The notes under the pieces are model-generated. The model was given only the letters and a program-made list of their open reading frames with translations, did no database searches and was not told the DNA's origin. Shown one piece after another: positions 1 to 64,000 of a stretch of 64,000 nucleotides of DNA. Every line of letters begins with the position of its first letter. Positions within the stretch are counted from its first letter, which is position 1. Source of the DNA: Haliscomenobacter hydrossis DSM 1100 (GTDB lineage Bacteria; Bacteroidota; Bacteroidia; Chitinophagales; Saprospiraceae); NCBI RefSeq assembly GCF_000212735.1, contig NC_015510.1, positions 6,883,001 through 6,947,000 on the forward strand, read 5' to 3'. A program made the position numbers and the translations under genes.

Positions 1-1734
1 CTCGACCCCAACATCATTTACGGGGGCAAAGTGACCAAATTTGACAAACGTACCGGGCAAACCCAAAACATCGCCCCCGAAGCGGTGCGCGGGGGCAAGT
101 ATCGGTTTATCCGTACGGCGCCTATTTTGTTTTCTCCACTTGACCCCAAAACCTTGTTCTACGCGGGCAATGTGCTGTTCAAAACCCAAAATGGCGGCAA
201 CTCCTGGGAGGTCATCAGCCCCGATCTGACGCGGGAAACTTACCCCGAAATCCCGGCCAGCGTGGGGGTGTATACCACTCCTGATATGAAAACCATGCCC
301 CGGAGGGGCGTCATTTATACCATCGCGCCTTCTCCGCTGGATGTCAACCTGATTTGGGTGGGCACCGACGACGGCCTGATTCACGTCACCAGGGACGGTG
401 GCAAAAACTGGAGCAACGTTACTCCCCCCGCCATTACGGCCTGGAGCAAGGTATCCATCATGGAAGCCAGCCATTTTGACCCCAATACCGCCTATGCTGC
501 GGTGAACCGCATCCGTTGTGACGATCTGCGCCCGCACATCTACCGCACCCGCGATGGGGGCAAAACCTGGCAAGAAATCGTGACGGGTTTGCCCAATGAT
601 CCGATCAATGCGGTCAAAGAAGATCCCTTGAAAAAGGGGCTGTTGTTTGCGGGCTCCGAACGGATGGTCTCCGTGTCATTTGACGATGGGGAACACTGGC
701 AATCATTACGCCTCAATATGCCCGCAACCTCGATCCGCGATTTGGTGATCAAAGACGATGACATCGTGGTCGGTACACACGGTCGTTCCTTCTGGATTTT
801 GGATGACATTACGCCACTGCGGCAATTGACGCCCGCCGTTGCCACACAAAACGCCATGTTGTACAAACCCCAATTGACTTACAGGGTGCGTTGGAACATG
901 AACACGGATACGCCCATCCCGCAGGAAGAACCCTCTGGCGATAACCCTCCAGACGGCGCAGTGATCAATTATTTCCTGAAAAACCAAAGCGAAGCTACAC
1001 TGGAGATTTTTGATGCGGCCGGAAAATTGGTGCGCAAGTTCAGCACGCAGGACAAGCCTTACACGATCCCGAACAATAACGTCCCGGAATACTGGATCAG
1101 GCCGCAACAGATTTTATCAGGAGCACCCGGTTCGCATCGCTTTGTATGGGATTTGCATTACACCCCGCTGGATGAGCCAGCATCTTTTTCGATTGCGGCC
1201 ACTTTCCGGAATTCAGCACCACGCCCAACCGGACCTTGGGTGATGCCGGGAACTTATACCGTAAAACTAACCGTTGGCGACCAAAGTTTTACCCAGCCTT
1301 TGCTCATCAAAATGGATCCTCGGGTAAAAAGTACGCCTGTACAATTGCAACAGCAGCACAACTTGTCGCTGGATTGTTACGCAGGGCAAAAAAAGGTAGC
1401 CGAATTACAGACGGCAGTAGCCAGCCTGCGCAAACAGGTGGCATTGACTTTACCTTTGGTCAAAAAGGGTACCCTACCCGCTTCTTTGCAGCAATTGGAT
1501 CAAACATTGACGGTACAAAATACTGAGCTGGGTCGTTTGAGCCGAGCCTTTGCAGGGGTGTTCAATGTACTGCAAGACACCGACATGCCGGCAACGACAC
1601 AGGCTCTTGCAGCTGGCCAAGAGGCCAAAACGGGTTTGGAACAAGTGGCATTGAAATGGAATGCGTTGTATAGGGATGTCATTCCAGGAATCAATGCGCA
1701 GTTGAAGAAGATGAAATTGCAGGGGATCGAGTGA
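1..1734 (+). CDS. BNR/sortilin-type beta-propeller protein, 3' part only
   Basis: The frame is open from the first base, so the gene begins upstream and only the last 577 residues are visible. The first half holds Asp-box/BNR-like motifs (DGGNSW- and DGGKNW-type turns, SFDDGEHW) spaced as in VPS10/sortilin-like propellers, ending in a conserved HGRSFWILDD segment. A beta-rich domain follows (about residues 320-440 of the visible part), then a helical, probably coiled-coil C-terminus. Family members are secreted proteins of around 1000 residues, often annotated as glycosyl hydrolases, but no catalytic role is established. The gene is followed by a long palindrome and converges with the AEC transporter gene. 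The fold call is confident; the function is unknown. Confidence 0.8.
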   Translation, partial: LDPNIIYGGKVTKFDKRTGQTQNIAPEAVRGGKYRFIRTAPILFSPLDPKTLFYAGNVLFKTQNGGNSWEVISPDLTRETYPEIPASVGVYTTPDMKTMPRRGVIYTIAPSPLDVNLIWVGTDDGLIHVTRDGGKNWSNVTPPAITAWSKVSIMEASHFDPNTAYAAVNRIRCDDLRPHIYRTRDGGKTWQEIVTGLPNDPINAVKEDPLKKGLLFAGSERMVSVSFDDGEHWQSLRLNMPATSIRDLVIKDDDIVVGTHGRSFWILDDITPLRQLTPAVATQNAMLYKPQLTYRVRWNMNTDTPIPQEEPSGDNPPDGAVINYFLKNQSEATLEIFDAAGKLVRKFSTQDKPYTIPNNNVPEYWIRPQQILSGAPGSHRFVWDLHYTPLDEPASFSIAATFRNSAPRPTGPWVMPGTYTVKLTVGDQSFTQPLLIKMDPRVKSTPVQLQQQHNLSLDCYAGQKKVAELQTAVASLRKQVALTLPLVKKGTLPASLQQLDQTLTVQNTELGRLSRAFAGVFNVLQDTDMPATTQALAAGQEAKTGLEQVALKWNALYRDVIPGINAQLKKMKLQGIE

Positions 1735-1781
1735 TGCTTAATGTGCTTCTCAGCGCGCCTGCGGCGCTTGAGGAGAAATTT

Positions 1782-1870
1782 AATGGGAACGCGGATGACG
1801 CGGATTTAGCGGATTTACGCAGATCAAATCCGTGTAAATCCGCTAAATCCGCGTCATCCGCGTTCCCATT
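1782..1870. repeat. 39-bp-arm palindrome between convergent genes
   Basis: The arms at 1782-1820 and 1832-1870 are complementary over 39 bp with one mismatch near the tip, enclosing an 11-base loop. Each arm contains sub-repeats of the type GCGGATTTA. It lies between the converging stops at 1734 and 1893, so the transcript would fold into a very stable hairpin from either side. It may serve as a bidirectional terminator or RNA-stabilising element. A small reading frame crossing it (1731-1952) is repeat-encoded and not called. Confidence 0.85.
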
Positions 1871-1892
1871 ATTGTCGCTTTGGAAAAAATAC

Positions 1893-2813
1893 TCACATCA
1901 GCCCCAAACCCAGCACCATCACCCACATCAATACAAAACTGATCAACAGTGAAATATTCAGGAGTGTACCCGCAATGCGCGAATCAAAATTCATTTCATC
2001 TGAAAAAGGCAGAATGGTCATGCCCAAGGGCAACAACACACACATGATCAATACACTCCGCATGAGGGAGCCAGCCGGAAGGAAAAAGTACAAGACAGCG
2101 ACCATCGTCAAGCCCACACTATAACGGATAAACAAGACTTTGGAGATGGCCTTCAATTGATTTTTGTCGAGTGCAAAGCTCAAATAAACCCCCATCAGCA
2201 AAAGTACCAAAGGTTTGTTGCCTTTGGCCAAAACGTCCAGCGCATCGAAGGCCAAAGCTGGCAGGGGAAGGGAAAAAATATTGATGCTCAAACCAACAAT
2301 CAGACCCAGGAAGGGCGGTAAACTAAATACCCGCTTCAGGATGGATTTCCAATCGAGCGATTGATTGCCACCCGAAGCAAAATACCGCCCAATGGGGTAC
2401 ACCACCCCAAAGGCAATAATGGTATTGCCGATATCAAACATCACAGCGTAGACCAGCGCTTCTTTGCCAAACAAACCCTCAATGATGGGAAATCCGAACA
2501 AGCCCACATTGGCCGTTCCGGCACCCATGGTGAGCACGCCGCGCAGGTCAGTGCTGTAATTGGAAAACCAAAACCAGGCGAGGGTCAGCATGATTCCACA
2601 AAAACCGATGCAAAACAAGGGAATCAGAAACAGTTCTGGGTCCAATTTCACCCTCGCTGTTGATACGATCATCAGTGCAGGGAAAGTGGTGTGCATCAAA
2701 AATTTGGAAATGATTTTACCGTCCTTCTCGGTGATAAAGCCGTATTTTTTCAACAAAAATCCAATGGCGATGATGCTGAGGGTGATGATAAAGACGTGGT
2801 TCGCTTGGGTCAT
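1893..2813 (-). CDS. AEC-family (auxin efflux carrier-like) permease
   Basis: A 306-residue, very hydrophobic protein with about ten predicted membrane segments, matching the length and pattern of bacterial AEC transporters (Mem_trans family). Recognisable features are the N-terminal FLLKKYGFI segment, the glycine-rich GAGTANVGLFGFPI segment near residue 100 and the C-terminal LLPLGMTILPFS stretch. The family moves organic acids or amino acids across the inner membrane; the substrate cannot be read here. The start ATG is at 2811-2813. It stands alone, bounded by palindromes on both sides. Confidence 0.85.
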   Translation of the reverse strand: MTQANHVFIITLSIIAIGFLLKKYGFITEKDGKIISKFLMHTTFPALMIVSTARVKLDPELFLIPLFCIGFCGIMLTLAWFWFSNYSTDLRGVLTMGAGTANVGLFGFPIIEGLFGKEALVYAVMFDIGNTIIAFGVVYPIGRYFASGGNQSLDWKSILKRVFSLPPFLGLIVGLSINIFSLPLPALAFDALDVLAKGNKPLVLLLMGVYLSFALDKNQLKAISKVLFIRYSVGLTMVAVLYFFLPAGSLMRSVLIMCVLLPLGMTILPFSDEMNFDSRIAGTLLNISLLISFVLMWVMVLGLGLM

Positions 2814-2907
2814 TGCGGGTCATTTGTTCGCTGCAAAATTCGAGGGGCGAAATTGCGAAAACAGTTCGTCATCCCGAATTTTTAATGCGACAAAAGCGAC
2901 ACTTTTT

Positions 2908-3006
2908 TAGCACAAAGGGCACAAAGGAAAGCACAAAGAACACGAGATAGCGCTTGTCTTAGTGCACTTTGTGCTTTCCTTGGTGTCCTTTGTGTCCTTT
3001 GTGCTA
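2908..3006. repeat. Imperfect palindrome built from CACAAAG units
   Basis: The segment runs from a TAGCAC start to the complementary GTGCTA end at 3006. Both arms are made of repeated (G)CACAAAGG units; the right arm carries one extra unit. The same repeat vocabulary recurs as a perfect 41-bp stem at 14521-14618. It fills most of the gap between the AEC gene and the 3' end of the beta-galactosidase gene. Confidence 0.75.
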
Positions 3007-3086
3007 CTTTTTTGATTCGCTTTGGTCTTTTTAAAAACTCGGAGTGATTTATCTTTCAGTCCAACTTAAGTGGGTGATTTTTAGCG

Positions 3087-7524
<4,438 letters not shown>

Positions 7525-7553
7525 TGGATGTCAAGTTGGTTTCAAGAATTGAG

Positions 7554-7965
7554 TGCATGACAAAATCGGGGCAGCTTTCGTCTTTGGGGTAGGTTTGGGT
7601 TCCATTATATGTATTTTAAGTCTGGTAAAATCACATCTACCATCTTGAAACCCGCCGCTTTATCGGCGGGACTGGACAAGCCCCCACGAATCACATCTAT
7701 CTTCTTTGCCAGAGGAGTCATCCAGTAAATGATGTGGCCTCTGGCAAAGAAGATAGATGTGAGGCGTTCTTCGCATTCAAATGGGGCTGTATCATAAGGT
7801 CGAAAAGTGATAAAATTTAAAAATTCAGTCATTTTTTAGGGTCTAAAAACAAGCTGAGTAAATAATTAAATAAATCAGCATGTTTTAAAATTGCCTACTT
7901 ATGATACAGCCCCTTACAAGATGCGAGATGTGATTAGTCTCTTTATGCCCCGATTTTGTCATGTA
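7554..7965. repeat. Nested palindromic (MITE-like) element
   Basis: This 412-bp segment is bounded by 20-bp inverted repeats (7554-7573 and 7946-7965) with one mismatch; the inner 17 bp (CATGACAAAATCGGGGC) match perfectly. Inside it are three more inverted repeats: a small GC-rich hairpin near 7651-7670, a perfect 24-bp pair at 7692-7715/7738-7761, and a 131-bp unit (7783-7913) with perfect 16-bp termini starting GGGGCTGTATCA. The last termini look like insertion-sequence ends. No credible coding frame was found (a 75-codon frame at 7605-7832 is repeat sequence). It fills the gap between the AbiEi-like and DUF2264 genes. Confidence 0.8.
7783..7913. mobile_element. 131-bp miniature element with 16-bp terminal inverted repeats
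   Basis: The termini GGGGCTGTATCATAAG (7783-7798) and its exact complement (7898-7913) enclose an AT-rich core without coding capacity. Ends of the form GGGGCTGT..TCA are common in DDE-transposase insertion sequences of Bacteroidota, so this is probably a non-autonomous derivative mobilised in trans. No clear target duplication is visible. It lies inside the larger palindromic element 7554-7965, which suggests insertion into it. Confidence 0.6.
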
Positions 7966-7980
7966 CTAAAGTATTAATGA

Positions 7981-8808
7981 TCAATTGAAATTTACTCCTT
8001 GAATTGTTTCTACATCCAAATTCTGAATAATCCCCCATCGACTCAGCATTTGTCCTGTTTTGGGCAAAGCTGTATCCAATGCAACGTAAGTGGCAGAACC
8101 ACCGATGCGTTCTCGCAACGACTGAGACAATTCTGGTAAAATGTGCAGTGCCTCCATCAAAAAACCTAGTCTTCGAACAACGGCATCGGAATCAAATAGA
8201 CCGACATATTCCAGTAACTTTTGCTGGTCTAAAAGATCGCGCGATTTATACAGTGCTCGACCCAACTCGGCAATCCCACCTGCATATTCTGGTTTGAAGG
8301 CACAATCAATCAGGGTTTTTTCCAGATCGGAGCAATTGATTCTATAAGTTCCTTGCTGCACCCATTTTTTGGATAGGCCAAAAAAATGCTTAGCATTGTG
8401 TGTAATAAATTGAAAATGAACTCCATTGATTTCTTGCAAGGACGGCCGCACAGGCCGACTGACCACAACTTGTTCACTCAGCGTAGGTTGTACAGTAAGG
8501 TCGTGTAAAACCAGGGCGCTGTAATAGCCAATGTAATAGGGAACATCTCCTGCCAAATGGTGCGCTGCTACATGCCAATCTGGAAAATAAGTTTCTGGTT
8601 CGCGGTCGTAAGGAATGATGTGGTACAAACCATCGCGCAAACGCATGAGCAGCCCCCGGCGCACCATATCGCTGAGCAAACGACGCACGGTGGTTTCGTC
8701 GCGTTTGTCCAAAATTTGTGCCGCATCCTCAATGCAGAAGAACTCCAGGTTTTCTTTGTAGAGTCCTTGGAGGAGGAGCGCTGCGGATTTGCCTATGGTT
8801 TTGAGCAT
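7981..8808 (-). CDS. AbiEi-like winged-helix regulator (type IV antitoxin family)
   Basis: A 275-residue protein. The N-terminal 60 residues form a winged helix (FFCIEDAAQILDKRDETTVRRLLSDMVRRGLLMRLRDGLYHI). The following domain has the AbiEi hallmark YYIGYYSALVLHDL, then VVVSRPVRPS and the DLEKTLIDCAFKPEYAGGIAEL segment. In AbiE systems the antitoxin represses its own operon and the next gene encodes the nucleotidyltransferase toxin AbiEii. Here no AbiEii gene follows: 15 bases after the stop the palindromic element begins. It is either an orphan or a chromosomal regulator of the same fold. A matching promoter with a palindromic operator lies upstream. Confidence 0.85.
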   Translation of the reverse strand: MLKTIGKSAALLLQGLYKENLEFFCIEDAAQILDKRDETTVRRLLSDMVRRGLLMRLRDGLYHIIPYDREPETYFPDWHVAAHHLAGDVPYYIGYYSALVLHDLTVQPTLSEQVVVSRPVRPSLQEINGVHFQFITHNAKHFFGLSKKWVQQGTYRINCSDLEKTLIDCAFKPEYAGGIAELGRALYKSRDLLDQQKLLEYVGLFDSDAVVRRLGFLMEALHILPELSQSLRERIGGSATYVALDTALPKTGQMLSRWGIIQNLDVETIQGVNFN

Positions 8809-8834
8809 GGAGCGGATTTGAATGAAAATTGATA

Positions 8835-8866
8835 CAAAGTTACATTAAAATGTAATCAATGGCAAT
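8835..8866 (-). promoter_or_regulatory. Promoter and palindromic operator of the AbiEi-like gene
   Basis: On the minus strand, ATTG (8863-8866) and TAACTTTG (8835-8842) match the Bacteroidota -33 and -7 elements with a 20-base spacer. Overlapping the -7 element and the spacer is a 16-bp inverted repeat, TTACATT-AA-AATGTAA (8840-8855). A repressor there would block transcription, fitting negative autoregulation as known for AbiEi. The operator role is inferred from position. Confidence 0.55.
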
Positions 8867-8873
8867 TTTTCTC

Positions 8874-10706
8874 CTACCTAACCACCGAAACCATCACCCG
8901 CGACGCATACCCCCCGTTCCTGTACACCCGATGCTCCGCTTTCACATAATCACCCGCCTTGGCCATAAAGATGTTCGGCACAAATTTCTGCGGGTTGCGG
9001 TCGATCAGCGGGAACCAGGTGCTTTGCACTTGCACCATGATTTTGTGGCCTTTTTTGAAGGTATGATCCGATTGTAGGAGGTCAACTTTGTATTCCGCCA
9101 CCTCGTTGGGTTTGACGGGCAGGGGCGTTTCGAAACCCTTGCGGAAACGGCCGCGCAGCACGTCAGCAGTTACGATTTGTTGGTAGCCGCTCATCTTGAG
9201 GTTTTTTTCATCCATCATGGCCGGGTATACGTCAATGAGTTTGACGATCCAGTCGGCATCGGAAGCGCTGGTGGAAGCGTACAGTTGCGCGAGTACTTTG
9301 CCCGAGATGGTGACGTCATTTTCCAATACCTCCGTTTCCCAACTCAGCACATCGGGTCTGCCGTGTACAAACCGTTGGTCTTCGGTCATCCAGGTGCGCC
9401 AGCGCGAGCCCGGGCCATAGGTTTGTTCGATGGGCCGGTTACGGTAAGGTATGGGATTGGCTGGATCGGAAATGAACGCATCAAAACCACTGGCGCTGCT
9501 CGGTTTGTCAAAGGACAACTTGCCGTTGGCGTGAAAGTACAAGGCTTGTTGGGTGGCCTGTTTAGGCGTCCAAGAATCGTAACGTTTCCACTGGTTGGAA
9601 CCCGTTTGAAAAGTAATGGCTTCCGCAAATTTTCCGTCACCCTTGCCTTTTAGGTGGTAATTGAACCAGGAGAGCTGGATTTCTTCGCGGAAGGTTTTGG
9701 CGGTAGCCGATTCAAATTGCAAATTGCCCAAACTTTTTCCATCCGCACGCGCCCAACCGCCGTGGTTCCAGGGGCCGATGACGAGGTAATTCAGGTTGTT
9801 TTTGTCCTGTTTTTCCAATAGCTCGTACATGAACAAAGGCCCGGCAAAGTCTTCCTGGTCAAACCAGCCGGCCACGTGTTGGGTAGGAACGGTCAGGGGG
9901 CGGTTGGCAAAACGGGTGAGCAAGGATTGTTTTTTCCAAAAATCGTCGTAGTTGGGATGCTGGACGAAGTTGTTCCAGGTGGGGATGGTATTTTTGAAAT
10001 ACTTGTCGTTGACGTTGGACAATGGCCCCAGGCGCAAGTACCAATCGTATGTATCGTAGGTGTCAAAAGGAAATAAGGTATCGGTTTTTCCTGCCTCCTC
10101 CATGAAGGCGTAATCAAAACCGTAGCTCAGTCGGAAAGCGCCATTGTGGTGCATGTCGTCGTTGATGAACCAATCGGCAGGGGTGGCCTGTTCCGAAATG
10201 GCTTTGAGTGCCGGATGCGGGTCGATGAGCGCCATCATGCTGGTCCAACCACTGTAAGAAATGCCAAATACCCCCACTTTGCCGTTGTTGTTGGCAATGT
10301 TTTTTAGCAGCCAATCGATGGTATCGTAGGTGTCGGTACTTTCATCAATGCTGTTGGGAATTTTAGGGTCGCGGGTCATGCGCAGCATTTCAAACTTGCC
10401 TTCGGAGAGGTAGCGCCCACGGATGTCCTGGTTGACAAAAATGAAACCTTCTTTGGCCAGTTCCGGATTGCTGCGCTCCGGGGAGGGCGAGTCAGCAACG
10501 CCGTAGGGTGTACGCATGAACAAAAAGGGGAGGGGCGCTGTGTTGTTTTTGGGGATAAAAATGACGGTGTTTAATTTAATGCCATCGCGCATGGGGATTA
10601 GTACCATTTTTTTCTCGTATTGCGACTCGGTACTGGGTTCCTGGGCCTGGATGGTGGTGGTAAAAATTAAAAACAGACTGAAGAAGAGCAGGAGAATTGG
10701 CTTCAT
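8874..10706 (-). CDS. CocE/NonD (X-Pro dipeptidyl-peptidase S15) family hydrolase
   Basis: A 610-residue protein with a Sec signal (cleavage probably after TTTIQAQ). The alpha/beta-hydrolase domain shows the nucleophile motif GISYSGW (Ser near residue 151), a candidate Asp in GWFDQEDF (near 281) and His in GPWNHGGW (near 316). The C-terminal third is the jelly-roll domain typical of CocE and S15 enzymes. The family contains cocaine esterase, glutaryl-7-ACA acylase and Xaa-Pro peptidases; the substrate is not predictable, although acyl or peptide hydrolysis in the periplasm is likely. It lies 46 bases downstream of the small AraC regulator gene in the same direction. Confidence 0.9.
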   Translation of the reverse strand: MKPILLLFFSLFLIFTTTIQAQEPSTESQYEKKMVLIPMRDGIKLNTVIFIPKNNTAPLPFLFMRTPYGVADSPSPERSNPELAKEGFIFVNQDIRGRYLSEGKFEMLRMTRDPKIPNSIDESTDTYDTIDWLLKNIANNNGKVGVFGISYSGWTSMMALIDPHPALKAISEQATPADWFINDDMHHNGAFRLSYGFDYAFMEEAGKTDTLFPFDTYDTYDWYLRLGPLSNVNDKYFKNTIPTWNNFVQHPNYDDFWKKQSLLTRFANRPLTVPTQHVAGWFDQEDFAGPLFMYELLEKQDKNNLNYLVIGPWNHGGWARADGKSLGNLQFESATAKTFREEIQLSWFNYHLKGKGDGKFAEAITFQTGSNQWKRYDSWTPKQATQQALYFHANGKLSFDKPSSASGFDAFISDPANPIPYRNRPIEQTYGPGSRWRTWMTEDQRFVHGRPDVLSWETEVLENDVTISGKVLAQLYASTSASDADWIVKLIDVYPAMMDEKNLKMSGYQQIVTADVLRGRFRKGFETPLPVKPNEVAEYKVDLLQSDHTFKKGHKIMVQVQSTWFPLIDRNPQKFVPNIFMAKAGDYVKAEHRVYRNGGYASRVMVSVVR

Positions 10707-10752
10707 GTGGAAGTTTTAGGCATTTGATTGTATGTACGCCAACAAATGTAAA

Positions 10753-11145
10753 TTATTTCAGGCAACTTTTTCGGTACACCTGGGGCGTCAAACCCACAAA
10801 TTTCAGGAAATAATTGCTGAAATGGCTTTGGTCGTAAAACCCACTTTCCAGGGCGATTTGTACCAGCGGCAGGTTGCTGTACATCAGTTTTTTGGCCTCC
10901 TCAATTCTTAAGCTAATCAGGTAATTGATGGGAGATAGACCCGTGTGTTGTTTGAATTGGCGCAGGAGTTTGAACTTGTCGCAATTGAAATGTTTGCACA
11001 GTTCGTCCAGGGTGATTTTTTCCTGTAGACGCTCCGCAAAATAACTTTTGATGTGTTCAAAGACGAGTTGTGGATCGGTTTGTGGCCTACCGGATTTATG
11101 CTCCAGTTGCGTTTGCCTCAAAGAGAAAAGATGCTCCATAGCCAT
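10753..11145 (-). CDS. Short AraC-family regulator (DNA-binding domain only)
   Basis: At 130 residues it is little more than the AraC/XylS double helix-turn-helix. The first HTH is LDELCKHFNCDKFKLLRQFKQ; the family signature appears in ALESGFYDQSHFSNYFLKFVGLTPQVYRK. There is no effector-binding domain, only a 35-residue N-terminal tail, so ligand sensing must occur elsewhere or be absent. The gene precedes the CocE-type hydrolase by 46 bases, making that gene the obvious candidate target. A full-length AraC truncated by mutation is possible but no remnant is visible upstream. Confidence 0.85.
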   Translation of the reverse strand: MAMEHLFSLRQTQLEHKSGRPQTDPQLVFEHIKSYFAERLQEKITLDELCKHFNCDKFKLLRQFKQHTGLSPINYLISLRIEEAKKLMYSNLPLVQIALESGFYDQSHFSNYFLKFVGLTPQVYRKSCLK

Positions 11146-11221
11146 TGATTTTTAGCTAAACTAGAGCATCTTTTCGATGTATACTTGCTATAAAAAGGCG
11201 CTTAACAAGGCCTTAACTTCC

Positions 11222-12091
11222 TTAATTAACTGTTAACAATTTTTTGTATTTGTCGCGGGTTTCCTGCACCTCGGGATTCAGTTTGAGGGCTTGTTCGAAG
11301 AAAACAATGGCCCGTTCTTTGTTGCCATTTTTCAGTTGGGCATCGCCCAAACTGTCGTACACATTGGCGGAATTGGGGTGCAAGGCGGCGTTCATCCGCA
11401 AAACGGTCAGGGCTGCTTTTTCGTTGCCGCTGTTCAACCAATAATACCCGGCGGCATTGAGTTCACTTTCACTGGAAATCTTGTGGCGGATTTGATTGGC
11501 CAAACCCATGTAGTTGATGTTTTCATCGCTCAGCAAACCTTCTTTGAGCCATTGCTGGAGGTAAGCGTACGAACCGAAATTGGGGGCATAGGTCTCTTTG
11601 CGCAGGATTTTCAGCAGGTCGCGTTCCAAACTTTCTACCGGCGATTCATTGATGCGGTTGATTTCCACGCCGTTTTCGTACACGATGAAGGTGGGGACCC
11701 GGAACACATGTAAGCCTCGATCTTCCCGGCCTGGACTTTGTTTGTAGGTGCTATCGGCATTGTCTACGCCGATCAGAGTGATTTTTTGGGCGGGAAAATT
11801 GATCTTGTTCAACAGCTTCATCATGCGGGGCAGTTCACGTTTGCTGTCGCCGCACCAGGAACCGAATACAATTTTGATGCTGATAGAAGCCGTGTTTTGT
11901 TGTTTAAGTTGGGCTTCGATGGCCGGGTTTGGCGTGTAGTTTTGGTGGCCAGGGTTGTACCACTGGGCATAAGGCGCTTGCTGAAAATCGCTGGCTTTAA
12001 CCGGGCCGAGCAATTTGGGATCGGGGGTGTTTTGGGCAAAAAACACAGTTGTCAATAGGGCAAATACAGGTACGAAAAGTACTTTTTTCAT
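11222..12091 (-). CDS. Secreted thioredoxin-fold protein with C-terminal TPR
   Basis: The start is placed at the ATG 12089-12091, which gives a clean signal peptide (MKKVLFVPVFALLTTVFFAQ); 289 residues. The central thioredoxin-like domain has WCGDSKREL in place of WCxxC: only one cysteine remains at the active site, so disulfide exchange of the usual type is unlikely. This WCGDS form is known from Bacteroidota thioredoxin-like proteins. The last 80 residues contain TPR helices (NSANVYDSLGDAQLKNGNKERAIVFFEQALKLNPE). It is probably a periplasmic redox or chaperone-like protein. It lies upstream of the AraC gene in the same direction, but 76 bases apart. Confidence 0.82.
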   Translation of the reverse strand: MKKVLFVPVFALLTTVFFAQNTPDPKLLGPVKASDFQQAPYAQWYNPGHQNYTPNPAIEAQLKQQNTASISIKIVFGSWCGDSKRELPRMMKLLNKINFPAQKITLIGVDNADSTYKQSPGREDRGLHVFRVPTFIVYENGVEINRINESPVESLERDLLKILRKETYAPNFGSYAYLQQWLKEGLLSDENINYMGLANQIRHKISSESELNAAGYYWLNSGNEKAALTVLRMNAALHPNSANVYDSLGDAQLKNGNKERAIVFFEQALKLNPEVQETRDKYKKLLTVN

Positions 12092-12217
12092 GATGGACGA
12101 ATTGGTTTGAATGAAAAATTTGATGGGGCAAATTTGCATTCAAGCCATTCGGAGAGTATTGGAAAATATTGCAAAAGAATAAAAGCGATTAATTTTACCG
12201 CAGAGTAAATGAGGAAA

Positions 12218-12389
12218 CGCGGAGTTCCGCGGAGTTTTTTAGGGCACCTGTGGTGCATAGAGGCCACGGAGGTCGCTTTTGCTGAAAATTGGTTCGTTAC
12301 CCTCAAGTCCCATTATTTCTGACTTGAGCTTAAGCAAGATCTTCCTAGAGGCCAAACTCTTTAAAACTAAAACTCCGCAGAACTCCGCG
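12218..12389. repeat. Composite inverted repeat, CCGCAGAGT family, copy 1
   Basis: The arms at 12218-12238 and 12369-12389 are complementary over 21 bp with one mismatch. Modules within it (CACCTGTGGTG, CACGGAGGTCGC, GCAAGATCTTCC) reappear, rearranged and partly inverted, in the element at 28370-28651. This argues for a mobile or recombining intergenic repeat family. Confidence 0.7.
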
Positions 12390-12453
12390 TGTACCCCGCT
12401 GGCACAAGTCTTGCACAGCAGCGGACTGCTGGTTCAATGTCTTCAGACTTGAA

Positions 12454-12643
12454 CCCATTATTTCTGCGTCTTTGACGCACGAGTATGCACGCTGTAAAAG
12501 TCAAGTCGAGAATCAAGCATCAAATGGCAAGAACGTTTCAGGTTGAAGAAAAAAGAAGAATATTGTTATTATAAAGGAACTCAAATGGTACGTTTTTCGT
12601 GGCATTGTGCATGCTTGTGCGTCAGAGACGCAAGAATAATGGG
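12454..12643. repeat. 37-bp imperfect inverted repeat with 116-bp interior
   Basis: The left arm 12454-12490 and right arm 12607-12643 pair over 37 positions with about five mismatches; both contain a GCGTC..GACGC sub-palindrome. The size suggests a degenerate miniature element. No duplicated target site is obvious. Confidence 0.6.
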
Positions 12644-12795
12644 AATAAGTCTGGAGACGTTGTTCCAGCGGTTGGCCCGGTTTATAGCATACCTGATAAC
12701 CCCTGAATCAAGAGCCGCGCTAGCGGCGGCACGATGACCTTGTAAGAATGTTGCCATTTCAATGATCACAATCTCCGAACTCACTTTACTTTAGC

Positions 12796-14376
12796 TTACG
12801 AACTACACGACAACATCGAGCACCCCACCTTATTCCGCGCCCATTCCGGCCGTTTCACAAACCATTTTTCTTCCATCTCCGGCTGCTCATCATAAGGCTT
12901 TTTCAGCAATTGGTAAAGTTCATCCACCAATTTGAAGTCCCCCAAATCGGCCTGATCGATGGCCAATTGAGCCATGTAATTGCGGAGTACATATTTGGGG
13001 TTGGCGTTGTTCATCACGGTACGACGTTCCTCATCGTTGGCCGTTTCGAGCTGGAGCCTTTGCAAGTAGTGGTCGAGCCAGTCCTCCCATTTTTGTTGCA
13101 AGGCCGCATTCAGGTCTTCGGGTTGGTACATGGCCGTTTGCAGGTGTTCGAAGAAGGTCTTGTTTGCGGGAAGACCACCATCTTTTTCCACTTTTGACAA
13201 GTTTCGGAAAAAAATGGTCATGTCCGTCTCGGTATAGGCCAATAGCTTTTCCAACTCCTCGGCCAGTTCAGCGTCACCTTCGTCAGGAGTCGCCAGACCG
13301 AGTTTGCGGCGCAGCATAGCCAGGTATTTTTTAGGGAATTTTAGTTGAAAGTCGGCTAGGGAGGCTTCCAAAAGTACAGTGTCTTTGACCAACGGCATCA
13401 GTGCATTGGCCAATTGCACCAAGTTCCATAGGGCGACGCCCGGTTGCTGGCCGTAGCGGTAGCGGCGTTGGGACCGATCAGTGGTATTGGGCGTCCAGTC
13501 TGGTTCGTAACCTTCCAGCCAGCCGTAAGGGCCATAGTCTATGGTCAACCCGAGGATGGACAGGTTATCGGTATTCATCACGCCGTGCACAAAGCCAACT
13601 CGTTGCCATTCGATGACAAGGTCGAGAGTGCGTTGCGATACTTCCTTGAAAAATTCGGCATACGCCTCGGGCGTACCAGGCTCGATGTGCGGGAAAAAAT
13701 GGCGAATTGTATAGTCTGTCAAACTTCGCAAGGTCGAGACTTCATCACGAGCAGTGAAAATTTGAAAATTCCCGAAGCGGATGAAACTCGGCGCTACCCG
13801 GCACACCACAGCCCCTTTTTCATAGGCAGTATTGCCATTGTAGAGCATGTCCCGCATTACTTGATCGCCAGTGAGCACCAGGGAAAGCGAGCGGGTGGTG
13901 GGTACGCCCAGGTGGTACATGGCCTCACTACACAGGTGCTCGCGGATGGAGGAGCGCAGTACGGCCAGGCCATCAGCAGTACGGGAATAAGGGGTTTCGC
14001 CTGCGCCTTTCAGTTGTAAGGCCCAGCGTTGGCCTTCATGGACGACCTCGGTCAGGTTGATCGCCCGGCCGTCGCCCAATTGGCCGGCCCAACTGCCAAA
14101 TTGATGCCCACCATAACACATGGCGTAGGGGCTGGTGCCTTCCAGCGTGGTCGCGCCTGAGAAGATGCTCAGAAACTCTTCTGATTGGGTATCACCTGCT
14201 GCTAGTCCAATTGCTTCAGCCATTTCTTGGGAAGCATGGACCAAAACCGGATTGGAGGGCTGTCGGGGGGTGACATAGGAAAAACAAGCACCTCTTACCT
14301 GGCGACGGGTATTGCTCAAATTCGGGTCGGCAGGCAACTCCTGATTGAAGGTATCTTGTATATTGAGTTTGTTCAT
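12796..14376 (-). CDS. selO: SelO (YdiU/UPF0061) family protein adenylyltransferase
   Basis: The start is placed at the ATG 14374-14376 (MNKLNIQDTFNQ), giving 526 residues, close to the usual bacterial length. SelO is a pseudokinase-fold enzyme that transfers AMP to Ser/Thr/Tyr of target proteins, linked to redox stress. Conserved family blocks are present: YGGHQFGSWAGQLGDGRA, LQLKGAGETPYSRTADG, HGVMNTDNLSILGLTIDYGPYGW. The C-terminus CSMLSCSS keeps the conserved CSS tail with Cys where vertebrate SelO has selenocysteine. It is monocistronic, flanked upstream by the 41-bp palindrome and downstream by the repeat region. Confidence 0.93.
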   Translation of the reverse strand: MNKLNIQDTFNQELPADPNLSNTRRQVRGACFSYVTPRQPSNPVLVHASQEMAEAIGLAAGDTQSEEFLSIFSGATTLEGTSPYAMCYGGHQFGSWAGQLGDGRAINLTEVVHEGQRWALQLKGAGETPYSRTADGLAVLRSSIREHLCSEAMYHLGVPTTRSLSLVLTGDQVMRDMLYNGNTAYEKGAVVCRVAPSFIRFGNFQIFTARDEVSTLRSLTDYTIRHFFPHIEPGTPEAYAEFFKEVSQRTLDLVIEWQRVGFVHGVMNTDNLSILGLTIDYGPYGWLEGYEPDWTPNTTDRSQRRYRYGQQPGVALWNLVQLANALMPLVKDTVLLEASLADFQLKFPKKYLAMLRRKLGLATPDEGDAELAEELEKLLAYTETDMTIFFRNLSKVEKDGGLPANKTFFEHLQTAMYQPEDLNAALQQKWEDWLDHYLQRLQLETANDEERRTVMNNANPKYVLRNYMAQLAIDQADLGDFKLVDELYQLLKKPYDEQPEMEEKWFVKRPEWARNKVGCSMLSCSS

Positions 14377-14520
14377 TGCAATTTTTGTAAAAAACGCTCC
14401 AGTCCAAAGGTTGTTCAATCGAGGAGAATCACAAAATAATTTAGCCCCGCTGGCATAAGTCTTTCCCATTAACACTCAAAGCACAACGCTGGTGCAGGAC
14501 CATGGACTGGCGTGTATTTT

Positions 14521-14618
14521 TTAGCACAAAGGACACAAAGAAAAGCACAAAGGGCACAAAGCGATACAATGTCATTCCTTTGTGCCCTTTGTGCTTTTCT
14601 TTGTGTCCTTTGTGCTAA
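14521..14618. repeat. Perfect 41-bp-arm palindrome of CACAAAG units
   Basis: The arms 14521-14561 and 14578-14618 are exact complements over 41 bp with a 16-base loop. Each arm is composed of (G)CACAAAG(G) units, the same vocabulary as 2908-3006. It lies between the 3' end of the HEAT-DUF1080 gene and the start of selO. Confidence 0.88.
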
Positions 14619-14640
14619 TTTAATTTTGTCAAATTAGCGT

Positions 14641-17529
14641 TTATTTGGCCATGTCCTTGATCCGAATATTCCGGAACTTCAGCACCGAGCCATGCCCCAA
14701 AAAGCCGATATGCCCTTTGTTGCGGTTCAATCCAGGGTGCTCTTTGTGGTCCAGCGTCCCATTTTTAGACGCTTCTTTCATGTCGCCCTCCAAAATCACC
14801 GTACCGTTGAGGGTCACGCGGATGAAGTTGCCTTTGACGTACACTTCTTCCTGGTTCCACTCGCCAACGGGTTTGAGAAAATCGCGTTTGGCGGGCATGA
14901 CGCCGTATACCGATCCGTGGTATTGGTACTGTTCCAGTTTGGCATAAATCGGGGAAGTGTTGTCCAGAATCTGGATTTCTTTGCCCACGTAGGCGGCATC
15001 ACCTTCCAGTGGCGCGTGGATGCCCAAACCGTTGTTGGCGCCAGGTGTCAATTGAAACTCGAAGCGGAAGATGAAATCTGAATATTCATTGGCGGTGTAC
15101 AAGTTGCCCCGGTTTTGGGTAGCGGTTGGATAAATGGCGATGTTGTTGTCTTCCACCACGTAATCTGTTTTGTTGCCCACCCAACTGCTGAGGTCTTTGC
15201 CGTTGAACAAAATTTCAAAACCTTCCTGTTGTTCGGCTGCGGTCAGCACGTAGGGTTTGCTGACCTCGATGCTGGAGGCGGGCAAGGTAGCCAGGTAAGT
15301 CTCGATGTCGATGCGCTCGTACTGGCTATCGGGGCCGCTGAGGGTGGTACGGGCGCGTTCGAGGGCGCTGCGTACGGTGCTGCCCGTAAGGCCCGGTTTG
15401 GCATCGGCGGTGGGTAGGGCAATCTGCATGATCGAGCGACTCACGGTGGCGCTCAAGTCTGGATTGTCGTGGAAACGATTCACCGACATCAAGGCTGGCA
15501 AACCCCGCAAGCGTCCCATGCTGCGAATCACCGCGATTTTATCTGCTTTGGTACTGGCACTGAGCATGGCATCTTGCAAGAGTGCCAATTTTTGCTCATC
15601 CGACCAGCTCGCTTTGTTGATTTGGGCGATGATGGCGGTAAAGGCACGATCGTGGTAGCTGGACAGGGCCGGATTTTGCCGAATCTTGAGCAAAGGACGT
15701 ACCGCCTCGCTGTTGTTCCAACTGCTCAGTGCTGTAAATGCGGCTTCTTTTTCCTTACCCGTTCCTTGCTCAAAGCTGTTGCTGGCTTTTTCCAATGCGC
15801 CTTTGTCGTCCATGTAAGCCAAAATCGGCAACATTTTGACCTTGTCACGCTGGTACGCTTCGTTGATCAGGTTGCTGACATTGGCATCCAATGCGGGGAT
15901 GATTGCCGCCTGAATCGCTTTGATCTCGGCTTCTTTTTCGGTGCCAAAAAGCATGGTTAGGAGTTCGGGCATTTTTTTGCTGGAAGCCAGATTGGGTAGG
16001 GCTTGAAAAGCTGCGTTTTGTACCGTTGCTTCAGTGGATTTACAAAGTGCAGCCACCTCGTCGAAATGTGCAACTGCCCGGCGCTCGGCCAGCACCTGAA
16101 TCAGTACAACTTTGGCGCTTGGAGAAGCTGCCCCCAATTTTGCAGCCAGCAAACTGACATTGTCCTTATCGATCAATTGCAACAAGGCCATTTGGGCCGA
16201 TTTGACTTCGGGTTCATCGGCGGCTTTTAGCAAATAATCCAGCAGATTACTGGCATATTTTTTGTTTTTGCTGCGGGCAATGGCCGCTGCTGCAACAGCG
16301 CGAATGGCGGATTCATTTGAATTCAAGGCGGGCAAAAGCTGTTTTTCAATAAAAACAGCATCCGTTGATGAAGCAGCCAGCATGGCCAAAATGTCGGCTT
16401 TGACTGCCCCTTTTTCCAGCTTGTAGGCGTTTTCCCATTGCAGTTTTACCGCTGGATTTTTTAAACCCGTCGCTGCAATTTTCAGCACTTCCCGGCGGTA
16501 AGTATCATCAAAACGTTTGAGTTCGGCGATTTGGGTTTTGCTGGCGGTAGCCACATTGGTCCAGGCCAGGCCTTTTAAGGCCGCAAGGCGGAAATGCTGC
16601 TGGGTTGCGGCAGTAGTACCCGCCAAGATACCCAGACTGAGTTTGCTGACCAGAGCCGTATTGCGGTTGACCTGCAACTGGTGCAAGTACTCCACCAGGG
16701 CATTGCTGGCCTCCGTGGGGTCATTTTTGAATCCCGTTGTTTTGGCTTTGTTAAAAAGGGTCGTGTAGCTGGCGGCATCGCCCATCAAGGCCAAGGCCCA
16801 AAGCGCCTGCTTTTGCAAACCAACATCACTGCTGGAAGCAAAAGGCAAAATAGCAGGAATGGCCGCTTTGTGCTTGAGCTCTCCCAAGGCTTCGATCAGG
16901 CGGTTTTGTACTACAGGACTTGCACCTTTGAGTGCGGTCATTAAAGACAAACGCGCCTCGGGCGTGCCGAGGGTGACCAACGCCGCAATGGCTGGGGCGT
17001 ACAAATCCGGGTTGGAGAGGTAAGCGCTTAAAGGCTTTACCCCAGCATTGCTCCCGACCAATTGGATATTGCTGATGAAGTAAGCTTTTACCTCGGTATC
17101 GCTGGCTTTACCCAGGGCCTGGAGGTAAACTTTTTCGATCAGCGCCTTATCCACTGCGGTTTTGGCGTAGTGCGTCAGCAAAGAAACGGCGTAGCGTGGG
17201 GCTACTCCGGCGGCACTGCCGTTGGGTACAACTTGCTCGCAGACCATCGCTAGCCCTGCTTCACCCGTGCTCAGCAACTCAGCAAAGGCGCGCTCCGCGT
17301 CGGGGTTGCTGTTGGTGGGGAGGGTAGCGAGGACATCGGCAATTTTGGTTTTGGCGGTACGTTGGTCTTGGGCGTTTAGGGATAAAGCGCTGAAAAAAAG
17401 AGTGATGATCAGTAGCCCTGCTTTTTTTGCCCACGAATAAATTCGTGGGGTAGAGGATAGGTGTGCCTGCCCACGAATAAATTCGTGGGTTGCGGGGTTG
17501 GCGGAAAAAGATGAAGTATATGGTCTCAT
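14641..17529 (-). CDS. HEAT-repeat protein with C-terminal DUF1080 (3-keto-glycoside hydrolase-like) domain
   Basis: 962 residues. After an unusual 35-residue N-terminal extension comes a hydrophobic signal segment (KAGLLIITLFFSALSLNAQ). Residues about 80-740 are alpha-alpha HEAT-like repeats rich in Ala/Leu. The last 190 residues are a DUF1080 concanavalin-like domain (GFEILFNGKDLSSWVG, GLGIHAPLEGDAAYVG, HIGFLGHGSVLKFRNIRIKD). DUF1080 enzymes act on 3-keto-glycosides, and the gene starts 19 bases after a Gfo/Idh oxidoreductase gene that could supply the oxidised substrate. The extension is encoded by two copies of a 20-bp palindrome (17430-17489). No alternative Met start exists between it and the signal segment. 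Confidence 0.85.
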   Translation of the reverse strand: MRPYTSSFSANPATHEFIRGQAHLSSTPRIYSWAKKAGLLIITLFFSALSLNAQDQRTAKTKIADVLATLPTNSNPDAERAFAELLSTGEAGLAMVCEQVVPNGSAAGVAPRYAVSLLTHYAKTAVDKALIEKVYLQALGKASDTEVKAYFISNIQLVGSNAGVKPLSAYLSNPDLYAPAIAALVTLGTPEARLSLMTALKGASPVVQNRLIEALGELKHKAAIPAILPFASSSDVGLQKQALWALALMGDAASYTTLFNKAKTTGFKNDPTEASNALVEYLHQLQVNRNTALVSKLSLGILAGTTAATQQHFRLAALKGLAWTNVATASKTQIAELKRFDDTYRREVLKIAATGLKNPAVKLQWENAYKLEKGAVKADILAMLAASSTDAVFIEKQLLPALNSNESAIRAVAAAAIARSKNKKYASNLLDYLLKAADEPEVKSAQMALLQLIDKDNVSLLAAKLGAASPSAKVVLIQVLAERRAVAHFDEVAALCKSTEATVQNAAFQALPNLASSKKMPELLTMLFGTEKEAEIKAIQAAIIPALDANVSNLINEAYQRDKVKMLPILAYMDDKGALEKASNSFEQGTGKEKEAAFTALSSWNNSEAVRPLLKIRQNPALSSYHDRAFTAIIAQINKASWSDEQKLALLQDAMLSASTKADKIAVIRSMGRLRGLPALMSVNRFHDNPDLSATVSRSIMQIALPTADAKPGLTGSTVRSALERARTTLSGPDSQYERIDIETYLATLPASSIEVSKPYVLTAAEQQEGFEILFNGKDLSSWVGNKTDYVVEDNNIAIYPTATQNRGNLYTANEYSDFIFRFEFQLTPGANNGLGIHAPLEGDAAYVGKEIQILDNTSPIYAKLEQYQYHGSVYGVMPAKRDFLKPVGEWNQEEVYVKGNFIRVTLNGTVILEGDMKEASKNGTLDHKEHPGLNRNKGHIGFLGHGSVLKFRNIRIKDMAK
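17430..17489. repeat. Two copies of a 20-bp palindrome inside a coding N-terminus
   Basis: CCCACGAATAAATTCGTGGG occurs at 17430-17449 and 17470-17489. Each copy is a perfect 9-bp-arm inverted repeat around AA. Both copies lie in the reading frame of the HEAT-DUF1080 gene, just before its signal-peptide core. The two copies are translated in different frames, giving HEFIRG and RIYSWA. Confidence 0.85.
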
Positions 17530-17548
17530 TGTTGGTTTTTGGTCGTGA

Positions 17549-18826
17549 TTAAATTTTCCAAGGCCCTCTCATCGGCTGATTGATCAGGCGGTTGGCGGCT
17601 TCATCGTTGATGAACTCCTGTTTGACAGGGTCAAAATTGAGGGAGCGGCCCAATTGCAGGGCAATTTTTCCCATGTTGACCACGGTACAAGAGCGGTGTC
17701 CGTTCAGCTCATTGAGGCCAAACTTTTGCCGACTTTTGACCGACTCACTGAAGCTGGTGACTTGTGGCGCTGGATCGGGGAAGGTATCGATCAGGGGCAA
17801 AATATTGGGGATGGTCGACTTGAAACCCCGGTAAATTTTACCTTTGGGTCCTTCGATGTAGGCCGCGTTGGTGTCTTTGTTTTCGCCATCCAGAATGATC
17901 TTGCAGCCATCTGCGTAGGTGAACTCAATGCGGCGCCAGGTGCCTACGGCATCGTCGTGCTGTTGGGGGCAGTCGATATCGACCCGGATGGGGCTGGTGT
18001 CGTCTTTGCCCAGAATGTATTGCACGGGGTCGATGTAATGTTGGCCCATATCGCCCAAGCCACCGCCATCGTAATCCCAGTAGCCTCGGAAGGTGCCGTG
18101 AACGCGGTGCGGATGGTAGGGTTTGAATTGGGCTGGCCCGAGCCACATGTCGTAGTCCAGTTCCTCCGGAACGGGGGTAGGCTCCAGGTTGGTTTTGCCC
18201 ACCCAGTAGAACTTCCAGTTGAAGCCAGTTACCCCGCTGATGTTGACGGTGAGCGGCCAACCGAGGATGCCACTTTCGACTACTTTTTTCAGGGGTTTTA
18301 CGGTGGTGTTCATGCCGTAAAAATTGTCGGTAAAGCGGAACCAGGTATTCAGGCGGAACATCCGTCCGTATTGCTCCATCGCTTCAACTACCCGTTTGCC
18401 TTCGCCGATGGTGCGGGTCATGGGTTTTTCACACCAGACGTCCTTGCCCGCCTGCGCGGCCATGACCGACATCACGCCGTGCCAATGCGGGGGCGTGGCG
18501 ATGTGTACAATATCGATATCGGGTTGCGCCAGCAAGTCCCGAAAATCAGCATAACCCCGGGCTTGTCCCCCCGACTGGTCGATGGCTTCTTTGAGGTGTT
18601 TTTTGTCGACATCACAAACAGCTACTAGTTTGGTGCCTTCGTAACCAAAATGGCCGCGGCCCATGCCGCCTACCCCGATGATGCCCTTGGTCAGGGTATC
18701 GCTGGGGGCTAAAAATCCCTTGCCCAATACGTGGCGGGGTACAATGGTGAATGCGCCGAGCGCCAGTGCCGAATTTTTGACAAAATTCCGACGAGAATGG
18801 CTGATCGCGTTTTTGTTTTTTGACAT
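17549..18826 (-). CDS. Gfo/Idh/MocA oxidoreductase, Tat-exported
   Basis: 425 residues. The N-terminus carries a twin-arginine signal (SRRNFVKNSALALGAF). The Rossmann fold starts with GIIGVGGMGRGHFG; the family motif EKPMTRTIGEGKRVVEA provides the catalytic-region Lys-Pro, and WDYDGGGLGDMGQHYIDPVQYIL is the typical substrate-domain block. These NAD(P)-dependent enzymes oxidise sugars or glycosides; exported members paired with DUF1080 proteins are linked to 3-keto-glycoside chemistry. It is the first gene of a two-gene unit with the HEAT-DUF1080 gene. The substrate is unknown. Confidence 0.92.
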   Translation of the reverse strand: MSKNKNAISHSRRNFVKNSALALGAFTIVPRHVLGKGFLAPSDTLTKGIIGVGGMGRGHFGYEGTKLVAVCDVDKKHLKEAIDQSGGQARGYADFRDLLAQPDIDIVHIATPPHWHGVMSVMAAQAGKDVWCEKPMTRTIGEGKRVVEAMEQYGRMFRLNTWFRFTDNFYGMNTTVKPLKKVVESGILGWPLTVNISGVTGFNWKFYWVGKTNLEPTPVPEELDYDMWLGPAQFKPYHPHRVHGTFRGYWDYDGGGLGDMGQHYIDPVQYILGKDDTSPIRVDIDCPQQHDDAVGTWRRIEFTYADGCKIILDGENKDTNAAYIEGPKGKIYRGFKSTIPNILPLIDTFPDPAPQVTSFSESVKSRQKFGLNELNGHRSCTVVNMGKIALQLGRSLNFDPVKQEFINDEAANRLINQPMRGPWKI

Positions 18827-18946
18827 GCTTGATCTTTTAAGGATAGGGAAAGATAGGCAGGATTTGGGAAATGGGGGCTGAAAAAAAGCGACGGAAATTC
18901 AAATTTTCACGTTGACTCACTTAACCCCAATTTTACACCTCCAATT

Positions 18947-19083
18947 TAAAACCCCCTTCTGAAAGTTTCAGACTTTCGGAAGGTTCAGGTTTGTAGGATT
19001 TTGCGCTGCGTTGAACAGCTTACCGTTGAGGAACCCTCCGAAAGTCTTGAAACTTTCGGAGGGGGATTTTAGATTTTTGGGAA
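18947..19083. repeat. 137-bp repeat unit, copy A
   Basis: This unit matches 19919-20055 at 134 of 137 positions in the same orientation. Each copy is itself a hairpin: arms of about 35 bp (CTTTCGGA-rich) enclose a loop of about 45 bases. Copies A and B flank the lipoprotein gene on both sides. Confidence 0.9.
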
Positions 19084-19116
19084 CAGGTAGAACCTTTTGT
19101 TCCACAAAGGATTGAT

Positions 19117-19815
19117 TTATTTTGGGAAAATAACTTGATAACTTTCTCGAATGATTTCATCAGTTTCTGTACTTATTAAAGAAGCGAACAAATGCAAAGA
19201 ATTTTTTTTGAAAAGGACGCTGTCCAGGCAATCGATTTCTTCAATGATTTTGCAAATATTCTTAAAATGGACGAGTTTTTGAGTATTGGTATTTAGATCG
19301 AAAACAGCTACGTCAAAAGATTCCATTCCGTAGCTCATCTCTGGAAGATAGACAACCCTTCCATATTTAATGCTAAAATCTGATACATAAGTAAAATCTA
19401 TAGCTTGAGGTTTTATACCTTTTGACAAAACCAGAACAGCCCAACAAGAGGTAGCACACCCGTGCTCTAAAAACAGATGGGTTTTATTTTCACCCGCATA
19501 TTGAGGAATGAAATAACTCCTCATTAGCAAAACGTCTTTATACTTAAAAATACCAATACGATCCCCTTTAGACCATTTGATGTACAAATCATTGTATCGT
19601 GTCGAATCATCTTTTACAAAATACTGAATCTTCCAGCCTCCAGCAGTGATGGTGTCTTTGGGGATAAACGCTAAGTGTGGATCTTTGTAGTCAATGGAAG
19701 TCAGCTTGCCAGAGTTTTTCCATTCTTTGGGCTTTGGCGCATAAGGTTTTTCTTTCTCCTGTTTACAAGCCCACACCAATGGGAAAAGGATCAATAGTAT
19801 CAGGATTTTATGCAT
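19117..19815 (-). CDS. Hypothetical lipoprotein
   Basis: 232 residues with a lipoprotein signal (MHKILILLILFPLVWAC), Cys 17 being the acylation site, followed by a lysine- and proline-rich linker. The body is beta-rich with many aromatic residues and no family I recognise. It is lower in GC than its neighbours. It is bracketed by the two 137-bp direct repeats, which may mark it as an inserted cassette. The function is unknown. Confidence 0.75.
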   Translation of the reverse strand: MHKILILLILFPLVWACKQEKEKPYAPKPKEWKNSGKLTSIDYKDPHLAFIPKDTITAGGWKIQYFVKDDSTRYNDLYIKWSKGDRIGIFKYKDVLLMRSYFIPQYAGENKTHLFLEHGCATSCWAVLVLSKGIKPQAIDFTYVSDFSIKYGRVVYLPEMSYGMESFDVAVFDLNTNTQKLVHFKNICKIIEEIDCLDSVLFKKNSLHLFASLISTETDEIIRESYQVIFPK

Positions 19816-19918
19816 TAAACTGTATGTTTGAATAGTAGAACGAAAGAATAACTATTGAATTTTAGCTACTTAAACCCCTCAATCGATTTTGCGATAACAT
19901 TTTGTGAAATGCAAAATC

Positions 19919-20055
19919 TAAAACCCCCTTCCGAAAGTTTCAGACTTTCGGAAGGTTCAGGTTTGTAGGATTTTGCGCTGCGTTGAACAGCTTACCGTTG
20001 AGGAACCCTCCGAAAGTCTTGAAACTTTCGGAGTGGGATTTCAGATTTTTGGGAA
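19919..20055. repeat. 137-bp repeat unit, copy B
   Basis: This is the second copy of the unit at 18947-19083, with three substitutions and the same orientation. It occupies much of the 342-bp gap between the divergent lipoprotein and FGE-like genes. Apart from this unit the gap shows no clear feature. Confidence 0.9.
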
Positions 20056-20157
20056 GGGCAAAAATGAAGGATTCCTTTAAATAAACTTCAATTTCATTGA
20101 ACGTTTCCTCCCTTCACGTGTAGACCCCTCGAATCCACTCATCAAATTTGTTTGACC

Positions 20158-21747
20158 ATGTTCAAAAATACCTTGTTAAATACCTTGTCTTACCTGTTTA
20201 TTCTGCTTGTATCGCCCATTTTTGCCTCTAGTGGCGACTACGAAAACCGCCTCCGCGCAGCCGAACTCGCTGGTGATCAAACCCAGGTCGCAGCCATTTG
20301 TAAAGAATGGTACCAGAGCGGCCAATATTCCCCCGGCGTGTTGAACTGGAATTACAACGCCCTGATGTCGGTAGAAAAAAACGCCCTGATTTTCACCCAA
20401 CAAGAAAGTGATACCTATCCCGCGCTACTGTTGCAAAACGCGCTGAATGTGCGTCCTGATGTCAAAGTTTTGGGCTTTCAATTGCTGGAAAATTCGGATT
20501 ATCGGAAGCAACTCATTCAATCCAAAAATCTGCACTGGATTGCGGTGGAAGGGAGTTTGCTGGATTTTTGGAACCAATTTTTGAGCCCGCGCAACCAACA
20601 GTTTTTTCAACAACTGCCTATTTATTTTGGGGTGATGACCAATAAAAATATGCTGGTGGCGGACAAAGCCAAGTTGTACCTGACCGGTTTGGTCCTCAAA
20701 TACAGCGTCCAGCCTTTTGACAATGTGGCGGTGTTGCGGCAAAACTACGAAGAACATTTCCGCACCGATTACCTGGAGTTCAACCTGGAACCCGAAAAAG
20801 ACCCGGCGCTGATTGCTCGGCTGAACCTGAATTACGTTCCGGCGCTGGTGTTGTTGCATCGGCATTATGCGGCAACTGGTGCGTTGAACAAAGCTGCAAA
20901 AGTACAAGCCTTGGCCTTACATGTGGCGCGCGCAGCAGAACGAGAAGCGGAAGTGAGCGCACTTTTTTTACCTGAAAAAACAAAAACGCCGATTGTTTCA
21001 GCCATTCCCGTCAAAAACCTGGACAAAGCCATGCGGGTGATTGCCCCTCGGCTATACGCAGCAGAAAGTGAAGTCACCAACGGGCAATACGCACTTTTTT
21101 TGCAAGATTTGCTCAAAAACAAGGATTTTGACCAAATTGCCGAATGTCGAAATTCACCGGTTGACTGGAAAGCACTATTGCCCGAAAACCTGCGCAATTT
21201 GCCCCAGGAACAAGTGTTTAAAAATGGCAATCCCGATGACCCGGAAAGCCCCGTGTACAACATCAGTCACGCCGCAGCCCAGCGTTACTGCACCTGGATC
21301 ACGCAGGTATACAACGCCTCGGCGGAAAAGAAAAAATTTAAAAAGGTCTTGTTTCGTTTACCTACGGCCAGCGAGTGGGAAAGTGCGGCAGCGGGAGGCC
21401 GGAACGATGCGGTCTTCCCCTGGGGAGGGCCATTTTCCCGCAATGCCAAAGGATGTTACCTGGGCAATTTTAAAGCCATAGAACCCTGTGGCGATTGCCC
21501 TGATCAGGGCGGAGAATCATTGGATGGCGGTTTTTTTAGTGTGCCTGCCAAATCTTATTTCCCCAATGATTTTGGTTTGTACTGCGTAGTGGGTAACGTA
21601 GCAGAGATGGTACAGGAATTTGGGATATGCAAAGGAGGCAGTTGGCAAGATCCTCCTTTACAGGCGCAAATCCAGACTACAAACACTTATACTCAAGCTC
21701 AGCCTCACTTGGGTTTTCGGGTATTTATGGAAGTCATCGAAGAATAA
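20158..21747 (+). CDS. FGE/SUMF1-fold protein, probably non-catalytic
   Basis: The ATG at 20158 is preferred over the TTG at 20152; 529 residues. It has a Sec-type signal (about 1-26), a helical N-terminal region to about residue 280, then an FGE-sulfatase domain: APRLYAAESEVTNGQYALFLQDL, AAQRYCTWITQVY, FRLPTASEWESAAAGG, VVGNVAEMVQEFG, KGGSWQD and the terminal HLGFRVFME. Formylglycine-generating enzymes need two cysteines shortly before the final GFR motif; none is present in that segment, so a binding or structural role is more likely, as in gliding-motility FGE-fold proteins. Six bases separate it from the sigma-factor gene, so they are co-transcribed. Confidence 0.82.
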   Translation: MFKNTLLNTLSYLFILLVSPIFASSGDYENRLRAAELAGDQTQVAAICKEWYQSGQYSPGVLNWNYNALMSVEKNALIFTQQESDTYPALLLQNALNVRPDVKVLGFQLLENSDYRKQLIQSKNLHWIAVEGSLLDFWNQFLSPRNQQFFQQLPIYFGVMTNKNMLVADKAKLYLTGLVLKYSVQPFDNVAVLRQNYEEHFRTDYLEFNLEPEKDPALIARLNLNYVPALVLLHRHYAATGALNKAAKVQALALHVARAAEREAEVSALFLPEKTKTPIVSAIPVKNLDKAMRVIAPRLYAAESEVTNGQYALFLQDLLKNKDFDQIAECRNSPVDWKALLPENLRNLPQEQVFKNGNPDDPESPVYNISHAAAQRYCTWITQVYNASAEKKKFKKVLFRLPTASEWESAAAGGRNDAVFPWGGPFSRNAKGCYLGNFKAIEPCGDCPDQGGESLDGGFFSVPAKSYFPNDFGLYCVVGNVAEMVQEFGICKGGSWQDPPLQAQIQTTNTYTQAQPHLGFRVFMEVIEE

Positions 21748-21753
21748 CGGCAA

Positions 21754-22317
21754 ATGAAGTTGTTTCGCCAGCCACTGGAACAATACACGGATGAAGCCCT
21801 GATGCGCGAAATCGCCAAAGGTAAAGCAGCTGCATTCGCGGTGCTGTACGATCGGTATGGCCCGCGCATGTACCGCTATTTTTACCGCATGCTGTGGCAA
21901 AACGCGGCCAAAGCTGAAGATTTTACCCAGGAGTTGTTCCTCAAAATCATCGAAAAACCGCAGCTTTTTGATACCCGCCGCAATTTCAGTACCTGGATTT
22001 ACACCCTGGCGGCAAACTTGTGCAAAAACGAATACCGCCGCAAAAAAACCAGTGACCTGGAACCGGGGGTTGGCGAGTTGTGGAAGGAAAATTTTTCAGA
22101 AACCCTCGATCAGGAACTTTTTGCCCAACACCTGCGCGAAGCGATTGATCAGCTCAGTGTTGCCCACCGCGAGTGTTTTGTACTGCGTTACCAGGAAGAA
22201 CATTCGGTGGCGGAAATTGCTGAGATCATCGGGTGTCCACAGGGTACGGTAAAGTCGCGGCTGCATTACGCCTTGCAACAAGTGAGTAGTTTGATGGAAA
22301 TGTGGAAAACAAATTAA
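21754..22317 (+). CDS. ECF-type RNA polymerase sigma factor
   Basis: 187 residues. Region 2 is evident (FAVLYDRYGPRMYRYFYRML, DFTQELFLKIIEKP, FSTWIYTLAANLCKNEYRRKK) and region 4 in HRECFVLRYQEEHSVAEIAEIIGCPQGTVKSRLHYAL. This is the standard two-domain ECF layout. It lies between an exported FGE-fold protein and a membrane-anchored protein in one operon, suggesting a cell-surface signalling unit whose third gene encodes the anti-sigma factor. Confidence 0.95.
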   Translation: MKLFRQPLEQYTDEALMREIAKGKAAAFAVLYDRYGPRMYRYFYRMLWQNAAKAEDFTQELFLKIIEKPQLFDTRRNFSTWIYTLAANLCKNEYRRKKTSDLEPGVGELWKENFSETLDQELFAQHLREAIDQLSVAHRECFVLRYQEEHSVAEIAEIIGCPQGTVKSRLHYALQQVSSLMEMWKTN

Positions 22318-22322
22318 GCGCC

Positions 22323-22850
22323 ATGAAAAAAAGCATTGAAGAACTGGCATGGGAAAAGGAATGGGGCGAACTGGGTTCAGCGGAACAGCAGGCAGTCTTG
22401 TCCATGATGGATAAAGCAGCCTATTTGCGCCTGCGCGAGGTGCTATTGCTGAGCAAAGAACTGGATGCAAGCTTACAGCCTCCAGCCCGGCTGCGGGCAA
22501 ATTTGTTGGCCAAAATGGAGCAGAGTTCGGCGCTAAGCCCGGTAAAATACATTTGGGAGGTGCGGATTCCGCTTTGGCAGGCAGCGGCAGCGGTGTTGGC
22601 TGGCATGGTGCTGATGGGTTTATTGAAACCCCAGTCGGTGGTGATGGACAGCTCTACTCCGAATATAGTGCAGGTGCGGGATACTTTGGTGCAGGAAAAA
22701 ATGGTGTGGAAAGATCGGATCGTGCAAAAGACGAAGGTCGTTTATCGGGATACGAGCAGTACCGCTCCCCAAATCAATCTTGCTCCCAAGGGGGTATCCT
22801 TAGAAGATGCTCCAGAGCTGATGAGCTTGTTTACGCAGGCGGAAAAGTGA
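22323..22850 (+). CDS. Probable anti-sigma factor, single-pass membrane protein
   Basis: The ATG at 22323 is chosen; an in-frame GTG at 22302 would overlap the sigma-factor gene. 175 residues: a helical cytoplasmic N-terminal part of about 80 residues, one membrane segment (IPLWQAAAAVLAGMVLMGLL, near residues 80-100), then a polar periplasmic tail with a predicted coiled region (VRDTLVQEKMVWKDRIVQKTK). Size, topology and position after an ECF gene support the role; no zinc-binding anti-sigma motif is visible. Confidence 0.7.
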   Translation: MKKSIEELAWEKEWGELGSAEQQAVLSMMDKAAYLRLREVLLLSKELDASLQPPARLRANLLAKMEQSSALSPVKYIWEVRIPLWQAAAAVLAGMVLMGLLKPQSVVMDSSTPNIVQVRDTLVQEKMVWKDRIVQKTKVVYRDTSSTAPQINLAPKGVSLEDAPELMSLFTQAEK

Positions 22851-22886
22851 ATGACCATGACTTTACCCAAACTATTGGACATTGAT

Positions 22887-22977
22887 TTCACACAGATGCT
22901 ACGCAGATTTATTCACAGATTTCACACAGATTTTCTGCGTTAAATCTGTGAATAAATCTGTGTAGCATCTGTGTGAA
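22887..22977. repeat. 36-bp-arm palindrome between convergent genes
   Basis: The arms 22887-22922 and 22942-22977 are complementary over 36 bp with one mismatch, with a 19-base loop. Both contain repeated CACAGAT(TT) units. It lies between the converging stops at 22850 and 22991 and could terminate transcription from both sides. Confidence 0.85.
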
Positions 22978-22990
22978 CTAAACATGTCGG

Positions 22991-25900
22991 CTACTTCAAA
23001 CTCTTATAAATCGCATCCCCAATTCCCGTCCGAATGTTCAAGCTACTCACTTTTCCATTGTCCCTGGTCGGATACACCCGATTACACAAAAATACATACA
23101 CCGTTTGAGTCTTAGGGTCAATCCAGGTAAAAGGGCCGGTGAATCCCGAGTGTCCATAACTTTCTAGTGAAGCCAATCGTGGACCATTGGAGATCGTGGG
23201 GTTAAAATCCAGTTTGTCAAAAGCAATGCCCCGGCGGTTGTTGAGTTCGGGAAACTGGTAGCGTGTACAAGTATCCACCACTTCGGACTTGATGTATTGT
23301 TTTCCCCCATAATAGCCCTTTTGTAGGTACAATTGCATCAATTTCATCAGGTCGTTGGCGTTGCCAAACAGGCCTGCATGCCCCGATACGCCATTCAGTT
23401 GAGCGGCAGCTTCGTCGTGTACATGCCCGTGTACGAGGGTTTTGCGGAATAAGGAATCCACTTCGGTTGGCGCAATGCGGCTTTTGTCATAAAAACGCAG
23501 GGGGTTGTAGGTCAGGCTATTGGCTCCAATTCCGCGATAAGTTTGTTTCAGGTATGTTTCCCATTCCATGCCCGCAAGGCGCCCCATCATGGTTGGGTAG
23601 AGCATGTAGTGCAAATCGCTGTACACGTAACCTTGTTCCGGTTTGATGGGCGAATTTTTAATGGCCTCAAAAATGGTTTGCGGGTAGTCTTTGCGCAGCC
23701 AGAGTTTATCGGTGATTTGGATGGGGAATTCTTCGGATTGCGTTTCGGCGTAAGTCCCAGGCTTCCAGGTGATGGAGGTAGCATTGAGGCACGCTCTCCA
23801 CATGGCTTTATCGGTACGGATGGCTTTGACAATGTTGCGGTCCAGTTTCTTTTTGCCGCCAAAAAGCCGTTGGAAAAAATTTGGGCGCAGTTGTGCCGCG
23901 TATTGCTGCTGGTAAGCCAGGCTGTTTTTTACCGTTTGCACCGAGTCGATGTCGGCTGTCCAAAACGGAATAAAAGCGCGCAGTCCGGCGCGGTGGGTCA
24001 ACATGTCGCGAAAGCGCAAATTGCCTTTGTTGGATTGGGCAAATTCGGGGTAATAGTCGGCAAAGGTTTTGTCCAGGTCAAGCTTGTTTTCACTCATCAG
24101 TTGCATGACCGCCAGCGCGGAGGTGCTGATTTTGGTGACCGAAGCCAGGTCGTACAGATCGTCCAGGAGCACTTGCCCTTTGATGCTGGACTTGTTGTTG
24201 GTGCTGATGTTGCCCGTAGCCGTATTCAGGATGGGTTTTTCATCCATCACGTCGTTTTTGTTGCTGGCCTGGAAGTTGCCGGGGGTGTTGCTGACGCGGG
24301 CATTGGTGGCGTCTTCATAGGTGTGGAAACCGTAATTTTTTTGATAAATCACCCGTCCTTCTTTAGCAATTTGTACCACTGCTCCGGGGTAAGCCTTTTC
24401 GCGCAGTCCGAGGTTGATGATGGAATCTACCCGGGTAATCAGTTGACGGCTATCGATGCCCACCATTTCCGGGACGCCGTAAGCCAAACGTCCCATGGGT
24501 GCGGTGTTGAGGCCCATGCCCAGCGGAAATTTTTCGTTGACGGTTACCGGGAGTTTTCCCCGCATGGGGGTGGCCCCAAAAATGGCCTGGGCGGCGGCGT
24601 CTTCGATGTAGTTGGTAAACTGGTAGGCCATCACTACGGCTTTGGCTTTGTCTAGCGCGGGTATTTTATCCAGGGTATAGGGATTCCCGAAAATGGCTAC
24701 GATACTTTTACCCCCGGCGCAAAGGACGTTCAAAGCTTTGAGGTTGCTGTCGGTCAGCCCGTATTTTGCCCCCGGACGAATGTTTTGCAAGTGTACCCCA
24801 ATGATGATGAGGTCGTGGTTTTGCGTAGCCTGTTGTACCCGCAGGATGCTGGTGTCATTGGCGTTGACCGGGATGACAAAATGATCCAGCTGGGTATAAT
24901 TGCTGGCCATTTTTTGGAAGGCGGTGGTTTGGCTGGCGTCGATGGAAACCACGGCGATTTTTTGGGTCAAATCACGCACGGGCAAAATCTCGTCCTGGTT
25001 TTTGATCAAAGTCAATGCTGCTTCGGCCATTTGGCGGTTCAACACATCCGACTCGATGGTGTTCAAATCTTGCACCAGGTTTTGGAGTACGATGGGTTGG
25101 TATTTGTCCAAACCGACCCAGGATTTGGCCATCAAGATCCGGCGCACCCGCTGGTTCAGATCGGCTTCTTTGATCAGGCCATCGGTGAAGGCTTTTTTGA
25201 TGGCGGTAAATGCAGCTGGGACGTCTTCGAAGGTTTCGATCAGTTCATTTCCGGCCAAAACGGCTTTGACCAGCGCTTCACCATTGGGGTAGTATTTCAC
25301 CGCACCCTGCATGTCCATGGCGTCGGTAAAGACAAGGCCCTGAAAACCGAGGTCTTTGCGCAGCAAATCGGTTACGATGCGGGTGGAGAGGGTAGAGGCC
25401 AGATTTTTGGTAGAATCAAGCGCCGGGATACTCAAGTGCGCCGTCATGATCCCCGAAAGTCCATTTTTGATCAATTCCTGGTAGGGGTACAACTCCAGTT
25501 CCTGCAATTGCTGTTTGCTTTTGTTGATCAAAGGCAGGTCATAATGAGAATCGACGCCCGTATCGCCGTGCCCCGGAAAATGTTTGGCACTGGCCAGGAT
25601 GCGTTGGCTTTGCATGCCGCGCATGTAGGCGAGGGCTTTGCTGGTGACATTGTATTTGTCTTCGCCAAAAGAGCGAAAATTGATGACCGGGTTGTTGGGG
25701 TTGTTGTTGATGTCCACCACCGGGGCGTAGTTGACGTGTACGCCCATTCGTTTGCATTGGCGGCCAATTTCGCGGCCCATCGCTTCGATTAGGGCCTCGT
25801 TGCGGGGCATGGCGCCTAAGGTCATTTGGTAGGGGAACCGCACAGTACTGTCGAGGCGCATGGCGAGGCCCCATTCCAGGTCTTCGCCAATCAGCATAGG

Positions 25901-26203
25901 GATTTTGGAGGCAGCTTGCAATTGGTTGGTGATGCGGGCCTGCACGCTGGGCTGCCCAGCAAAAAAGACGATGCCGCCCAGGTGGTAGTTTTTTACCCAA
26001 TTCAACAATTTTTGCGGATCGTAACCTCTGCCACTGGTATTGCCTCGGGGCATCAGGAGTTGCCCGATTTTTTGGTCGAGGGTCATGGTTTGCAGGGTGC
26101 TGTCCACCCAAGGGGCGTTGTGGGTAGTGAGGAAGTCGGGGCCTTTTTGGGCGAATAAAACGCTAGCCAGCAATAGGCAGGTGATGCTTAAGATGATGCG
26201 CAT
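22991..26203 (-). CDS. GH3 beta-N-acetylhexosaminidase fused to a serine beta-lactamase-like domain
   Basis: The start is placed at the ATG 26201-26203, which gives a signal peptide (MRIILSITCLLLASVLFAQ); 1070 residues. The N-terminal GH3 domain has the NagZ-type loop AKHFPGHGDTG near residue 210 and nucleophile Asp in FTDAMDMQG near 294, followed by the GH3 C-terminal domain. From about residue 620 a class C beta-lactamase/DD-peptidase fold follows: SVTK (SxxK) near 688, a YSD motif and HSGFTG. The pair suggests trimming of peptidoglycan-derived muropeptides, sugar and peptide side by one protein. Such fusions are known in Bacteroidota. Confidence 0.92.
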   Translation of the reverse strand: MRIILSITCLLLASVLFAQKGPDFLTTHNAPWVDSTLQTMTLDQKIGQLLMPRGNTSGRGYDPQKLLNWVKNYHLGGIVFFAGQPSVQARITNQLQAASKIPMLIGEDLEWGLAMRLDSTVRFPYQMTLGAMPRNEALIEAMGREIGRQCKRMGVHVNYAPVVDINNNPNNPVINFRSFGEDKYNVTSKALAYMRGMQSQRILASAKHFPGHGDTGVDSHYDLPLINKSKQQLQELELYPYQELIKNGLSGIMTAHLSIPALDSTKNLASTLSTRIVTDLLRKDLGFQGLVFTDAMDMQGAVKYYPNGEALVKAVLAGNELIETFEDVPAAFTAIKKAFTDGLIKEADLNQRVRRILMAKSWVGLDKYQPIVLQNLVQDLNTIESDVLNRQMAEAALTLIKNQDEILPVRDLTQKIAVVSIDASQTTAFQKMASNYTQLDHFVIPVNANDTSILRVQQATQNHDLIIIGVHLQNIRPGAKYGLTDSNLKALNVLCAGGKSIVAIFGNPYTLDKIPALDKAKAVVMAYQFTNYIEDAAAQAIFGATPMRGKLPVTVNEKFPLGMGLNTAPMGRLAYGVPEMVGIDSRQLITRVDSIINLGLREKAYPGAVVQIAKEGRVIYQKNYGFHTYEDATNARVSNTPGNFQASNKNDVMDEKPILNTATGNISTNNKSSIKGQVLLDDLYDLASVTKISTSALAVMQLMSENKLDLDKTFADYYPEFAQSNKGNLRFRDMLTHRAGLRAFIPFWTADIDSVQTVKNSLAYQQQYAAQLRPNFFQRLFGGKKKLDRNIVKAIRTDKAMWRACLNATSITWKPGTYAETQSEEFPIQITDKLWLRKDYPQTIFEAIKNSPIKPEQGYVYSDLHYMLYPTMMGRLAGMEWETYLKQTYRGIGANSLTYNPLRFYDKSRIAPTEVDSLFRKTLVHGHVHDEAAAQLNGVSGHAGLFGNANDLMKLMQLYLQKGYYGGKQYIKSEVVDTCTRYQFPELNNRRGIAFDKLDFNPTISNGPRLASLESYGHSGFTGPFTWIDPKTQTVYVFLCNRVYPTRDNGKVSSLNIRTGIGDAIYKSLK

Positions 26204-26396
26204 GGTGGATGTGCGGTTTGGTTGTTGAAATGGTGGGGTGGTCGTAAGCTTTTGATGACTATTTGCTAGCAAAAAAGATGATTTTGACAAAGTTAGGGAA
26301 TTTTCATTAGTTTATTTGGGTTCTATTGACTTGTTATTTGAGGAAAGCAATTGTTGATTAAGTGTTTTTGGTAAATAATTGTTACATTAAAAGCAC

Positions 26397-27206
26397 TTAT
26401 TCTGAAATGAGTTGATCAATCCATTCTTCTATTTGTTTAGTTGCTGTAAAAACAAATTCTTGACCCTTTCCCACTGTCGGAAGCATAAATTTATCATTTA
26501 TAACTTCTCCTCTTCCATTGTGATATGATATTGGAATATCTTTGAAAAAAACAGGTAAGGACCACAAACTTTTATTGGATTTTTTTGCTGATAGTCTGAT
26601 TTTGTCAGAAAATTTAAAACGTCCGAATTTTTTTCCAATATAAATATAATTTTTTTTATTAAAATAACTTTTATGCTCTTTGTTTAAGAAGTGTAAATGA
26701 TGTATCAAATGCTGGTGCTCAACATTCTTTGGTATTTCTTTTACGTTTTTTATCACTTTATCAATAACTAAATATCCAAAGAGGGCATGAAATGGAATTT
26801 CATTTTTTAGATATTCTAATCTTCCATTATTGTATTTTGTAAATTGAAACGTACCGAAAAAAAGAAAAATGTCTCCGATATTGACTTCCTGATTTTCTAA
26901 GTGCCCGGCGGCAGATCCAACTTGACCAAAAGTCCCTATTGTCTTTGAGACTACTTTATTTATGGTATAAAATCCTAAGTCTGGATCAAGATGATGACTA
27001 ATTTCTGTGTTCTTATGCTGAAGATCTGAAAAAACATCAGAAAGAGAATCTTCTCCTATAAAAAGCTGAGAAGAGAAGAATCCCAATTCATCCTTCTCTG
27101 AGGGAATTGGAAATGATAACATTTGTGAACTAGGTAGAATGATTGAAGGGTATTTCCCATAATCTAAATCATACCCTTTTCGACTAAATATTATTTTCAT
27201 TTTCAA
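26397..27206 (-). CDS. Nmad3-family (nucleotide modification-associated domain 3) protein
   Basis: 269 residues. The N-terminus KIIFSRKGYDLDYGKYPSIILP and SFPIP match the characteristic opening of the Nmad3 family; GQVGSAAGHLENQ, IGDIFLFFGTF and the C-terminal SLPVFF with GKGQEFVF agree. Nmad domains were defined by association with phage and bacterial DNA base-modification genes; the reaction is not established. No modification enzyme lies beside it here. The gene is much more AT-rich than its neighbours, suggesting recent transfer. It diverges from the GNAT-like/HTH pair. Confidence 0.75.
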   Translation of the reverse strand: MKMKIIFSRKGYDLDYGKYPSIILPSSQMLSFPIPSEKDELGFFSSQLFIGEDSLSDVFSDLQHKNTEISHHLDPDLGFYTINKVVSKTIGTFGQVGSAAGHLENQEVNIGDIFLFFGTFQFTKYNNGRLEYLKNEIPFHALFGYLVIDKVIKNVKEIPKNVEHQHLIHHLHFLNKEHKSYFNKKNYIYIGKKFGRFKFSDKIRLSAKKSNKSLWSLPVFFKDIPISYHNGRGEVINDKFMLPTVGKGQEFVFTATKQIEEWIDQLISE

Positions 27207-27350
27207 TTGTTTGTGTTAGTATGCTGATGAAAATCATTCCTTCACTACTGTTGGCTAAGGTGCGATTAATCGAAAACTTAGAACTTCATTGTTCATCCAT
27301 CAAATGTAAATATTTTTTTAAAAATTGCAACAATCATCAAAAAAATTGCT

Positions 27351-27358
27351 TAAATTTG
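27351..27358 (+). promoter_or_regulatory. Candidate promoter of the GNAT-like/HTH pair
   Basis: TAAATTTG at 27351-27358 matches the Bacteroidota -7 element TAnnTTTG; ATTG at 27324-27327 is a possible -33 element, with somewhat long spacing (23 bases). The start codon at 27375 is only 16 bases further, so the leader would be very short. Confidence 0.4.
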
Positions 27359-27374
27359 TCAACAATACAAAGCG

Positions 27375-27842
27375 ATGAAGCTGATAAACCCAACAAGCCA
27401 AGAGACCTTTGAAGCTGAAATTTCGGGATTGGTATCGAAAGATTACAAAAGCATTCGAGACAGCAAGCAATTTGATTTTGATTGGGCCAATGAGAAGGGG
27501 TTTCAGATTTATAAACTTACCTTGAAAGATGAGGAGGAAATACTGGGTCTGATGTCCATTATCGATGTTCATCATGAATTGCGAATTCACCTTAACCTAA
27601 TTGAATCCGCTAAAAAACATCAAGGGAGGGACAAAAAACTAGAAGGTATTCCCGGGTGCCTAATCGCTTTTGCTGCTCGAATAGCCTTCAACAAAGGTTA
27701 CAATGGATTTGTTTCATTAATACCCAAAACCAGATTGATCGACTACTACATCAAACAGTATGGATTCTCCCAATATGGACGAAACCTGGCTATAGAAGGG
27801 GAAGCCTCGATGGATCTGATCAAAAAATACTTATTGTCATGA
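27375..27842 (+). CDS. GNAT-like acetyltransferase, candidate toxin
   Basis: 155 residues. The central and C-terminal parts read like a GNAT fold: beta-4 with IHLNLIESA, an acetyl-CoA-loop-like KLEGIPGCLIAFAARIAFNKGYNGFVSL, and the final YYIKQYGFSQYG that corresponds to the conserved YxxxGF motif. The loop is degenerate compared with Q/RxxGxG/A. It overlaps the next gene by four bases (ATGA), so translation is coupled. A small acetyltransferase coupled to an HTH protein resembles GNAT toxin-antitoxin modules, although known ones usually use ribbon-helix-helix antitoxins encoded first. Acetyltransferase call moderate; toxin role speculative. Confidence 0.6.
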   Translation: MKLINPTSQETFEAEISGLVSKDYKSIRDSKQFDFDWANEKGFQIYKLTLKDEEEILGLMSIIDVHHELRIHLNLIESAKKHQGRDKKLEGIPGCLIAFAARIAFNKGYNGFVSLIPKTRLIDYYIKQYGFSQYGRNLAIEGEASMDLIKKYLLS

Positions 27843-28369
27843 GCTACGAACGTCACTATCAAGAAATGCGGAAAACCCTGACGGATCAAGAAATTGCTGA
27901 GTCAACCTTCATCCCTGCCGACCTTACTGAAGCGGAAAAAAAGGAAAATGACGAAGCTTTCCGCAAAATACGTTTTGAGCGGCTTGCACAAATGACAAGG
28001 GAGCAAAAAATCTATGCTGATCTTTTGCAACTCCGCTTTCAGTTAGAGGACTACCTTTCGAATGCAGTGTTTGAACCGGAGAAAAACTTTGCTCATTATC
28101 TATCACGCTACATCCATATTTTTGATAAATCCAATAAACATTTTGCCGAAGACATCAACATTCATGTTAGCAGGCTCAGCAGAATGCTCAATGACAAAGA
28201 AATGCCCAACGTTGAATTGATGTATCGTTTGGAGCGCCATTCTGGGGATTTGGTTCCTGCTTTGCTGTGGTGGAAGTTATTGTCAAAAAAGCAAGAGTTT
28301 GATCTCCTCACCAACAAGGAAATAAGAGCTACAGAAAATTTGAAAGTGAAAAACGCCTTTTCTTATTGA
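27839..28369 (+). CDS. HTH (XRE-like) protein, candidate antitoxin
   Basis: 176 residues starting at the ATG 27839, which overlaps the previous stop. The first 80 residues are charged and helical (DLTEAEKKENDEAFRKIRFERLAQMTREQKIYADLLQLR is split by turns). The second half contains an XRE-like HTH: FAEDINIHVSRLSRMLNDKEMP followed by NVELMYRLERHSGDLVPALLWW. Such domains bind operator DNA and often neutralise a partner toxin. A composite palindrome begins at its stop codon. The regulator call is fairly safe; the antitoxin role is inferred from arrangement. Confidence 0.65.
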   Translation: MSYERHYQEMRKTLTDQEIAESTFIPADLTEAEKKENDEAFRKIRFERLAQMTREQKIYADLLQLRFQLEDYLSNAVFEPEKNFAHYLSRYIHIFDKSNKHFAEDINIHVSRLSRMLNDKEMPNVELMYRLERHSGDLVPALLWWKLLSKKQEFDLLTNKEIRATENLKVKNAFSY

Positions 28370-28651
28370 CTCACATTACACATTTTTCACCGCAGAGTAA
28401 CGGAGGACACGCGGAGTTTCGCGGAGTTTTTTAGGTTTAATGAGTTTGCCACCTGCGGTGGCTGGAGTTCGTGCTCCAGGAAGATCTTGCTCAAGTTCAA
28501 GCTAAGGAGAATGGGATTTGCTAAAGGTAAGGCTCCAACCTTGAGCAAAAGCGACCTCCGTGCCCTCTCCGCACCGCAGGTGCTCCTTTAAAAACTCCGC
28601 GAAACTCCGCGTCAACTCCGTTACTCTGCGGTGAAAAATGTGTAATGTGAG
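28370..28651. repeat. Composite inverted repeat, CCGCAGAGT family, copy 2
   Basis: The outer arms (about 28370-28438 and 28586-28651) pair over long stretches: CTCACATTACACATTTTTCA, the CCGCAGAGTAACGGAG block and CGCGGAGTTTCGCGGAGTTT. The interior contains the modules CACCTGCGGTGG, GAAGATCTTGCTCAAG and GCGACCTCCGTG that also occur in the 12.2-kb copy in different order or orientation. It fills most of the 348-bp gap between the convergent HTH and GH127 genes; the rest shows nothing else. Confidence 0.8.
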
Positions 28652-28717
28652 TGATTAAGCAAGAAGTGAAAAGGCACACAATTGGTTTTTTACCGTGTAC
28701 TATTTATTTTTCGCTAT

Positions 28718-31174
28718 TCACTCCACCTCCCACTCATGCACCCCAGCCGAAACCTTCTCTTTCAACTGCAACTCAATCTTCAGTGCCGTCGTTTTTACCG
28801 CATCAAATTTCACCTCATTCCAGGCATCTTTGCTGGTGCCATAAGTTTGATTGGTGTTGACGGGTTTCCATTCCCCATTGTCGAGGTACAGGACGCGCCA
28901 GGATTGTGGGATGCGGCAACCCCCGCCAATGGCTTCATCATCAAACCAGTACACCCGCACTTTGCTCACTTGTTGGGCATCAGGGAACGTATACTGTAAC
29001 CATTCTGCGGTGCCAAAATGCGGCCACCAATGCACAAAAGTACTTTCACCGTCGGCAGAGTTTTTGGGCGCAGATTGGTCGCTCGCAGCACTCAGTGCAC
29101 CTTTTAGTTCTGGAGAGGCACTCAGTTTACTTTTTGTAGCCAGGGTCGGCTGCGCGATGGACTTGGCCACGCTTACATCGTAGGGTAGCCACACCAGCAT
29201 GTTGTCGCGGCCCCGATTGGCCCAGGCGTAATAGGGAATGGCTTTGAGGTCGATGGGCTTCAGTTCAGCGCTGGTTGCACTGGTCTTTTTGGTGACCAGG
29301 TTGCCGCTGAAACGCAAGGTTTGTTGGCCACCCAGTAGATTGGGTTCGTATTGGGTACGGATGGGCGCACCTTTGGCCACCAGCATATTCAAGACCCGAT
29401 CATCGGGTTGATCCTGTCCTTCCAGGCAATACACCAGTGGACCACTTTTCAGGGCGTAGCGCATTTCATCCGCTTTGACCAGGGGATGGGCGGCTACGCG
29501 TTGTACATCCATGGGCAATTCAAATTCAAGCACGTCACCTTTTTTCCACTTGCGTTCCAAGGTCGCATACCCCGTACTGATTTTGGCGGGAAAAACTTTA
29601 CCGTTGACTTTAAATACAATCGGTTTGATGCTCGGATTGACAAAATTGTACAAACCCAATGGCGTTGCTTCGCCCCGTGCCCAACCGGGAATGCGCACTT
29701 TGAGCGCAAAAGTGTTGGCCTGGGTGGGATTGACTTTCACTTTGATCAGCCCGTTCCAGGGGTAATCACTTTCTTGTTGAATGTCTACTTTGACCTTACT
29801 TTTTCCTTTGCTCGTTTCAAAGGTGGTTTGGCTGGCGGCAAAAAGGTTCAGGTAGAGTTCGTTGTCTTTTTGGGCGTAAAAAAAGCCACCCAACGAGCTG
29901 TAAAAACGCGTCAAATTCGGGGGACAACAAGCGCAGCTGAACCATTCGGTACGGGCTACGTTTTTGCGGCTTTCCAAGGGGTTGGGGTAAAAAAAACGGT
30001 CGCCGGAAAGGGAGATGCCTGCGTTGAGGGCATTGTAGAGGGTCAGTTCCAGCACATCAAGGTAGCGGGTCTCGCCGGTAAGCTGGTACATTTTTTGACC
30101 CCAATTGACGAAGGCAATGGAGGAACAGGTCTCGCAATACGCGCTGTAATTGGGCAGATCATAGGCTCCACCGAAGCCTTCGTTGCTGCCTGTGGCACCC
30201 ACGCCACCGGTGATGTAAATTTGTTTGCCCACGATGTCTTCCCACACGGCTTGCAGGGCTGCGCGGTACTCGTCCGTACCGGTCAGGGCCGTAACATCGG
30301 TCACCGCGGCATAGAGGTAAGCCAGGCGCACGGCGTGTCCCTGGGCATCGCGTTGGTCTTTTACTTTCAGGTGGTTTTGACTGTAGGGATCACCATAGCC
30401 CCGCACGTCGATAAAAAACTTGGCGAGGTCGAGCCAGCGTTTTTCACCAGTGGTTTGGTACAATCTGACCAGGCCGAGTTCAATTTCCTGATGGCCGGGC
30501 GCTTTTTCCAATTTGCCAGGTCCAAAAGTTTGATCTACCAGATTGGCATTTTTGAGTGCCACGTCCAACAGGTTGCGTTTTCCGGTGGCCGCAAACCAGG
30601 CCACAGCGGCTTCGTACAAGTGCCCCGCATTGTACAACTCATGGCTGAGGTCATCTTCTTTGGCCCAGCGAGGCCCCGCCAGCCAATTGATGTTGGCCCC
30701 GCGAGGATCCACCCCGCTGATCAGGTTGGGATTGTTGCGGCGTTCCAGGATGGTGCGCCAGGTATAGAGGTAGCCATCGGGCTCTTGCGCAGCTTTGATG
30801 ATGACAATGAGGCTATCGACCCGGGCTTCCAGTTGGGGATCGGCTTTGGTTTGTAGGGCGTAAGCCGCGCCTTCAATCAATTTGTACAGGTCGGTATCGT
30901 CAAAGGGGAAGGCAGAACAGACGGCAGTTGGGTTGGCTGAGGCCGCCATCTGGAAGTTTTTGACCCGACCTGTTTCCTGATTTTTGCGGAAGGTGTGTGG
31001 GATGGTCACGTTGCGTACCGTTTCAACGCGGGGTGCCCAAAACTTGTCTTTGAGTTGCACCTGATGGAAAGGAATGGCCTGAATGGGATAATGGTGTTCG
31101 TGATTGTGGTCTTGTTGGGCCAGCATGCTGCCAGCGAGGATCATCAGAAGGAGGGTGTACAAGGTTTTCATCAT
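28718..31174 (-). CDS. GH127 beta-L-arabinofuranosidase-like enzyme (DUF1680)
   Basis: 818 residues with a Sec signal (MMKTLYTLLLMILAGSMLAQ). The (alpha/alpha)6 barrel holds the family landmarks: AYCETCSSIAFVNWGQKMY near residue 350 (Glu and Cys of the metal site) and WFSCACCPPNLTR near residue 414, where two Cys complete the zinc site and one acts as nucleophile in characterised GH127 enzymes. Beta-sandwich domains follow, and the last 150 residues resemble a carbohydrate-binding discoidin-like module (WLQYTFPDAQQVSKVRVYW). It probably removes L-arabinofuranose from plant-type glycans in the periplasm. The gene reads as a single unit downstream of the cohesin gene. Confidence 0.93.
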   Translation of the reverse strand: MMKTLYTLLLMILAGSMLAQQDHNHEHHYPIQAIPFHQVQLKDKFWAPRVETVRNVTIPHTFRKNQETGRVKNFQMAASANPTAVCSAFPFDDTDLYKLIEGAAYALQTKADPQLEARVDSLIVIIKAAQEPDGYLYTWRTILERRNNPNLISGVDPRGANINWLAGPRWAKEDDLSHELYNAGHLYEAAVAWFAATGKRNLLDVALKNANLVDQTFGPGKLEKAPGHQEIELGLVRLYQTTGEKRWLDLAKFFIDVRGYGDPYSQNHLKVKDQRDAQGHAVRLAYLYAAVTDVTALTGTDEYRAALQAVWEDIVGKQIYITGGVGATGSNEGFGGAYDLPNYSAYCETCSSIAFVNWGQKMYQLTGETRYLDVLELTLYNALNAGISLSGDRFFYPNPLESRKNVARTEWFSCACCPPNLTRFYSSLGGFFYAQKDNELYLNLFAASQTTFETSKGKSKVKVDIQQESDYPWNGLIKVKVNPTQANTFALKVRIPGWARGEATPLGLYNFVNPSIKPIVFKVNGKVFPAKISTGYATLERKWKKGDVLEFELPMDVQRVAAHPLVKADEMRYALKSGPLVYCLEGQDQPDDRVLNMLVAKGAPIRTQYEPNLLGGQQTLRFSGNLVTKKTSATSAELKPIDLKAIPYYAWANRGRDNMLVWLPYDVSVAKSIAQPTLATKSKLSASPELKGALSAASDQSAPKNSADGESTFVHWWPHFGTAEWLQYTFPDAQQVSKVRVYWFDDEAIGGGCRIPQSWRVLYLDNGEWKPVNTNQTYGTSKDAWNEVKFDAVKTTALKIELQLKEKVSAGVHEWEVE

Positions 31175-31285
31175 TTGGAAGCATCAATACAGGGCTGTTT
31201 GTGGGTATTGATGGGCCAAATTAACCTAAAATTTAAATAATGATGAAAAGCGAAAAGCGAAAAGTGAAAAGCGAAAAGTGAAAAT

Positions 31286-31322
31286 TCCCGCAGAGGCTGA
31301 TGAATTAAGGCTCTGCGGGAAA
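31286..31322 (-). terminator. Hairpin downstream of the cohesin gene
   Basis: The arms TTCCCGCAGAG (31286-31296) and CTCTGCGGGAA (31312-31322) form an 11-bp stem with a 15-base loop, just after the cohesin-gene stop on the minus strand. It is followed by GAAAAGTG/C heptamer repeats (about 31244-31285) instead of a T-run, so intrinsic termination is uncertain. Confidence 0.5.
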
Positions 31323-31328
31323 TTGTGG

Positions 31329-31826
31329 TTATTTTACGGTGACGGAGCCATTGACAACCGAGACCTTAGCCAGTTGCTCCTTGTTGTTTACGGCTTCGAA
31401 AGGGGTAGGAGAGGAGGAGAAGGAGATGTTGCTGCTTGAACCCGCCTTTCCTTTTACGGTAAAACAAACCTGATACATGGTACTGCCGCTGGGCAGGTCA
31501 GCGCCAAGGAGGTTGTTTTCGATCCAAACCAGGGTCAGGAAGCCCTTTTTGATGCCCACCAGGCCAAAATTGTCTTTGGATAGGAAGGGCAGTTTGAAGC
31601 CTTGTACGCCGGTGTATTCCAAAACCTTGGGGTCCCAGCGCAGGGAGTATTGGGTGGCCAGCATTTTATTGAAGTTGTCTACACTGATATTGACACAAAC
31701 CTTGGAGCCGGTACTGGCGGTTTTTTTCTCTGCTTTCAAGGTGATGGCGGTAGATTGGGCAATTCCAGTCAATGAAAAGAGCATTAAACCAAAAGCGAAA
31801 AAAATAGTTCTTAGGTACATCTTCAT
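31329..31826 (-). CDS. Small secreted cohesin-domain protein
   Basis: 165 residues: a signal peptide (FFAFGLMLFSLTGIAQ) and a single cohesin-type beta-sandwich. Diagnostic segments are GSKVCVNISVDNFNKMLATQYSLRWDP split across the first strands, LEYTGVQGF, LTLVWIENN, and MYQVCFTVKGKAG near the end. Cohesins bind dockerin domains in cellulosomes, but isolated cohesin domains also occur in non-cellulolytic bacteria with unknown partners. No dockerin-bearing protein is visible in this window. Attachment to the surface through another partner is possible. Confidence 0.8.
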   Translation of the reverse strand: MKMYLRTIFFAFGLMLFSLTGIAQSTAITLKAEKKTASTGSKVCVNISVDNFNKMLATQYSLRWDPKVLEYTGVQGFKLPFLSKDNFGLVGIKKGFLTLVWIENNLLGADLPSGSTMYQVCFTVKGKAGSSSNISFSSSPTPFEAVNNKEQLAKVSVVNGSVTVK

Positions 31827-31873
31827 GGAGATTTTGGTAAAAAACGAAAATTGACCTTGGTTATTTCAAAACA

Positions 31874-32365
31874 TCATTCCAGAAAAGCGGCCATTTCGCC
31901 TTCGCCAATTTCCACCAGGATGTTTTCTTTTAAGGTGGTGGCGAGGGAAAGCCCAACGTAATCGGCTTGAACGGGAAAGGATTTATGGGTACGATCCACC
32001 AAAACGGCGATTTCCAGCTTTTTGGGCAGGGTCTCCAGGATGGGTTTGCAGGCGTACAGCAGGGTGCGACCTGAACTGGCCACGTCATCTACCACAATGA
32101 CCACTTTGCCCTGCAATTCCGCAACGGGAATGTCCATTTCTACGGGTTTTTCCATCGGCGCGGCAGGATTGAGGCGAATATTGGTCAAATGAACGGGCAT
32201 CTTGCTGATGTGTTGAATGCGTTCAGACAACATGCGCGCCAGTGCCATGCCTCGGTTGTTGATCCCTGCCAGGATAAGCCCCTCTTCTGCAATGTTGTGT
32301 TCCAGTATTTCGATGGCCAGCCGGCGGACCTTTTGTTCAATCTGCTTTTGATCCAGGATTTTCAT
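31874..32365 (-). CDS. Phosphoribosyltransferase, PyrR-like
   Basis: 163 residues of type I phosphoribosyltransferase fold. The PRPP-binding loop is VVIVVDDVASSGRT (about residues 70-83), and the hood region has LILAGINNRGMALARML. Length and the LAIEILEHN start resemble PyrR, the UMP-responsive regulator/uracil phosphoribosyltransferase, but specificity is not decided by the sequence. It is transcribed away from the Fe-S genes; the 118-bp gap to them is divergent. Confidence 0.8.
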   Translation of the reverse strand: MKILDQKQIEQKVRRLAIEILEHNIAEEGLILAGINNRGMALARMLSERIQHISKMPVHLTNIRLNPAAPMEKPVEMDIPVAELQGKVVIVVDDVASSGRTLLYACKPILETLPKKLEIAVLVDRTHKSFPVQADYVGLSLATTLKENILVEIGEGEMAAFLE

Positions 32366-32483
32366 GTAGAAACTTTCTATTTTGCATCAAAATTAATTTA
32401 TCCTGCCGGGAATTTTGGAAAAAATTCACAGGATCGTAATTTAGCGAAAATTCGCTGAATTTTTAAAAACTGAAGTACACTCC

Positions 32484-33809
32484 ATGATACAACAAGTCCT
32501 TTTTGTACTGATTGCCGGGGCATCACTGGGTTACGCGGTGCTGCAATTCCTCAAAATTCGGCGCAACATCAAGCTGGGTAAAGATGAGCCGATTGCAGGA
32601 GATACTGCCGAGCGTTGGCGCAATGTATTGCTCATTGCGCTGGGACAAAAAAAGATGTTCACGCGCATGATTCCGGCGGTATTGCACTTGTTCATCTACG
32701 TGGCATTTGTGCTGACCCAGGTGGAACTGCTCGAAATTTTTGTGGACGGGATCAGCGGGCAACACCGCGTGTTTTGGCCGATCCTCGGTGGTTTTTACAC
32801 CTTTGTGATCAGTTTTATCGAAATATTATCGGTTTTGGCGCTGGTGGCTACCATCGCCTTTTTGGCTCGGCGCAATGTCTTGCGCGTGGCGCGTTTTCAC
32901 CAACCGGAAATGAAAGGCTGGCCTTTTAAAGACGCCAACTACATCCTGTTTCTGGAAGTAGCACTGATCTTTTTCATTTTCCTGATGAACAGCGCCGATA
33001 TGGCCCGTCACAATGATGAGTATGGTTTTGTGGTCAGCCAGTTTTTGTCGCCCATCTGGTCGGGAACGGGAGATGGCCTTTTGCATGTTTTGGAGCGCAT
33101 CGGCTGGTGGGGACACATTCTGGTGGTTTTTGCCTTTTTGAATTACCTGCCTTTTTCCAAACACTTGCACATCATTTTGGCTTTCCCGAATACCTTCTAC
33201 GCGCGTTTGGCGCCACGGGGAGAAATGGAGAACATGCCCGAAATCATGAATGAGGTGAAAAACATGCTGGGGCTACCCGTTGAAAATGCAGGTGCCGAAG
33301 TCAACATGGACAACCTGGAGTTTGGGGCCAACGATGTTTTTTCCTTGTCCTGGAAAAACGTGCTGGACGCCTACAGTTGTACCGAATGTGGTCGCTGTAC
33401 CTCCGTGTGCCCCGCTAACCTGACGGGCAAAAAATTGTCCCCCCGCAAAATCGTGATGGACATCCGCGACCGTGCGGAGGAGATTGGCAAAAAACTCGAT
33501 ACCAAAGATACCCAATACGCCAAAGACAAAGCCCAGCCCCTGAGCGCGGCCAACTTTGAGGATGGCAAAAGCCTGTTCGATTACATCAGCCGCGAAGAAA
33601 TCCACGCTTGCACGACTTGTAATGCTTGCGTAGAAGCCTGCCCCGTGCTGATCAATCCGCTGGAACCCATTCTGAAACTGCGCCGCTACGAAATCCTGAG
33701 CCTCTCGGAAGGCCCTTCAGAATGGTTGCCCATGTTCAACAGCATGGAGAACAACGGCGCGGTGTGGGCGATGTCGGTTGAACGGGAAGCGTGGAAAAAT
33801 GAATTATAA
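32484..33809 (+). CDS. Membrane (Fe-S) protein, HdrD/NarI-like electron-transfer subunit
   Basis: 441 residues. The first 240 residues contain about five to six membrane segments (VLFVLIAGASLGYAVL, LHLFIYVAFVLTQ, FYTFVISFIEILSVLALVATIAF and others), resembling a quinone-interacting NarI-like domain. Two 4Fe-4S motifs follow: CTECGRCTSVCP near residue 300 and CTTCNACVEACP near residue 375. With the next gene it forms a split version of the HdrD-like/GlpC-type complexes that pass electrons between soluble carriers and the quinone pool. The electron donor is not identifiable. Confidence 0.88.
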   Translation: MIQQVLFVLIAGASLGYAVLQFLKIRRNIKLGKDEPIAGDTAERWRNVLLIALGQKKMFTRMIPAVLHLFIYVAFVLTQVELLEIFVDGISGQHRVFWPILGGFYTFVISFIEILSVLALVATIAFLARRNVLRVARFHQPEMKGWPFKDANYILFLEVALIFFIFLMNSADMARHNDEYGFVVSQFLSPIWSGTGDGLLHVLERIGWWGHILVVFAFLNYLPFSKHLHIILAFPNTFYARLAPRGEMENMPEIMNEVKNMLGLPVENAGAEVNMDNLEFGANDVFSLSWKNVLDAYSCTECGRCTSVCPANLTGKKLSPRKIVMDIRDRAEEIGKKLDTKDTQYAKDKAQPLSAANFEDGKSLFDYISREEIHACTTCNACVEACPVLINPLEPILKLRRYEILSLSEGPSEWLPMFNSMENNGAVWAMSVEREAWKNEL

Positions 33810-33812
33810 ACT

Positions 33813-33903
33813 AAAAGTGAAAAGTGAAAAGTGAAAAATGAAAAACAACCTAAATAGGCACTTTTCACTTTTCACTTTTCACTTTTCGCTTTTCACTTTT
33901 CAC
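33813..33903. repeat. AAAAGTG heptamer tracts forming a palindrome before a start codon
   Basis: Tandem AAAAGTG units (33813-33837) face the complementary CACTTTT units (33858-33903). Together they fold into one long imperfect hairpin between two co-directional Fe-S genes. The right arm ends two bases before the ATG at 33906, leaving no normal ribosome-binding site. The same heptamer appears at 31244-31285. Confidence 0.8.
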
Positions 33904-33905
33904 TC

Positions 33906-34691
33906 ATGAATGTGTTTACCATGGCCGAAATGGCCGCCGAAGGCCGTGAGCCGGAAATATTGTTTTGGGTAGGATGTGCGGGTAGTTTTGATGCTCGGGC
34001 ACAAAAAGTCACCAAGGCTTTTTGCCAAATCCTGGATACCGTAGGCATGTCTTTTGCCATTTTGGGCAATGAAGAGATGTGTACTGGTGATCCTGCCCGT
34101 CGGGCGGGCAATGAGTTTGTGTTTCAGATGCTGGCCCTGCAAAACGTACAAACCCTGAATGGGTACAACATCAAAAAAATCGTGACGGCTTGTCCGCACT
34201 GTTTCAATACCCTTAAAAACGAATACCCGGCGCTGGGGGGCAACTACGAGGTGGTGCACCACAGCCAACTGCTACAAGAACTGATCAACACGGGTCGGGT
34301 GAAAATGCAGGAAGGGGGGACGTTTAAAGGCAAAAAAATAACTTACCACGATTCTTGTTACCTGGGGCGGGTGAATGGGGTGTACGAAGCGCCGCGCAGT
34401 GTGCTGGCCTCGTTGGACGCCCAACTGGTAGAGATGAAGCGCTGCAAAACCAACGGATTGTGCTGTGGCGCTGGCGGTGCCCAAATGTTCAAAGAAGACG
34501 AGCCGGGCGAAAAACGCATCAACCTGGAACGCGCCGAGGAAGCCCTGGCTACCGGTGCGGGCATCATTGCCGCCAATTGTCCGTTTTGTCTGACCATGAT
34601 GCAAGACGGTGTCAAGGCCAAAGACAAGCAGGATGAGGTGATGGTGTATGATTTGGCAGAACTGATTGTGGACAGCATGGTAAAAATTTAA
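33906..34691 (+). CDS. CCG-domain (Fe-S)-binding protein, HdrB/GlpC-like
   Basis: 261 residues. Two cysteine-rich CCG-type domains are seen: WVGCAGSFD with ACPHCFNTLKNEYP, and YHDSCYLGRVNG with LCCGAGGAQM. These motifs bind unusual iron-sulfur clusters in heterodisulfide reductase, glycolate oxidase and lactate-utilisation complexes. N-terminal domains are missing relative to fused homologues, consistent with the previous gene providing the 4Fe-4S and membrane parts. The start is directly next to a palindrome. Confidence 0.9.
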   Translation: MNVFTMAEMAAEGREPEILFWVGCAGSFDARAQKVTKAFCQILDTVGMSFAILGNEEMCTGDPARRAGNEFVFQMLALQNVQTLNGYNIKKIVTACPHCFNTLKNEYPALGGNYEVVHHSQLLQELINTGRVKMQEGGTFKGKKITYHDSCYLGRVNGVYEAPRSVLASLDAQLVEMKRCKTNGLCCGAGGAQMFKEDEPGEKRINLERAEEALATGAGIIAANCPFCLTMMQDGVKAKDKQDEVMVYDLAELIVDSMVKI

Positions 34692-34700
34692 AATCTTCCG

Positions 34701-35834
34701 ATGCCTGAATTACACCTGAACACCCAAGCGGTTCACGCGGGGTACGAGCCTGAAAAACAATTCGGTTCCGTTAGTCAACCGCTGATACTGACGACTACCT
34801 TTGAGCGGGAAAATGGGGTGCCACGGGAGCACATTTATACCCGCAACGAAAATCCCAACCGGATCAGTCTGGAGACCAAGTTGGCCATTTTGGAAGGTGG
34901 GGCCGACGCCATTGCCTTTGCATCTGGTCAAGCTGCCGCTTTTGCGGTGTTTCAGGCGGTGTTGGAGCCGGGGGCACATGTGCTGATTCCCGACGATTGT
35001 TACCACGGCATCCGTACTTTGTTTGCTCAGGTGTACCAAGGCTGGCAAATCAACTGCGAAGAGGTGGACATGAGCGTGGTGAGCCATGTGGCTGATGCCA
35101 TTCGCCCCGAAACCAAACTTATCTGGATCGAAACGCCGACCAACCCCAAGCTAAAAATATTCGACATTCAAGGCATTGCCAAAGTGGCTACCGATAAAGG
35201 AATTCCGGTAGCCTGCGATAATACCTGGGCGACGCCGTTTTTTCAGCGCCCCTTTGAGCTGGGGGTAGACATCGTGATGCACTCCACCACCAAGTACTTT
35301 GGGGGCCATTCGGATATTTTGGGGGGAGCGGTGATTTTGAGAGAAAAAGGAACCATTGCTGCGCGAATTCGGGCCATTCAGGGTACCGGAGGGGGGGTGC
35401 CTTCGCCGTTTGATTGTTGGTTGCTCAACCGCAGTTTGGCTACTTTCCCCTTGCGCATGCCTGTACATTCCAGCAATGCACAGGCCCTGGCGCAGTTTTT
35501 GCACCATCAGGCGGCGATTGAGCGGGTGTATTATCCGGGCTTGCCTACTCATCCGAACCATGAAGTTGCCAAGACCCAAATGCAAGGTGGATTTGGAGGA
35601 ATGTTGTCGATTGAAGTAAAAGGAGGGATGGAAAAAGCGATTGAACTGGCCGAAAACCTGCAAATTTTTACCCATGCCACCAGTTTGGGTGGGGTAGAGA
35701 GTTTGATTGAACACCGGCGCTCGGCAGAGGGATTGCATCCGCGGAGCCCGGACAATTTGCTGCGGGTATCGGTGGGGATTGAGTTTGTGGGGGATTTGAT
35801 CAGGGATTTTGAGCAGGCGCTGGCGCGCTTGTGA
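34701..35834 (+). CDS. PLP-dependent trans-sulfuration enzyme (cystathionine synthase/lyase type)
   Basis: 377 residues of the Cys/Met metabolism PLP family. Visible landmarks are the tyrosine/arginine segment YTRNENPNRISLETKLA, the PLP Asp in ACDNTWATPFFQRP, the Schiff-base Lys in HSTTKYFGGHSDILGG (near residue 200) and the C-terminal SLGGVESLIEHRRSAEG. Cystathionine gamma-synthase, gamma-lyase, beta-lyase and methionine gamma-lyase share these features and cannot be told apart here. It starts nine bases after the CCG-domain gene. Confidence 0.9.
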   Translation: MPELHLNTQAVHAGYEPEKQFGSVSQPLILTTTFERENGVPREHIYTRNENPNRISLETKLAILEGGADAIAFASGQAAAFAVFQAVLEPGAHVLIPDDCYHGIRTLFAQVYQGWQINCEEVDMSVVSHVADAIRPETKLIWIETPTNPKLKIFDIQGIAKVATDKGIPVACDNTWATPFFQRPFELGVDIVMHSTTKYFGGHSDILGGAVILREKGTIAARIRAIQGTGGGVPSPFDCWLLNRSLATFPLRMPVHSSNAQALAQFLHHQAAIERVYYPGLPTHPNHEVAKTQMQGGFGGMLSIEVKGGMEKAIELAENLQIFTHATSLGGVESLIEHRRSAEGLHPRSPDNLLRVSVGIEFVGDLIRDFEQALARL

Positions 35835-35854
35835 GCTACTTTAAAAATAAGCAT

Positions 35855-36142
35855 ATGGACTTCATTGCTTTTCAAGAGTCATTGAAAGAAGATGTGCCAC
35901 CAACATTTTCTGATCCCTTGTTGCTTGCTCTTTGGCACGAGGGGAGGGGAGACTGGGAAAAATCACACAACATTGCCCAGGATGTCCATTCCAAAGAAGG
36001 CTCCTGGGTACACGCCTACCTGCACCACAAAGAAGGTGACATCTGGAATGCCGATTATTGGTACAATCGGGCTGGACGGAAAAGACCAGGTTATGGAACA
36101 GCCCAGGAATGGGAAGAAATGGTGCGCTGGTTCTTGAGGTAA
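35855..36142 (+). CDS. Small conserved protein of unknown function
   Basis: 95 residues from the ATG at 35855 (an upstream in-frame GTG at 35831 overlaps the previous gene). The pattern LLLALWHEGRGDWEKSH, SWVHAYLHHKEGD and NADYWYNRAGR recurs in short proteins across many phyla, and suggests a single helical repeat pair of TPR/SEL1-like nature. No function is known to me. It is probably co-transcribed with the PLP enzyme. Confidence 0.8.
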   Translation: MDFIAFQESLKEDVPPTFSDPLLLALWHEGRGDWEKSHNIAQDVHSKEGSWVHAYLHHKEGDIWNADYWYNRAGRKRPGYGTAQEWEEMVRWFLR

Positions 36143-36763
36143 TCATGTTGATAATTTGATGGTTAACCCATTTTTTTCTCGCACAAGTACGGGTCAGATA
36201 AAAAAAAATATTCGCAAGACTTTCCTTTTTCCATTTAATCATTTACATTTGCGACATATTACTTCATTACACTATAAAGTACTGTAACACTTTTTTGATT
36301 AAAATGCTGTGCCTTAAAAATTTACTTTGATGTGCTTTGTTTTGCCTTCCCCCTGGTACATGACAAATCTAATTTCCCTTTATTTTATTGACTCCCAACA
36401 TTGCTCTACCTGTGTACCAAGTAGTTCCCTTTTTTACTGCACGTTGTGCTGAGTATTTACTATTACACTGTAACTCTATTGCATCTTTTTCATAGTCTCT
36501 GAGCTTTAAAAAGCACGAGTATTGGCTTTGCTATGCTAAACATTCATGGTTTATCATGGGTAGCTTGGTACTGGTCGTAGTGTACAAAAGACGCAAGAAT
36601 AAGATGATCTAAAAGTTTCTTTGAAGCTGCTGCTTTAAGGGGTGGACATGTCTTGTGCCTAAACGAATGGTGCGACACATGAACGGCGAAGCCTTATCTC
36701 CACGCGAATGATTGGATCATCATTTATTCCTGTCATGGGAAAACGGTTACTAATTTATTAGAA
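36143..36763. promoter_or_regulatory. 621-bp leader region of the exopolysaccharide cluster
   Basis: There is no gene. A candidate promoter is TACATTTG at 36244-36251 with TTTC 19 bases upstream (36221-36224), which would give a leader of about 500 nt before the wza-like gene. The region is AT-rich at its left end. No riboswitch or tRNA fold was recognised. An obvious JUMPstart/ops element was not found. Confidence 0.35.
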
Positions 36764-37543
36764 ATGCGCATTTTTTCATTACTTTTTTGGGTCTTTATTG
36801 TATTGGGTTTGACTTCAAGTTGTGTTTCACACAAACAACTACTGAACTATCAGGAAAATTTGCCTGATACTGCCTTTATGGCCCCAAAAAAACACCCCAA
36901 CATCAGCATTCAGCCAAATGATGTGCTGGGAATAAAAGTTTTTAGCACGGAAATGGAGTTGGCTGCTCCATTCAATGTTACCTCCTCCCAATTTAGCGAA
37001 AGCTTTATTAACATCGAGTCGATTCAATTGAGTGGCTACCTGGTTAGTCAGGAAGGAACGATCAGTTTTCCGGTTTTAGGAAATCTGAAGCTCGAAGGAT
37101 TGAGCATTTCTGAGGCCAGAGATTCGATCGTGGAAAAGTTAAAGCAACACCTAAAAGACCCTATAGTGAACCTGAGGCTATTGAATTTCAGGGTGACTGT
37201 TTCAGGAGAAGTGAAGAATCCGGGTGCCTTCAACGTCATCAACGAGCGGATTTCATTACTGGATGCACTGGCTTTGGCCGGAGATTTGACGGACTATGCG
37301 GATCGAAAAGATGTGTTACTGGTTCGAGAAGTTGGTGGAGTACAATCCTTAAATCGGATCAACCTTCAAACAGCCAGCTTTTTTCAATCGGAGTTCTATT
37401 ACTTAAGGCAAAACGACTTGATTTATGTAAAGCCGATAAAGGCCAAGTCGGGTGCTGTTCAAGATCAGACCTCTAAAGCAGTCCCCATTTTGACCGCCGC
37501 TGCTACCGTAGCTGCGGTGCTGATCGCCTTGTTTACTCAATAA
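36764..37543 (+). CDS. Polysaccharide export lipoprotein, Wza family
   Basis: 259 residues. The signal ends in a lipobox (LTSSC, Cys near residue 20). The Poly_export domain follows (ISIQPNDVLGIKVFS ... LSGYLVSQEGTISFPVLGNLKLEGLS), then an SLBB domain (FRVTVSGEVKNPGAFNVINERISLLDALALAGDLTDYADRKDVLLVRE is contiguous over about residues 140-190). A C-terminal hydrophobic helix (VPILTAAATVAAVLIALF) could be the membrane-spanning helix. It forms the outer-membrane exit channel for the polymer. It is the first gene of the cluster, 17 bases before the Wzc-like gene. Confidence 0.93.
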   Translation: MRIFSLLFWVFIVLGLTSSCVSHKQLLNYQENLPDTAFMAPKKHPNISIQPNDVLGIKVFSTEMELAAPFNVTSSQFSESFINIESIQLSGYLVSQEGTISFPVLGNLKLEGLSISEARDSIVEKLKQHLKDPIVNLRLLNFRVTVSGEVKNPGAFNVINERISLLDALALAGDLTDYADRKDVLLVREVGGVQSLNRINLQTASFFQSEFYYLRQNDLIYVKPIKAKSGAVQDQTSKAVPILTAAATVAAVLIALFTQ

Positions 37544-37560
37544 CACTAGAAACAAGTAAC

Positions 37561-39891
37561 ATGAACGAATTTGAATATCCAAAGGCCATTTTGCTCAACA
37601 GTAATCTGAAAGATTCTTCTGACAGTCAGGTTGATTATTGGGGACTATTGCATAAATTTATTCTCAGCAAGTGGTACCTCTATTTGGCCTTCAGCATCAT
37701 ATGTATTGGTTTGGCTTATGTTTATTACAAAAACCAGCAGCCGGTTTATGCCATAACCAGTAAGTTATTGATTAGAGAACGCGAGCGGGATTATGGCCCA
37801 GGAGCGGATTTTGTAAAACAAAATATCAATTTTGCTGCTGCTGCCGAAGATGCGAGCAATGAAATTGAGATGTTGACCTCTTTTGCCTTGATGAAGGCAG
37901 TTGTAGAGGATTTAGGGCTTGAGACCCGGTATTATTGGAAGCATAAGTTTTCCGAATACGATGCATATGGAAACTTCCCAATCGTTGTAGATACTTTTAA
38001 ATTGAACCCTTCAGCGGAATCTACGTTCAAAATTACGCCACTCAACAACTATTCCTTTCGGTTTTCGCAGGGTTCCAAAACCGAAACCCAGCGCTTTGGT
38101 ACCTTATTTTCGAATCAATTTGGGGTATTTCGCATCAACCGGATTGGAGCGCTGCCTATTTCTTCCGATTCCAGTATGTATGTTTCTTTCCAAGATACCA
38201 AAGGATTGGCCAGGAATTACCAGCATAATTTATCGGTTGAATTGTCGGACGAAAAAAATCATTCTTCGGTTTTGATTCTAGGCTTGAGGGATGTGGTTCC
38301 TCAACGGGGTATCGACATTGTAAACCGGCTAGTGGATAAATTCAATCAGTTGAAAAGCGAGGTAAATACAGAAATCACGCTGAAAACCTTGGAACTGATC
38401 GATGGGCGCTTGGCCAATATCAGCGCAGAACTGGCTTCGGCTGAAAGTACCGTGGAGTCGTACAAATTGAACAACGACATCATTGCAGAAACCACTACTG
38501 ATTTGAGCATCACCCTGGAAGATGTAAACAATCTGGTCAAGGAGCAAAGAAAGGTTGAGCTTCAACAAAAAATGCTCCAGGCCATGAAATCGGATCTACA
38601 GGATACGAGCAGCAAATTTAAATTGATTCCCATTAATCCTGCGCTCTACGATGGCAAAATTCGGGATTTGATTCAACCGTACAACGACCTGGTGATGGAA
38701 CGGGAACGGTTTTTAACAAAAGGCCAAACATCCAATCCAGTTGTGCAGTCCAACAACCAAAAGTTGAAAAGTTTACAGTCATCCATCAATTTGGCAATTG
38801 ATCACATGCAGGATGATCTCAATATGCAACAGAACAAGTTGAAGTACCATTACGATCAATCATCTAATCACTTGCGGAGTGTGCCCAGCAAGGAACGAGG
38901 TCTGTCGGACAGAGTGCGCATTCAGTCCATTAAGGAAAACCTATATGTTTATCTTTTGCAAAAAAGAGAAGAAACTGCCTTGGCATTGGTGAGCAATTAT
39001 GCCAATGCGCTGTTGTTTGATCCACCCTACAGTTCAATTGGCCCAGTTGGCCCCAACAAGATTAAAATTTTTGCTGCTGCGGGCATGGGTGGCCTGGCTA
39101 TCCCTTTTTTCCTGATCTTGGTCTTGGAGTTGTTGAAGAATTCGGTACAAACGGAAGAAGACCTCAAATCCATGTTGCCAGAGAAAACCATCATGGGGGT
39201 AATCAACCACCAAAAAGGAAAAAAACAGCATTCGTTGTTGAGCAAGTCTCAAAACACACTGACCGAACGTTTTCGTACCCTTCGAACGAACCTGCAATTT
39301 CATCAACGAGAAAAAACCAAATCCATTTTGGTTACATCCAGTACGAGTGATGAAGGAAAAACCTTTGTGGCTACCAATCTGGCCATGAGTTTTGCACTGG
39401 CCAAAAAGAAAACCATCGTGGTGGATTTTGACTTGAGAAAACCCTCCATCAGCAAATATTTTGAAGGGAATGCAGAAATTGGGTTAAGCAGCTTTCTGAT
39501 CAATCAACTGGAGGTTGAGGAGGTCATTCAAACTTCAGGAGATCTGCCCAACCTGGATTACATTTCCGGAGGGCCCTTTATCCCCAATGTATCCGAACAG
39601 CTTACAGAACAGCAATTGTCTGTGCTGTTTGCTTATTTAAAATCGAAGTATGATGTCATCATCATCGATAGCTCACCCATTGGAGTTGTTTCCGACGGCA
39701 TGCTATTGAATAATTACGTGGACAACACCTTGTTTGTGGTGCGTTCCAATTTTACCAAAAAAGCAACGATAGCCAAAGCCAGGGAAATTTTTGAACAAAA
39801 TAAGCTGGTCAACCCTGCTATCATTTTTAATGGAGTAAAAAAACAAAACGATGCCTATGGATATAGCTACAAGGACTATGGTTACGCCTAA
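37561..39891 (+). CDS. Wzc-like polysaccharide copolymerase with tyrosine-kinase domain
   Basis: 776 residues. The N-terminal Wzz domain starts with membrane helix WYLYLAFSIICIGLAYVYY (about 38-57); a long periplasmic coiled-coil part follows to the second helix near residue 505 (FAAAGMGGLAIPFFLILVLELL). The cytoplasmic BY-kinase domain has Walker A (TSSTSDEGKT), Walker A' (VVDFDLRKP) and Walker B (YDVIIIDSSP), and a tyrosine-containing tail (DAYGYSYKDYGYA) for autophosphorylation. It controls chain length and couples polymerisation to export with the Wza-like protein. Confidence 0.94.
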   Translation: MNEFEYPKAILLNSNLKDSSDSQVDYWGLLHKFILSKWYLYLAFSIICIGLAYVYYKNQQPVYAITSKLLIRERERDYGPGADFVKQNINFAAAAEDASNEIEMLTSFALMKAVVEDLGLETRYYWKHKFSEYDAYGNFPIVVDTFKLNPSAESTFKITPLNNYSFRFSQGSKTETQRFGTLFSNQFGVFRINRIGALPISSDSSMYVSFQDTKGLARNYQHNLSVELSDEKNHSSVLILGLRDVVPQRGIDIVNRLVDKFNQLKSEVNTEITLKTLELIDGRLANISAELASAESTVESYKLNNDIIAETTTDLSITLEDVNNLVKEQRKVELQQKMLQAMKSDLQDTSSKFKLIPINPALYDGKIRDLIQPYNDLVMERERFLTKGQTSNPVVQSNNQKLKSLQSSINLAIDHMQDDLNMQQNKLKYHYDQSSNHLRSVPSKERGLSDRVRIQSIKENLYVYLLQKREETALALVSNYANALLFDPPYSSIGPVGPNKIKIFAAAGMGGLAIPFFLILVLELLKNSVQTEEDLKSMLPEKTIMGVINHQKGKKQHSLLSKSQNTLTERFRTLRTNLQFHQREKTKSILVTSSTSDEGKTFVATNLAMSFALAKKKTIVVDFDLRKPSISKYFEGNAEIGLSSFLINQLEVEEVIQTSGDLPNLDYISGGPFIPNVSEQLTEQQLSVLFAYLKSKYDVIIIDSSPIGVVSDGMLLNNYVDNTLFVVRSNFTKKATIAKAREIFEQNKLVNPAIIFNGVKKQNDAYGYSYKDYGYA

Positions 39892-39899
39892 CAATTAGC

Positions 39900-39915
39900 G
39901 CATGTTTCAACATGC
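39900..39915 (+). terminator. Possible terminator after the Wzc-like gene
   Basis: GCATGTT-TC-AACATGC forms a 7-bp stem followed by TTTTA, eight bases after the stop codon at 39891. The stem is short, so termination may be partial. It lies upstream of the inserted IS. Confidence 0.35.
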
Positions 39916-39952
39916 TTTTAGGGCAGCTACACCGCCCCGGAGCACCTCTTAG

Positions 39953-41414
39953 CTGGACTTTATCCCTTTAGAAAAGAAAAGAACTGGGTGAAAAAGCATT
40001 ATTTTGAAGGTTCTCAAGCTATCAAGATATATGCAATTACCACCCGAGTTCCAGGACTCAATATCCGTTTTTTCTTGTGGATTTAGCAAGCGCACGTGGG
40101 AAAAAATAAAATTACTATTGCTAGGAGCCTTGCTATGTCCAGGTAGTCGAACTGTATGCAATATCCTGCGTACACTTGGACTTGAACACGAAAGTAGTTT
40201 TCATAAATATCATCGAGTATTGAGTTGTGCCAAATGGTCAGCTTTGAAGTTGTCCAGCATACTCCTAAAATTGCTAGTGGATGCTTTTATCCCTGCACAT
40301 GAACCGCTAGTTTTTGCTATCGATGAAACAATCGAGCGGCGTTGGGGTGCCAAGATTAAAAAGCGAGGGATTTACCGTGATCCAGTACGATCCTCCAAGA
40401 GCCACTTTGTCAAGTGTAGTGGACTGCGTTGGATGGTATTGGCCTTGCTTACTCCTTTACCTTGGCTTGACCGAACTTGTTGGGCATTACCTGTACTGAG
40501 CGCTTTATGCCCTTCTGAACGGTATTATCAAAACCGACCACAAGTTCGCTCCGCTAAAAAACTGACACATTGGGCTTGGCAACTCATCCAATGGTTACAT
40601 CGTTATGCACTTCCTTTGAAACGTGCTGTTTATCTGGTCGGGGATGGCTCGTATGCCACCTACGAACTACTCGATCAAGGTATCCGACAAAACATCAACC
40701 TCATCGTGCGCATGCGCCTTGACGCTCGGCTCTTCCATTTTCCTACCCCCAATCCGCCTCACAAAAGAGGCCCCAAACCCATCATTGGCAAGCGAATCAT
40801 GGATATGGAACAACGACTCAACGACGGGCGCATCAAGTGGACTAAAGTTCATTTTAGTCAATGGTATGATCGAACTAACCAAACCATGCTCATTACCTCC
40901 GGTAAAGCGCTCTGGTATAAGGCTTCTTCGCCCATTGTTCCCATTCAATGGGTACTCATCAAAGACCCTTTGAATGAAATGGAGCCCGCGCTGCTCGCTA
41001 CTACTGATCTCAAACTCGATCCGGTGCAAATCATCAACTTCTTTGTTCGCCGTTGGCGCATTGAAGTTACTTTTGCTGAAGTGCGCAGACATCTGGGGGT
41101 CGAAACCCAACGACAATGGTCTGACTTGGCGATTGAACGTTCAACTCCTCTGCTCTTTTCCGTTTTTTCCATCACAACCTTATTGGCGCATTCCCTTCAT
41201 CAAAGCAGCCCTATCAAACCATTTACCACCGCTTGGTATCCTAAGCATATCGTCTCTTTTTCCGATGTCCTCCGTGCTGTAAAAACGGCTATCTGGAGGC
41301 ATAATCAATTTTTAACCTCCTCCAAAAATACCCTTGTTGATAATTATATTCATAACATCAGGTATCTTTGGAATGTCCTTATTGGCGCTTCTGCCTAAAA
41401 GGGATAAAGTCCAG
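39953..41414 (+). mobile_element. Complete insertion sequence with 17-bp terminal inverted repeats
   Basis: A 1462-bp element bounded by exact 17-bp inverted repeats (CTGGACTTTATCCCTTT at 39953-39969; complement at 41398-41414). It is flanked by the 5-bp direct duplication CTTAG (39948-39952 and 41415-41419). One intact transposase gene fills it. The intact ends, duplication and reading frame indicate a recent, probably still active insertion. It separates the Wza/Wzc export genes from the rest of the exopolysaccharide cluster. Confidence 0.93.
40031..41398 (+). CDS. IS transposase, DDE superfamily (IS701/IS4-like)
   Basis: 455 residues from the ATG at 40031 (a TTG at 40004 is a less likely start). 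The first catalytic Asp is in FAIDETIERRWG (near 97), with the typical continuation GIYRDPVRSSKSHFVKCSGLRW; the second is in YLVGDGSYATYELL (near residue 208) and the Glu in RRWRIEVTFAEVRRHLGVETQRQW (near 345). This pattern fits DDE_5-type transposases near IS701. The stop codon overlaps the right inverted repeat by one base. No frameshift or stop is seen. Confidence 0.9.
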   Translation: MQLPPEFQDSISVFSCGFSKRTWEKIKLLLLGALLCPGSRTVCNILRTLGLEHESSFHKYHRVLSCAKWSALKLSSILLKLLVDAFIPAHEPLVFAIDETIERRWGAKIKKRGIYRDPVRSSKSHFVKCSGLRWMVLALLTPLPWLDRTCWALPVLSALCPSERYYQNRPQVRSAKKLTHWAWQLIQWLHRYALPLKRAVYLVGDGSYATYELLDQGIRQNINLIVRMRLDARLFHFPTPNPPHKRGPKPIIGKRIMDMEQRLNDGRIKWTKVHFSQWYDRTNQTMLITSGKALWYKASSPIVPIQWVLIKDPLNEMEPALLATTDLKLDPVQIINFFVRRWRIEVTFAEVRRHLGVETQRQWSDLAIERSTPLLFSVFSITTLLAHSLHQSSPIKPFTTAWYPKHIVSFSDVLRAVKTAIWRHNQFLTSSKNTLVDNYIHNIRYLWNVLIGASA

Positions 41415-41428
41415 CTTAGGTGTTGCGT

Positions 41429-41476
41429 TTTTTTCGTCATGAATCATACACACTTTTTTCGCCATGAATCATACAC
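41429..41476 (+). repeat. 25-bp tandem duplication over a start codon
   Basis: The stretch TTTTTTCG(T/C)CATGAATCATACAC occurs at 41429-41451 and 41454-41476, differing at one base, with a 25-bp period. Each copy has an ATG (41439 and 41464). Only the second is in frame with the sugar transferase; the first opens a 32-codon frame that ends at 41537. Confidence 0.8.
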
Positions 41477-42927
41477 TTACACAAGTGCCTGTTTTGAATC
41501 AACAGGTCACACATCGGAATGTCGAAATTTCCGATAAAACTAAAATTGAGAGAAATACGGACCGTTGCCTTACCTTGGTAATTGCACTGGACTTGATGCT
41601 ACTGAACCTTTGTTTATTTGGTTTTTTGCTGATTCAGGTTCCATCCGAAAGTAGATTTTCTCAATTGATTACCCAAACACTTCCATTGATGGTGCTGCTG
41701 GCCAATGTCATCTGGATATTGGTCAGCACCTATATGGACGTTTACCACGTTTTTGAGGGCATCAAATTAAACCTGAAAATCAAGGACTTGTTTTTAAGTG
41801 CCATGATCTATTTTGGGTTGATCAGTTTGATGTATTACCAGTTCTTTTTTCCGATTTTTCAGGTACACTTCTTGATACAAGCTTTATGTTCCTTTTTAGT
41901 GCTTTCTTCAATTTCGCACTATGCAATTCGCTATTACAATCGGAACAGAACGCTGGTTTTGTCCTATGCTGTAGTAGGCGGTGGGGGCAACAATCTTCGC
42001 TATCTGGAAAATGTACTTTCCTCGGTATATGGAGAGGATACCCAATGTGTTGGGCGTTTTGCCAATGATGAACTACCCGAGGTGAAGAACCTGGGGACTT
42101 ACGATGAGATCGAAGCCTATCTGAAAGAAAACCACAACATCAACAAGCTATTGTATTTCTATAGCGATTTATCCAAACAAACGATACAACGCATCATCCA
42201 ACTGTGCCGTAACCGGTTCATTGATTTTGACATGGTACCGATCGGGGTCGATTTTTTTGAACGGGGCATACAAGTGGAACAATTGGCACATTTGCCCATC
42301 TTTCGCCGGAAAAAAGAGCCATTGTGCTTGCCTCAGAACAAAATACTCAAACGTTCCTTCGATATTTTGTTCAGCCTCGCGGTCATTGTTTTTATTTTTC
42401 CCTGGCTGTTTCCGCTGGTGATGTTGATGATCAAACTGGAATCAAAAGGCCCCATTTTTTTCCTGCAAAAAAGGACCGGTTATTGGAACAAGCCTTTTTA
42501 TTGCATCAAGTTCAGGACCATGAAGTTCAACGATGGAAGTGATCGGCAGCAGGCAACGAGAGGAGATGCCCGTATTACCTGGGTAGGTTCCATTTTGAGA
42601 AAAACCAATATTGATGAGTTGCCGCAGTTTTTCAATGTACTTAAAGGCGACATGTCAGTGGTGGGCCCACGGCCGCATATGGTCAAACATACCGAAGATT
42701 ATTCCAAGCTGATCGATAAGTACATGATTCGCCACGAGGTGAAACCAGGTGTAACGGGTTGGGCCCAAGTCAATGGCTGGAGAGGCCCCACTGAAGAGTT
42801 GTACCAAATGGCCAAAAGAGTGGAATACGATGTGAATTACATTGAAAACTGGAACTTTTGGTTTGATTGCAAGTGCATTTTTCTCACTGTTTTTAACATG
42901 GTCAAAGGAGAAGATAACGCATTTTAA
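41464..42927 (+). CDS. Initiating sugar-phosphate transferase (polyprenyl glycosylphosphotransferase)
   Basis: 487 residues. Four N-terminal membrane helices (about 40-150), a CoA_binding_3-like domain (about 160-260), a fifth helix (LFSLAVIVFIFPWLFPLVMLM) and the catalytic domain with PIFFLQKRTGYWNKPFYCIKFRTM split after GY, ITWVGSILRKTNIDELPQF, GDMSVVGPRP and KPGVTGWAQVNGW. This is the WcaJ/WbaP type that transfers a sugar-1-phosphate, often glucose or galactose, to undecaprenyl phosphate and so starts the repeat unit. The start at 41464 is the second ATG of a tandem duplication. Confidence 0.94.
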   Translation: MNHTLTQVPVLNQQVTHRNVEISDKTKIERNTDRCLTLVIALDLMLLNLCLFGFLLIQVPSESRFSQLITQTLPLMVLLANVIWILVSTYMDVYHVFEGIKLNLKIKDLFLSAMIYFGLISLMYYQFFFPIFQVHFLIQALCSFLVLSSISHYAIRYYNRNRTLVLSYAVVGGGGNNLRYLENVLSSVYGEDTQCVGRFANDELPEVKNLGTYDEIEAYLKENHNINKLLYFYSDLSKQTIQRIIQLCRNRFIDFDMVPIGVDFFERGIQVEQLAHLPIFRRKKEPLCLPQNKILKRSFDILFSLAVIVFIFPWLFPLVMLMIKLESKGPIFFLQKRTGYWNKPFYCIKFRTMKFNDGSDRQQATRGDARITWVGSILRKTNIDELPQFFNVLKGDMSVVGPRPHMVKHTEDYSKLIDKYMIRHEVKPGVTGWAQVNGWRGPTEELYQMAKRVEYDVNYIENWNFWFDCKCIFLTVFNMVKGEDNAF

Positions 42928-42994
42928 TCGCTACTCAGAACGATTTCCTTAGTCCCCCCACTTTCCTTTTCCTCGCTGCACTTAAAAACAACCC

Positions 42995-44212
42995 ATGAAA
43001 AAAATACTAGTACTGTTTCATCCTTTGAAAGAAGTATTTCAATACCTTGAGGAAGAAGGAAATGAGCAATTTGCCCCCCATCATTTCTGGCTTTTTGACA
43101 AACTTGTAGAACAAGGGTATGAGGTGGATTTTGTAGCGTCAAACGAAAAAACATTCCTCAATTGGCTGGGGAGAATATTGCGTTTGTATTTTCTTCAGCA
43201 ACAAGTGGATGCGTTGAGGGTAGCGAAAGACTACGACTTGATTTTTGTTCCTTACATGGAATATTCCTTTTTATTGAATCTTGCAAAGTTGCTGAAACGT
43301 TTAAAAAAACCGATTGTAGGTCTGGCGCATCAACCTTATGCACACGAACGAAAAAACCTCATTAAAAGAATTTATTACAATGCTGTGCGGTATGTTTATT
43401 TCAAAGGAATGGATTCTATTCTTTTTTACAGTCGTGCTATTCTCGAAAAAAGCAATCAAGGTTGGATTAAGGGGAATTCCAAGTTCGTAGATAACTTTGG
43501 AATCGATGATGATTTTTTTGATGCTTATTTACACAATCAAAAAAGCCCGCCGTGCAATAACTACATCTTTTCGACAGGTGGCGCTCAAAGGGATTTTGAT
43601 GCCTTGGTTAAAGCTTTCGAAGGGATTGATTTCGATTTGAAAATTACGACAGTTGGGGGTGATTTATCCAAACACCTGACTTGTGAGGTGCCTCCAAATG
43701 TATACATAGACAACTCTCTTCCTTTTGGATTGGGTTCTACGGGTAAAATTCGGAAAGAGTATTACAATGCTTTGGCGATAGCCGTGCCTTTGAAGGAAGT
43801 AGATGATTACAAGTTTGGAACCTGGGGCATTACCGTGGTGTTGGAAGGAATGGCCATGGGAAAACCTATTCTTTCTACTTACAATGAAGCGTATCCTTTT
43901 GACATTGAAAAAGAAAAAATTGGATTCTACGTTGATTATGGTGATGTACTTGGTTGGCAACAAGCCATCAAATATTTACTTGATCATCCCGAAGAAGTCC
44001 GTGAAATGGGTGAACGTGCCAAATATTTGAGTAAAACGAAGTACAACTATTCCTCATTCTCAAAGAATGTAATTGCGGATATCGATAGTATACTTAATGT
44101 CAGGCAAAAACCAGCCGCTTCAGTAAGTAGGACATTGGTAAGAAAAACAATCAGTTTAGGGCTCACTGCATCAAGCTGTCTAGCTTTGGAATGGGCGCAA
44201 TGCTTACTGTAG
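42995..44212 (+). CDS. Glycosyltransferase family 1/4-like
   Basis: 405 residues with a GT-B layout: N-terminal Rossmann-like half (KKILVLFHPLKEVFQYL) and C-terminal nucleotide-sugar half with YNALAIAVPLKE, FGTWGITVVLEGMAMGKPILST and the ending LLDHPEEVREMGERAKYL. These match GT4-type enzymes with a retaining mechanism. It adds a sugar to the lipid-linked repeat unit at the cytoplasmic face; donor and linkage cannot be read. It lies 67 bases after the initiating transferase. Confidence 0.82.
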   Translation: MKKILVLFHPLKEVFQYLEEEGNEQFAPHHFWLFDKLVEQGYEVDFVASNEKTFLNWLGRILRLYFLQQQVDALRVAKDYDLIFVPYMEYSFLLNLAKLLKRLKKPIVGLAHQPYAHERKNLIKRIYYNAVRYVYFKGMDSILFYSRAILEKSNQGWIKGNSKFVDNFGIDDDFFDAYLHNQKSPPCNNYIFSTGGAQRDFDALVKAFEGIDFDLKITTVGGDLSKHLTCEVPPNVYIDNSLPFGLGSTGKIRKEYYNALAIAVPLKEVDDYKFGTWGITVVLEGMAMGKPILSTYNEAYPFDIEKEKIGFYVDYGDVLGWQQAIKYLLDHPEEVREMGERAKYLSKTKYNYSSFSKNVIADIDSILNVRQKPAASVSRTLVRKTISLGLTASSCLALEWAQCLL

Positions 44213-44294
44213 ACACACCAGGAACACCCGGTTAATTTTCATTTATGATCTGTTCAGTCCCCTTTTTGAGTGTCACTTTTTTTGAAAATTACCC

Positions 44295-45674
44295 ATGAAT
44301 AAACTTCAATCCAAAACGGCTGCTTTGGTGTTCAATTTGCTCAACAAAGGACATGAACGAAGCATCAAGATAAAAAAGAATATCTTGGAGAGTATTCTGA
44401 TCAAAGGCGGAAGTGTTTTGGTTAGTCTCGTTATGGTTCCCTTGACCATTGATTACATTAACCCATCCAGGTACGGGATCTGGTTAACCATTAGTTCGGT
44501 AGTCGCTTGGGTCAGTTTTTTTGATATCGGGTTGACCCAAGGCTTGCGCAACAAATTTGCCCAAGCCAAAGCTGCGGGAGACGATGACCGCGCTCAAGTG
44601 TATGTGAGCACGGCCTATGCATTATTGGGACTCATTTTTTGTGTAGTTTGGCTGCTTTTTTTGGTGGTCAGTCCATTTTTGAACTGGTCGACGATATTGG
44701 GGATCACGGCCAATATGCGGGCGGAAGTATCTACTTTGGCGGTGATTGTTTTTACGTATTTCTGCATTCAGTTTGTACTCAAAATCATTACCACCATCTT
44801 GATTGCCGATCAAAGCCCTTCAAAAGCTGCGCTGATTGATTTTCTGGGTCAGGTGTTGTCTTTGGTATTCATTGTGGTCTTGATAAGAATGGCAGATAGT
44901 TCGCTCATTCTGCTCGGAATTGCCTTGTGTCTTTCTCCTCTGGTGATATTGTTGGGGGCCAATTTTTTCCTTTTTGCTGGGAAATATCAAAAATACCGCC
45001 CCAAGATCAGCAAGGTTAATTTTTCCTATTCTAAAGATCTATTGAATCTGGGGCTGTTTTTTTTCGTGATTCAGATTGCCTTCATCATTCAATATCAAAC
45101 CGCTAATTTCATCATTGCCCAAAATTTCAATACCGAGGATGTCGTATCCTACAACATCGTGTTCAAGTATTTTGGGGTTTTGGAAATGGTGTCGATTATT
45201 TTTGTGGCACCATTCTGGTCAGCTTCAACCGAAGCATTTATGAAAGGGGATATCCCCTGGATCAAAAGCAGCATAAAACATTACAATACATTGAATATCC
45301 TTCTTGCGCTTACCAGCATTATTATGCTGCTTTTATCAAGCAAAGTGTACGAATTATGGCTGGGAAAAGGTATTGTAGACATTAATTTTCAGTTGTCGCT
45401 TTGGGGCTTCCTGTTTTTCAATGTCTCTATTTTTAGTGGCAAGTATGTCGAGTTTTTAAATGGCATCAGTGCATTGAGGTTACAGTTTTTTGCCAGTTTG
45501 ATTAGTCCTTTTGTGTACATAATTTCAGCACTGGTTTTGATAAAATACTTTCACGTTGGTGTACATGCGGTATTTATTGCCGCTATTGTTGCCAATTTCA
45601 ACGGGTTTATTTTGGCCCCCCTCCAATATTTCCAAATCATCGAAAGGAACAAAAGAGGGATTTGGGCTAAATAA
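44295..45674 (+). CDS. Wzx-type oligosaccharide flippase
   Basis: 459 residues with about twelve predicted membrane segments of the MATE/polysaccharide-synthase superfamily. The family start is visible in ILIKGGSVLVSLVMVPLTIDYINPSRYGIW (split by a turn) with FFDIGLTQGLRNKFAQA. It transfers the completed lipid-linked repeat unit across the inner membrane. The gap before it is 82 bases; the next glycosyltransferase gene starts 12 bases after its stop. Confidence 0.9.
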   Translation: MNKLQSKTAALVFNLLNKGHERSIKIKKNILESILIKGGSVLVSLVMVPLTIDYINPSRYGIWLTISSVVAWVSFFDIGLTQGLRNKFAQAKAAGDDDRAQVYVSTAYALLGLIFCVVWLLFLVVSPFLNWSTILGITANMRAEVSTLAVIVFTYFCIQFVLKIITTILIADQSPSKAALIDFLGQVLSLVFIVVLIRMADSSLILLGIALCLSPLVILLGANFFLFAGKYQKYRPKISKVNFSYSKDLLNLGLFFFVIQIAFIIQYQTANFIIAQNFNTEDVVSYNIVFKYFGVLEMVSIIFVAPFWSASTEAFMKGDIPWIKSSIKHYNTLNILLALTSIIMLLLSSKVYELWLGKGIVDINFQLSLWGFLFFNVSIFSGKYVEFLNGISALRLQFFASLISPFVYIISALVLIKYFHVGVHAVFIAAIVANFNGFILAPLQYFQIIERNKRGIWAK

Positions 45675-45686
45675 TTGAATTGAATA

Positions 45687-46916
45687 ATGAAAAAAGTTGT
45701 CCAATTACAGTATCGGTCAACCACTTCAGGTGATTTTGGCAGAAGGCTTCACGATGAGTTCATGAAGGTGGGAATCAGTTCCAGTATTGTATCGCTGTAT
45801 TCCAATGTGCAGCCCAGCGCTGAACAGCACAATTTGGGCAAAAAGGAAATCCTGGTGTCCCGCTTAGACAATAAAGTGAATGATTATCTGACCCGGAAGG
45901 CCGATAAAAGCCTGGGTTTGTTTTCGTATCCCATCTTCGGAACCAATGTAACCCGCCTGGAACAAGTCAAACAGGCCGATGCCATTTACCTCCATTGGTC
46001 ACATCATGGTTTTTTGAGCCTGACCAATATGGAACAATTGGCCAAGCTGGGCAAACCAATTATCGTCATTCTGCACGACATGTGGTACCTTACGGGCGGT
46101 TGTCATTACAGTTTTGGTTGTGAAAAATACCAGGAGAAGTGCCAGAGCTGTCAGTTTTTTCCAGACTCAAAAAAAAATGACCTTTCCACTGCGGGGTTCG
46201 AGAAAAAAATGAAATTTTATGCCAAATACGACAACCTCTATTTCGTTTCTCCCAGCACTTGGTTGTACCAATGTGCCCAACAATCCGGGTTAACCCAAAA
46301 CAAGCCGGTTTTTCACATCCCCAATGTACTTGACCGAAACATATACAAACCTTTTGACAAAAAAACCGCCAAGGAAATACTCAATATTCCTCAAAATGAA
46401 CAAGTTATCTTGTTCGGGGCCACGTCGGTTAAAAACCCCTATAAAGGTTGGGAATATGTCACATCGGCTCTGAAGATACTGTATGAACAAAGGCAAAATG
46501 AAAACATTACCGTTTTGATCTTTGGCAATGGCAACAACCAGGAAATCTCGGAAACGATTCCATTCCAGACCAGATTTATGGGCCGACTCAATGACGAGTA
46601 TACCCTTGCACTAACGTACAACGCAGCAGATGTACTCGTTGCACCGTCTTTGATCGATAACCTGCCTTACACCATATTTGAGTCGCTGGCCTGCGGAACT
46701 CCTGTGGTTGCTTTTGATACTGGTGGAATCCCGGATATGATCCAGCACCGGATCAATGGTTATCTCGCAAAGTACAAAGACGCAGAAGATCTTGCCAAAG
46801 GCATCAGTTATTGCCTAACCCACACACTTGAACCTAGCCCCCCTGCTGCCTTGAACAATAACCTGAGTATCCAGAAGCATCTGGACCTATTGGATGCCAT
46901 CAAATCCGGGAATTAA
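45687..46916 (+). CDS. GT4-family glycosyltransferase (WcaC-like)
   Basis: 409 residues. The N-terminal part has LHWSHHGFLSL, VILHDMWYLTGGCHYSFGC and a Cys-containing loop (CEKYQEKCQSCQFFP), which are typical of a GT4 subgroup found in colanic-acid-like clusters. The C-terminal half shows NAADVLVAPSLIDNLPYTIFESLACGTPVVAFDTGGIPDMI with the catalytic E of the EX7E-like motif. It elongates the repeat unit. It is tightly linked to its neighbours. Confidence 0.9.
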   Translation: MKKVVQLQYRSTTSGDFGRRLHDEFMKVGISSSIVSLYSNVQPSAEQHNLGKKEILVSRLDNKVNDYLTRKADKSLGLFSYPIFGTNVTRLEQVKQADAIYLHWSHHGFLSLTNMEQLAKLGKPIIVILHDMWYLTGGCHYSFGCEKYQEKCQSCQFFPDSKKNDLSTAGFEKKMKFYAKYDNLYFVSPSTWLYQCAQQSGLTQNKPVFHIPNVLDRNIYKPFDKKTAKEILNIPQNEQVILFGATSVKNPYKGWEYVTSALKILYEQRQNENITVLIFGNGNNQEISETIPFQTRFMGRLNDEYTLALTYNAADVLVAPSLIDNLPYTIFESLACGTPVVAFDTGGIPDMIQHRINGYLAKYKDAEDLAKGISYCLTHTLEPSPPAALNNNLSIQKHLDLLDAIKSGN

Positions 46917-46917
46917 G

Positions 46918-48207
46918 ATGGGCGTAAACAAATCCAAAGCCACCCTTTTGCTGATCAGTGATGATGCTTACGTGCAGCACCTTACACTGCAGAAAAAGGA
47001 CCAGCTTTTGCTTGACCTTTTTTGGTTGGGTTTTATTACGTATACACTAGGTTATGCAGTTTCTCAAACCACTTATGTAAGCTGGATCATCTGTCAGGCT
47101 TTTCAGAGTTTGGGCATCATTTCCATGTTATTGGCCGCTTTTTCTCAAATCCAGTTCAGGTTCGACAACTTTTACCTGCGCTTCCTTTATTCCTTCTATG
47201 TGCTCTGGCTGATTTCCATCATGATTCGGGGCTTTACATTAGATTATCTTTTAATAAAAATCATGCTTTTTGATGCCTGGTTTGGGGCTTTGTTGTATTT
47301 TGCGCCTTTATTATTGTTGTTCCCCAGGAATCTGTTTTTTTACAAAAGACTTTTTGATGCTATTCTTGTTTTGGGGCTGGCTTTCCTGTTCCTTACCGTG
47401 CTATTTGCCAGACAAATCGTTTTCGCAGATTTTGAAAACCTGGTCAGCAGAGGTATTGTAGAAATTTTTTCCCGGACGCTGGCGATTCCTAGCGCTTTTG
47501 TCCTACTCACCTTCATTTACCATACCAAAAAACGCAAGTTGATTTCGCTGGTCATCGTTGCGGTTCCCATCCTCCTGGCCATCATCAAAGCTCGACGGGG
47601 CTTGATCCTGATGTCGGTTTTACCTTTGATGATCGCTTATGTCTTTTATTTGTATGAAAGCAAGGCAAAAACCCTGGTGGTTATTGTTACTGTGCTGATA
47701 TTCAGTGTGATGGTTGGGTATGGACTGAGTGTTTATGAGGAAAGTGCAATCTTCAGCAAACTGAAGGATCGAGGTCTCGAAGATACCCGCAGCACGGTAG
47801 AAGACTGTTTCTATCGGGACATGAGCACCTTAGATTGGCTGATTGGCAAAGGGTTATTGGGTCAGTATTATTGTCCCGGGATAGATCAGGGTAATACCAG
47901 CGGTTACCGGCCAGTAATCGAAACGGATTACTTGCAGACCATTTTGAAGGGTGGGATCGTCAGCTTTGTGTTGATGCTCCTGATTACTTTACCAGCGGCC
48001 TTTTTAGGTCTTTTCAGGTCAAAAAACCTGTTCGCTAAAGCCGCGGGCGCCTGGATTGTACTGGCTCTGATCAATATGTATCCATCTTCAGTGAATACTT
48101 TTACGTTGAATTATCTTCTGGTTTGGATCTCGGTAGGCATATGTTATTCCAAAGCCATCAGAGACCTTCCTGATGAGGTTTTAAAATTGTACTTTAATCC
48201 TACATAA
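46918..48207 (+). CDS. Wzy-type polysaccharide polymerase
   Basis: 429 residues from the ATG at 46918, one base after the preceding stop. Roughly ten to twelve membrane segments, with a large loop in the second half (about residues 275-345) carrying GLEDTRSTVEDCFYRDMSTLDWLIGKGLLGQYYCPG and ending ETDYLQTILKGGIVSFVLML. This topology, with the loop and a D/E-rich segment before the last helices, is that of O-antigen ligase/polymerase-type proteins. It probably polymerises repeat units in the periplasm. Sequence identity within the family is low, so the call rests on topology and context. Confidence 0.8.
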   Translation: MGVNKSKATLLLISDDAYVQHLTLQKKDQLLLDLFWLGFITYTLGYAVSQTTYVSWIICQAFQSLGIISMLLAAFSQIQFRFDNFYLRFLYSFYVLWLISIMIRGFTLDYLLIKIMLFDAWFGALLYFAPLLLLFPRNLFFYKRLFDAILVLGLAFLFLTVLFARQIVFADFENLVSRGIVEIFSRTLAIPSAFVLLTFIYHTKKRKLISLVIVAVPILLAIIKARRGLILMSVLPLMIAYVFYLYESKAKTLVVIVTVLIFSVMVGYGLSVYEESAIFSKLKDRGLEDTRSTVEDCFYRDMSTLDWLIGKGLLGQYYCPGIDQGNTSGYRPVIETDYLQTILKGGIVSFVLMLLITLPAAFLGLFRSKNLFAKAAGAWIVLALINMYPSSVNTFTLNYLLVWISVGICYSKAIRDLPDEVLKLYFNPT

Positions 48208-48210
48208 CCC

Positions 48211-49533
48211 ATGTCTTTACCAAAGGTTTTAATCATCAACCAACCGTTTAATTCTGATACGGGAGGTGGCATCACGCTGTCTAATTTGTTTACAGGTTGG
48301 GACAAAGACAAGTTGGCCGTTGCTTGTAGTGCTTACATCCTCCAGGACAATATTGACACCAACATCTGCAACAACTATTACCAGTTGGGGCAAGAAGAGC
48401 ACAAATGGATGTTTCCATTCAATTATGTAAAGCGGAAATACCCATCAGGGCCCATTGAGTTTGATGAAAAACCCATTCAAAACCTGAGCATTCCGGTTTC
48501 AAAGCTGAGGGTGAAGGTCATCATGAACCTGTTTTACCCGGTTTTGGAATACTTCGGACTGTTTCATGCGGCCTCAACTTTTCAATTGTCGCCTACTTTT
48601 TGTGCCTGGATGGATGAGTTTAAACCCGACGTCATCTATGCTCAAGCTTCCGACCGGAGCAGCATCGCATTTTGTATTGCGATTCAGGCGTATCTCAAGA
48701 AAAAAATGGTTTTTCACATGATGGATGATTGGCCTTCCATCATCAGCAACAGGGGACTATTTAAAAAATATTGGCAGCGTAAAATTGACGCTGAATTCAG
48801 GGTGCTACTCGACCGTTGTACGATACTGATGAGCATTTCTGACTACATGTCTGAAGAATACCTGAGAAGATACGGTAAAACGTTTATTCCTTTTCACAAC
48901 CCGATCGATGTAGCGTTCTGGAAGCAATACCCCCGCACAGATTATGCACTGGAGGAGCATCCAACCGTACTGTACGCGGGCAGAACTGGTCTGGGAATTC
49001 AAGCTTCCCTCAAAACCATCGCCAATGCCATCCAGCAAGTAAATGAGGAACTCAGACTGTCGATCAAATTTGTATTACAAACCGCAGAAATGCCCGAATG
49101 GGCCGCCGCCTATTCCTGTGTGCAACACCGCAAGTTTGTTCCTTATCAAGACCTGCCGAAAGTCTTTTCCGCCGCTGATCTGTTGATCCTGCCGTATGAT
49201 TTTTCTCCACGGGCTACCCAATACATCAAATATTCGATGCCGACCAAGGCATCGGAATACATGGCCAGTGGAACCCCGATTCTCATTTTTGCACCCAGAG
49301 ACACGGCAGTGGTGAGGTATGCCGAGGCACATGCCTGGGCAGAGGTAGTGACGGAAAACCAGGTTGAAATATTGGCCAAAACCATAAAACACCTCATTTC
49401 CAGTGCATCAGCAAAAAAAACTTTGGCACAAAATGCCCAAGAAGTTGCAGTGATGCGCCACGATTTGAAGATGGTCTCCGGCGCATTTAAAGAAGTGATT
49501 TGCTCAGCAGTGGAAGAAATTGTTAGTTGTTGA
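48211..49533 (+). CDS. GT4-like glycosyltransferase
   Basis: 440 residues, GT-B. The N-terminus has a nucleotide-free domain with LIINQPFNSDTGGGITLSNLF; middle segments include MMDDWPSI and SDYMSEEYLRRYG. The C-terminal half has VLYAGRTGLGIQ, FSAADLLILPYDF and YSMPTKASEYMASGTPILIFAP, which place it near GT4 enzymes. It adds one sugar of the repeat unit. It starts three bases after the polymerase stop. Confidence 0.85.
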   Translation: MSLPKVLIINQPFNSDTGGGITLSNLFTGWDKDKLAVACSAYILQDNIDTNICNNYYQLGQEEHKWMFPFNYVKRKYPSGPIEFDEKPIQNLSIPVSKLRVKVIMNLFYPVLEYFGLFHAASTFQLSPTFCAWMDEFKPDVIYAQASDRSSIAFCIAIQAYLKKKMVFHMMDDWPSIISNRGLFKKYWQRKIDAEFRVLLDRCTILMSISDYMSEEYLRRYGKTFIPFHNPIDVAFWKQYPRTDYALEEHPTVLYAGRTGLGIQASLKTIANAIQQVNEELRLSIKFVLQTAEMPEWAAAYSCVQHRKFVPYQDLPKVFSAADLLILPYDFSPRATQYIKYSMPTKASEYMASGTPILIFAPRDTAVVRYAEAHAWAEVVTENQVEILAKTIKHLISSASAKKTLAQNAQEVAVMRHDLKMVSGAFKEVICSAVEEIVSC

Positions 49534-49575
49534 TTCCCTGATTGATGATTTTATTGATGACTAGCCAGATCAAAC

Positions 49576-50490
49576 ATGTATAGACTAACTATTGGCATTC
49601 CAACCTACCAGCGGCCGATGATGCTGGAAAAACTGCTGCAAAGTATATTTTCCAGTATTATAGACACCTCATTGTTCAGTTATATTGACATAGTCGTTGT
49701 GGACAACGATGCCGAACGAACTGCTGAAACAATCATAGCACGTTGGATCAATAGGCACCCCGATTCATTTTTTCATTTACACTACTTTAATTACCCGATT
49801 AAAGGATTGGCCAATGTGAGAAATGAAATCCTCAAAAGGGCCTTGCATTTAGCACCCGATTATATTGCCTTTATTGACGATGATGAATATGCATGCCCTG
49901 AGTGGATGAATGAACTTACCCGCACCATAGTCAACAACCAAGCGGACATCGCCGTGGGACCAGTGCTTCCTGTTTTTGAACAAGAGACCTCCCCGGCAAT
50001 TTCTTCCGCGTTTTATTTTTTTAGATACAACGACCAAGAAGCGATTGACTTCATGTATTCAGGAAATGTCATTATGCGAGCCCGGTTTCTTATCGATCAG
50101 CAATTGATTTTTGATGCTCGTTTCAATACATTAGGAGCAGAAGATACTTTTTTTGGAGTCACTGCCCTTAAAAAAGGAGCCAAAATTTTCTGGTCAAATA
50201 AGGCCGTGGCTTATGAAGTTGTTCCAGAAAAAAGAGCAAAGTTGTCTTGGTTGATAAAACGCAAATTCCGGCTTGCAAATACCTATATGTATATTCTTCT
50301 AATTGAAAAAAAATATGGCAAAATCATCAAAAAGGTATTGGTAAGTTTTTTCTATCTTTTTGTGGGCGCTTTAGCCCTGATACTGACCCCAATTAGGATT
50401 AAACATCGTTTTTTCGGCGTGCTAAAAATTGCAGAGAGCCTAGGCGCACTCGCCAAACTATTCAACATTAAATATCAAGAGTATTTGTAA
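49576..50490 (+). CDS. GT2-family glycosyltransferase
   Basis: 304 residues, GT-A fold. The start RLTIGIPTYQRPMMLEKLLQSI and IVVVDNDAERT, followed by DYIAFIDDDEYACPEWM (DxD-type metal site) and LGAEDTFFGVTALKKGAKIFW, fit inverting GT2 enzymes. A C-terminal hydrophobic stretch (VLVSFFYLFVGALALILTPI) may anchor it to the membrane. The region from here to about 53.6 kb is noticeably AT-richer than the flanking cluster genes. Confidence 0.9.
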   Translation: MYRLTIGIPTYQRPMMLEKLLQSIFSSIIDTSLFSYIDIVVVDNDAERTAETIIARWINRHPDSFFHLHYFNYPIKGLANVRNEILKRALHLAPDYIAFIDDDEYACPEWMNELTRTIVNNQADIAVGPVLPVFEQETSPAISSAFYFFRYNDQEAIDFMYSGNVIMRARFLIDQQLIFDARFNTLGAEDTFFGVTALKKGAKIFWSNKAVAYEVVPEKRAKLSWLIKRKFRLANTYMYILLIEKKYGKIIKKVLVSFFYLFVGALALILTPIRIKHRFFGVLKIAESLGALAKLFNIKYQEYL

Positions 50491-50501
50491 AATTCGCTAA
50501 T

Positions 50502-52400
50502 ATGTGTGGAATCAATGGAGTCCTATTCCTATCTCATCAACCCCAAATACAAACCGAACAAACCTGTCAAACCGTTCTGCAATTAATGAATGACACGATT
50601 GCACATCGTGGACCAGATTCGGATGGTATTGTTGTAAAATCACCCGTAGGTTTTGGTTTCAGGCGGCTGAGCATCATAGATCTCTCCTCTTCGGCAAATC
50701 AACCCATGTTGAGTAAAGATGGCCAGGTAATGCTCATTTTTAACGGAGAAATTTACAATTACCTGGAAATAAAGCAACAATTGATGGCCTTAGGCCACAC
50801 CTTCAGAACGGATTCAGATACCGAAGTGATCCTCAATAGTTATTTGGAATACGGAGAATCATGTATACACCATTTCAATGGGATGTGGGCTTTTGCCATC
50901 TATGATTTCCGTAAAAAAAGATTGTTTTGTTCCAGAGACCGACTGGGGGTGAAACCCTTTTACTATTGCGTCAAAGATCAATTGTTGTATTTTTCCAGTG
51001 AATTAAAAAGTTTACACGCGGTATTGAAATTACAACAGGCCAATCTGCCCAAAGTTTACGAATATTTGGCCTATGGCTATCGAATCAACGATGGAGAAAC
51101 GTTTTTTGAAGATTGTTACGAGTTATTGCCTGGAACAAATCTGCTTGTGGAAGGAGCGCAACTTATCTTACATCGGTATTGGAAGTTAGGCGAAAATTTA
51201 TTTCAACACGATCCCGCACTAAGCTTTCAGGAAGAATATGTCAAGCTCTTTGAAAGTGCAGTAAAGCTGCGCTACCGCAGTGATGTTCCGGTAGCCTTAT
51301 TGTTGAGTGGTGGGCTTGATTCTACTTCTATTGCCAAAGTGACCGACAATTTAATACAACGTGGAGAATTGAGCCAAAATGAAATCCATGCGTTTATTGC
51401 TTCCTTTCCAGGTTTCGATGAAGATGAAACCCCCATTGCCCGAGAATTCATTAAGACTTGCAAAAACATTCACTTGCATGAAATGGTAATCGACAGCGAA
51501 AAAACTGTGGATGATCTTGAAAACACTATTTATGCCCTGGACCATCCTGTGTTTTCCTTCAACGTAGTTGCCCACCACAACATCATGCAAGCCTGTAAGC
51601 AAAGGGGAATTAAAGTGGTGCTCAATGGGCAAGGAAGTGATGAAGCATTTGCGGGGTACGATCGGTATATTTCCGGTGCGTATTTGGTGAATCAACTCAT
51701 TTCCCGCGATGGGAATTTTGTAGAAGAATTTAAAGCATTAAACAAATTTAACGGTTATTCAAGCTTCTTTTTGTGTGCTCAAATGCTTAAATCGGTTATG
51801 AATCAGCGTTTTTCGGCTTATCTCAGGGCTAAGTATCAGGAAAAATCATTGGCTTGTTTGGACCCCGGGTTTGTCAAAGACGCTTACGATCATTACAAGC
51901 CCACTTATCGTTTTTCAACCCAAGGGAACAATTTTACCAACTACCTCTTGAAACAAATTAAATACGAAGGACTCAACCAGATCCTTCACTACGAAGATGT
52001 CTCCTCCATGTCGCAATCCATTGAAGTCCGTTCCCCATTTATGGACTATCGAATGATGGAGTTTGCTTTTTCCATTCCCAATGATTTAAAATTTAAAAAT
52101 GGCGTCACCAAACTCATTCAAAGACAAACGATTGGGAAAATGCTGCCGAAATCCATCACGGAAAGCCGTAAGAAAATCGGATTTCGAGCGCCGTTTGTTG
52201 ATTATCTTTCGAGTGATCCCAATTTTAAAATCTATGTTTCTGACATGATGAATTCACAGCGTTTTTCTGCTAAAAAAATCTGGAAAGCGAATAAAATCCA
52301 ACATGTATTTGAAAATGCAAAGCAGCATCCCAATTTCCCCTTTTGGAGAATCATTAACCTGGAGGTATGGTCAAAAGTTTACAACATCACCAATTTGTAA
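50502..52400 (+). CDS. Asparagine synthase-type amidotransferase
   Basis: 632 residues. The processed N-terminal Cys 2 (MCGING) begins a class II glutamine amidotransferase domain (LSIIDLSSSANQPM, FNGEIYNYLE, SDTEVILNSY). The ATP-pyrophosphatase domain has LLLSGGLDSTSIAK near residue 268 and LNGQGSDEAFAGYDRY. In polysaccharide clusters such enzymes amidate uronic acids or related carboxyl groups rather than making free asparagine; a nucleotide-sugar dehydrogenase further down (62125) could supply the acid. Asparagine synthesis itself cannot be excluded. Confidence 0.9.
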   Translation: MCGINGVLFLSHQPQIQTEQTCQTVLQLMNDTIAHRGPDSDGIVVKSPVGFGFRRLSIIDLSSSANQPMLSKDGQVMLIFNGEIYNYLEIKQQLMALGHTFRTDSDTEVILNSYLEYGESCIHHFNGMWAFAIYDFRKKRLFCSRDRLGVKPFYYCVKDQLLYFSSELKSLHAVLKLQQANLPKVYEYLAYGYRINDGETFFEDCYELLPGTNLLVEGAQLILHRYWKLGENLFQHDPALSFQEEYVKLFESAVKLRYRSDVPVALLLSGGLDSTSIAKVTDNLIQRGELSQNEIHAFIASFPGFDEDETPIAREFIKTCKNIHLHEMVIDSEKTVDDLENTIYALDHPVFSFNVVAHHNIMQACKQRGIKVVLNGQGSDEAFAGYDRYISGAYLVNQLISRDGNFVEEFKALNKFNGYSSFFLCAQMLKSVMNQRFSAYLRAKYQEKSLACLDPGFVKDAYDHYKPTYRFSTQGNNFTNYLLKQIKYEGLNQILHYEDVSSMSQSIEVRSPFMDYRMMEFAFSIPNDLKFKNGVTKLIQRQTIGKMLPKSITESRKKIGFRAPFVDYLSSDPNFKIYVSDMMNSQRFSAKKIWKANKIQHVFENAKQHPNFPFWRIINLEVWSKVYNITNL

Positions 52401-52433
52401 GTTTGCCATTCTTACTACTTTAATACCGGAATC

Positions 52434-53603
52434 ATGAAAGTGTTGTATGACCACCAAATTTTTGAGAGTCAAAAATTTGGTGGGGTTTCAAAGTATTTTG
52501 GGGAATTGATCTTCAATTCAGGATCAATGGATGAAGTCAACAATGATATTTCTATATTGCATTCTGACAATGGTTATTTGAAATCACTAGAAACAAATAA
52601 TTTTTTGCCACTTCCCCAACGCCCCCTATCGTACAATGACAATAGCGACAACAGCTATTCCATCGTAAAAAGATTCTTTGATCGTTTTTTCTATTTAAAA
52701 AAACTGGCCAAGTGTTACAAAGAAAATAAGGAAGAAAGTATTCAAAAAATAATTACTCAAAACTTTGATGTTTTTCATCCCACCTACTATGATGATTATT
52801 TTCTGAAACACATCAAAAACAAACCTTTTGTGCTCACTGTACACGACCTTACCCACCAAATATTTCCGGAATACTTTTCTCCGAAGTGGATTGACAAGAG
52901 CAAAGAAATGTTGGAGAATGCCAGAAGGATCATTGTCGTTTCGGAAAATACCAAAAAAGATTTGATGGATTTTTATGACATCAAGGACAACAAAATTGAT
53001 GTGGTTTATTTAGCCTCCTCCATATTGGAAGGCGCTGTGATGAACTTATCGGTCAATATGCCCCCGAACATGGAAAAATACCTCTTGTATATTGGGAGTA
53101 GAGCCTCATATAAAAATTTTTATTTTTTTGTACAAGCCATTGTACCTTTATTCAGAGAAGACAAAGGATTGTACCTCCTGTGTACAGGTGACAAATTTTC
53201 AGAAGAAGAATTGTTTTTCTTTGCAAAACTTGGTATCGCGGCCAACATCAAACACATTTACGCTACGGAAGACGAGCTACCCTACATCTATCAAAATGCG
53301 GTTGCATTTGTGTATCCATCACTATACGAAGGATTTGGTATGCCCATCCTGGAAGCGTTTGCTTGTGGCTGCCCGGTCATTTGCAGTCAGGCTAGCTCAT
53401 TTCCAGAAATAGCTGGACCAGCCGCGATTTATTTTGAACCAAAAAACAAGCAATCCATCTATAAAGCAGTGTACAGTATGCTGAACGATAATGTTTTGCG
53501 AACAGCAATGATTGTTAAAGGATTTTTGCAGCTTGAAAAATTTTCATGGTTGAACACCGCAGCCCAAACCCGAGAAGTGTATTCCAAAGCGATTGCTGAA
53601 TAG
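52434..53603 (+). CDS. GT4-family glycosyltransferase
   Basis: 389 residues, GT-B. Typical pieces are VLTVHDLTHQIFPEYFS, IIVVSENTKKDLMDFY, LLYIGSRASYKNF (the GxRxxKN donor-site segment) and AFVYPSLYEGFGMPILEAFACGCPVICSQASSFPEIAGPAAIYFEP, with the EX7E motif in the last. It is similar to mannosyltransferase-type WbaZ/MtfB proteins, but the donor cannot be assigned. AT-rich like the two preceding genes. Confidence 0.92.
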   Translation: MKVLYDHQIFESQKFGGVSKYFGELIFNSGSMDEVNNDISILHSDNGYLKSLETNNFLPLPQRPLSYNDNSDNSYSIVKRFFDRFFYLKKLAKCYKENKEESIQKIITQNFDVFHPTYYDDYFLKHIKNKPFVLTVHDLTHQIFPEYFSPKWIDKSKEMLENARRIIVVSENTKKDLMDFYDIKDNKIDVVYLASSILEGAVMNLSVNMPPNMEKYLLYIGSRASYKNFYFFVQAIVPLFREDKGLYLLCTGDKFSEEELFFFAKLGIAANIKHIYATEDELPYIYQNAVAFVYPSLYEGFGMPILEAFACGCPVICSQASSFPEIAGPAAIYFEPKNKQSIYKAVYSMLNDNVLRTAMIVKGFLQLEKFSWLNTAAQTREVYSKAIAE

Positions 53604-53612
53604 TGTTATTCC

Positions 53613-54731
53613 ATGAAAAACGTATTAATCATCCAGAAGTCTCTGGTACAATACCGCAAAGATTTTTTTGATCAGCTCAGAAATGCCTTACATGAAGAAG
53701 GGGTTACCCTGTCTTTGGTTTATGGGAAGGAAAATGAAAAAGACGGATTAAAAAATGATGAAGTCGATTTGGAATGGAGTACATACATTCCCAATAAAAT
53801 GATCAAACTTGGCGGGGGAAACCTGATTTGGCAGCCTTGCCTCCGCGAGTTGAAACACCAGGACTTGGTCATTGTTGAATCAGCCAACAAGCTGATTCTG
53901 AATTACCTCTTAATGATCGCCAGGCATTTTTCAAAGCTTAAACTGGGTTTTTGGGGACATGGTCGCAACATGCAAGATGCACCGGATAGCCGGGCCAATC
54001 GATTTAAATACCTCTTCCTGAAAAATTGCAATTGGTGGTTTGCCTATACCGCTGGCGTAAAGGAATTTCTGATTGAAAAAGGTTACCCCGCAGCCCAAAT
54101 TACAGCGGTACAGAACGCAATTGATACCCGATTGTCGCTCGAACAATATGCACAGACCACTGACGCGGAAGCCGCGCAACTGAAAGCTGAACTTGGCATC
54201 AACAGCCAGCAGGTGGGCATTTTTTGTGGGGGAATGTATCCCGAAAAACAGATCGATTTTTTACTGGAATGTTGCCTGAAGATTAAGGAGCGATTGCCTG
54301 ATTTTCACATGATCTTTATTGGTTCGGGTATTGATGCTCAACAAGTTCGCAGTGCGGCGGATCAATACCGCTGGATTCATTATGTCGGCCCAAAATTTGG
54401 GAAAGACCGCGTGGTTTACTTCAAAATTGCTTCCCTTTTTTTGATGCCAGGCCTGGTCGGATTGGCGATTCTGGATTCTTTTGCGTTTGAAACCCCCATC
54501 GTAACCACCAATTATGAATTTCACAGCCCAGAAATCGAATACCTTGAACCAGGAAAAAACGGCATCATAGTTGATAACACGATTGATGATTATTCCCATG
54601 CAGTTGTCGACATATTGTCAACTGGAAAATATGAACTGTTGCTGGATTACTGCAAAATCTCTGCCGAGCAATATACGATCGAGGCAATGGTAGAAAACTT
54701 TAAAAACGGGATTTTGCAAGCCCTAAAATGA
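53613..54731 (+). CDS. GT4-like glycosyltransferase
   Basis: 372 residues, GT-B. N-terminal LIIQKSLVQYRKDFFDQLRNAL, middle LGFWGHGRNMQ, then VGIFCGGMYPEKQIDFLLEC (donor-site start) and LFLMPGLVGLAILDSFAFETPIVTT. It fits GT4-like enzymes. It begins nine bases after its neighbour. Donor and linkage unknown. Confidence 0.85.
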   Translation: MKNVLIIQKSLVQYRKDFFDQLRNALHEEGVTLSLVYGKENEKDGLKNDEVDLEWSTYIPNKMIKLGGGNLIWQPCLRELKHQDLVIVESANKLILNYLLMIARHFSKLKLGFWGHGRNMQDAPDSRANRFKYLFLKNCNWWFAYTAGVKEFLIEKGYPAAQITAVQNAIDTRLSLEQYAQTTDAEAAQLKAELGINSQQVGIFCGGMYPEKQIDFLLECCLKIKERLPDFHMIFIGSGIDAQQVRSAADQYRWIHYVGPKFGKDRVVYFKIASLFLMPGLVGLAILDSFAFETPIVTTNYEFHSPEIEYLEPGKNGIIVDNTIDDYSHAVVDILSTGKYELLLDYCKISAEQYTIEAMVENFKNGILQALK

Positions 54732-54780
54732 CCAGCTTTTAAGCACGAGTTTTTTGTGCCCAATTTCAAACACCACCAAG

Positions 54781-55917
54781 ATGGAACACAAAATACCATT
54801 CAACCAGCCTTTTCTCACCGGAAAAGAAGCACAATACATTCAAGAGGCATTGCAATCCCGCAAATTAGCGGGAAATGGTACGTTCACCCAAAAATGCCAA
54901 AACTATTTTCAGGATCGCTATCATTTCCATAAATGTCTTCTGACAACTTCTTGCACGGACGCGTTGGAAATGGCGGCCATTCTTTTGGAGATTCAACCTG
55001 GAGATGAAGTCATTATGCCCTCTTACACTTTTGTGTCTACGGCCAACCCCTTTATACTCAGAGGTGCAAAAATTGTATTTGCCGATTCCAGAGCTGATCA
55101 TCCGGGAATCGACGAAAAGGGCATCGAAGACTTGATTACCACCAAAACCAAAGCCATTGTTGTGGTTCACTATGCCGGTGTGGCTTGCGATATGGACATC
55201 GTCATGGACATTGCCAACCGCCATGGTGTATGGGTTGTGGAAGATGCTGCACAAGCCATTGATGCGTATTATAAAGGCAAACCGCTAGGCGGGATTGGTC
55301 ACCTGGCGGCATTTTCCTTCCACGAAACCAAAAACATCGTGTGTGGGGAAGGAGGTATGCTGGTGGTCAACGACAAAAAAATGGCCAAACGATCAGAAAT
55401 CATCTGGGAAAAAGGAACCAATCGATCGGCATTTTTCAGAGGCGAGGTAGACAAATACGGCTGGGTTGATGTCGGGTCTTCATTTTTGCCTTCAGAAATT
55501 ATTGCTGCATTTTTATATGCACAGCTTGAAGACCTTGAACGAATTCAGCAAAAAAGAGCTCAAATTTGGAAAGCTTATTGTCAGGGTTTACAAGACCTGG
55601 CCAGTCGTGAAAAAATCAGACTTCCCTTCATTCCTGCATTTGCCAGCAATAACGCTCATATGTTTTATATCCTGTTGAAAAATCAGGAAGAACGTTCGGC
55701 ATTAATTGGCCACCTTAAATCAAACAACATTCAAGCCGTCTTCCATTATTTATCCCTCCACGAAAGTCCCTTTTATAAAGAAAAACACGCTGGGAGAAAC
55801 CTCGTATACAGCGATCAGTATACGGATTGTTTGCTCCGACTGCCCTTGTTTTTTGAATTAACCGAGCCAGAGCAGCACAAAATTTCGGCTACCATTCAGC
55901 ATTTTTTTATCCATTGA
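54781..55917 (+). CDS. wecE: WecE/RffA-like dTDP-4-keto-6-deoxyhexose aminotransferase
   Basis: The ATG at 54781 is chosen over a GTG at 54754; 378 residues, nearly the length of E. coli WecE. The sequence follows WecE closely: IPFNQPFLTG, SRKLAGNGTFT, TTSCTDALEMAAILL, IQPGDEVIMPSYTFVSTANP, VHYAGVACDMD and the PLP Lys in SFHETKN near residue 183. WecE makes dTDP-4-amino-4,6-dideoxy-D-galactose (thomosamine/fucosamine precursor) from dTDP-4-keto-6-deoxyglucose. The genes RmlA and RmlB that provide the substrate are not in the window and must be elsewhere. Confidence 0.88.
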   Translation: MEHKIPFNQPFLTGKEAQYIQEALQSRKLAGNGTFTQKCQNYFQDRYHFHKCLLTTSCTDALEMAAILLEIQPGDEVIMPSYTFVSTANPFILRGAKIVFADSRADHPGIDEKGIEDLITTKTKAIVVVHYAGVACDMDIVMDIANRHGVWVVEDAAQAIDAYYKGKPLGGIGHLAAFSFHETKNIVCGEGGMLVVNDKKMAKRSEIIWEKGTNRSAFFRGEVDKYGWVDVGSSFLPSEIIAAFLYAQLEDLERIQQKRAQIWKAYCQGLQDLASREKIRLPFIPAFASNNAHMFYILLKNQEERSALIGHLKSNNIQAVFHYLSLHESPFYKEKHAGRNLVYSDQYTDCLLRLPLFFELTEPEQHKISATIQHFFIH

Positions 55918-55934
55918 ACAAACACTGACAAACA

Positions 55935-57113
55935 ATGAAAATACTATTCATGCATACTTTCTATCGGGACCGCGGAGGCGAAGAGGTACTGGTAGAAACG
56001 GAAATGGCTTTGTTGGAAGAGGCCGGATTTGAAGTAGAACTATTGGCTTTTCGCAACCCGACCAATTTTTTAGACACTATTTTCTCCCTGCTATTGCTCC
56101 CTTTTAATCTGTTGTCGTTTTTCAAAACGATCAACAAAATTAGCAGCTTTCGACCCGATGTAGTGCATTTGCACAACTGGCATTTTGCGGCTTCTCCATC
56201 GGTTGTCGTGGCATGCCACCTGCTGAAGGTGCCCATTGTGTTGTCATTGCACAATTTTCGGCTCATTTGCCCCTCAGCTACTCTTTTTTATAAAGGAGAA
56301 ATTTTTTTAGAAAGCCTGAAACAACATTTTCCCTGGAAAGCCACCATGCTTAGGGTCTACCGAAACTCCAGGTTACAAACCTTTTTGCTGGCTTTTACCA
56401 TTTACCTGCACAAAAAACTGCGCACCTGGCAAAATGTTGGTGTTTTTGTGGTCAATTCGGAGTTTGAAAAAAATACATTTTTGCAGTCTACGCTGGGGAT
56501 TACGGAGGATAAATTGTTCATCAAAGCAAACTCCCTTCCGGAACCCGTAATTGATGCTGGCATTACCCGCAAGGACCATTTTCTCTTCATTGGCCGCCTG
56601 GTTCCTGAAAAAGGAATTGAGGTGCTCCTGGAAGCATTTGCCAACACCGAACTTTCGTTGCTGTTGTACGGTTACGGGCCGCTGGAACAAAAAGTGCGGG
56701 CGTTTGCCGAACAGCACCCCAATATCCAGTTTAAAGGATCCTTGCCCCATGAGCAGATGTCTGATGAATTGCGCAGCTGCACTGCGCTTATTTTTCCATC
56801 TACCTGGTTTGAAGGAATGCCTATGACCTTGTTGCATGCTTTTTCAACGGGAACTCCAGTCATCGCCAGTGACATTGGCGCCATGTCCACGATGGTGATC
56901 AACCAGCACAACGGCTTGCATTTTGCAGTGGGAAACAGCCAGGATTTGGCGCAGAAACTGGCCTACTGGGTGGCTTTGCCTGAACCTGAAAAAGAAGCAT
57001 ATCGGCTTAGGTCAAGACAATCGTACGAATCCAGCTATACGCCTCAAGCCAATCTAAAGAGCCTTAAATCCATCTATTGGGCTGTAAAAACCAATGAATA
57101 TGCTGAAAACTAA
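55935..57113 (+). CDS. GT4-family glycosyltransferase
   Basis: 392 residues, GT-B. The N-terminal GGEE segment (MHTFYRDRGGEEVLVETEMALLE, split after RG) is typical for one GT4 subgroup, as are VHLHNWHFAASPSVV and PIVLSLHNFRLICPSATLF. The donor domain has FLFIGRLVPEKGIEVLLEAF and FPSTWFEGMPMTLLHAFSTGTPVIASDIGAM. It overlaps the start of the next gene by 20 bases (or 14 if the second ATG is used). Confidence 0.92.
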   Translation: MKILFMHTFYRDRGGEEVLVETEMALLEEAGFEVELLAFRNPTNFLDTIFSLLLLPFNLLSFFKTINKISSFRPDVVHLHNWHFAASPSVVVACHLLKVPIVLSLHNFRLICPSATLFYKGEIFLESLKQHFPWKATMLRVYRNSRLQTFLLAFTIYLHKKLRTWQNVGVFVVNSEFEKNTFLQSTLGITEDKLFIKANSLPEPVIDAGITRKDHFLFIGRLVPEKGIEVLLEAFANTELSLLLYGYGPLEQKVRAFAEQHPNIQFKGSLPHEQMSDELRSCTALIFPSTWFEGMPMTLLHAFSTGTPVIASDIGAMSTMVINQHNGLHFAVGNSQDLAQKLAYWVALPEPEKEAYRLRSRQSYESSYTPQANLKSLKSIYWAVKTNEYAEN

Positions 57114-57867
57114 AACCACTCAACAGCCAGCTGTACAGGTTACGACAACTCCTTTTTTACACTACACCCTTTTTTCTGGATCGCTGGATGAATTACATTC
57201 AATAGACAAAGCCCTCATCAATACCATCAATCAGTACTCTTACTGTATTGCCGAACAAGATCCAGCATTTAAACAAGCATTGTTGGGGGCTGAAATATTG
57301 CTCCCAGATGGAGTAGCCATTACGGCTTCCCTGCGGTTTTTGAGTGGAAAACGCATCCAAAAAATTGCTGGGGCTGATCTGCACCAGCACCTTTTGGCCT
57401 ACCTGAACCAAAAAGGAGGGAGGTGTTTTTATCTGGGCGCTTCCGTAGAAACCTTGCAAAAAATCCAAAAACGTCTTGAGCAGGAATACCCTGATGTCGA
57501 GGCAGGTTTTTATTCTCCCCCTTTTAAAGCTGCGTTTTCGAAAGAGGACAATGCGGCAATGATCGAAGCAGTAAATGCTTTTCAACCCGAAGTGCTCTTC
57601 ATTGGCATGACTGCCCCCAAACAAGAAAAATGGGGCTACCAATTCCACGCCGATTTGGATGCCCGGCTCACCTGCTGCATTGGAGCGGTGTTTGATTTTT
57701 ATGCGGGCAGTATTCAACGTCCACCTCAAATCTGGATCAATCTGGGGCTGGAATGGCTCGGGCGGCTCCTGCGTGAACCCAAAAGGTTGTGGAAACGGTA
57801 TTTGTACTACGGTCCCATTTTTGCTGTGGGCATGCTCCGGGAAAAATTTAAAAAAACGCCAGGGTAG
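57094..57867 (+). CDS. WecG/TagA/CpsF-family (GT26) glycosyltransferase
   Basis: 257 residues. Family blocks: LLGAEILLPDGVAITASLRFLSG, the conserved GADLHQHLL, CFYLGASVETLQKIQKRLEQEYP, VLFIGMTAPKQEKWGYQ and the basic C-terminus WINLGLEWLGRLLREPKRLWKRYL. GT26 enzymes add ManNAc, ManNAcA or glucose to lipid-linked acceptors at the membrane; donor not assigned. The start at 57094 overlaps the preceding gene; an alternative ATG is at 57100. It is tightly coupled to the CDP-glucose dehydratase gene that starts three bases on. Confidence 0.92.
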   Translation: MNMLKTKTTQQPAVQVTTTPFLHYTLFSGSLDELHSIDKALINTINQYSYCIAEQDPAFKQALLGAEILLPDGVAITASLRFLSGKRIQKIAGADLHQHLLAYLNQKGGRCFYLGASVETLQKIQKRLEQEYPDVEAGFYSPPFKAAFSKEDNAAMIEAVNAFQPEVLFIGMTAPKQEKWGYQFHADLDARLTCCIGAVFDFYAGSIQRPPQIWINLGLEWLGRLLREPKRLWKRYLYYGPIFAVGMLREKFKKTPG

Positions 57868-57869
57868 AT

Positions 57870-58946
57870 ATGGAAAAAATCGGGAAAGTAAACCCTTCAT
57901 TTTGGAACCGCAAAAAAGTGTACCTGACCGGCCACACGGGTTTCAAGGGAAGTTGGCTTTCACTTTGGCTACACAGTATGGGGGCGGAGGTAAAGGGATA
58001 CGCGCTTGATCCGCCTACCGCACCAGCCCTTTTTGAGGTGGCAAAAATTGCTGATTTTGTGGAAACAGAAATTGGCGATATCCGCGATTTGGACAAACTT
58101 ACCCAGAGCATCCAAACCTTCAATCCGGATGTTTTGCTGCATTTAGCCGCTCAGTCTATCGTCCTCAAATCATATGTTGATCCAATCGAAACCTACACTA
58201 CCAATGTGCTTGGCACGGCCAATGTGTTGCAAGCTGGTCGGAAGCTACCCAATCTAAAAGCCATAGTGTCGGTCACCACGGATAAATGTTACGAAAACCG
58301 GGAGTGGGTGTGGAGTTATCGGGAAAATGAACCATTGGGTGGACGGGATCCTTACAGCTCCAGCAAGGCCTGCGCCGAATTGGTCACTGCATCATTCCGG
58401 GACTCCTTTTTTACTGATCCGCAAGGGCCACAAGTGGCTACCGCCAGGGCTGGAAATGTGATTGGTGGTGGAGATTGGACTGAAAACGGGTTAATCGCAG
58501 ACATCATCCGGGCATTCGGCCAGGCTAAACCCGTCATTGTGCGGAACCCCTTGGCCATCAGGCCCTGGCAGCATGTGTTGGAACCTTTAGGTGGATACCT
58601 GATGCTTGCGGAAGCCTTGTATACAGACGGGGCACAATACGCGCAGGCCTGGAATTTTGGTCCAAGCGAAGAGGATTGTAAACCCGTGAATTGGATTTTG
58701 GATCGTATGGTCAACCTGTGGGGAGATGGAGCGTCGTGGGAATTGGATCAGGATGCCAATCCACACGAAGCCCGATTTTTAAAATTGGATAGTTCAAAAG
58801 CAGCTGCTTATTTGGGTTGGACCCCCCAGTGGAGACTGGAAGGGGTACTCGATAATGTAGTCCAATGGCATCGGGAATGGCACGCCGGGGCAGACATGAC
58901 CCACCGCTGTTTGAACGACATTGCTACTTACACTAAGTTGATGTGA
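57870..58946 (+). CDS. rfbG: CDP-glucose 4,6-dehydratase
   Basis: 358 residues, extended SDR fold. NAD site TGHTGFKGSW, substrate and catalytic segments SVTTDKCYENREWVWSYRE, DPYSSSKACAELV (YxxxK-type) and NVIGGGDWTENGLIADIIRAF all follow RfbG (DdhB). It converts CDP-glucose to CDP-4-keto-6-deoxy-D-glucose. Its partner cytidylyltransferase is encoded at 61223. A composite palindrome begins around the stop codon. Confidence 0.94.
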   Translation: MEKIGKVNPSFWNRKKVYLTGHTGFKGSWLSLWLHSMGAEVKGYALDPPTAPALFEVAKIADFVETEIGDIRDLDKLTQSIQTFNPDVLLHLAAQSIVLKSYVDPIETYTTNVLGTANVLQAGRKLPNLKAIVSVTTDKCYENREWVWSYRENEPLGGRDPYSSSKACAELVTASFRDSFFTDPQGPQVATARAGNVIGGGDWTENGLIADIIRAFGQAKPVIVRNPLAIRPWQHVLEPLGGYLMLAEALYTDGAQYAQAWNFGPSEEDCKPVNWILDRMVNLWGDGASWELDQDANPHEARFLKLDSSKAAAYLGWTPQWRLEGVLDNVVQWHREWHAGADMTHRCLNDIATYTKLM

Positions 58947-59103
58947 ATTCTGAATTAATTCTGTTGATAGTCAACGCGGTGCGACTTCTCCGAAGTCGAC
59001 CGAATGACTTCGGAGAAGTCACACGTTTGTAGAACATATTGATCGTCAGTTGTTCCGACTTCGGAGAAGTCGCACCTTTCTTCCGCATTAATTCAGAACT
59101 CAC
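58943..59103. repeat. Composite palindrome starting at the rfbG stop
   Basis: The outer arms 58943-58959 and 59087-59103 pair over 17 bp with one mismatch. Inside, GTGCGACTTCTCCGAAGTCG and its complement, plus an additional CTTCGGAGAAGTCACAC unit, form further hairpins. The rfbG stop codon (58944-58946) lies in the left arm. Confidence 0.8.
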
Positions 59104-59121
59104 CTTAAGTTAAAAGCCAAA

Positions 59122-59673
59122 ATGATTTTTCAGGAAACTACCCTGCGTGGAGCTTACCTCATCGACCTGGAGCCCTTTACCGATGAGCGCGGTATGTTTG
59201 CCCGCACGTTTTGCAAACAGGAGTTTGCTGCCATTGGACACAACAAGGAGTTTGTGCAATTCAATCATTCCCAGAACCAGCGCCAGGGTACTTTACGGGG
59301 CATGCATTTTCAAAAAGCACCGTTCTCGGAAATAAAACTGATCCGCTGCATTCGGGGGCGTGTTTTTGATGTCATCGTTGATTTGCGAGCCCAATCCCCT
59401 ACATTTTTACAATACTACGGGGTGGAACTTTCGGAAAGCAACCTCCGCATGATCTACGTACCAGAGGGATTCGCCCACGGCTTTCAAACCCTGGAAGACC
59501 ATACCGAACTCATTTATCACCATACTGCTTTTTATACTCCCGGGCAAGAAAGGGGGATTCACTACAAGGATCCCCGCATCAAGATCGAATGGCCTGCGGC
59601 CACAAGCATCATTTCTGAAAAAGACCAAAATTATCCATTCATCGCGGATACGTTTGCCGGGTTGGCAGGGTAA
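59122..59673 (+). CDS. RfbC-like sugar 3,5-epimerase family protein
   Basis: 183 residues of the dTDP-4-dehydrorhamnose 3,5-epimerase cupin fold. Recognisable segments: DLEPFTDERGMFARTFC, QFNHSQNQRQGTLRGMHFQ (with the conserved catalytic His), IRGRVFDVIVDLRAQSPT and YVPEGFAHGFQTL. In this CDP-sugar context it probably epimerises a CDP-4-keto-6-deoxyhexose at C3 and/or C5, rather than serving rhamnose synthesis. It is separated from its neighbours by palindromes on both sides. Confidence 0.9.
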   Translation: MIFQETTLRGAYLIDLEPFTDERGMFARTFCKQEFAAIGHNKEFVQFNHSQNQRQGTLRGMHFQKAPFSEIKLIRCIRGRVFDVIVDLRAQSPTFLQYYGVELSESNLRMIYVPEGFAHGFQTLEDHTELIYHHTAFYTPGQERGIHYKDPRIKIEWPAATSIISEKDQNYPFIADTFAGLAG

Positions 59674-59688
59674 TTTCGCGCTTGTTTA

Positions 59689-59850
59689 AGAGCATGTCTA
59701 AAATTTTTTGTTTTGCTGCAAATGGCCCGATTGGGGTTGAATTTCGTTCCGAAAATGCTCATTTAGCGCTGCTAAACTCCGCTTTCCGAGCCTCATTCAA
59801 CCCCAATCGGCCTCATTTTCGCTTAAAACAAAAATATTTAGACATGCTCT
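59689..59850. repeat. Long imperfect palindrome between epimerase and methyltransferase genes
   Basis: The termini AGAGCATGTCTAAA and TTTAGACATGCTCT, followed by TTTTTGTTTT-type stretches, and inner arms CCGATTGGGGTTGAAT (about 59728-59743) and complement (59795-59810) pair in register. The right arm ends five bases before the next start codon. The organised, insertion-like termini suggest a miniature element. Confidence 0.75.
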
Positions 59851-59854
59851 AAGT

Positions 59855-61156
59855 ATGACCAACATGAATCCACACAACATTAAACCTCCCTCCTCAAGCC
59901 GCAGTTGTTGCCGATTTTGTGCTTCCGAATTAAAGCACAATGTGCTTGATTTGGGCATGTCGCCCCTCTGTCAAAAACACATTACCCCTCAGCAAACCAA
60001 CGAAGCGGAAAAATTTTATCCACTTCATGTATACGTCTGTGAGCAATGTTGGCTGGTGCAATTGGAAGAATTTGCTACGCCGGAGGAGATCTTTGCGGAA
60101 GATTACGCCTATTTTTCTTCCTATTCAGACACCTGGTTGGAACATTGCCGCCAGTATGCGGAATTGATGATCGACCGATTCGGTTTTGACGCCAAGCAAC
60201 GGGTTGTGGAAATCGCCAGTAATGATGGGTATCTTTTGCAATGGTTTGTCCAAAAAGGGATTCCTGTATTGGGGATAGAACCTGCCGAAAACGTTGCTGC
60301 CGTAGCCATCGAAAAGGGAATTCCCACCGAAGTCCTGTTTTTTGGAACCGATACCGCCCAACACCTGGTGGCTAAATATGGCCAGGCTGATTTGTTGTTG
60401 GGCAACAATGTCCTGGCGCATGTTCCCGACATCAATGATTTTGTAAAAGGGATGAAGAACATGCTGGCCCCCGGTGGCCTGATCACCATGGAATTTCCGC
60501 ATTTAAAAAACCTGATTGAAGGAAACCAATTCGACACCATTTACCATGAACATTTCTCTTACCTGTCGTTCGTAGCGGTCAATCGGATTTTTGCCCAGCA
60601 TGGCATCACGCTGTTTGATGTACAGGAATTGCCCACCCATGGCGGTTCGCTGCGAATTTTTGGTCGGCATAGCGAAGACCAATCCAAGCCCATCACCGCA
60701 GCAGTGCAGGAACTTTTGCATCACGAACGGCAACTGGGTATGGAAACTTTGGCATACTATGCTGCTTTTGAAGAAAAAGTCAAAGAGACCAAGCGAAACC
60801 TACTCAGCTTTTTAATCGAAGCAAAACGTGCCGGAAAAACCATCGTTGGTTATGGCGCTCCGGGAAAAGGCAATACCCTGTTAAATTATTGCGGCATTCG
60901 CAGTGATCTTTTGGATTATACCGTTGATCGAAGCCCACATAAACAGGGCAATTTTTTGCCTGGTACCCGCATTCCCATTTACCACCCGGATAAAATCAAG
61001 GAGACCCGCCCAGACTATGTAATGATCCTGCCCTGGAACCTCAAAACAGAGATCAGCCAACAGATGGCTTACATCCAGGAATGGGGAGGAAAGTTTGTCA
61101 TCCCTATCCCCGCAGCGCAGGTGTTTGATCCAGTGGTATTTGAACTGGTGGCTTAA
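59855..61156 (+). CDS. SAM-dependent C-methyltransferase for nucleotide sugars
   Basis: 433 residues. The N-terminal zinc-binding motif (CRFCASE with a later CEQC), the SAM motif VVEIASNDGYLLQWF (near residue 110), the MEFPHLKNLI and YHEHFSYLS segments and the C-terminal Methyltransf_14 domain (GYGAPGKGNTLLNYCG, ILPWNLKTEI) match TylC3/NovU/EvaC-type enzymes, which put a methyl group on C3 of 4-keto deoxy sugars. Together with RfbF, RfbG and the epimerase it predicts a CDP-linked branched-chain, C-methylated deoxyhexose. Confidence 0.9.
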   Translation: MTNMNPHNIKPPSSSRSCCRFCASELKHNVLDLGMSPLCQKHITPQQTNEAEKFYPLHVYVCEQCWLVQLEEFATPEEIFAEDYAYFSSYSDTWLEHCRQYAELMIDRFGFDAKQRVVEIASNDGYLLQWFVQKGIPVLGIEPAENVAAVAIEKGIPTEVLFFGTDTAQHLVAKYGQADLLLGNNVLAHVPDINDFVKGMKNMLAPGGLITMEFPHLKNLIEGNQFDTIYHEHFSYLSFVAVNRIFAQHGITLFDVQELPTHGGSLRIFGRHSEDQSKPITAAVQELLHHERQLGMETLAYYAAFEEKVKETKRNLLSFLIEAKRAGKTIVGYGAPGKGNTLLNYCGIRSDLLDYTVDRSPHKQGNFLPGTRIPIYHPDKIKETRPDYVMILPWNLKTEISQQMAYIQEWGGKFVIPIPAAQVFDPVVFELVA

Positions 61157-61222
61157 GGGCATACTTACAAAAAATTTAAACATGCGCTAACCCTCATTTT
61201 ACCCCCCCAAATTGAACCCATT

Positions 61223-61999
61223 ATGAAAGTTGTACTTTTCTGTGGCGGTCAAGGAACCCGCCTACGCGATTATTCAGAAACCATCCCCAAACCGATGGTA
61301 AACGTCGGGTTCCGCCCCATTTTGTGGAACATCATGAAATACTATGCTCATTTTGGACACAACGATTTCATTTTGGCCCTTGGGTATAAGGCCGATGTCA
61401 TCAAGAATTATTTTATCAGCTACAATGAAACCCTTTCCAACGATTTTGTCTATTCCGAGGGTGGAAAGCAAATAGAATTGTTGAATTCCGATATTGCGGA
61501 TTGGAAAATCACCTTTGTGGATACGGGTATTCAATCAAACATCGGCATGCGCTTGATGAGATTGCGAGAATACCTTGAAGGAGAAGAAATGTTCCTGGCC
61601 AATTATGCAGATGGATTAACCGATATGCATTTGCCAAACATGATCGAACATTTTGTGCAAAAGCCGGATAAGGTAGCCAGTTTTATGACCTACCAGCCTA
61701 CGGCCAGTTTTCACATTGTTCAGGCAGAAGACAATGGTGACGTTTCCGCGATTGAACCCATTTCCTACGCCAATTTGTGGCTGAATACAGGCTATTTTAT
61801 TTTTAGAAAAAACATCTTCGATTACATCAATTATGGAGAGGAGTTGGTGGTAGAACCTTTTCATCGCCTGATTGAAAAAAAACTATTGGTTACCTATCAC
61901 CATACTGGTTTTTGGCAACAAATGGATACTTTTCGAGATAAAATGATCCTGGATGAACTACAGGATAAGGGAAATCCACCCTGGCAGGTTTGGGGTTAA
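61223..61999 (+). CDS. rfbF: Glucose-1-phosphate cytidylyltransferase
   Basis: 258 residues, nucleotidyltransferase fold. FCGGQGTRLRDYSETIPKPMV (contiguous near the N-terminus), GYKADVIKNYF, FVDTGIQSNIGMRL, NYADGLTDMHL and HTGFWQQMDTFRDK follow RfbF. It makes CDP-glucose from CTP and glucose-1-phosphate, the first step of the pathway continued by RfbG. The gap to the next gene is 125 bases and shows no clear signal. Confidence 0.93.
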   Translation: MKVVLFCGGQGTRLRDYSETIPKPMVNVGFRPILWNIMKYYAHFGHNDFILALGYKADVIKNYFISYNETLSNDFVYSEGGKQIELLNSDIADWKITFVDTGIQSNIGMRLMRLREYLEGEEMFLANYADGLTDMHLPNMIEHFVQKPDKVASFMTYQPTASFHIVQAEDNGDVSAIEPISYANLWLNTGYFIFRKNIFDYINYGEELVVEPFHRLIEKKLLVTYHHTGFWQQMDTFRDKMILDELQDKGNPPWQVWG

Positions 62000-62124
62000 C
62001 TTCATACAAATGGATCATTTTATGAGACCTGTGCATAAAATACCTTTATCTTGTGGCGCTATCTACTGTTTTTTCAAATTAGGTTAAGGCGTTTTTTACG
62101 CATAACTAACTCAAAGATAATAAT

Positions 62125-63417
62125 TTGTATTCTGAATTGCTCAATAAAGAAAAAACCATTGCCGTCATTGGATTGGGTTACGTTGGTCTTCCTTTGGCGC
62201 TTGAATTGGCCAAACACTTCCGGGTGATTGGTTTTGACATCAATGTTGAACGCGTTGCCTTAATGCAACAAGGGCTGGATCCTACCCGTGAGCTGGATGC
62301 CTCCGTTTTTCAACATGTAGACGTACAATTTACCGCTGATCCTGCTGATTTGCGCAACGCTCATTTTTTTATCATTGCCGTACCGACCGATATCAATGAG
62401 CACAAAGTGCCCAACCTGATCCCGCTGCAAAAAGCCTCGGAAAGTGTGGGCAAAGCCCTCAAACCCGGTGATTATGTGGTCTACGAATCAACGGTATACC
62501 CGGGGTGTACGGAAGAAGACTGTCTGCCCATCCTGGAACAATATAGTGGACTTAAAGCGCCCGAGGATTTCAAAATTGGTTATTCGCCCGAACGCATCAA
62601 TCCCGGCGATAAAACCCGTCCCCTCGCTACCATTCTCAAAGTAGTATCGGGTTGTGATGCCCCTGCCCTGGAAACCATTGCTAAAGTGTATGGGCTAATC
62701 ATCACTGCTGGAATCTACGAGGCTCCGAGCATCAAAGTTGCTGAAGCCGCTAAAGTCATTGAAAACATCCAGCGTGACCTGAACATATCCCTCGTCAATG
62801 AGCTGGCGATGGTTTTTGATAAAATGGATATTGATACCAATGCAGTGCTGGCGGCGGCGGCAACAAAATGGAATTTTCACCGCTATTCTCCTGGGTTGGT
62901 AGGGGGGCATTGCATCGGGGTAGATCCCTATTATCTTTTGCACAAAGCCCGCCAATTGGGCATTGAACCACAAGTGATTGCTGCTGGCCGCCGCATCAAT
63001 GACGCCATGCCCGTCTGGATTGCCAAAAACCTGGTACAAACCCTGCTGCAAAAAGGCAAAAACCCGAGCAGCAGTAAAGTACTGGTGATGGGCATTACCT
63101 TCAAAGAGGATGTTGCCGACATCCGCAATTCTAAAGTTGTCGATCTGGTCAAGGAATTGATGTCGTACTCCATCCATGTACAAATCACCGACCCCTGGGC
63201 CTCGCCAAATGAAGTGGCCCATGAGTACAAGTTGTCACTGACAGAGCAGGTCGGCAAGAACTACGACGCCATTGTGCTCGCCGTCGGGCATCAGGAATAC
63301 AAAAAACTGAGTATGGATTATTTCAAAGAGGTCTCCCATGGGGAGTTGATCTTCTTTGATTTGAAAGGATTATTCCAGCAGCAACGGAGTGAGGCAGATT
63401 ATTACTGGACATTGTAG
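62125..63417 (+). CDS. UDP-sugar 6-dehydrogenase, TviB/WbpA-like
   Basis: 430 residues. The start is TTG at 62125: an in-frame stop lies at 62107 and no ATG occurs before the NAD-binding GLGYVGLPLALEL motif. Catalytic Cys in GGHCIGVDPYYL (near residue 262) and substrate segments KVAEAAKVIENIQRDLNIS and GITFKEDVADIRNSKV identify the UDP-HexNAc/GlcNAc-type dehydrogenases (Vi TviB group). It oxidises C6 in two steps to a uronic acid. The sugar, probably UDP-GlcNAc or UDP-GalNAc, is not fixed. The acid may be the substrate for the AsnB-like amidotransferase. Confidence 0.92.
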   Translation: MYSELLNKEKTIAVIGLGYVGLPLALELAKHFRVIGFDINVERVALMQQGLDPTRELDASVFQHVDVQFTADPADLRNAHFFIIAVPTDINEHKVPNLIPLQKASESVGKALKPGDYVVYESTVYPGCTEEDCLPILEQYSGLKAPEDFKIGYSPERINPGDKTRPLATILKVVSGCDAPALETIAKVYGLIITAGIYEAPSIKVAEAAKVIENIQRDLNISLVNELAMVFDKMDIDTNAVLAAAATKWNFHRYSPGLVGGHCIGVDPYYLLHKARQLGIEPQVIAAGRRINDAMPVWIAKNLVQTLLQKGKNPSSSKVLVMGITFKEDVADIRNSKVVDLVKELMSYSIHVQITDPWASPNEVAHEYKLSLTEQVGKNYDAIVLAVGHQEYKKLSMDYFKEVSHGELIFFDLKGLFQQQRSEADYYWTL

Positions 63418-63436
63418 TGCTCCAACAAGCAGATAA

Positions 63437-64000
63437 ATGATTTCCTTACATTTTGATCGGCCATCCGCAGCAAGGTTAAACATCCTTGCCCTTGGTGCAC
63501 ATTGTGATGACATCGAAATTGGTTGCGGTGGAACCTTGCTAAAACTGATCGATCAGGGTCAGGTTGGGCACATCACCTGGGTTGTATTTGCCTCCAATGA
63601 AACGAGGAAGCAAGAGGCCACAAGCAGCGCGGCCCAATTTTTGGAAGGTATTTCAAGTAAAACAATACACGTCTTCGATTATCGGGATGCCTTTCTTTCC
63701 TTTTCAGCAATGGAGATTAAGGAACGATTTGAATCCATCAAAACTTCTATTAACCCGGATATCATTTTTACACATTATCGAGATGACCGCCACCAGGATC
63801 ATCGCCTGATTTCTGACCTGACCTGGAATACTTTTCGCGATCACTTCATTCTGGAATACGAAATTCCGAAGTACGATGGAGACCTGGGCATTCCTCAATG
63901 TTTCAGTCACCTCAGCCCAGATCAGGTGCATAGAAAAATTGACTTTCTGATGCAAAATTTTGCAAGTCAACAAAACAAACACTGGTTCGATCGGGAAACT
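63437..64000 (+). CDS. PIG-L/LmbE-family deacetylase, 5' part only
   Basis: The frame is open from the ATG at 63437 through the window end (188 codons), so the gene is cut. The zinc-site motif LALGAHCDDIEIGCGG near residue 20 corresponds to the PIG-L AHPDD motif, and HYRDDRHQDHR near residue 118 gives the second metal-binding histidine. The family removes N-acetyl or other acyl groups from sugars, including GlcNAc derivatives. In this cluster it could deacetylate an amino sugar. It is 19 bases after the dehydrogenase stop. Confidence 0.88.
   Translation, partial: MISLHFDRPSAARLNILALGAHCDDIEIGCGGTLLKLIDQGQVGHITWVVFASNETRKQEATSSAAQFLEGISSKTIHVFDYRDAFLSFSAMEIKERFESIKTSINPDIIFTHYRDDRHQDHRLISDLTWNTFRDHFILEYEIPKYDGDLGIPQCFSHLSPDQVHRKIDFLMQNFASQQNKHWFDRET

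Follow-up and report, generated by a model that had tools for sequence, protein, structure and literature searches.

A predicted gene module for a CDP-linked, C-methyl-branched deoxysugar in Haliscomenobacter hydrossis, with an atypical RfbF relative at its entry

Which sugar is made by a gene set of H. hydrossis that joins a CDP-glucose-type dehydratase to a sugar C-methyltransferase? The genes lie in a 64,000-nt window of contig NC_015510.1, whose numbering is used throughout (positions beyond 64000 are extrapolated), and ORF reading placed four of them, co-directional and all on the + strand, at 57870-61999. A first-pass annotation had treated 61999 as the end of the module. The run in fact continues on the same strand with a PIG-L family deacetylase, a class III aminotransferase, a methyltransferase and a DUF4910 protein, and the module ORFs are open and of full length. 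Judging by the encoded families, the module very probably builds a rare methyl-branched sugar for a surface polysaccharide. The genes in order are:

57870-58946, + strand: RfbG, CDP-glucose 4,6-dehydratase (TIGR02622, over cut-off)
59122-59673, + strand: RmlC-type NDP-4-keto-sugar epimerase (TIGR01221, over cut-off)
59855-61156, + strand: TylC3-type sugar C-methyltransferase (PF08421, PF13489 and PF08484)
61223-61999, + strand: atypical RfbF relative, predicted sugar-1-phosphate cytidylyltransferase (TIGR02623 below cut-off, RfbF fold)
62125-63417, + strand: UDP-sugar 6-dehydrogenase, TviB-like (TIGR03026, over cut-off)
63437-64000, on to 64090 in the genome, + strand: PIG-L family deacetylase (PF02585)
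64078-65505 (extrapolated), + strand: class III aminotransferase (NF004856, over cut-off)
65547-66317 (extrapolated), + strand: SAM methyltransferase
66332-67609 (extrapolated), + strand: DUF4910 protein (DUF4910, E 5.8e-120)

Three of the first four proteins fall clearly into known families. RfbG passes the TIGR02622 cut-off (487.6 bits against 278.45), carries TTDKCYEN and YSSSK motifs, and is 58% identical over 352 residues to the CDP-glucose-4,6-dehydratase 1rkx; the two cluster with support 0.95 when 1rkx is placed in one tree with 24 RfbG sequences from the neighbourhoods, and its sequence marks it as an ordinary CDP-glucose type. The RfbC-like epimerase and the TylC3-type C-methyltransferase named in the first-pass annotation were both borne out. 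The epimerase is RmlC-type (TIGR01221, 187.7 bits against a cut-off of 155.75; Pfam dTDP_sugar_isom, 2.2e-67), retains in alignment to 1dzr the His, Tyr and Asp positions that we take to be the catalytic residues of RmlC, and is predicted by family to epimerise C5 and/or C3. The methyltransferase combines a zinc-binding N-terminal Methyltransf_13 domain, a class I methyltransferase domain and a C-terminal Methyltransf_14 domain, each over its cut-off (PF08421, 91.9 bits; PF13489, 51.5; PF08484, 234.5). Its best solved relative is 4rv9, the D-mycarose 3-C-methyltransferase TylC3 (E 9.6e-89), and residues C19, C22, C62 and C65 and the YHEH stretch (230-233) are identical in all seven aligned sequences, its own included. 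The TylC3/TcaB9 3-C-methyltransferases have the same domain architecture, and the YHEH of 4rv9 aligns with that of the H. hydrossis enzyme. The earlier observation that an RfbH-type (E1) dehydratase is missing also held among the nine module-area proteins scanned, where the sole match to the RfbH model was a weak one, a WecE-like protein at 54754 (132 bits against a cut-off of 423). From the presence of RfbG, RmlC and the TylC3-type enzyme, it is well supported that a CDP-4-keto-6-deoxyhexose would be C-methylated beside its keto group and epimerised.

The fourth protein, encoded at 61223-61999, departs from its family. It had been read as an RfbF that, together with RfbG, makes CDP-4-keto-6-deoxyglucose; the RfbG part of this claim holds, but an ordinary RfbF was not confirmed, since the protein scores 215.4 bits against a TIGR02623 cut-off of 300.25 and lacks the Glu-Lys pair of ordinary RfbF. 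The same cut-off is missed by all 11 atypical genes counted (this one and 10 others). The atypical proteins, set apart by identity to the H. hydrossis protein (45%) in a division with which the tree later agreed, form a separate clade of 29 members with support 1.0, on which ground we rejected a merely fast-evolving RfbF of one species. The Glu-Lys pair (Glu178-Lys179 in 1tzf numbering), which we take to bind the sugar phosphate, is present in 41 of 41 ordinary RfbF relatives (40 distinct sequences, one contig having been entered twice) and in none of the 28 atypical members that reach this stretch, the 29th being cut short. In pairwise alignment the H. hydrossis protein has a Glu opposite Glu178 followed by Pro, so that only the loss of the Lys is certain for this protein. 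Arg162 is likewise found in none of the 29 clade members, and R15, H46, S162 and H164 (H. hydrossis numbering) are typical of the clade. These residues point to a changed pocket for the sugar phosphate throughout the protein's clade. In HddC, according to passages of PMC6981941, Lys24 and Lys157 bind citrate; the searched passages of PMC11046441 yielded nothing on a sugar-phosphate Lys.

The fold, as modelled, is nevertheless that of RfbF: the structure model (mean pLDDT 81.6) found 1wvc as its nearest solved fold (Z 25.8, rmsd 4.8, 250 aligned) and 1tzf as the second (Z 25.6, rmsd 4.2, 244 aligned), with the next row at Z 22.9. The module therefore shares with the 3,6-dideoxyhexose pathways an ordinary RfbG and an RfbF partner of the same fold (37% identical to 1tzf), and differs from them in that no RfbH was seen and the partner falls under the cut-off without the Glu-Lys pair. 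The H. hydrossis genome contains no ordinary RfbF over the cut-off (0 of 1). An atypical RfbF is carried by 10 of the 17 other genomes searched, nine of which have no ordinary form; the tenth (G504) has both, and one genome (G119) has a third, unclassed relative. Because the ordinary form is absent from H. hydrossis and from nine of these ten genomes, the atypical enzyme seems to replace it.

What the atypical enzyme accepts may be reflected in the genes that accompany it. We collected 93 loci, namely the best 80 of 586 confirmed relatives of the H. hydrossis methyltransferase, the H. hydrossis locus itself (L002) and 12 more, and dropped two before counting, one (L018) for sharing a contig with L030 and one (L027) for a methyltransferase only 32% alike; among the remaining 91, other doublets between sources of loci may persist. 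Fifty-nine of the 91 are flanked by at least 3.5 kb upstream and at least 4 kb downstream, a count that includes L002, whose own flank ends at the L002 start; other flank limits gave results that agree in direction. Fisher values serve only as a guide because the loci are related by descent. From 395 genomes, a second sample, drawn by sequence without the methyltransferase, took in the nine with a match at E 1e-60 or better, H. hydrossis among them; seven of its eight other loci are atypical and one (G442) is ordinary by a later match. Among the best 80 of the 586 relatives and the other loci, the module genes adjoin one another repeatedly in many phyla. The two RfbF forms are nearly mutually exclusive in the 59 flanked loci: 22 have only the atypical form, 30 only the ordinary one, two have both and five neither.

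PIG-L is the closest companion of the atypical form. The H. hydrossis protein matches PF02585 with 64.7 bits (cut-off 28.2), and its motifs GAHxDDIEIG and THxxxDxHQDHR show at least 90% conservation in 27 sequences, its own among them. PIG-L accompanies atypical RfbF in 23 of 24 flanked loci, as it does in H. hydrossis, lies within 200 bp of it in 26 of 32 cases when no flank limit is applied, and stands beside it in all seven loci of the methyltransferase-independent sample. This company hints at an N-acetylated substrate, and the loss of the Glu-Lys pair and Arg162 across the clade argues against plain glucose-1-phosphate. Both observations, with the clade-typical R15, H46, S162 and H164, would fit a new entry route in which the atypical RfbF couples CTP to an N-acetylated hexosamine-1-phosphate, with PIG-L as deacetylase, on the way to a CDP-amino C-methyl-6-deoxyhexose. 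We nonetheless regard this route as doubtful. Two Hymenobacter loci (L084 and L090) pair PIG-L with ordinary RfbF where the atypical form is absent, so PIG-L can work without it. In H. hydrossis, moreover, RfbG belongs to the ordinary CDP-glucose type and has no ordinary RfbF to supply it. A broader form, in which a cytidylyltransferase with a rebuilt pocket takes an N-acetylated or otherwise unusual hexose-1-phosphate, PIG-L deacetylates, and the C-methyltransferase (or, in relatives, the DXR-like DRL) introduces the branch, also appears unlikely. Were this broader form true, branched amino sugars linked to CDP would form a class found across many phyla.

We next consider the fate of the C4 ketone. 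The 4-ketoreductase that had been expected past the window's end did not appear: between 6883001 and 6976000 (93 kb) of the H. hydrossis genome, PF01370 matched only rfbG, gmd and fcl, of which only gmd and fcl lie beyond 64000, and RmlD gave no match adding a 4-ketoreductase. The search consisted of these two models and lay outside adh_short, the L003 ORFs and the window ORFs at 32484-35834 and 50502-54731. The 29 kb past 64000 were read as ORFs, and among eight proteins named by Pfam in the first 10 kb (to ~73610), gmd and fcl are the sole short-chain dehydrogenases. An unlinked reductase, such as the RmlD that scores over the cut-off elsewhere on the chromosome (C1:1619315), could serve as 4-ketoreductase.

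Such an enzyme is what the first-pass model would need if left unchanged, with an ordinary CDP-glucose route, an unlinked 4-ketoreductase and a plain C-methyl-6-deoxyhexose as product, the PIG-L, aminotransferase and DUF4910 proteins serving other sugars. This RmlD, together with the fcl gene ~4 kb downstream of DUF4910, would supply candidates. Among the 11 flanked loci with ordinary RfbF and RfbG, seven have a linked SDR of type c24 or c27, named a ketoreductase from context since c24 was typed on one member (PF01370) and c27 on none, and four have no linked gene of this type; one of the 11 has DUF4910 and none has PIG-L or the aminotransferase. The four flanked loci with atypical RfbF and RfbG, H. 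hydrossis included, show the opposite company: none has the c24/c27 SDR, all four have DUF4910 and PIG-L, and three have the aminotransferase. This contrast, the sub-threshold RfbF without its Glu-Lys motif and the lack of an extended-SDR ketoreductase (PF01370, RmlD) close by make the unchanged model rather improbable. Since the module includes PIG-L, the aminotransferase (NF004856, 717.4 against a cut-off of 486) and DUF4910, a plain C-methyl-6-deoxyhexose is probably not the end product. Of the earlier prediction of a CDP-C-methyl-6-deoxyhexose, the methylated and epimerised core survives, but probably not the plain end product.

A further alternative is that the pathway is a mosaic, in which RfbG has taken the place of another SDR (c4) and the sugar is lost or different. 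In relatives of the same genus or family (L030, L019 and L020), c4 occupies the position of RfbG, and the two never occur together in the 59 loci. The c4 of L020 matches PF01370 with no NCBIfam model over cut-off, its best match in the H. hydrossis genome is 31% identical, and the c4 consensus SSCSxYG/YAxSK (43 members) is presumably more like that of an epimerase or reductase than of a 4,6-dehydratase. With intact reading frames in the module and the pairing of RfbG with atypical RfbF recurring in other phyla (L046, L071, L080 and L081), we consider a mosaic very improbable. The six loci with this pairing fall at four places on the RfbG tree (L002; L021; L046 with L080; L071 with L081), amounting by the simplest count to three or four joinings. 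Several joinings are what would be expected if the product of atypical RfbF suits RfbG; the tree may also be read more simply, with RfbF forms lost or exchanged instead of RfbG being recruited repeatedly.

Our findings are best explained by a CDP-linked C-methyl-6-deoxyhexose core that is then modified further, a reading in which we place moderate confidence. As far as gene content can indicate, the likeliest product is a CDP-linked C-methyl-6-deoxyhexose that probably undergoes further changes, perhaps including amination at C4. In the first step, the atypical RfbF would couple CTP to a hexose-1-phosphate, most likely glucose-1-phosphate, to give a CDP-hexose, which RfbG, by family, would convert in the second to CDP-4-keto-6-deoxyhexose. 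In the third, also predicted by family, the TylC3-type enzyme would methylate C3, next to the C4 ketone, with SAM as donor, and the RmlC-type enzyme would epimerise C5 and/or C3. We lean towards these three steps being jointly correct. The fourth is tentative: downstream genes may handle the C4 ketone in place of the dedicated linked ketoreductase that many RfbF-RfbG clusters elsewhere have. Most plausibly the class III aminotransferase would aminate C4, and an amide would be the target of PIG-L and DUF4910. Only 13 of 37 DUF4910 loci encode the aminotransferase, so amination of C4 cannot hold for these loci at large, and we rejected it as a rule.

The predicted sugar has relatives among known systems. 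The product had been called possibly not described in this group, and the literature searched, whose coverage leaves out most subscription journals, yielded no paper on the module; CDP-linked C-methyl deoxysugars are, however, known in kind, an example being CDP-vinelose of Azotobacter vinelandii, CDP-6-deoxy-3-C-methyl-2-O-methyl-L-talose, likewise a CDP-linked C-methyl-6-deoxyhexose. A pathway of that kind presumably includes a linked 4-ketoreductase of the c24/c27 type and an RMNT-type O-methyltransferase. Loci that combine ordinary RfbF and RfbG with a C-methyltransferase, RmlC, an SDR and an O-methyltransferase (for example L022, L055, L057 and L085) would fit it, whereas the H. hydrossis locus lacks both the c24/c27-type SDR and the RMNT-type O-methyltransferase and has PIG-L, the aminotransferase and DUF4910 in their place. 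The name CDP-vinelose was not found in the literature searched, with the same coverage. Passages of PMC3539893 (2012) report that activity of the characterised TylC3/TcaB9 enzymes had been shown only with TDP-sugars, whereas the neighbours of the H. hydrossis gene point to CDP. In the virenose pathway predicted there for Coxiella, a 4-keto-6-deoxyhexose is likewise the substrate of a TylC3-type enzyme, and the TDP route has no obvious 4-ketoreductase; the pathway is proposed with TDP or GDP, unlike the CDP of the present module (PMC3539893).

If our reading is right, CDP carries the branched sugars made by a gene set that is widespread yet has received little study, and what its first enzyme accepts needs testing and should not be deduced from the name RfbF. 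DUF4910 proteins would also gain a pathway in which they could be tested. Passages of PMC4000134 place DUF4910/CA_C2195 beside genes for a sugar epimerase/dehydratase, a nucleotidyltransferase and a sugar methylase in many phyla, carbohydrate neighbourhoods that the H. hydrossis module resembles in these gene kinds; its main text contains no occurrence of PIG-L or of words in cytid-. For H. hydrossis, a sheath-forming water bacterium whose excreted polysaccharides are described in part of PMC3156403 (2011) as so far unidentified, the module would name a candidate sugar. The UDP-sugar 6-dehydrogenase gene that sits here between atypical RfbF and PIG-L probably serves a different sugar; its product scores 379.8 bits with TIGR03026 (cut-off 189.8) and 476.5 with the TviB model NF011729, short of the cut-off of 592.

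The open reading frames in the window placed all four genes of the CDP-sugar module on the + strand where the first-pass annotation had put them:

57870-58946, +, RfbG
59122-59673, +, RmlC-type epimerase
59855-61156, +, TylC3-type C-methyltransferase
61223-61999, +, atypical RfbF

Family searches of the window proteins showed that the module lies late in a polysaccharide cluster, which also has genes for export, P-loop proteins, sugar transferases and glycosyltransferases. The window spans G000:C1:6883001-6947000; the source genome comprises 8,771,651 bases in 4 contigs, the largest of 8,371,686 bases, and belongs to a sheathed bacterium that one account lists as non-pathogenic and whose excreted polysaccharides it describes as so far unidentified (PMC3156403). 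A DDE_5 transposase gene lies within the cluster (40004-41398), and G+C falls to 0.36 at 26001-28000, between 2 kb blocks of 0.53 and 0.48.

Three of the four proposed enzyme identities were borne out. RfbG reached 487.6 bits (cut-off 278.45), shares 58% identity with the solved CDP-glucose-4,6-dehydratase 1rkx and clusters with that protein at a tree support of 0.95. The epimerase exceeds the TIGR01221 cut-off and, aligned to 1dzr, keeps the catalytic positions of RmlC. The domain architecture of the methyltransferase is that of sugar C-methyltransferases, and TylC3 is the best solved match (4rv9, E 9.6e-89); four Cys and YHEH are invariant in all seven aligned sequences, our own included. 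Deoxysugars that carry a C-methyl branch on a CDP carrier are a known kind of compound, CDP-vinelose being one. TylC3-type enzymes are already characterised, and one earlier report predicted a route to virenose (PMC3539893).

By contrast, the last gene could not be upheld as an ordinary RfbF, scoring 215.4 bits against a cut-off of 300.25. A tree built from 70 neighbourhood relatives and 1tzf placed it in a clade of 29 members, itself included, with support 1.0, apart from 1tzf and the other 41 relatives (40 distinct sequences). Positions 178-179 of 1tzf hold a Glu-Lys pair, which we take to bind the sugar phosphate. The pair is present in 41 of 41 other relatives and in none of the 28 clade members that cover it (the 29th ends before that stretch); at position 179 these 28 carry V, I, M, A or L. 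Pairwise alignment sets a Glu of our protein opposite Glu178, so that for this protein the certain loss is Lys alone. The nearest support seen for the pair's role is in HddC, whose Lys157 is described as binding citrate (PMC6981941). Arg162 is Arg in 40 and Lys in 1 of the 41 others and is lost in all 29 clade members; residues typical of the clade are R15, H46, S162 and H164 (own numbering), while Arg111 and Asp131 are retained in both groups. The best structural matches of a model (mean pLDDT 81.6) were 1wvc (Z 25.8, rmsd 4.8, 250 aligned) and 1tzf (Z 25.6, rmsd 4.2, 244 aligned), with the third-ranked structure at Z 22.9. Given its score, clade, lost residues and structure matches, the protein is an enzyme of RfbF fold whose sugar site has changed, and a putative rather than proven glucose-1-phosphate cytidylyltransferase.

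Of 148 genomes searched as relatives, 13 have the C-methyltransferase, counting our own. Named genomes gave at least 586 matching stretches, of which the best 80 were kept; their record titles name Bacteroidota, Cyanobacteria, Planctomycetes, Proteobacteria, Nitrospirae and others. Co-occurrence was counted in 59 methyltransferase loci with sufficient flank. Atypical RfbF was found in 24 and ordinary RfbF in 32, with both in two (L031, L036) and neither in five. PIG-L accompanies the atypical form in 23 of 24 loci, versus 2 of the 35 without it. Where RfbG is present, the ordinary set (n = 11) holds an SDR of cluster c24 or c27, read as a ketoreductase, in seven, an RMNT-type O-methyltransferase in seven, DUF4910 in one, and PIG-L or an aminotransferase in none. 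The atypical set (n = 4, own included) holds neither the SDR nor the O-methyltransferase, but DUF4910 in four, PIG-L in four and an aminotransferase in three. Two more loci of the latter kind with short flanks, L046 and L081, both carry DUF4910; PIG-L was not seen within the short flank of L081. These six loci occupy four places in the RfbG tree, where by the simplest count RfbG would have joined atypical RfbF three or four times.

A second sample, drawn with atypical RfbF as query, added seven atypical loci: PIG-L was present in all seven, the methyltransferase in three and a DXR-like DRL gene in three. A TIGR02623 search of 17 genomes found ordinary RfbF over the cut-off in seven and atypical RfbF in ten, nine of them without the ordinary form; a relative at 175 bits in genome G119 stands outside both counts. 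A literature search returned no account of the atypical clade, its tie to PIG-L or the swapping of the two RfbF forms in clusters for C-methyl sugars.

The expected product, a CDP-linked C-methyl-6-deoxyhexose, remains likely because of RfbG, the epimerase and the C-methyltransferase. That the atypical form replaces ordinary RfbF and was repeatedly joined by RfbG favours CDP-glucose as its product, whereas the absence of Lys and the almost invariable company of PIG-L speak for a different substrate. L084 and L090, which have PIG-L with ordinary RfbF only, weaken the idea that PIG-L acts solely on what the atypical enzyme makes.

Downstream, with coordinates past 64000 extrapolated from the organism's own locus, the following genes were found:

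63437-64090, +, PIG-L
64078-65505, +, class III aminotransferase (NF004856, 717.4 over 486)
65547-66317, +, SAM methyltransferase
66332-67609, +, DUF4910 protein
then a beta-helix protein, gmd, fcl and an FkbM methyltransferase

The 4-ketoreductase suggested to lie beyond the window was not seen among these proteins; PF01370 and RmlD searches of the organism's genome found rfbG, gmd and fcl only between positions 6883001 and 6976000, and RmlD is present elsewhere, at 1619315. Finishing at the C4 ketone could differ between locus sets, as a correlation: often a ketoreductase with ordinary RfbF, versus DUF4910 and PIG-L, often with an aminotransferase, with the atypical form. A 2014 paper linked DUF4910 to carbohydrate clusters (PMC4000134).

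Upstream of the module lies a WecE-like aminotransferase (54754-55917; NF008687, 581.7 bits, cut-off 375); locus L030, from the same genus, has a 72% relative likewise placed. The window's enzyme could add an amino group to a 4-keto sugar, whether from this pathway or from a different one. The beta-helix protein (L002:12676-15687, 1003 residues) shares 57% identity with its counterpart at the equal place in L030. Two neighbouring PF01370 genes at G000:C1:3684312-3686134 have scores and sizes like a second gmd-fcl pair.

Among the 59 loci, 16 carry rfbG, 35 carry cluster c4 and eight neither; c4, an SDR of 350 residues that bears no curated name (L018, L020, L030 and others), excludes RfbG, both occurring in none. 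L162, L165 and L168 combine atypical RfbF, PIG-L, an RmlC-type epimerase and a DXR-like (DRL_cat) oxidoreductase, and no C-methyltransferase was found there; the oxidoreductase is possibly a second way of chain branching. It occurs together with the C-methyltransferase in L036, L037, L084 and L090, among others. In L092 (Mycolicibacterium sediminis) the C-methyltransferase adjoins a WecE-like (32%) aminotransferase, a pair that recalls kansosamine, the 4-amino-3-C-methyl sugar of mycobacteria. L031, L032, L086, L089 and L163 have, near the first methyltransferase, a second one of its family that is more distant (22-26% to our own); in L163 there are two copies, each matching the C-methyltransferase set at 59%.
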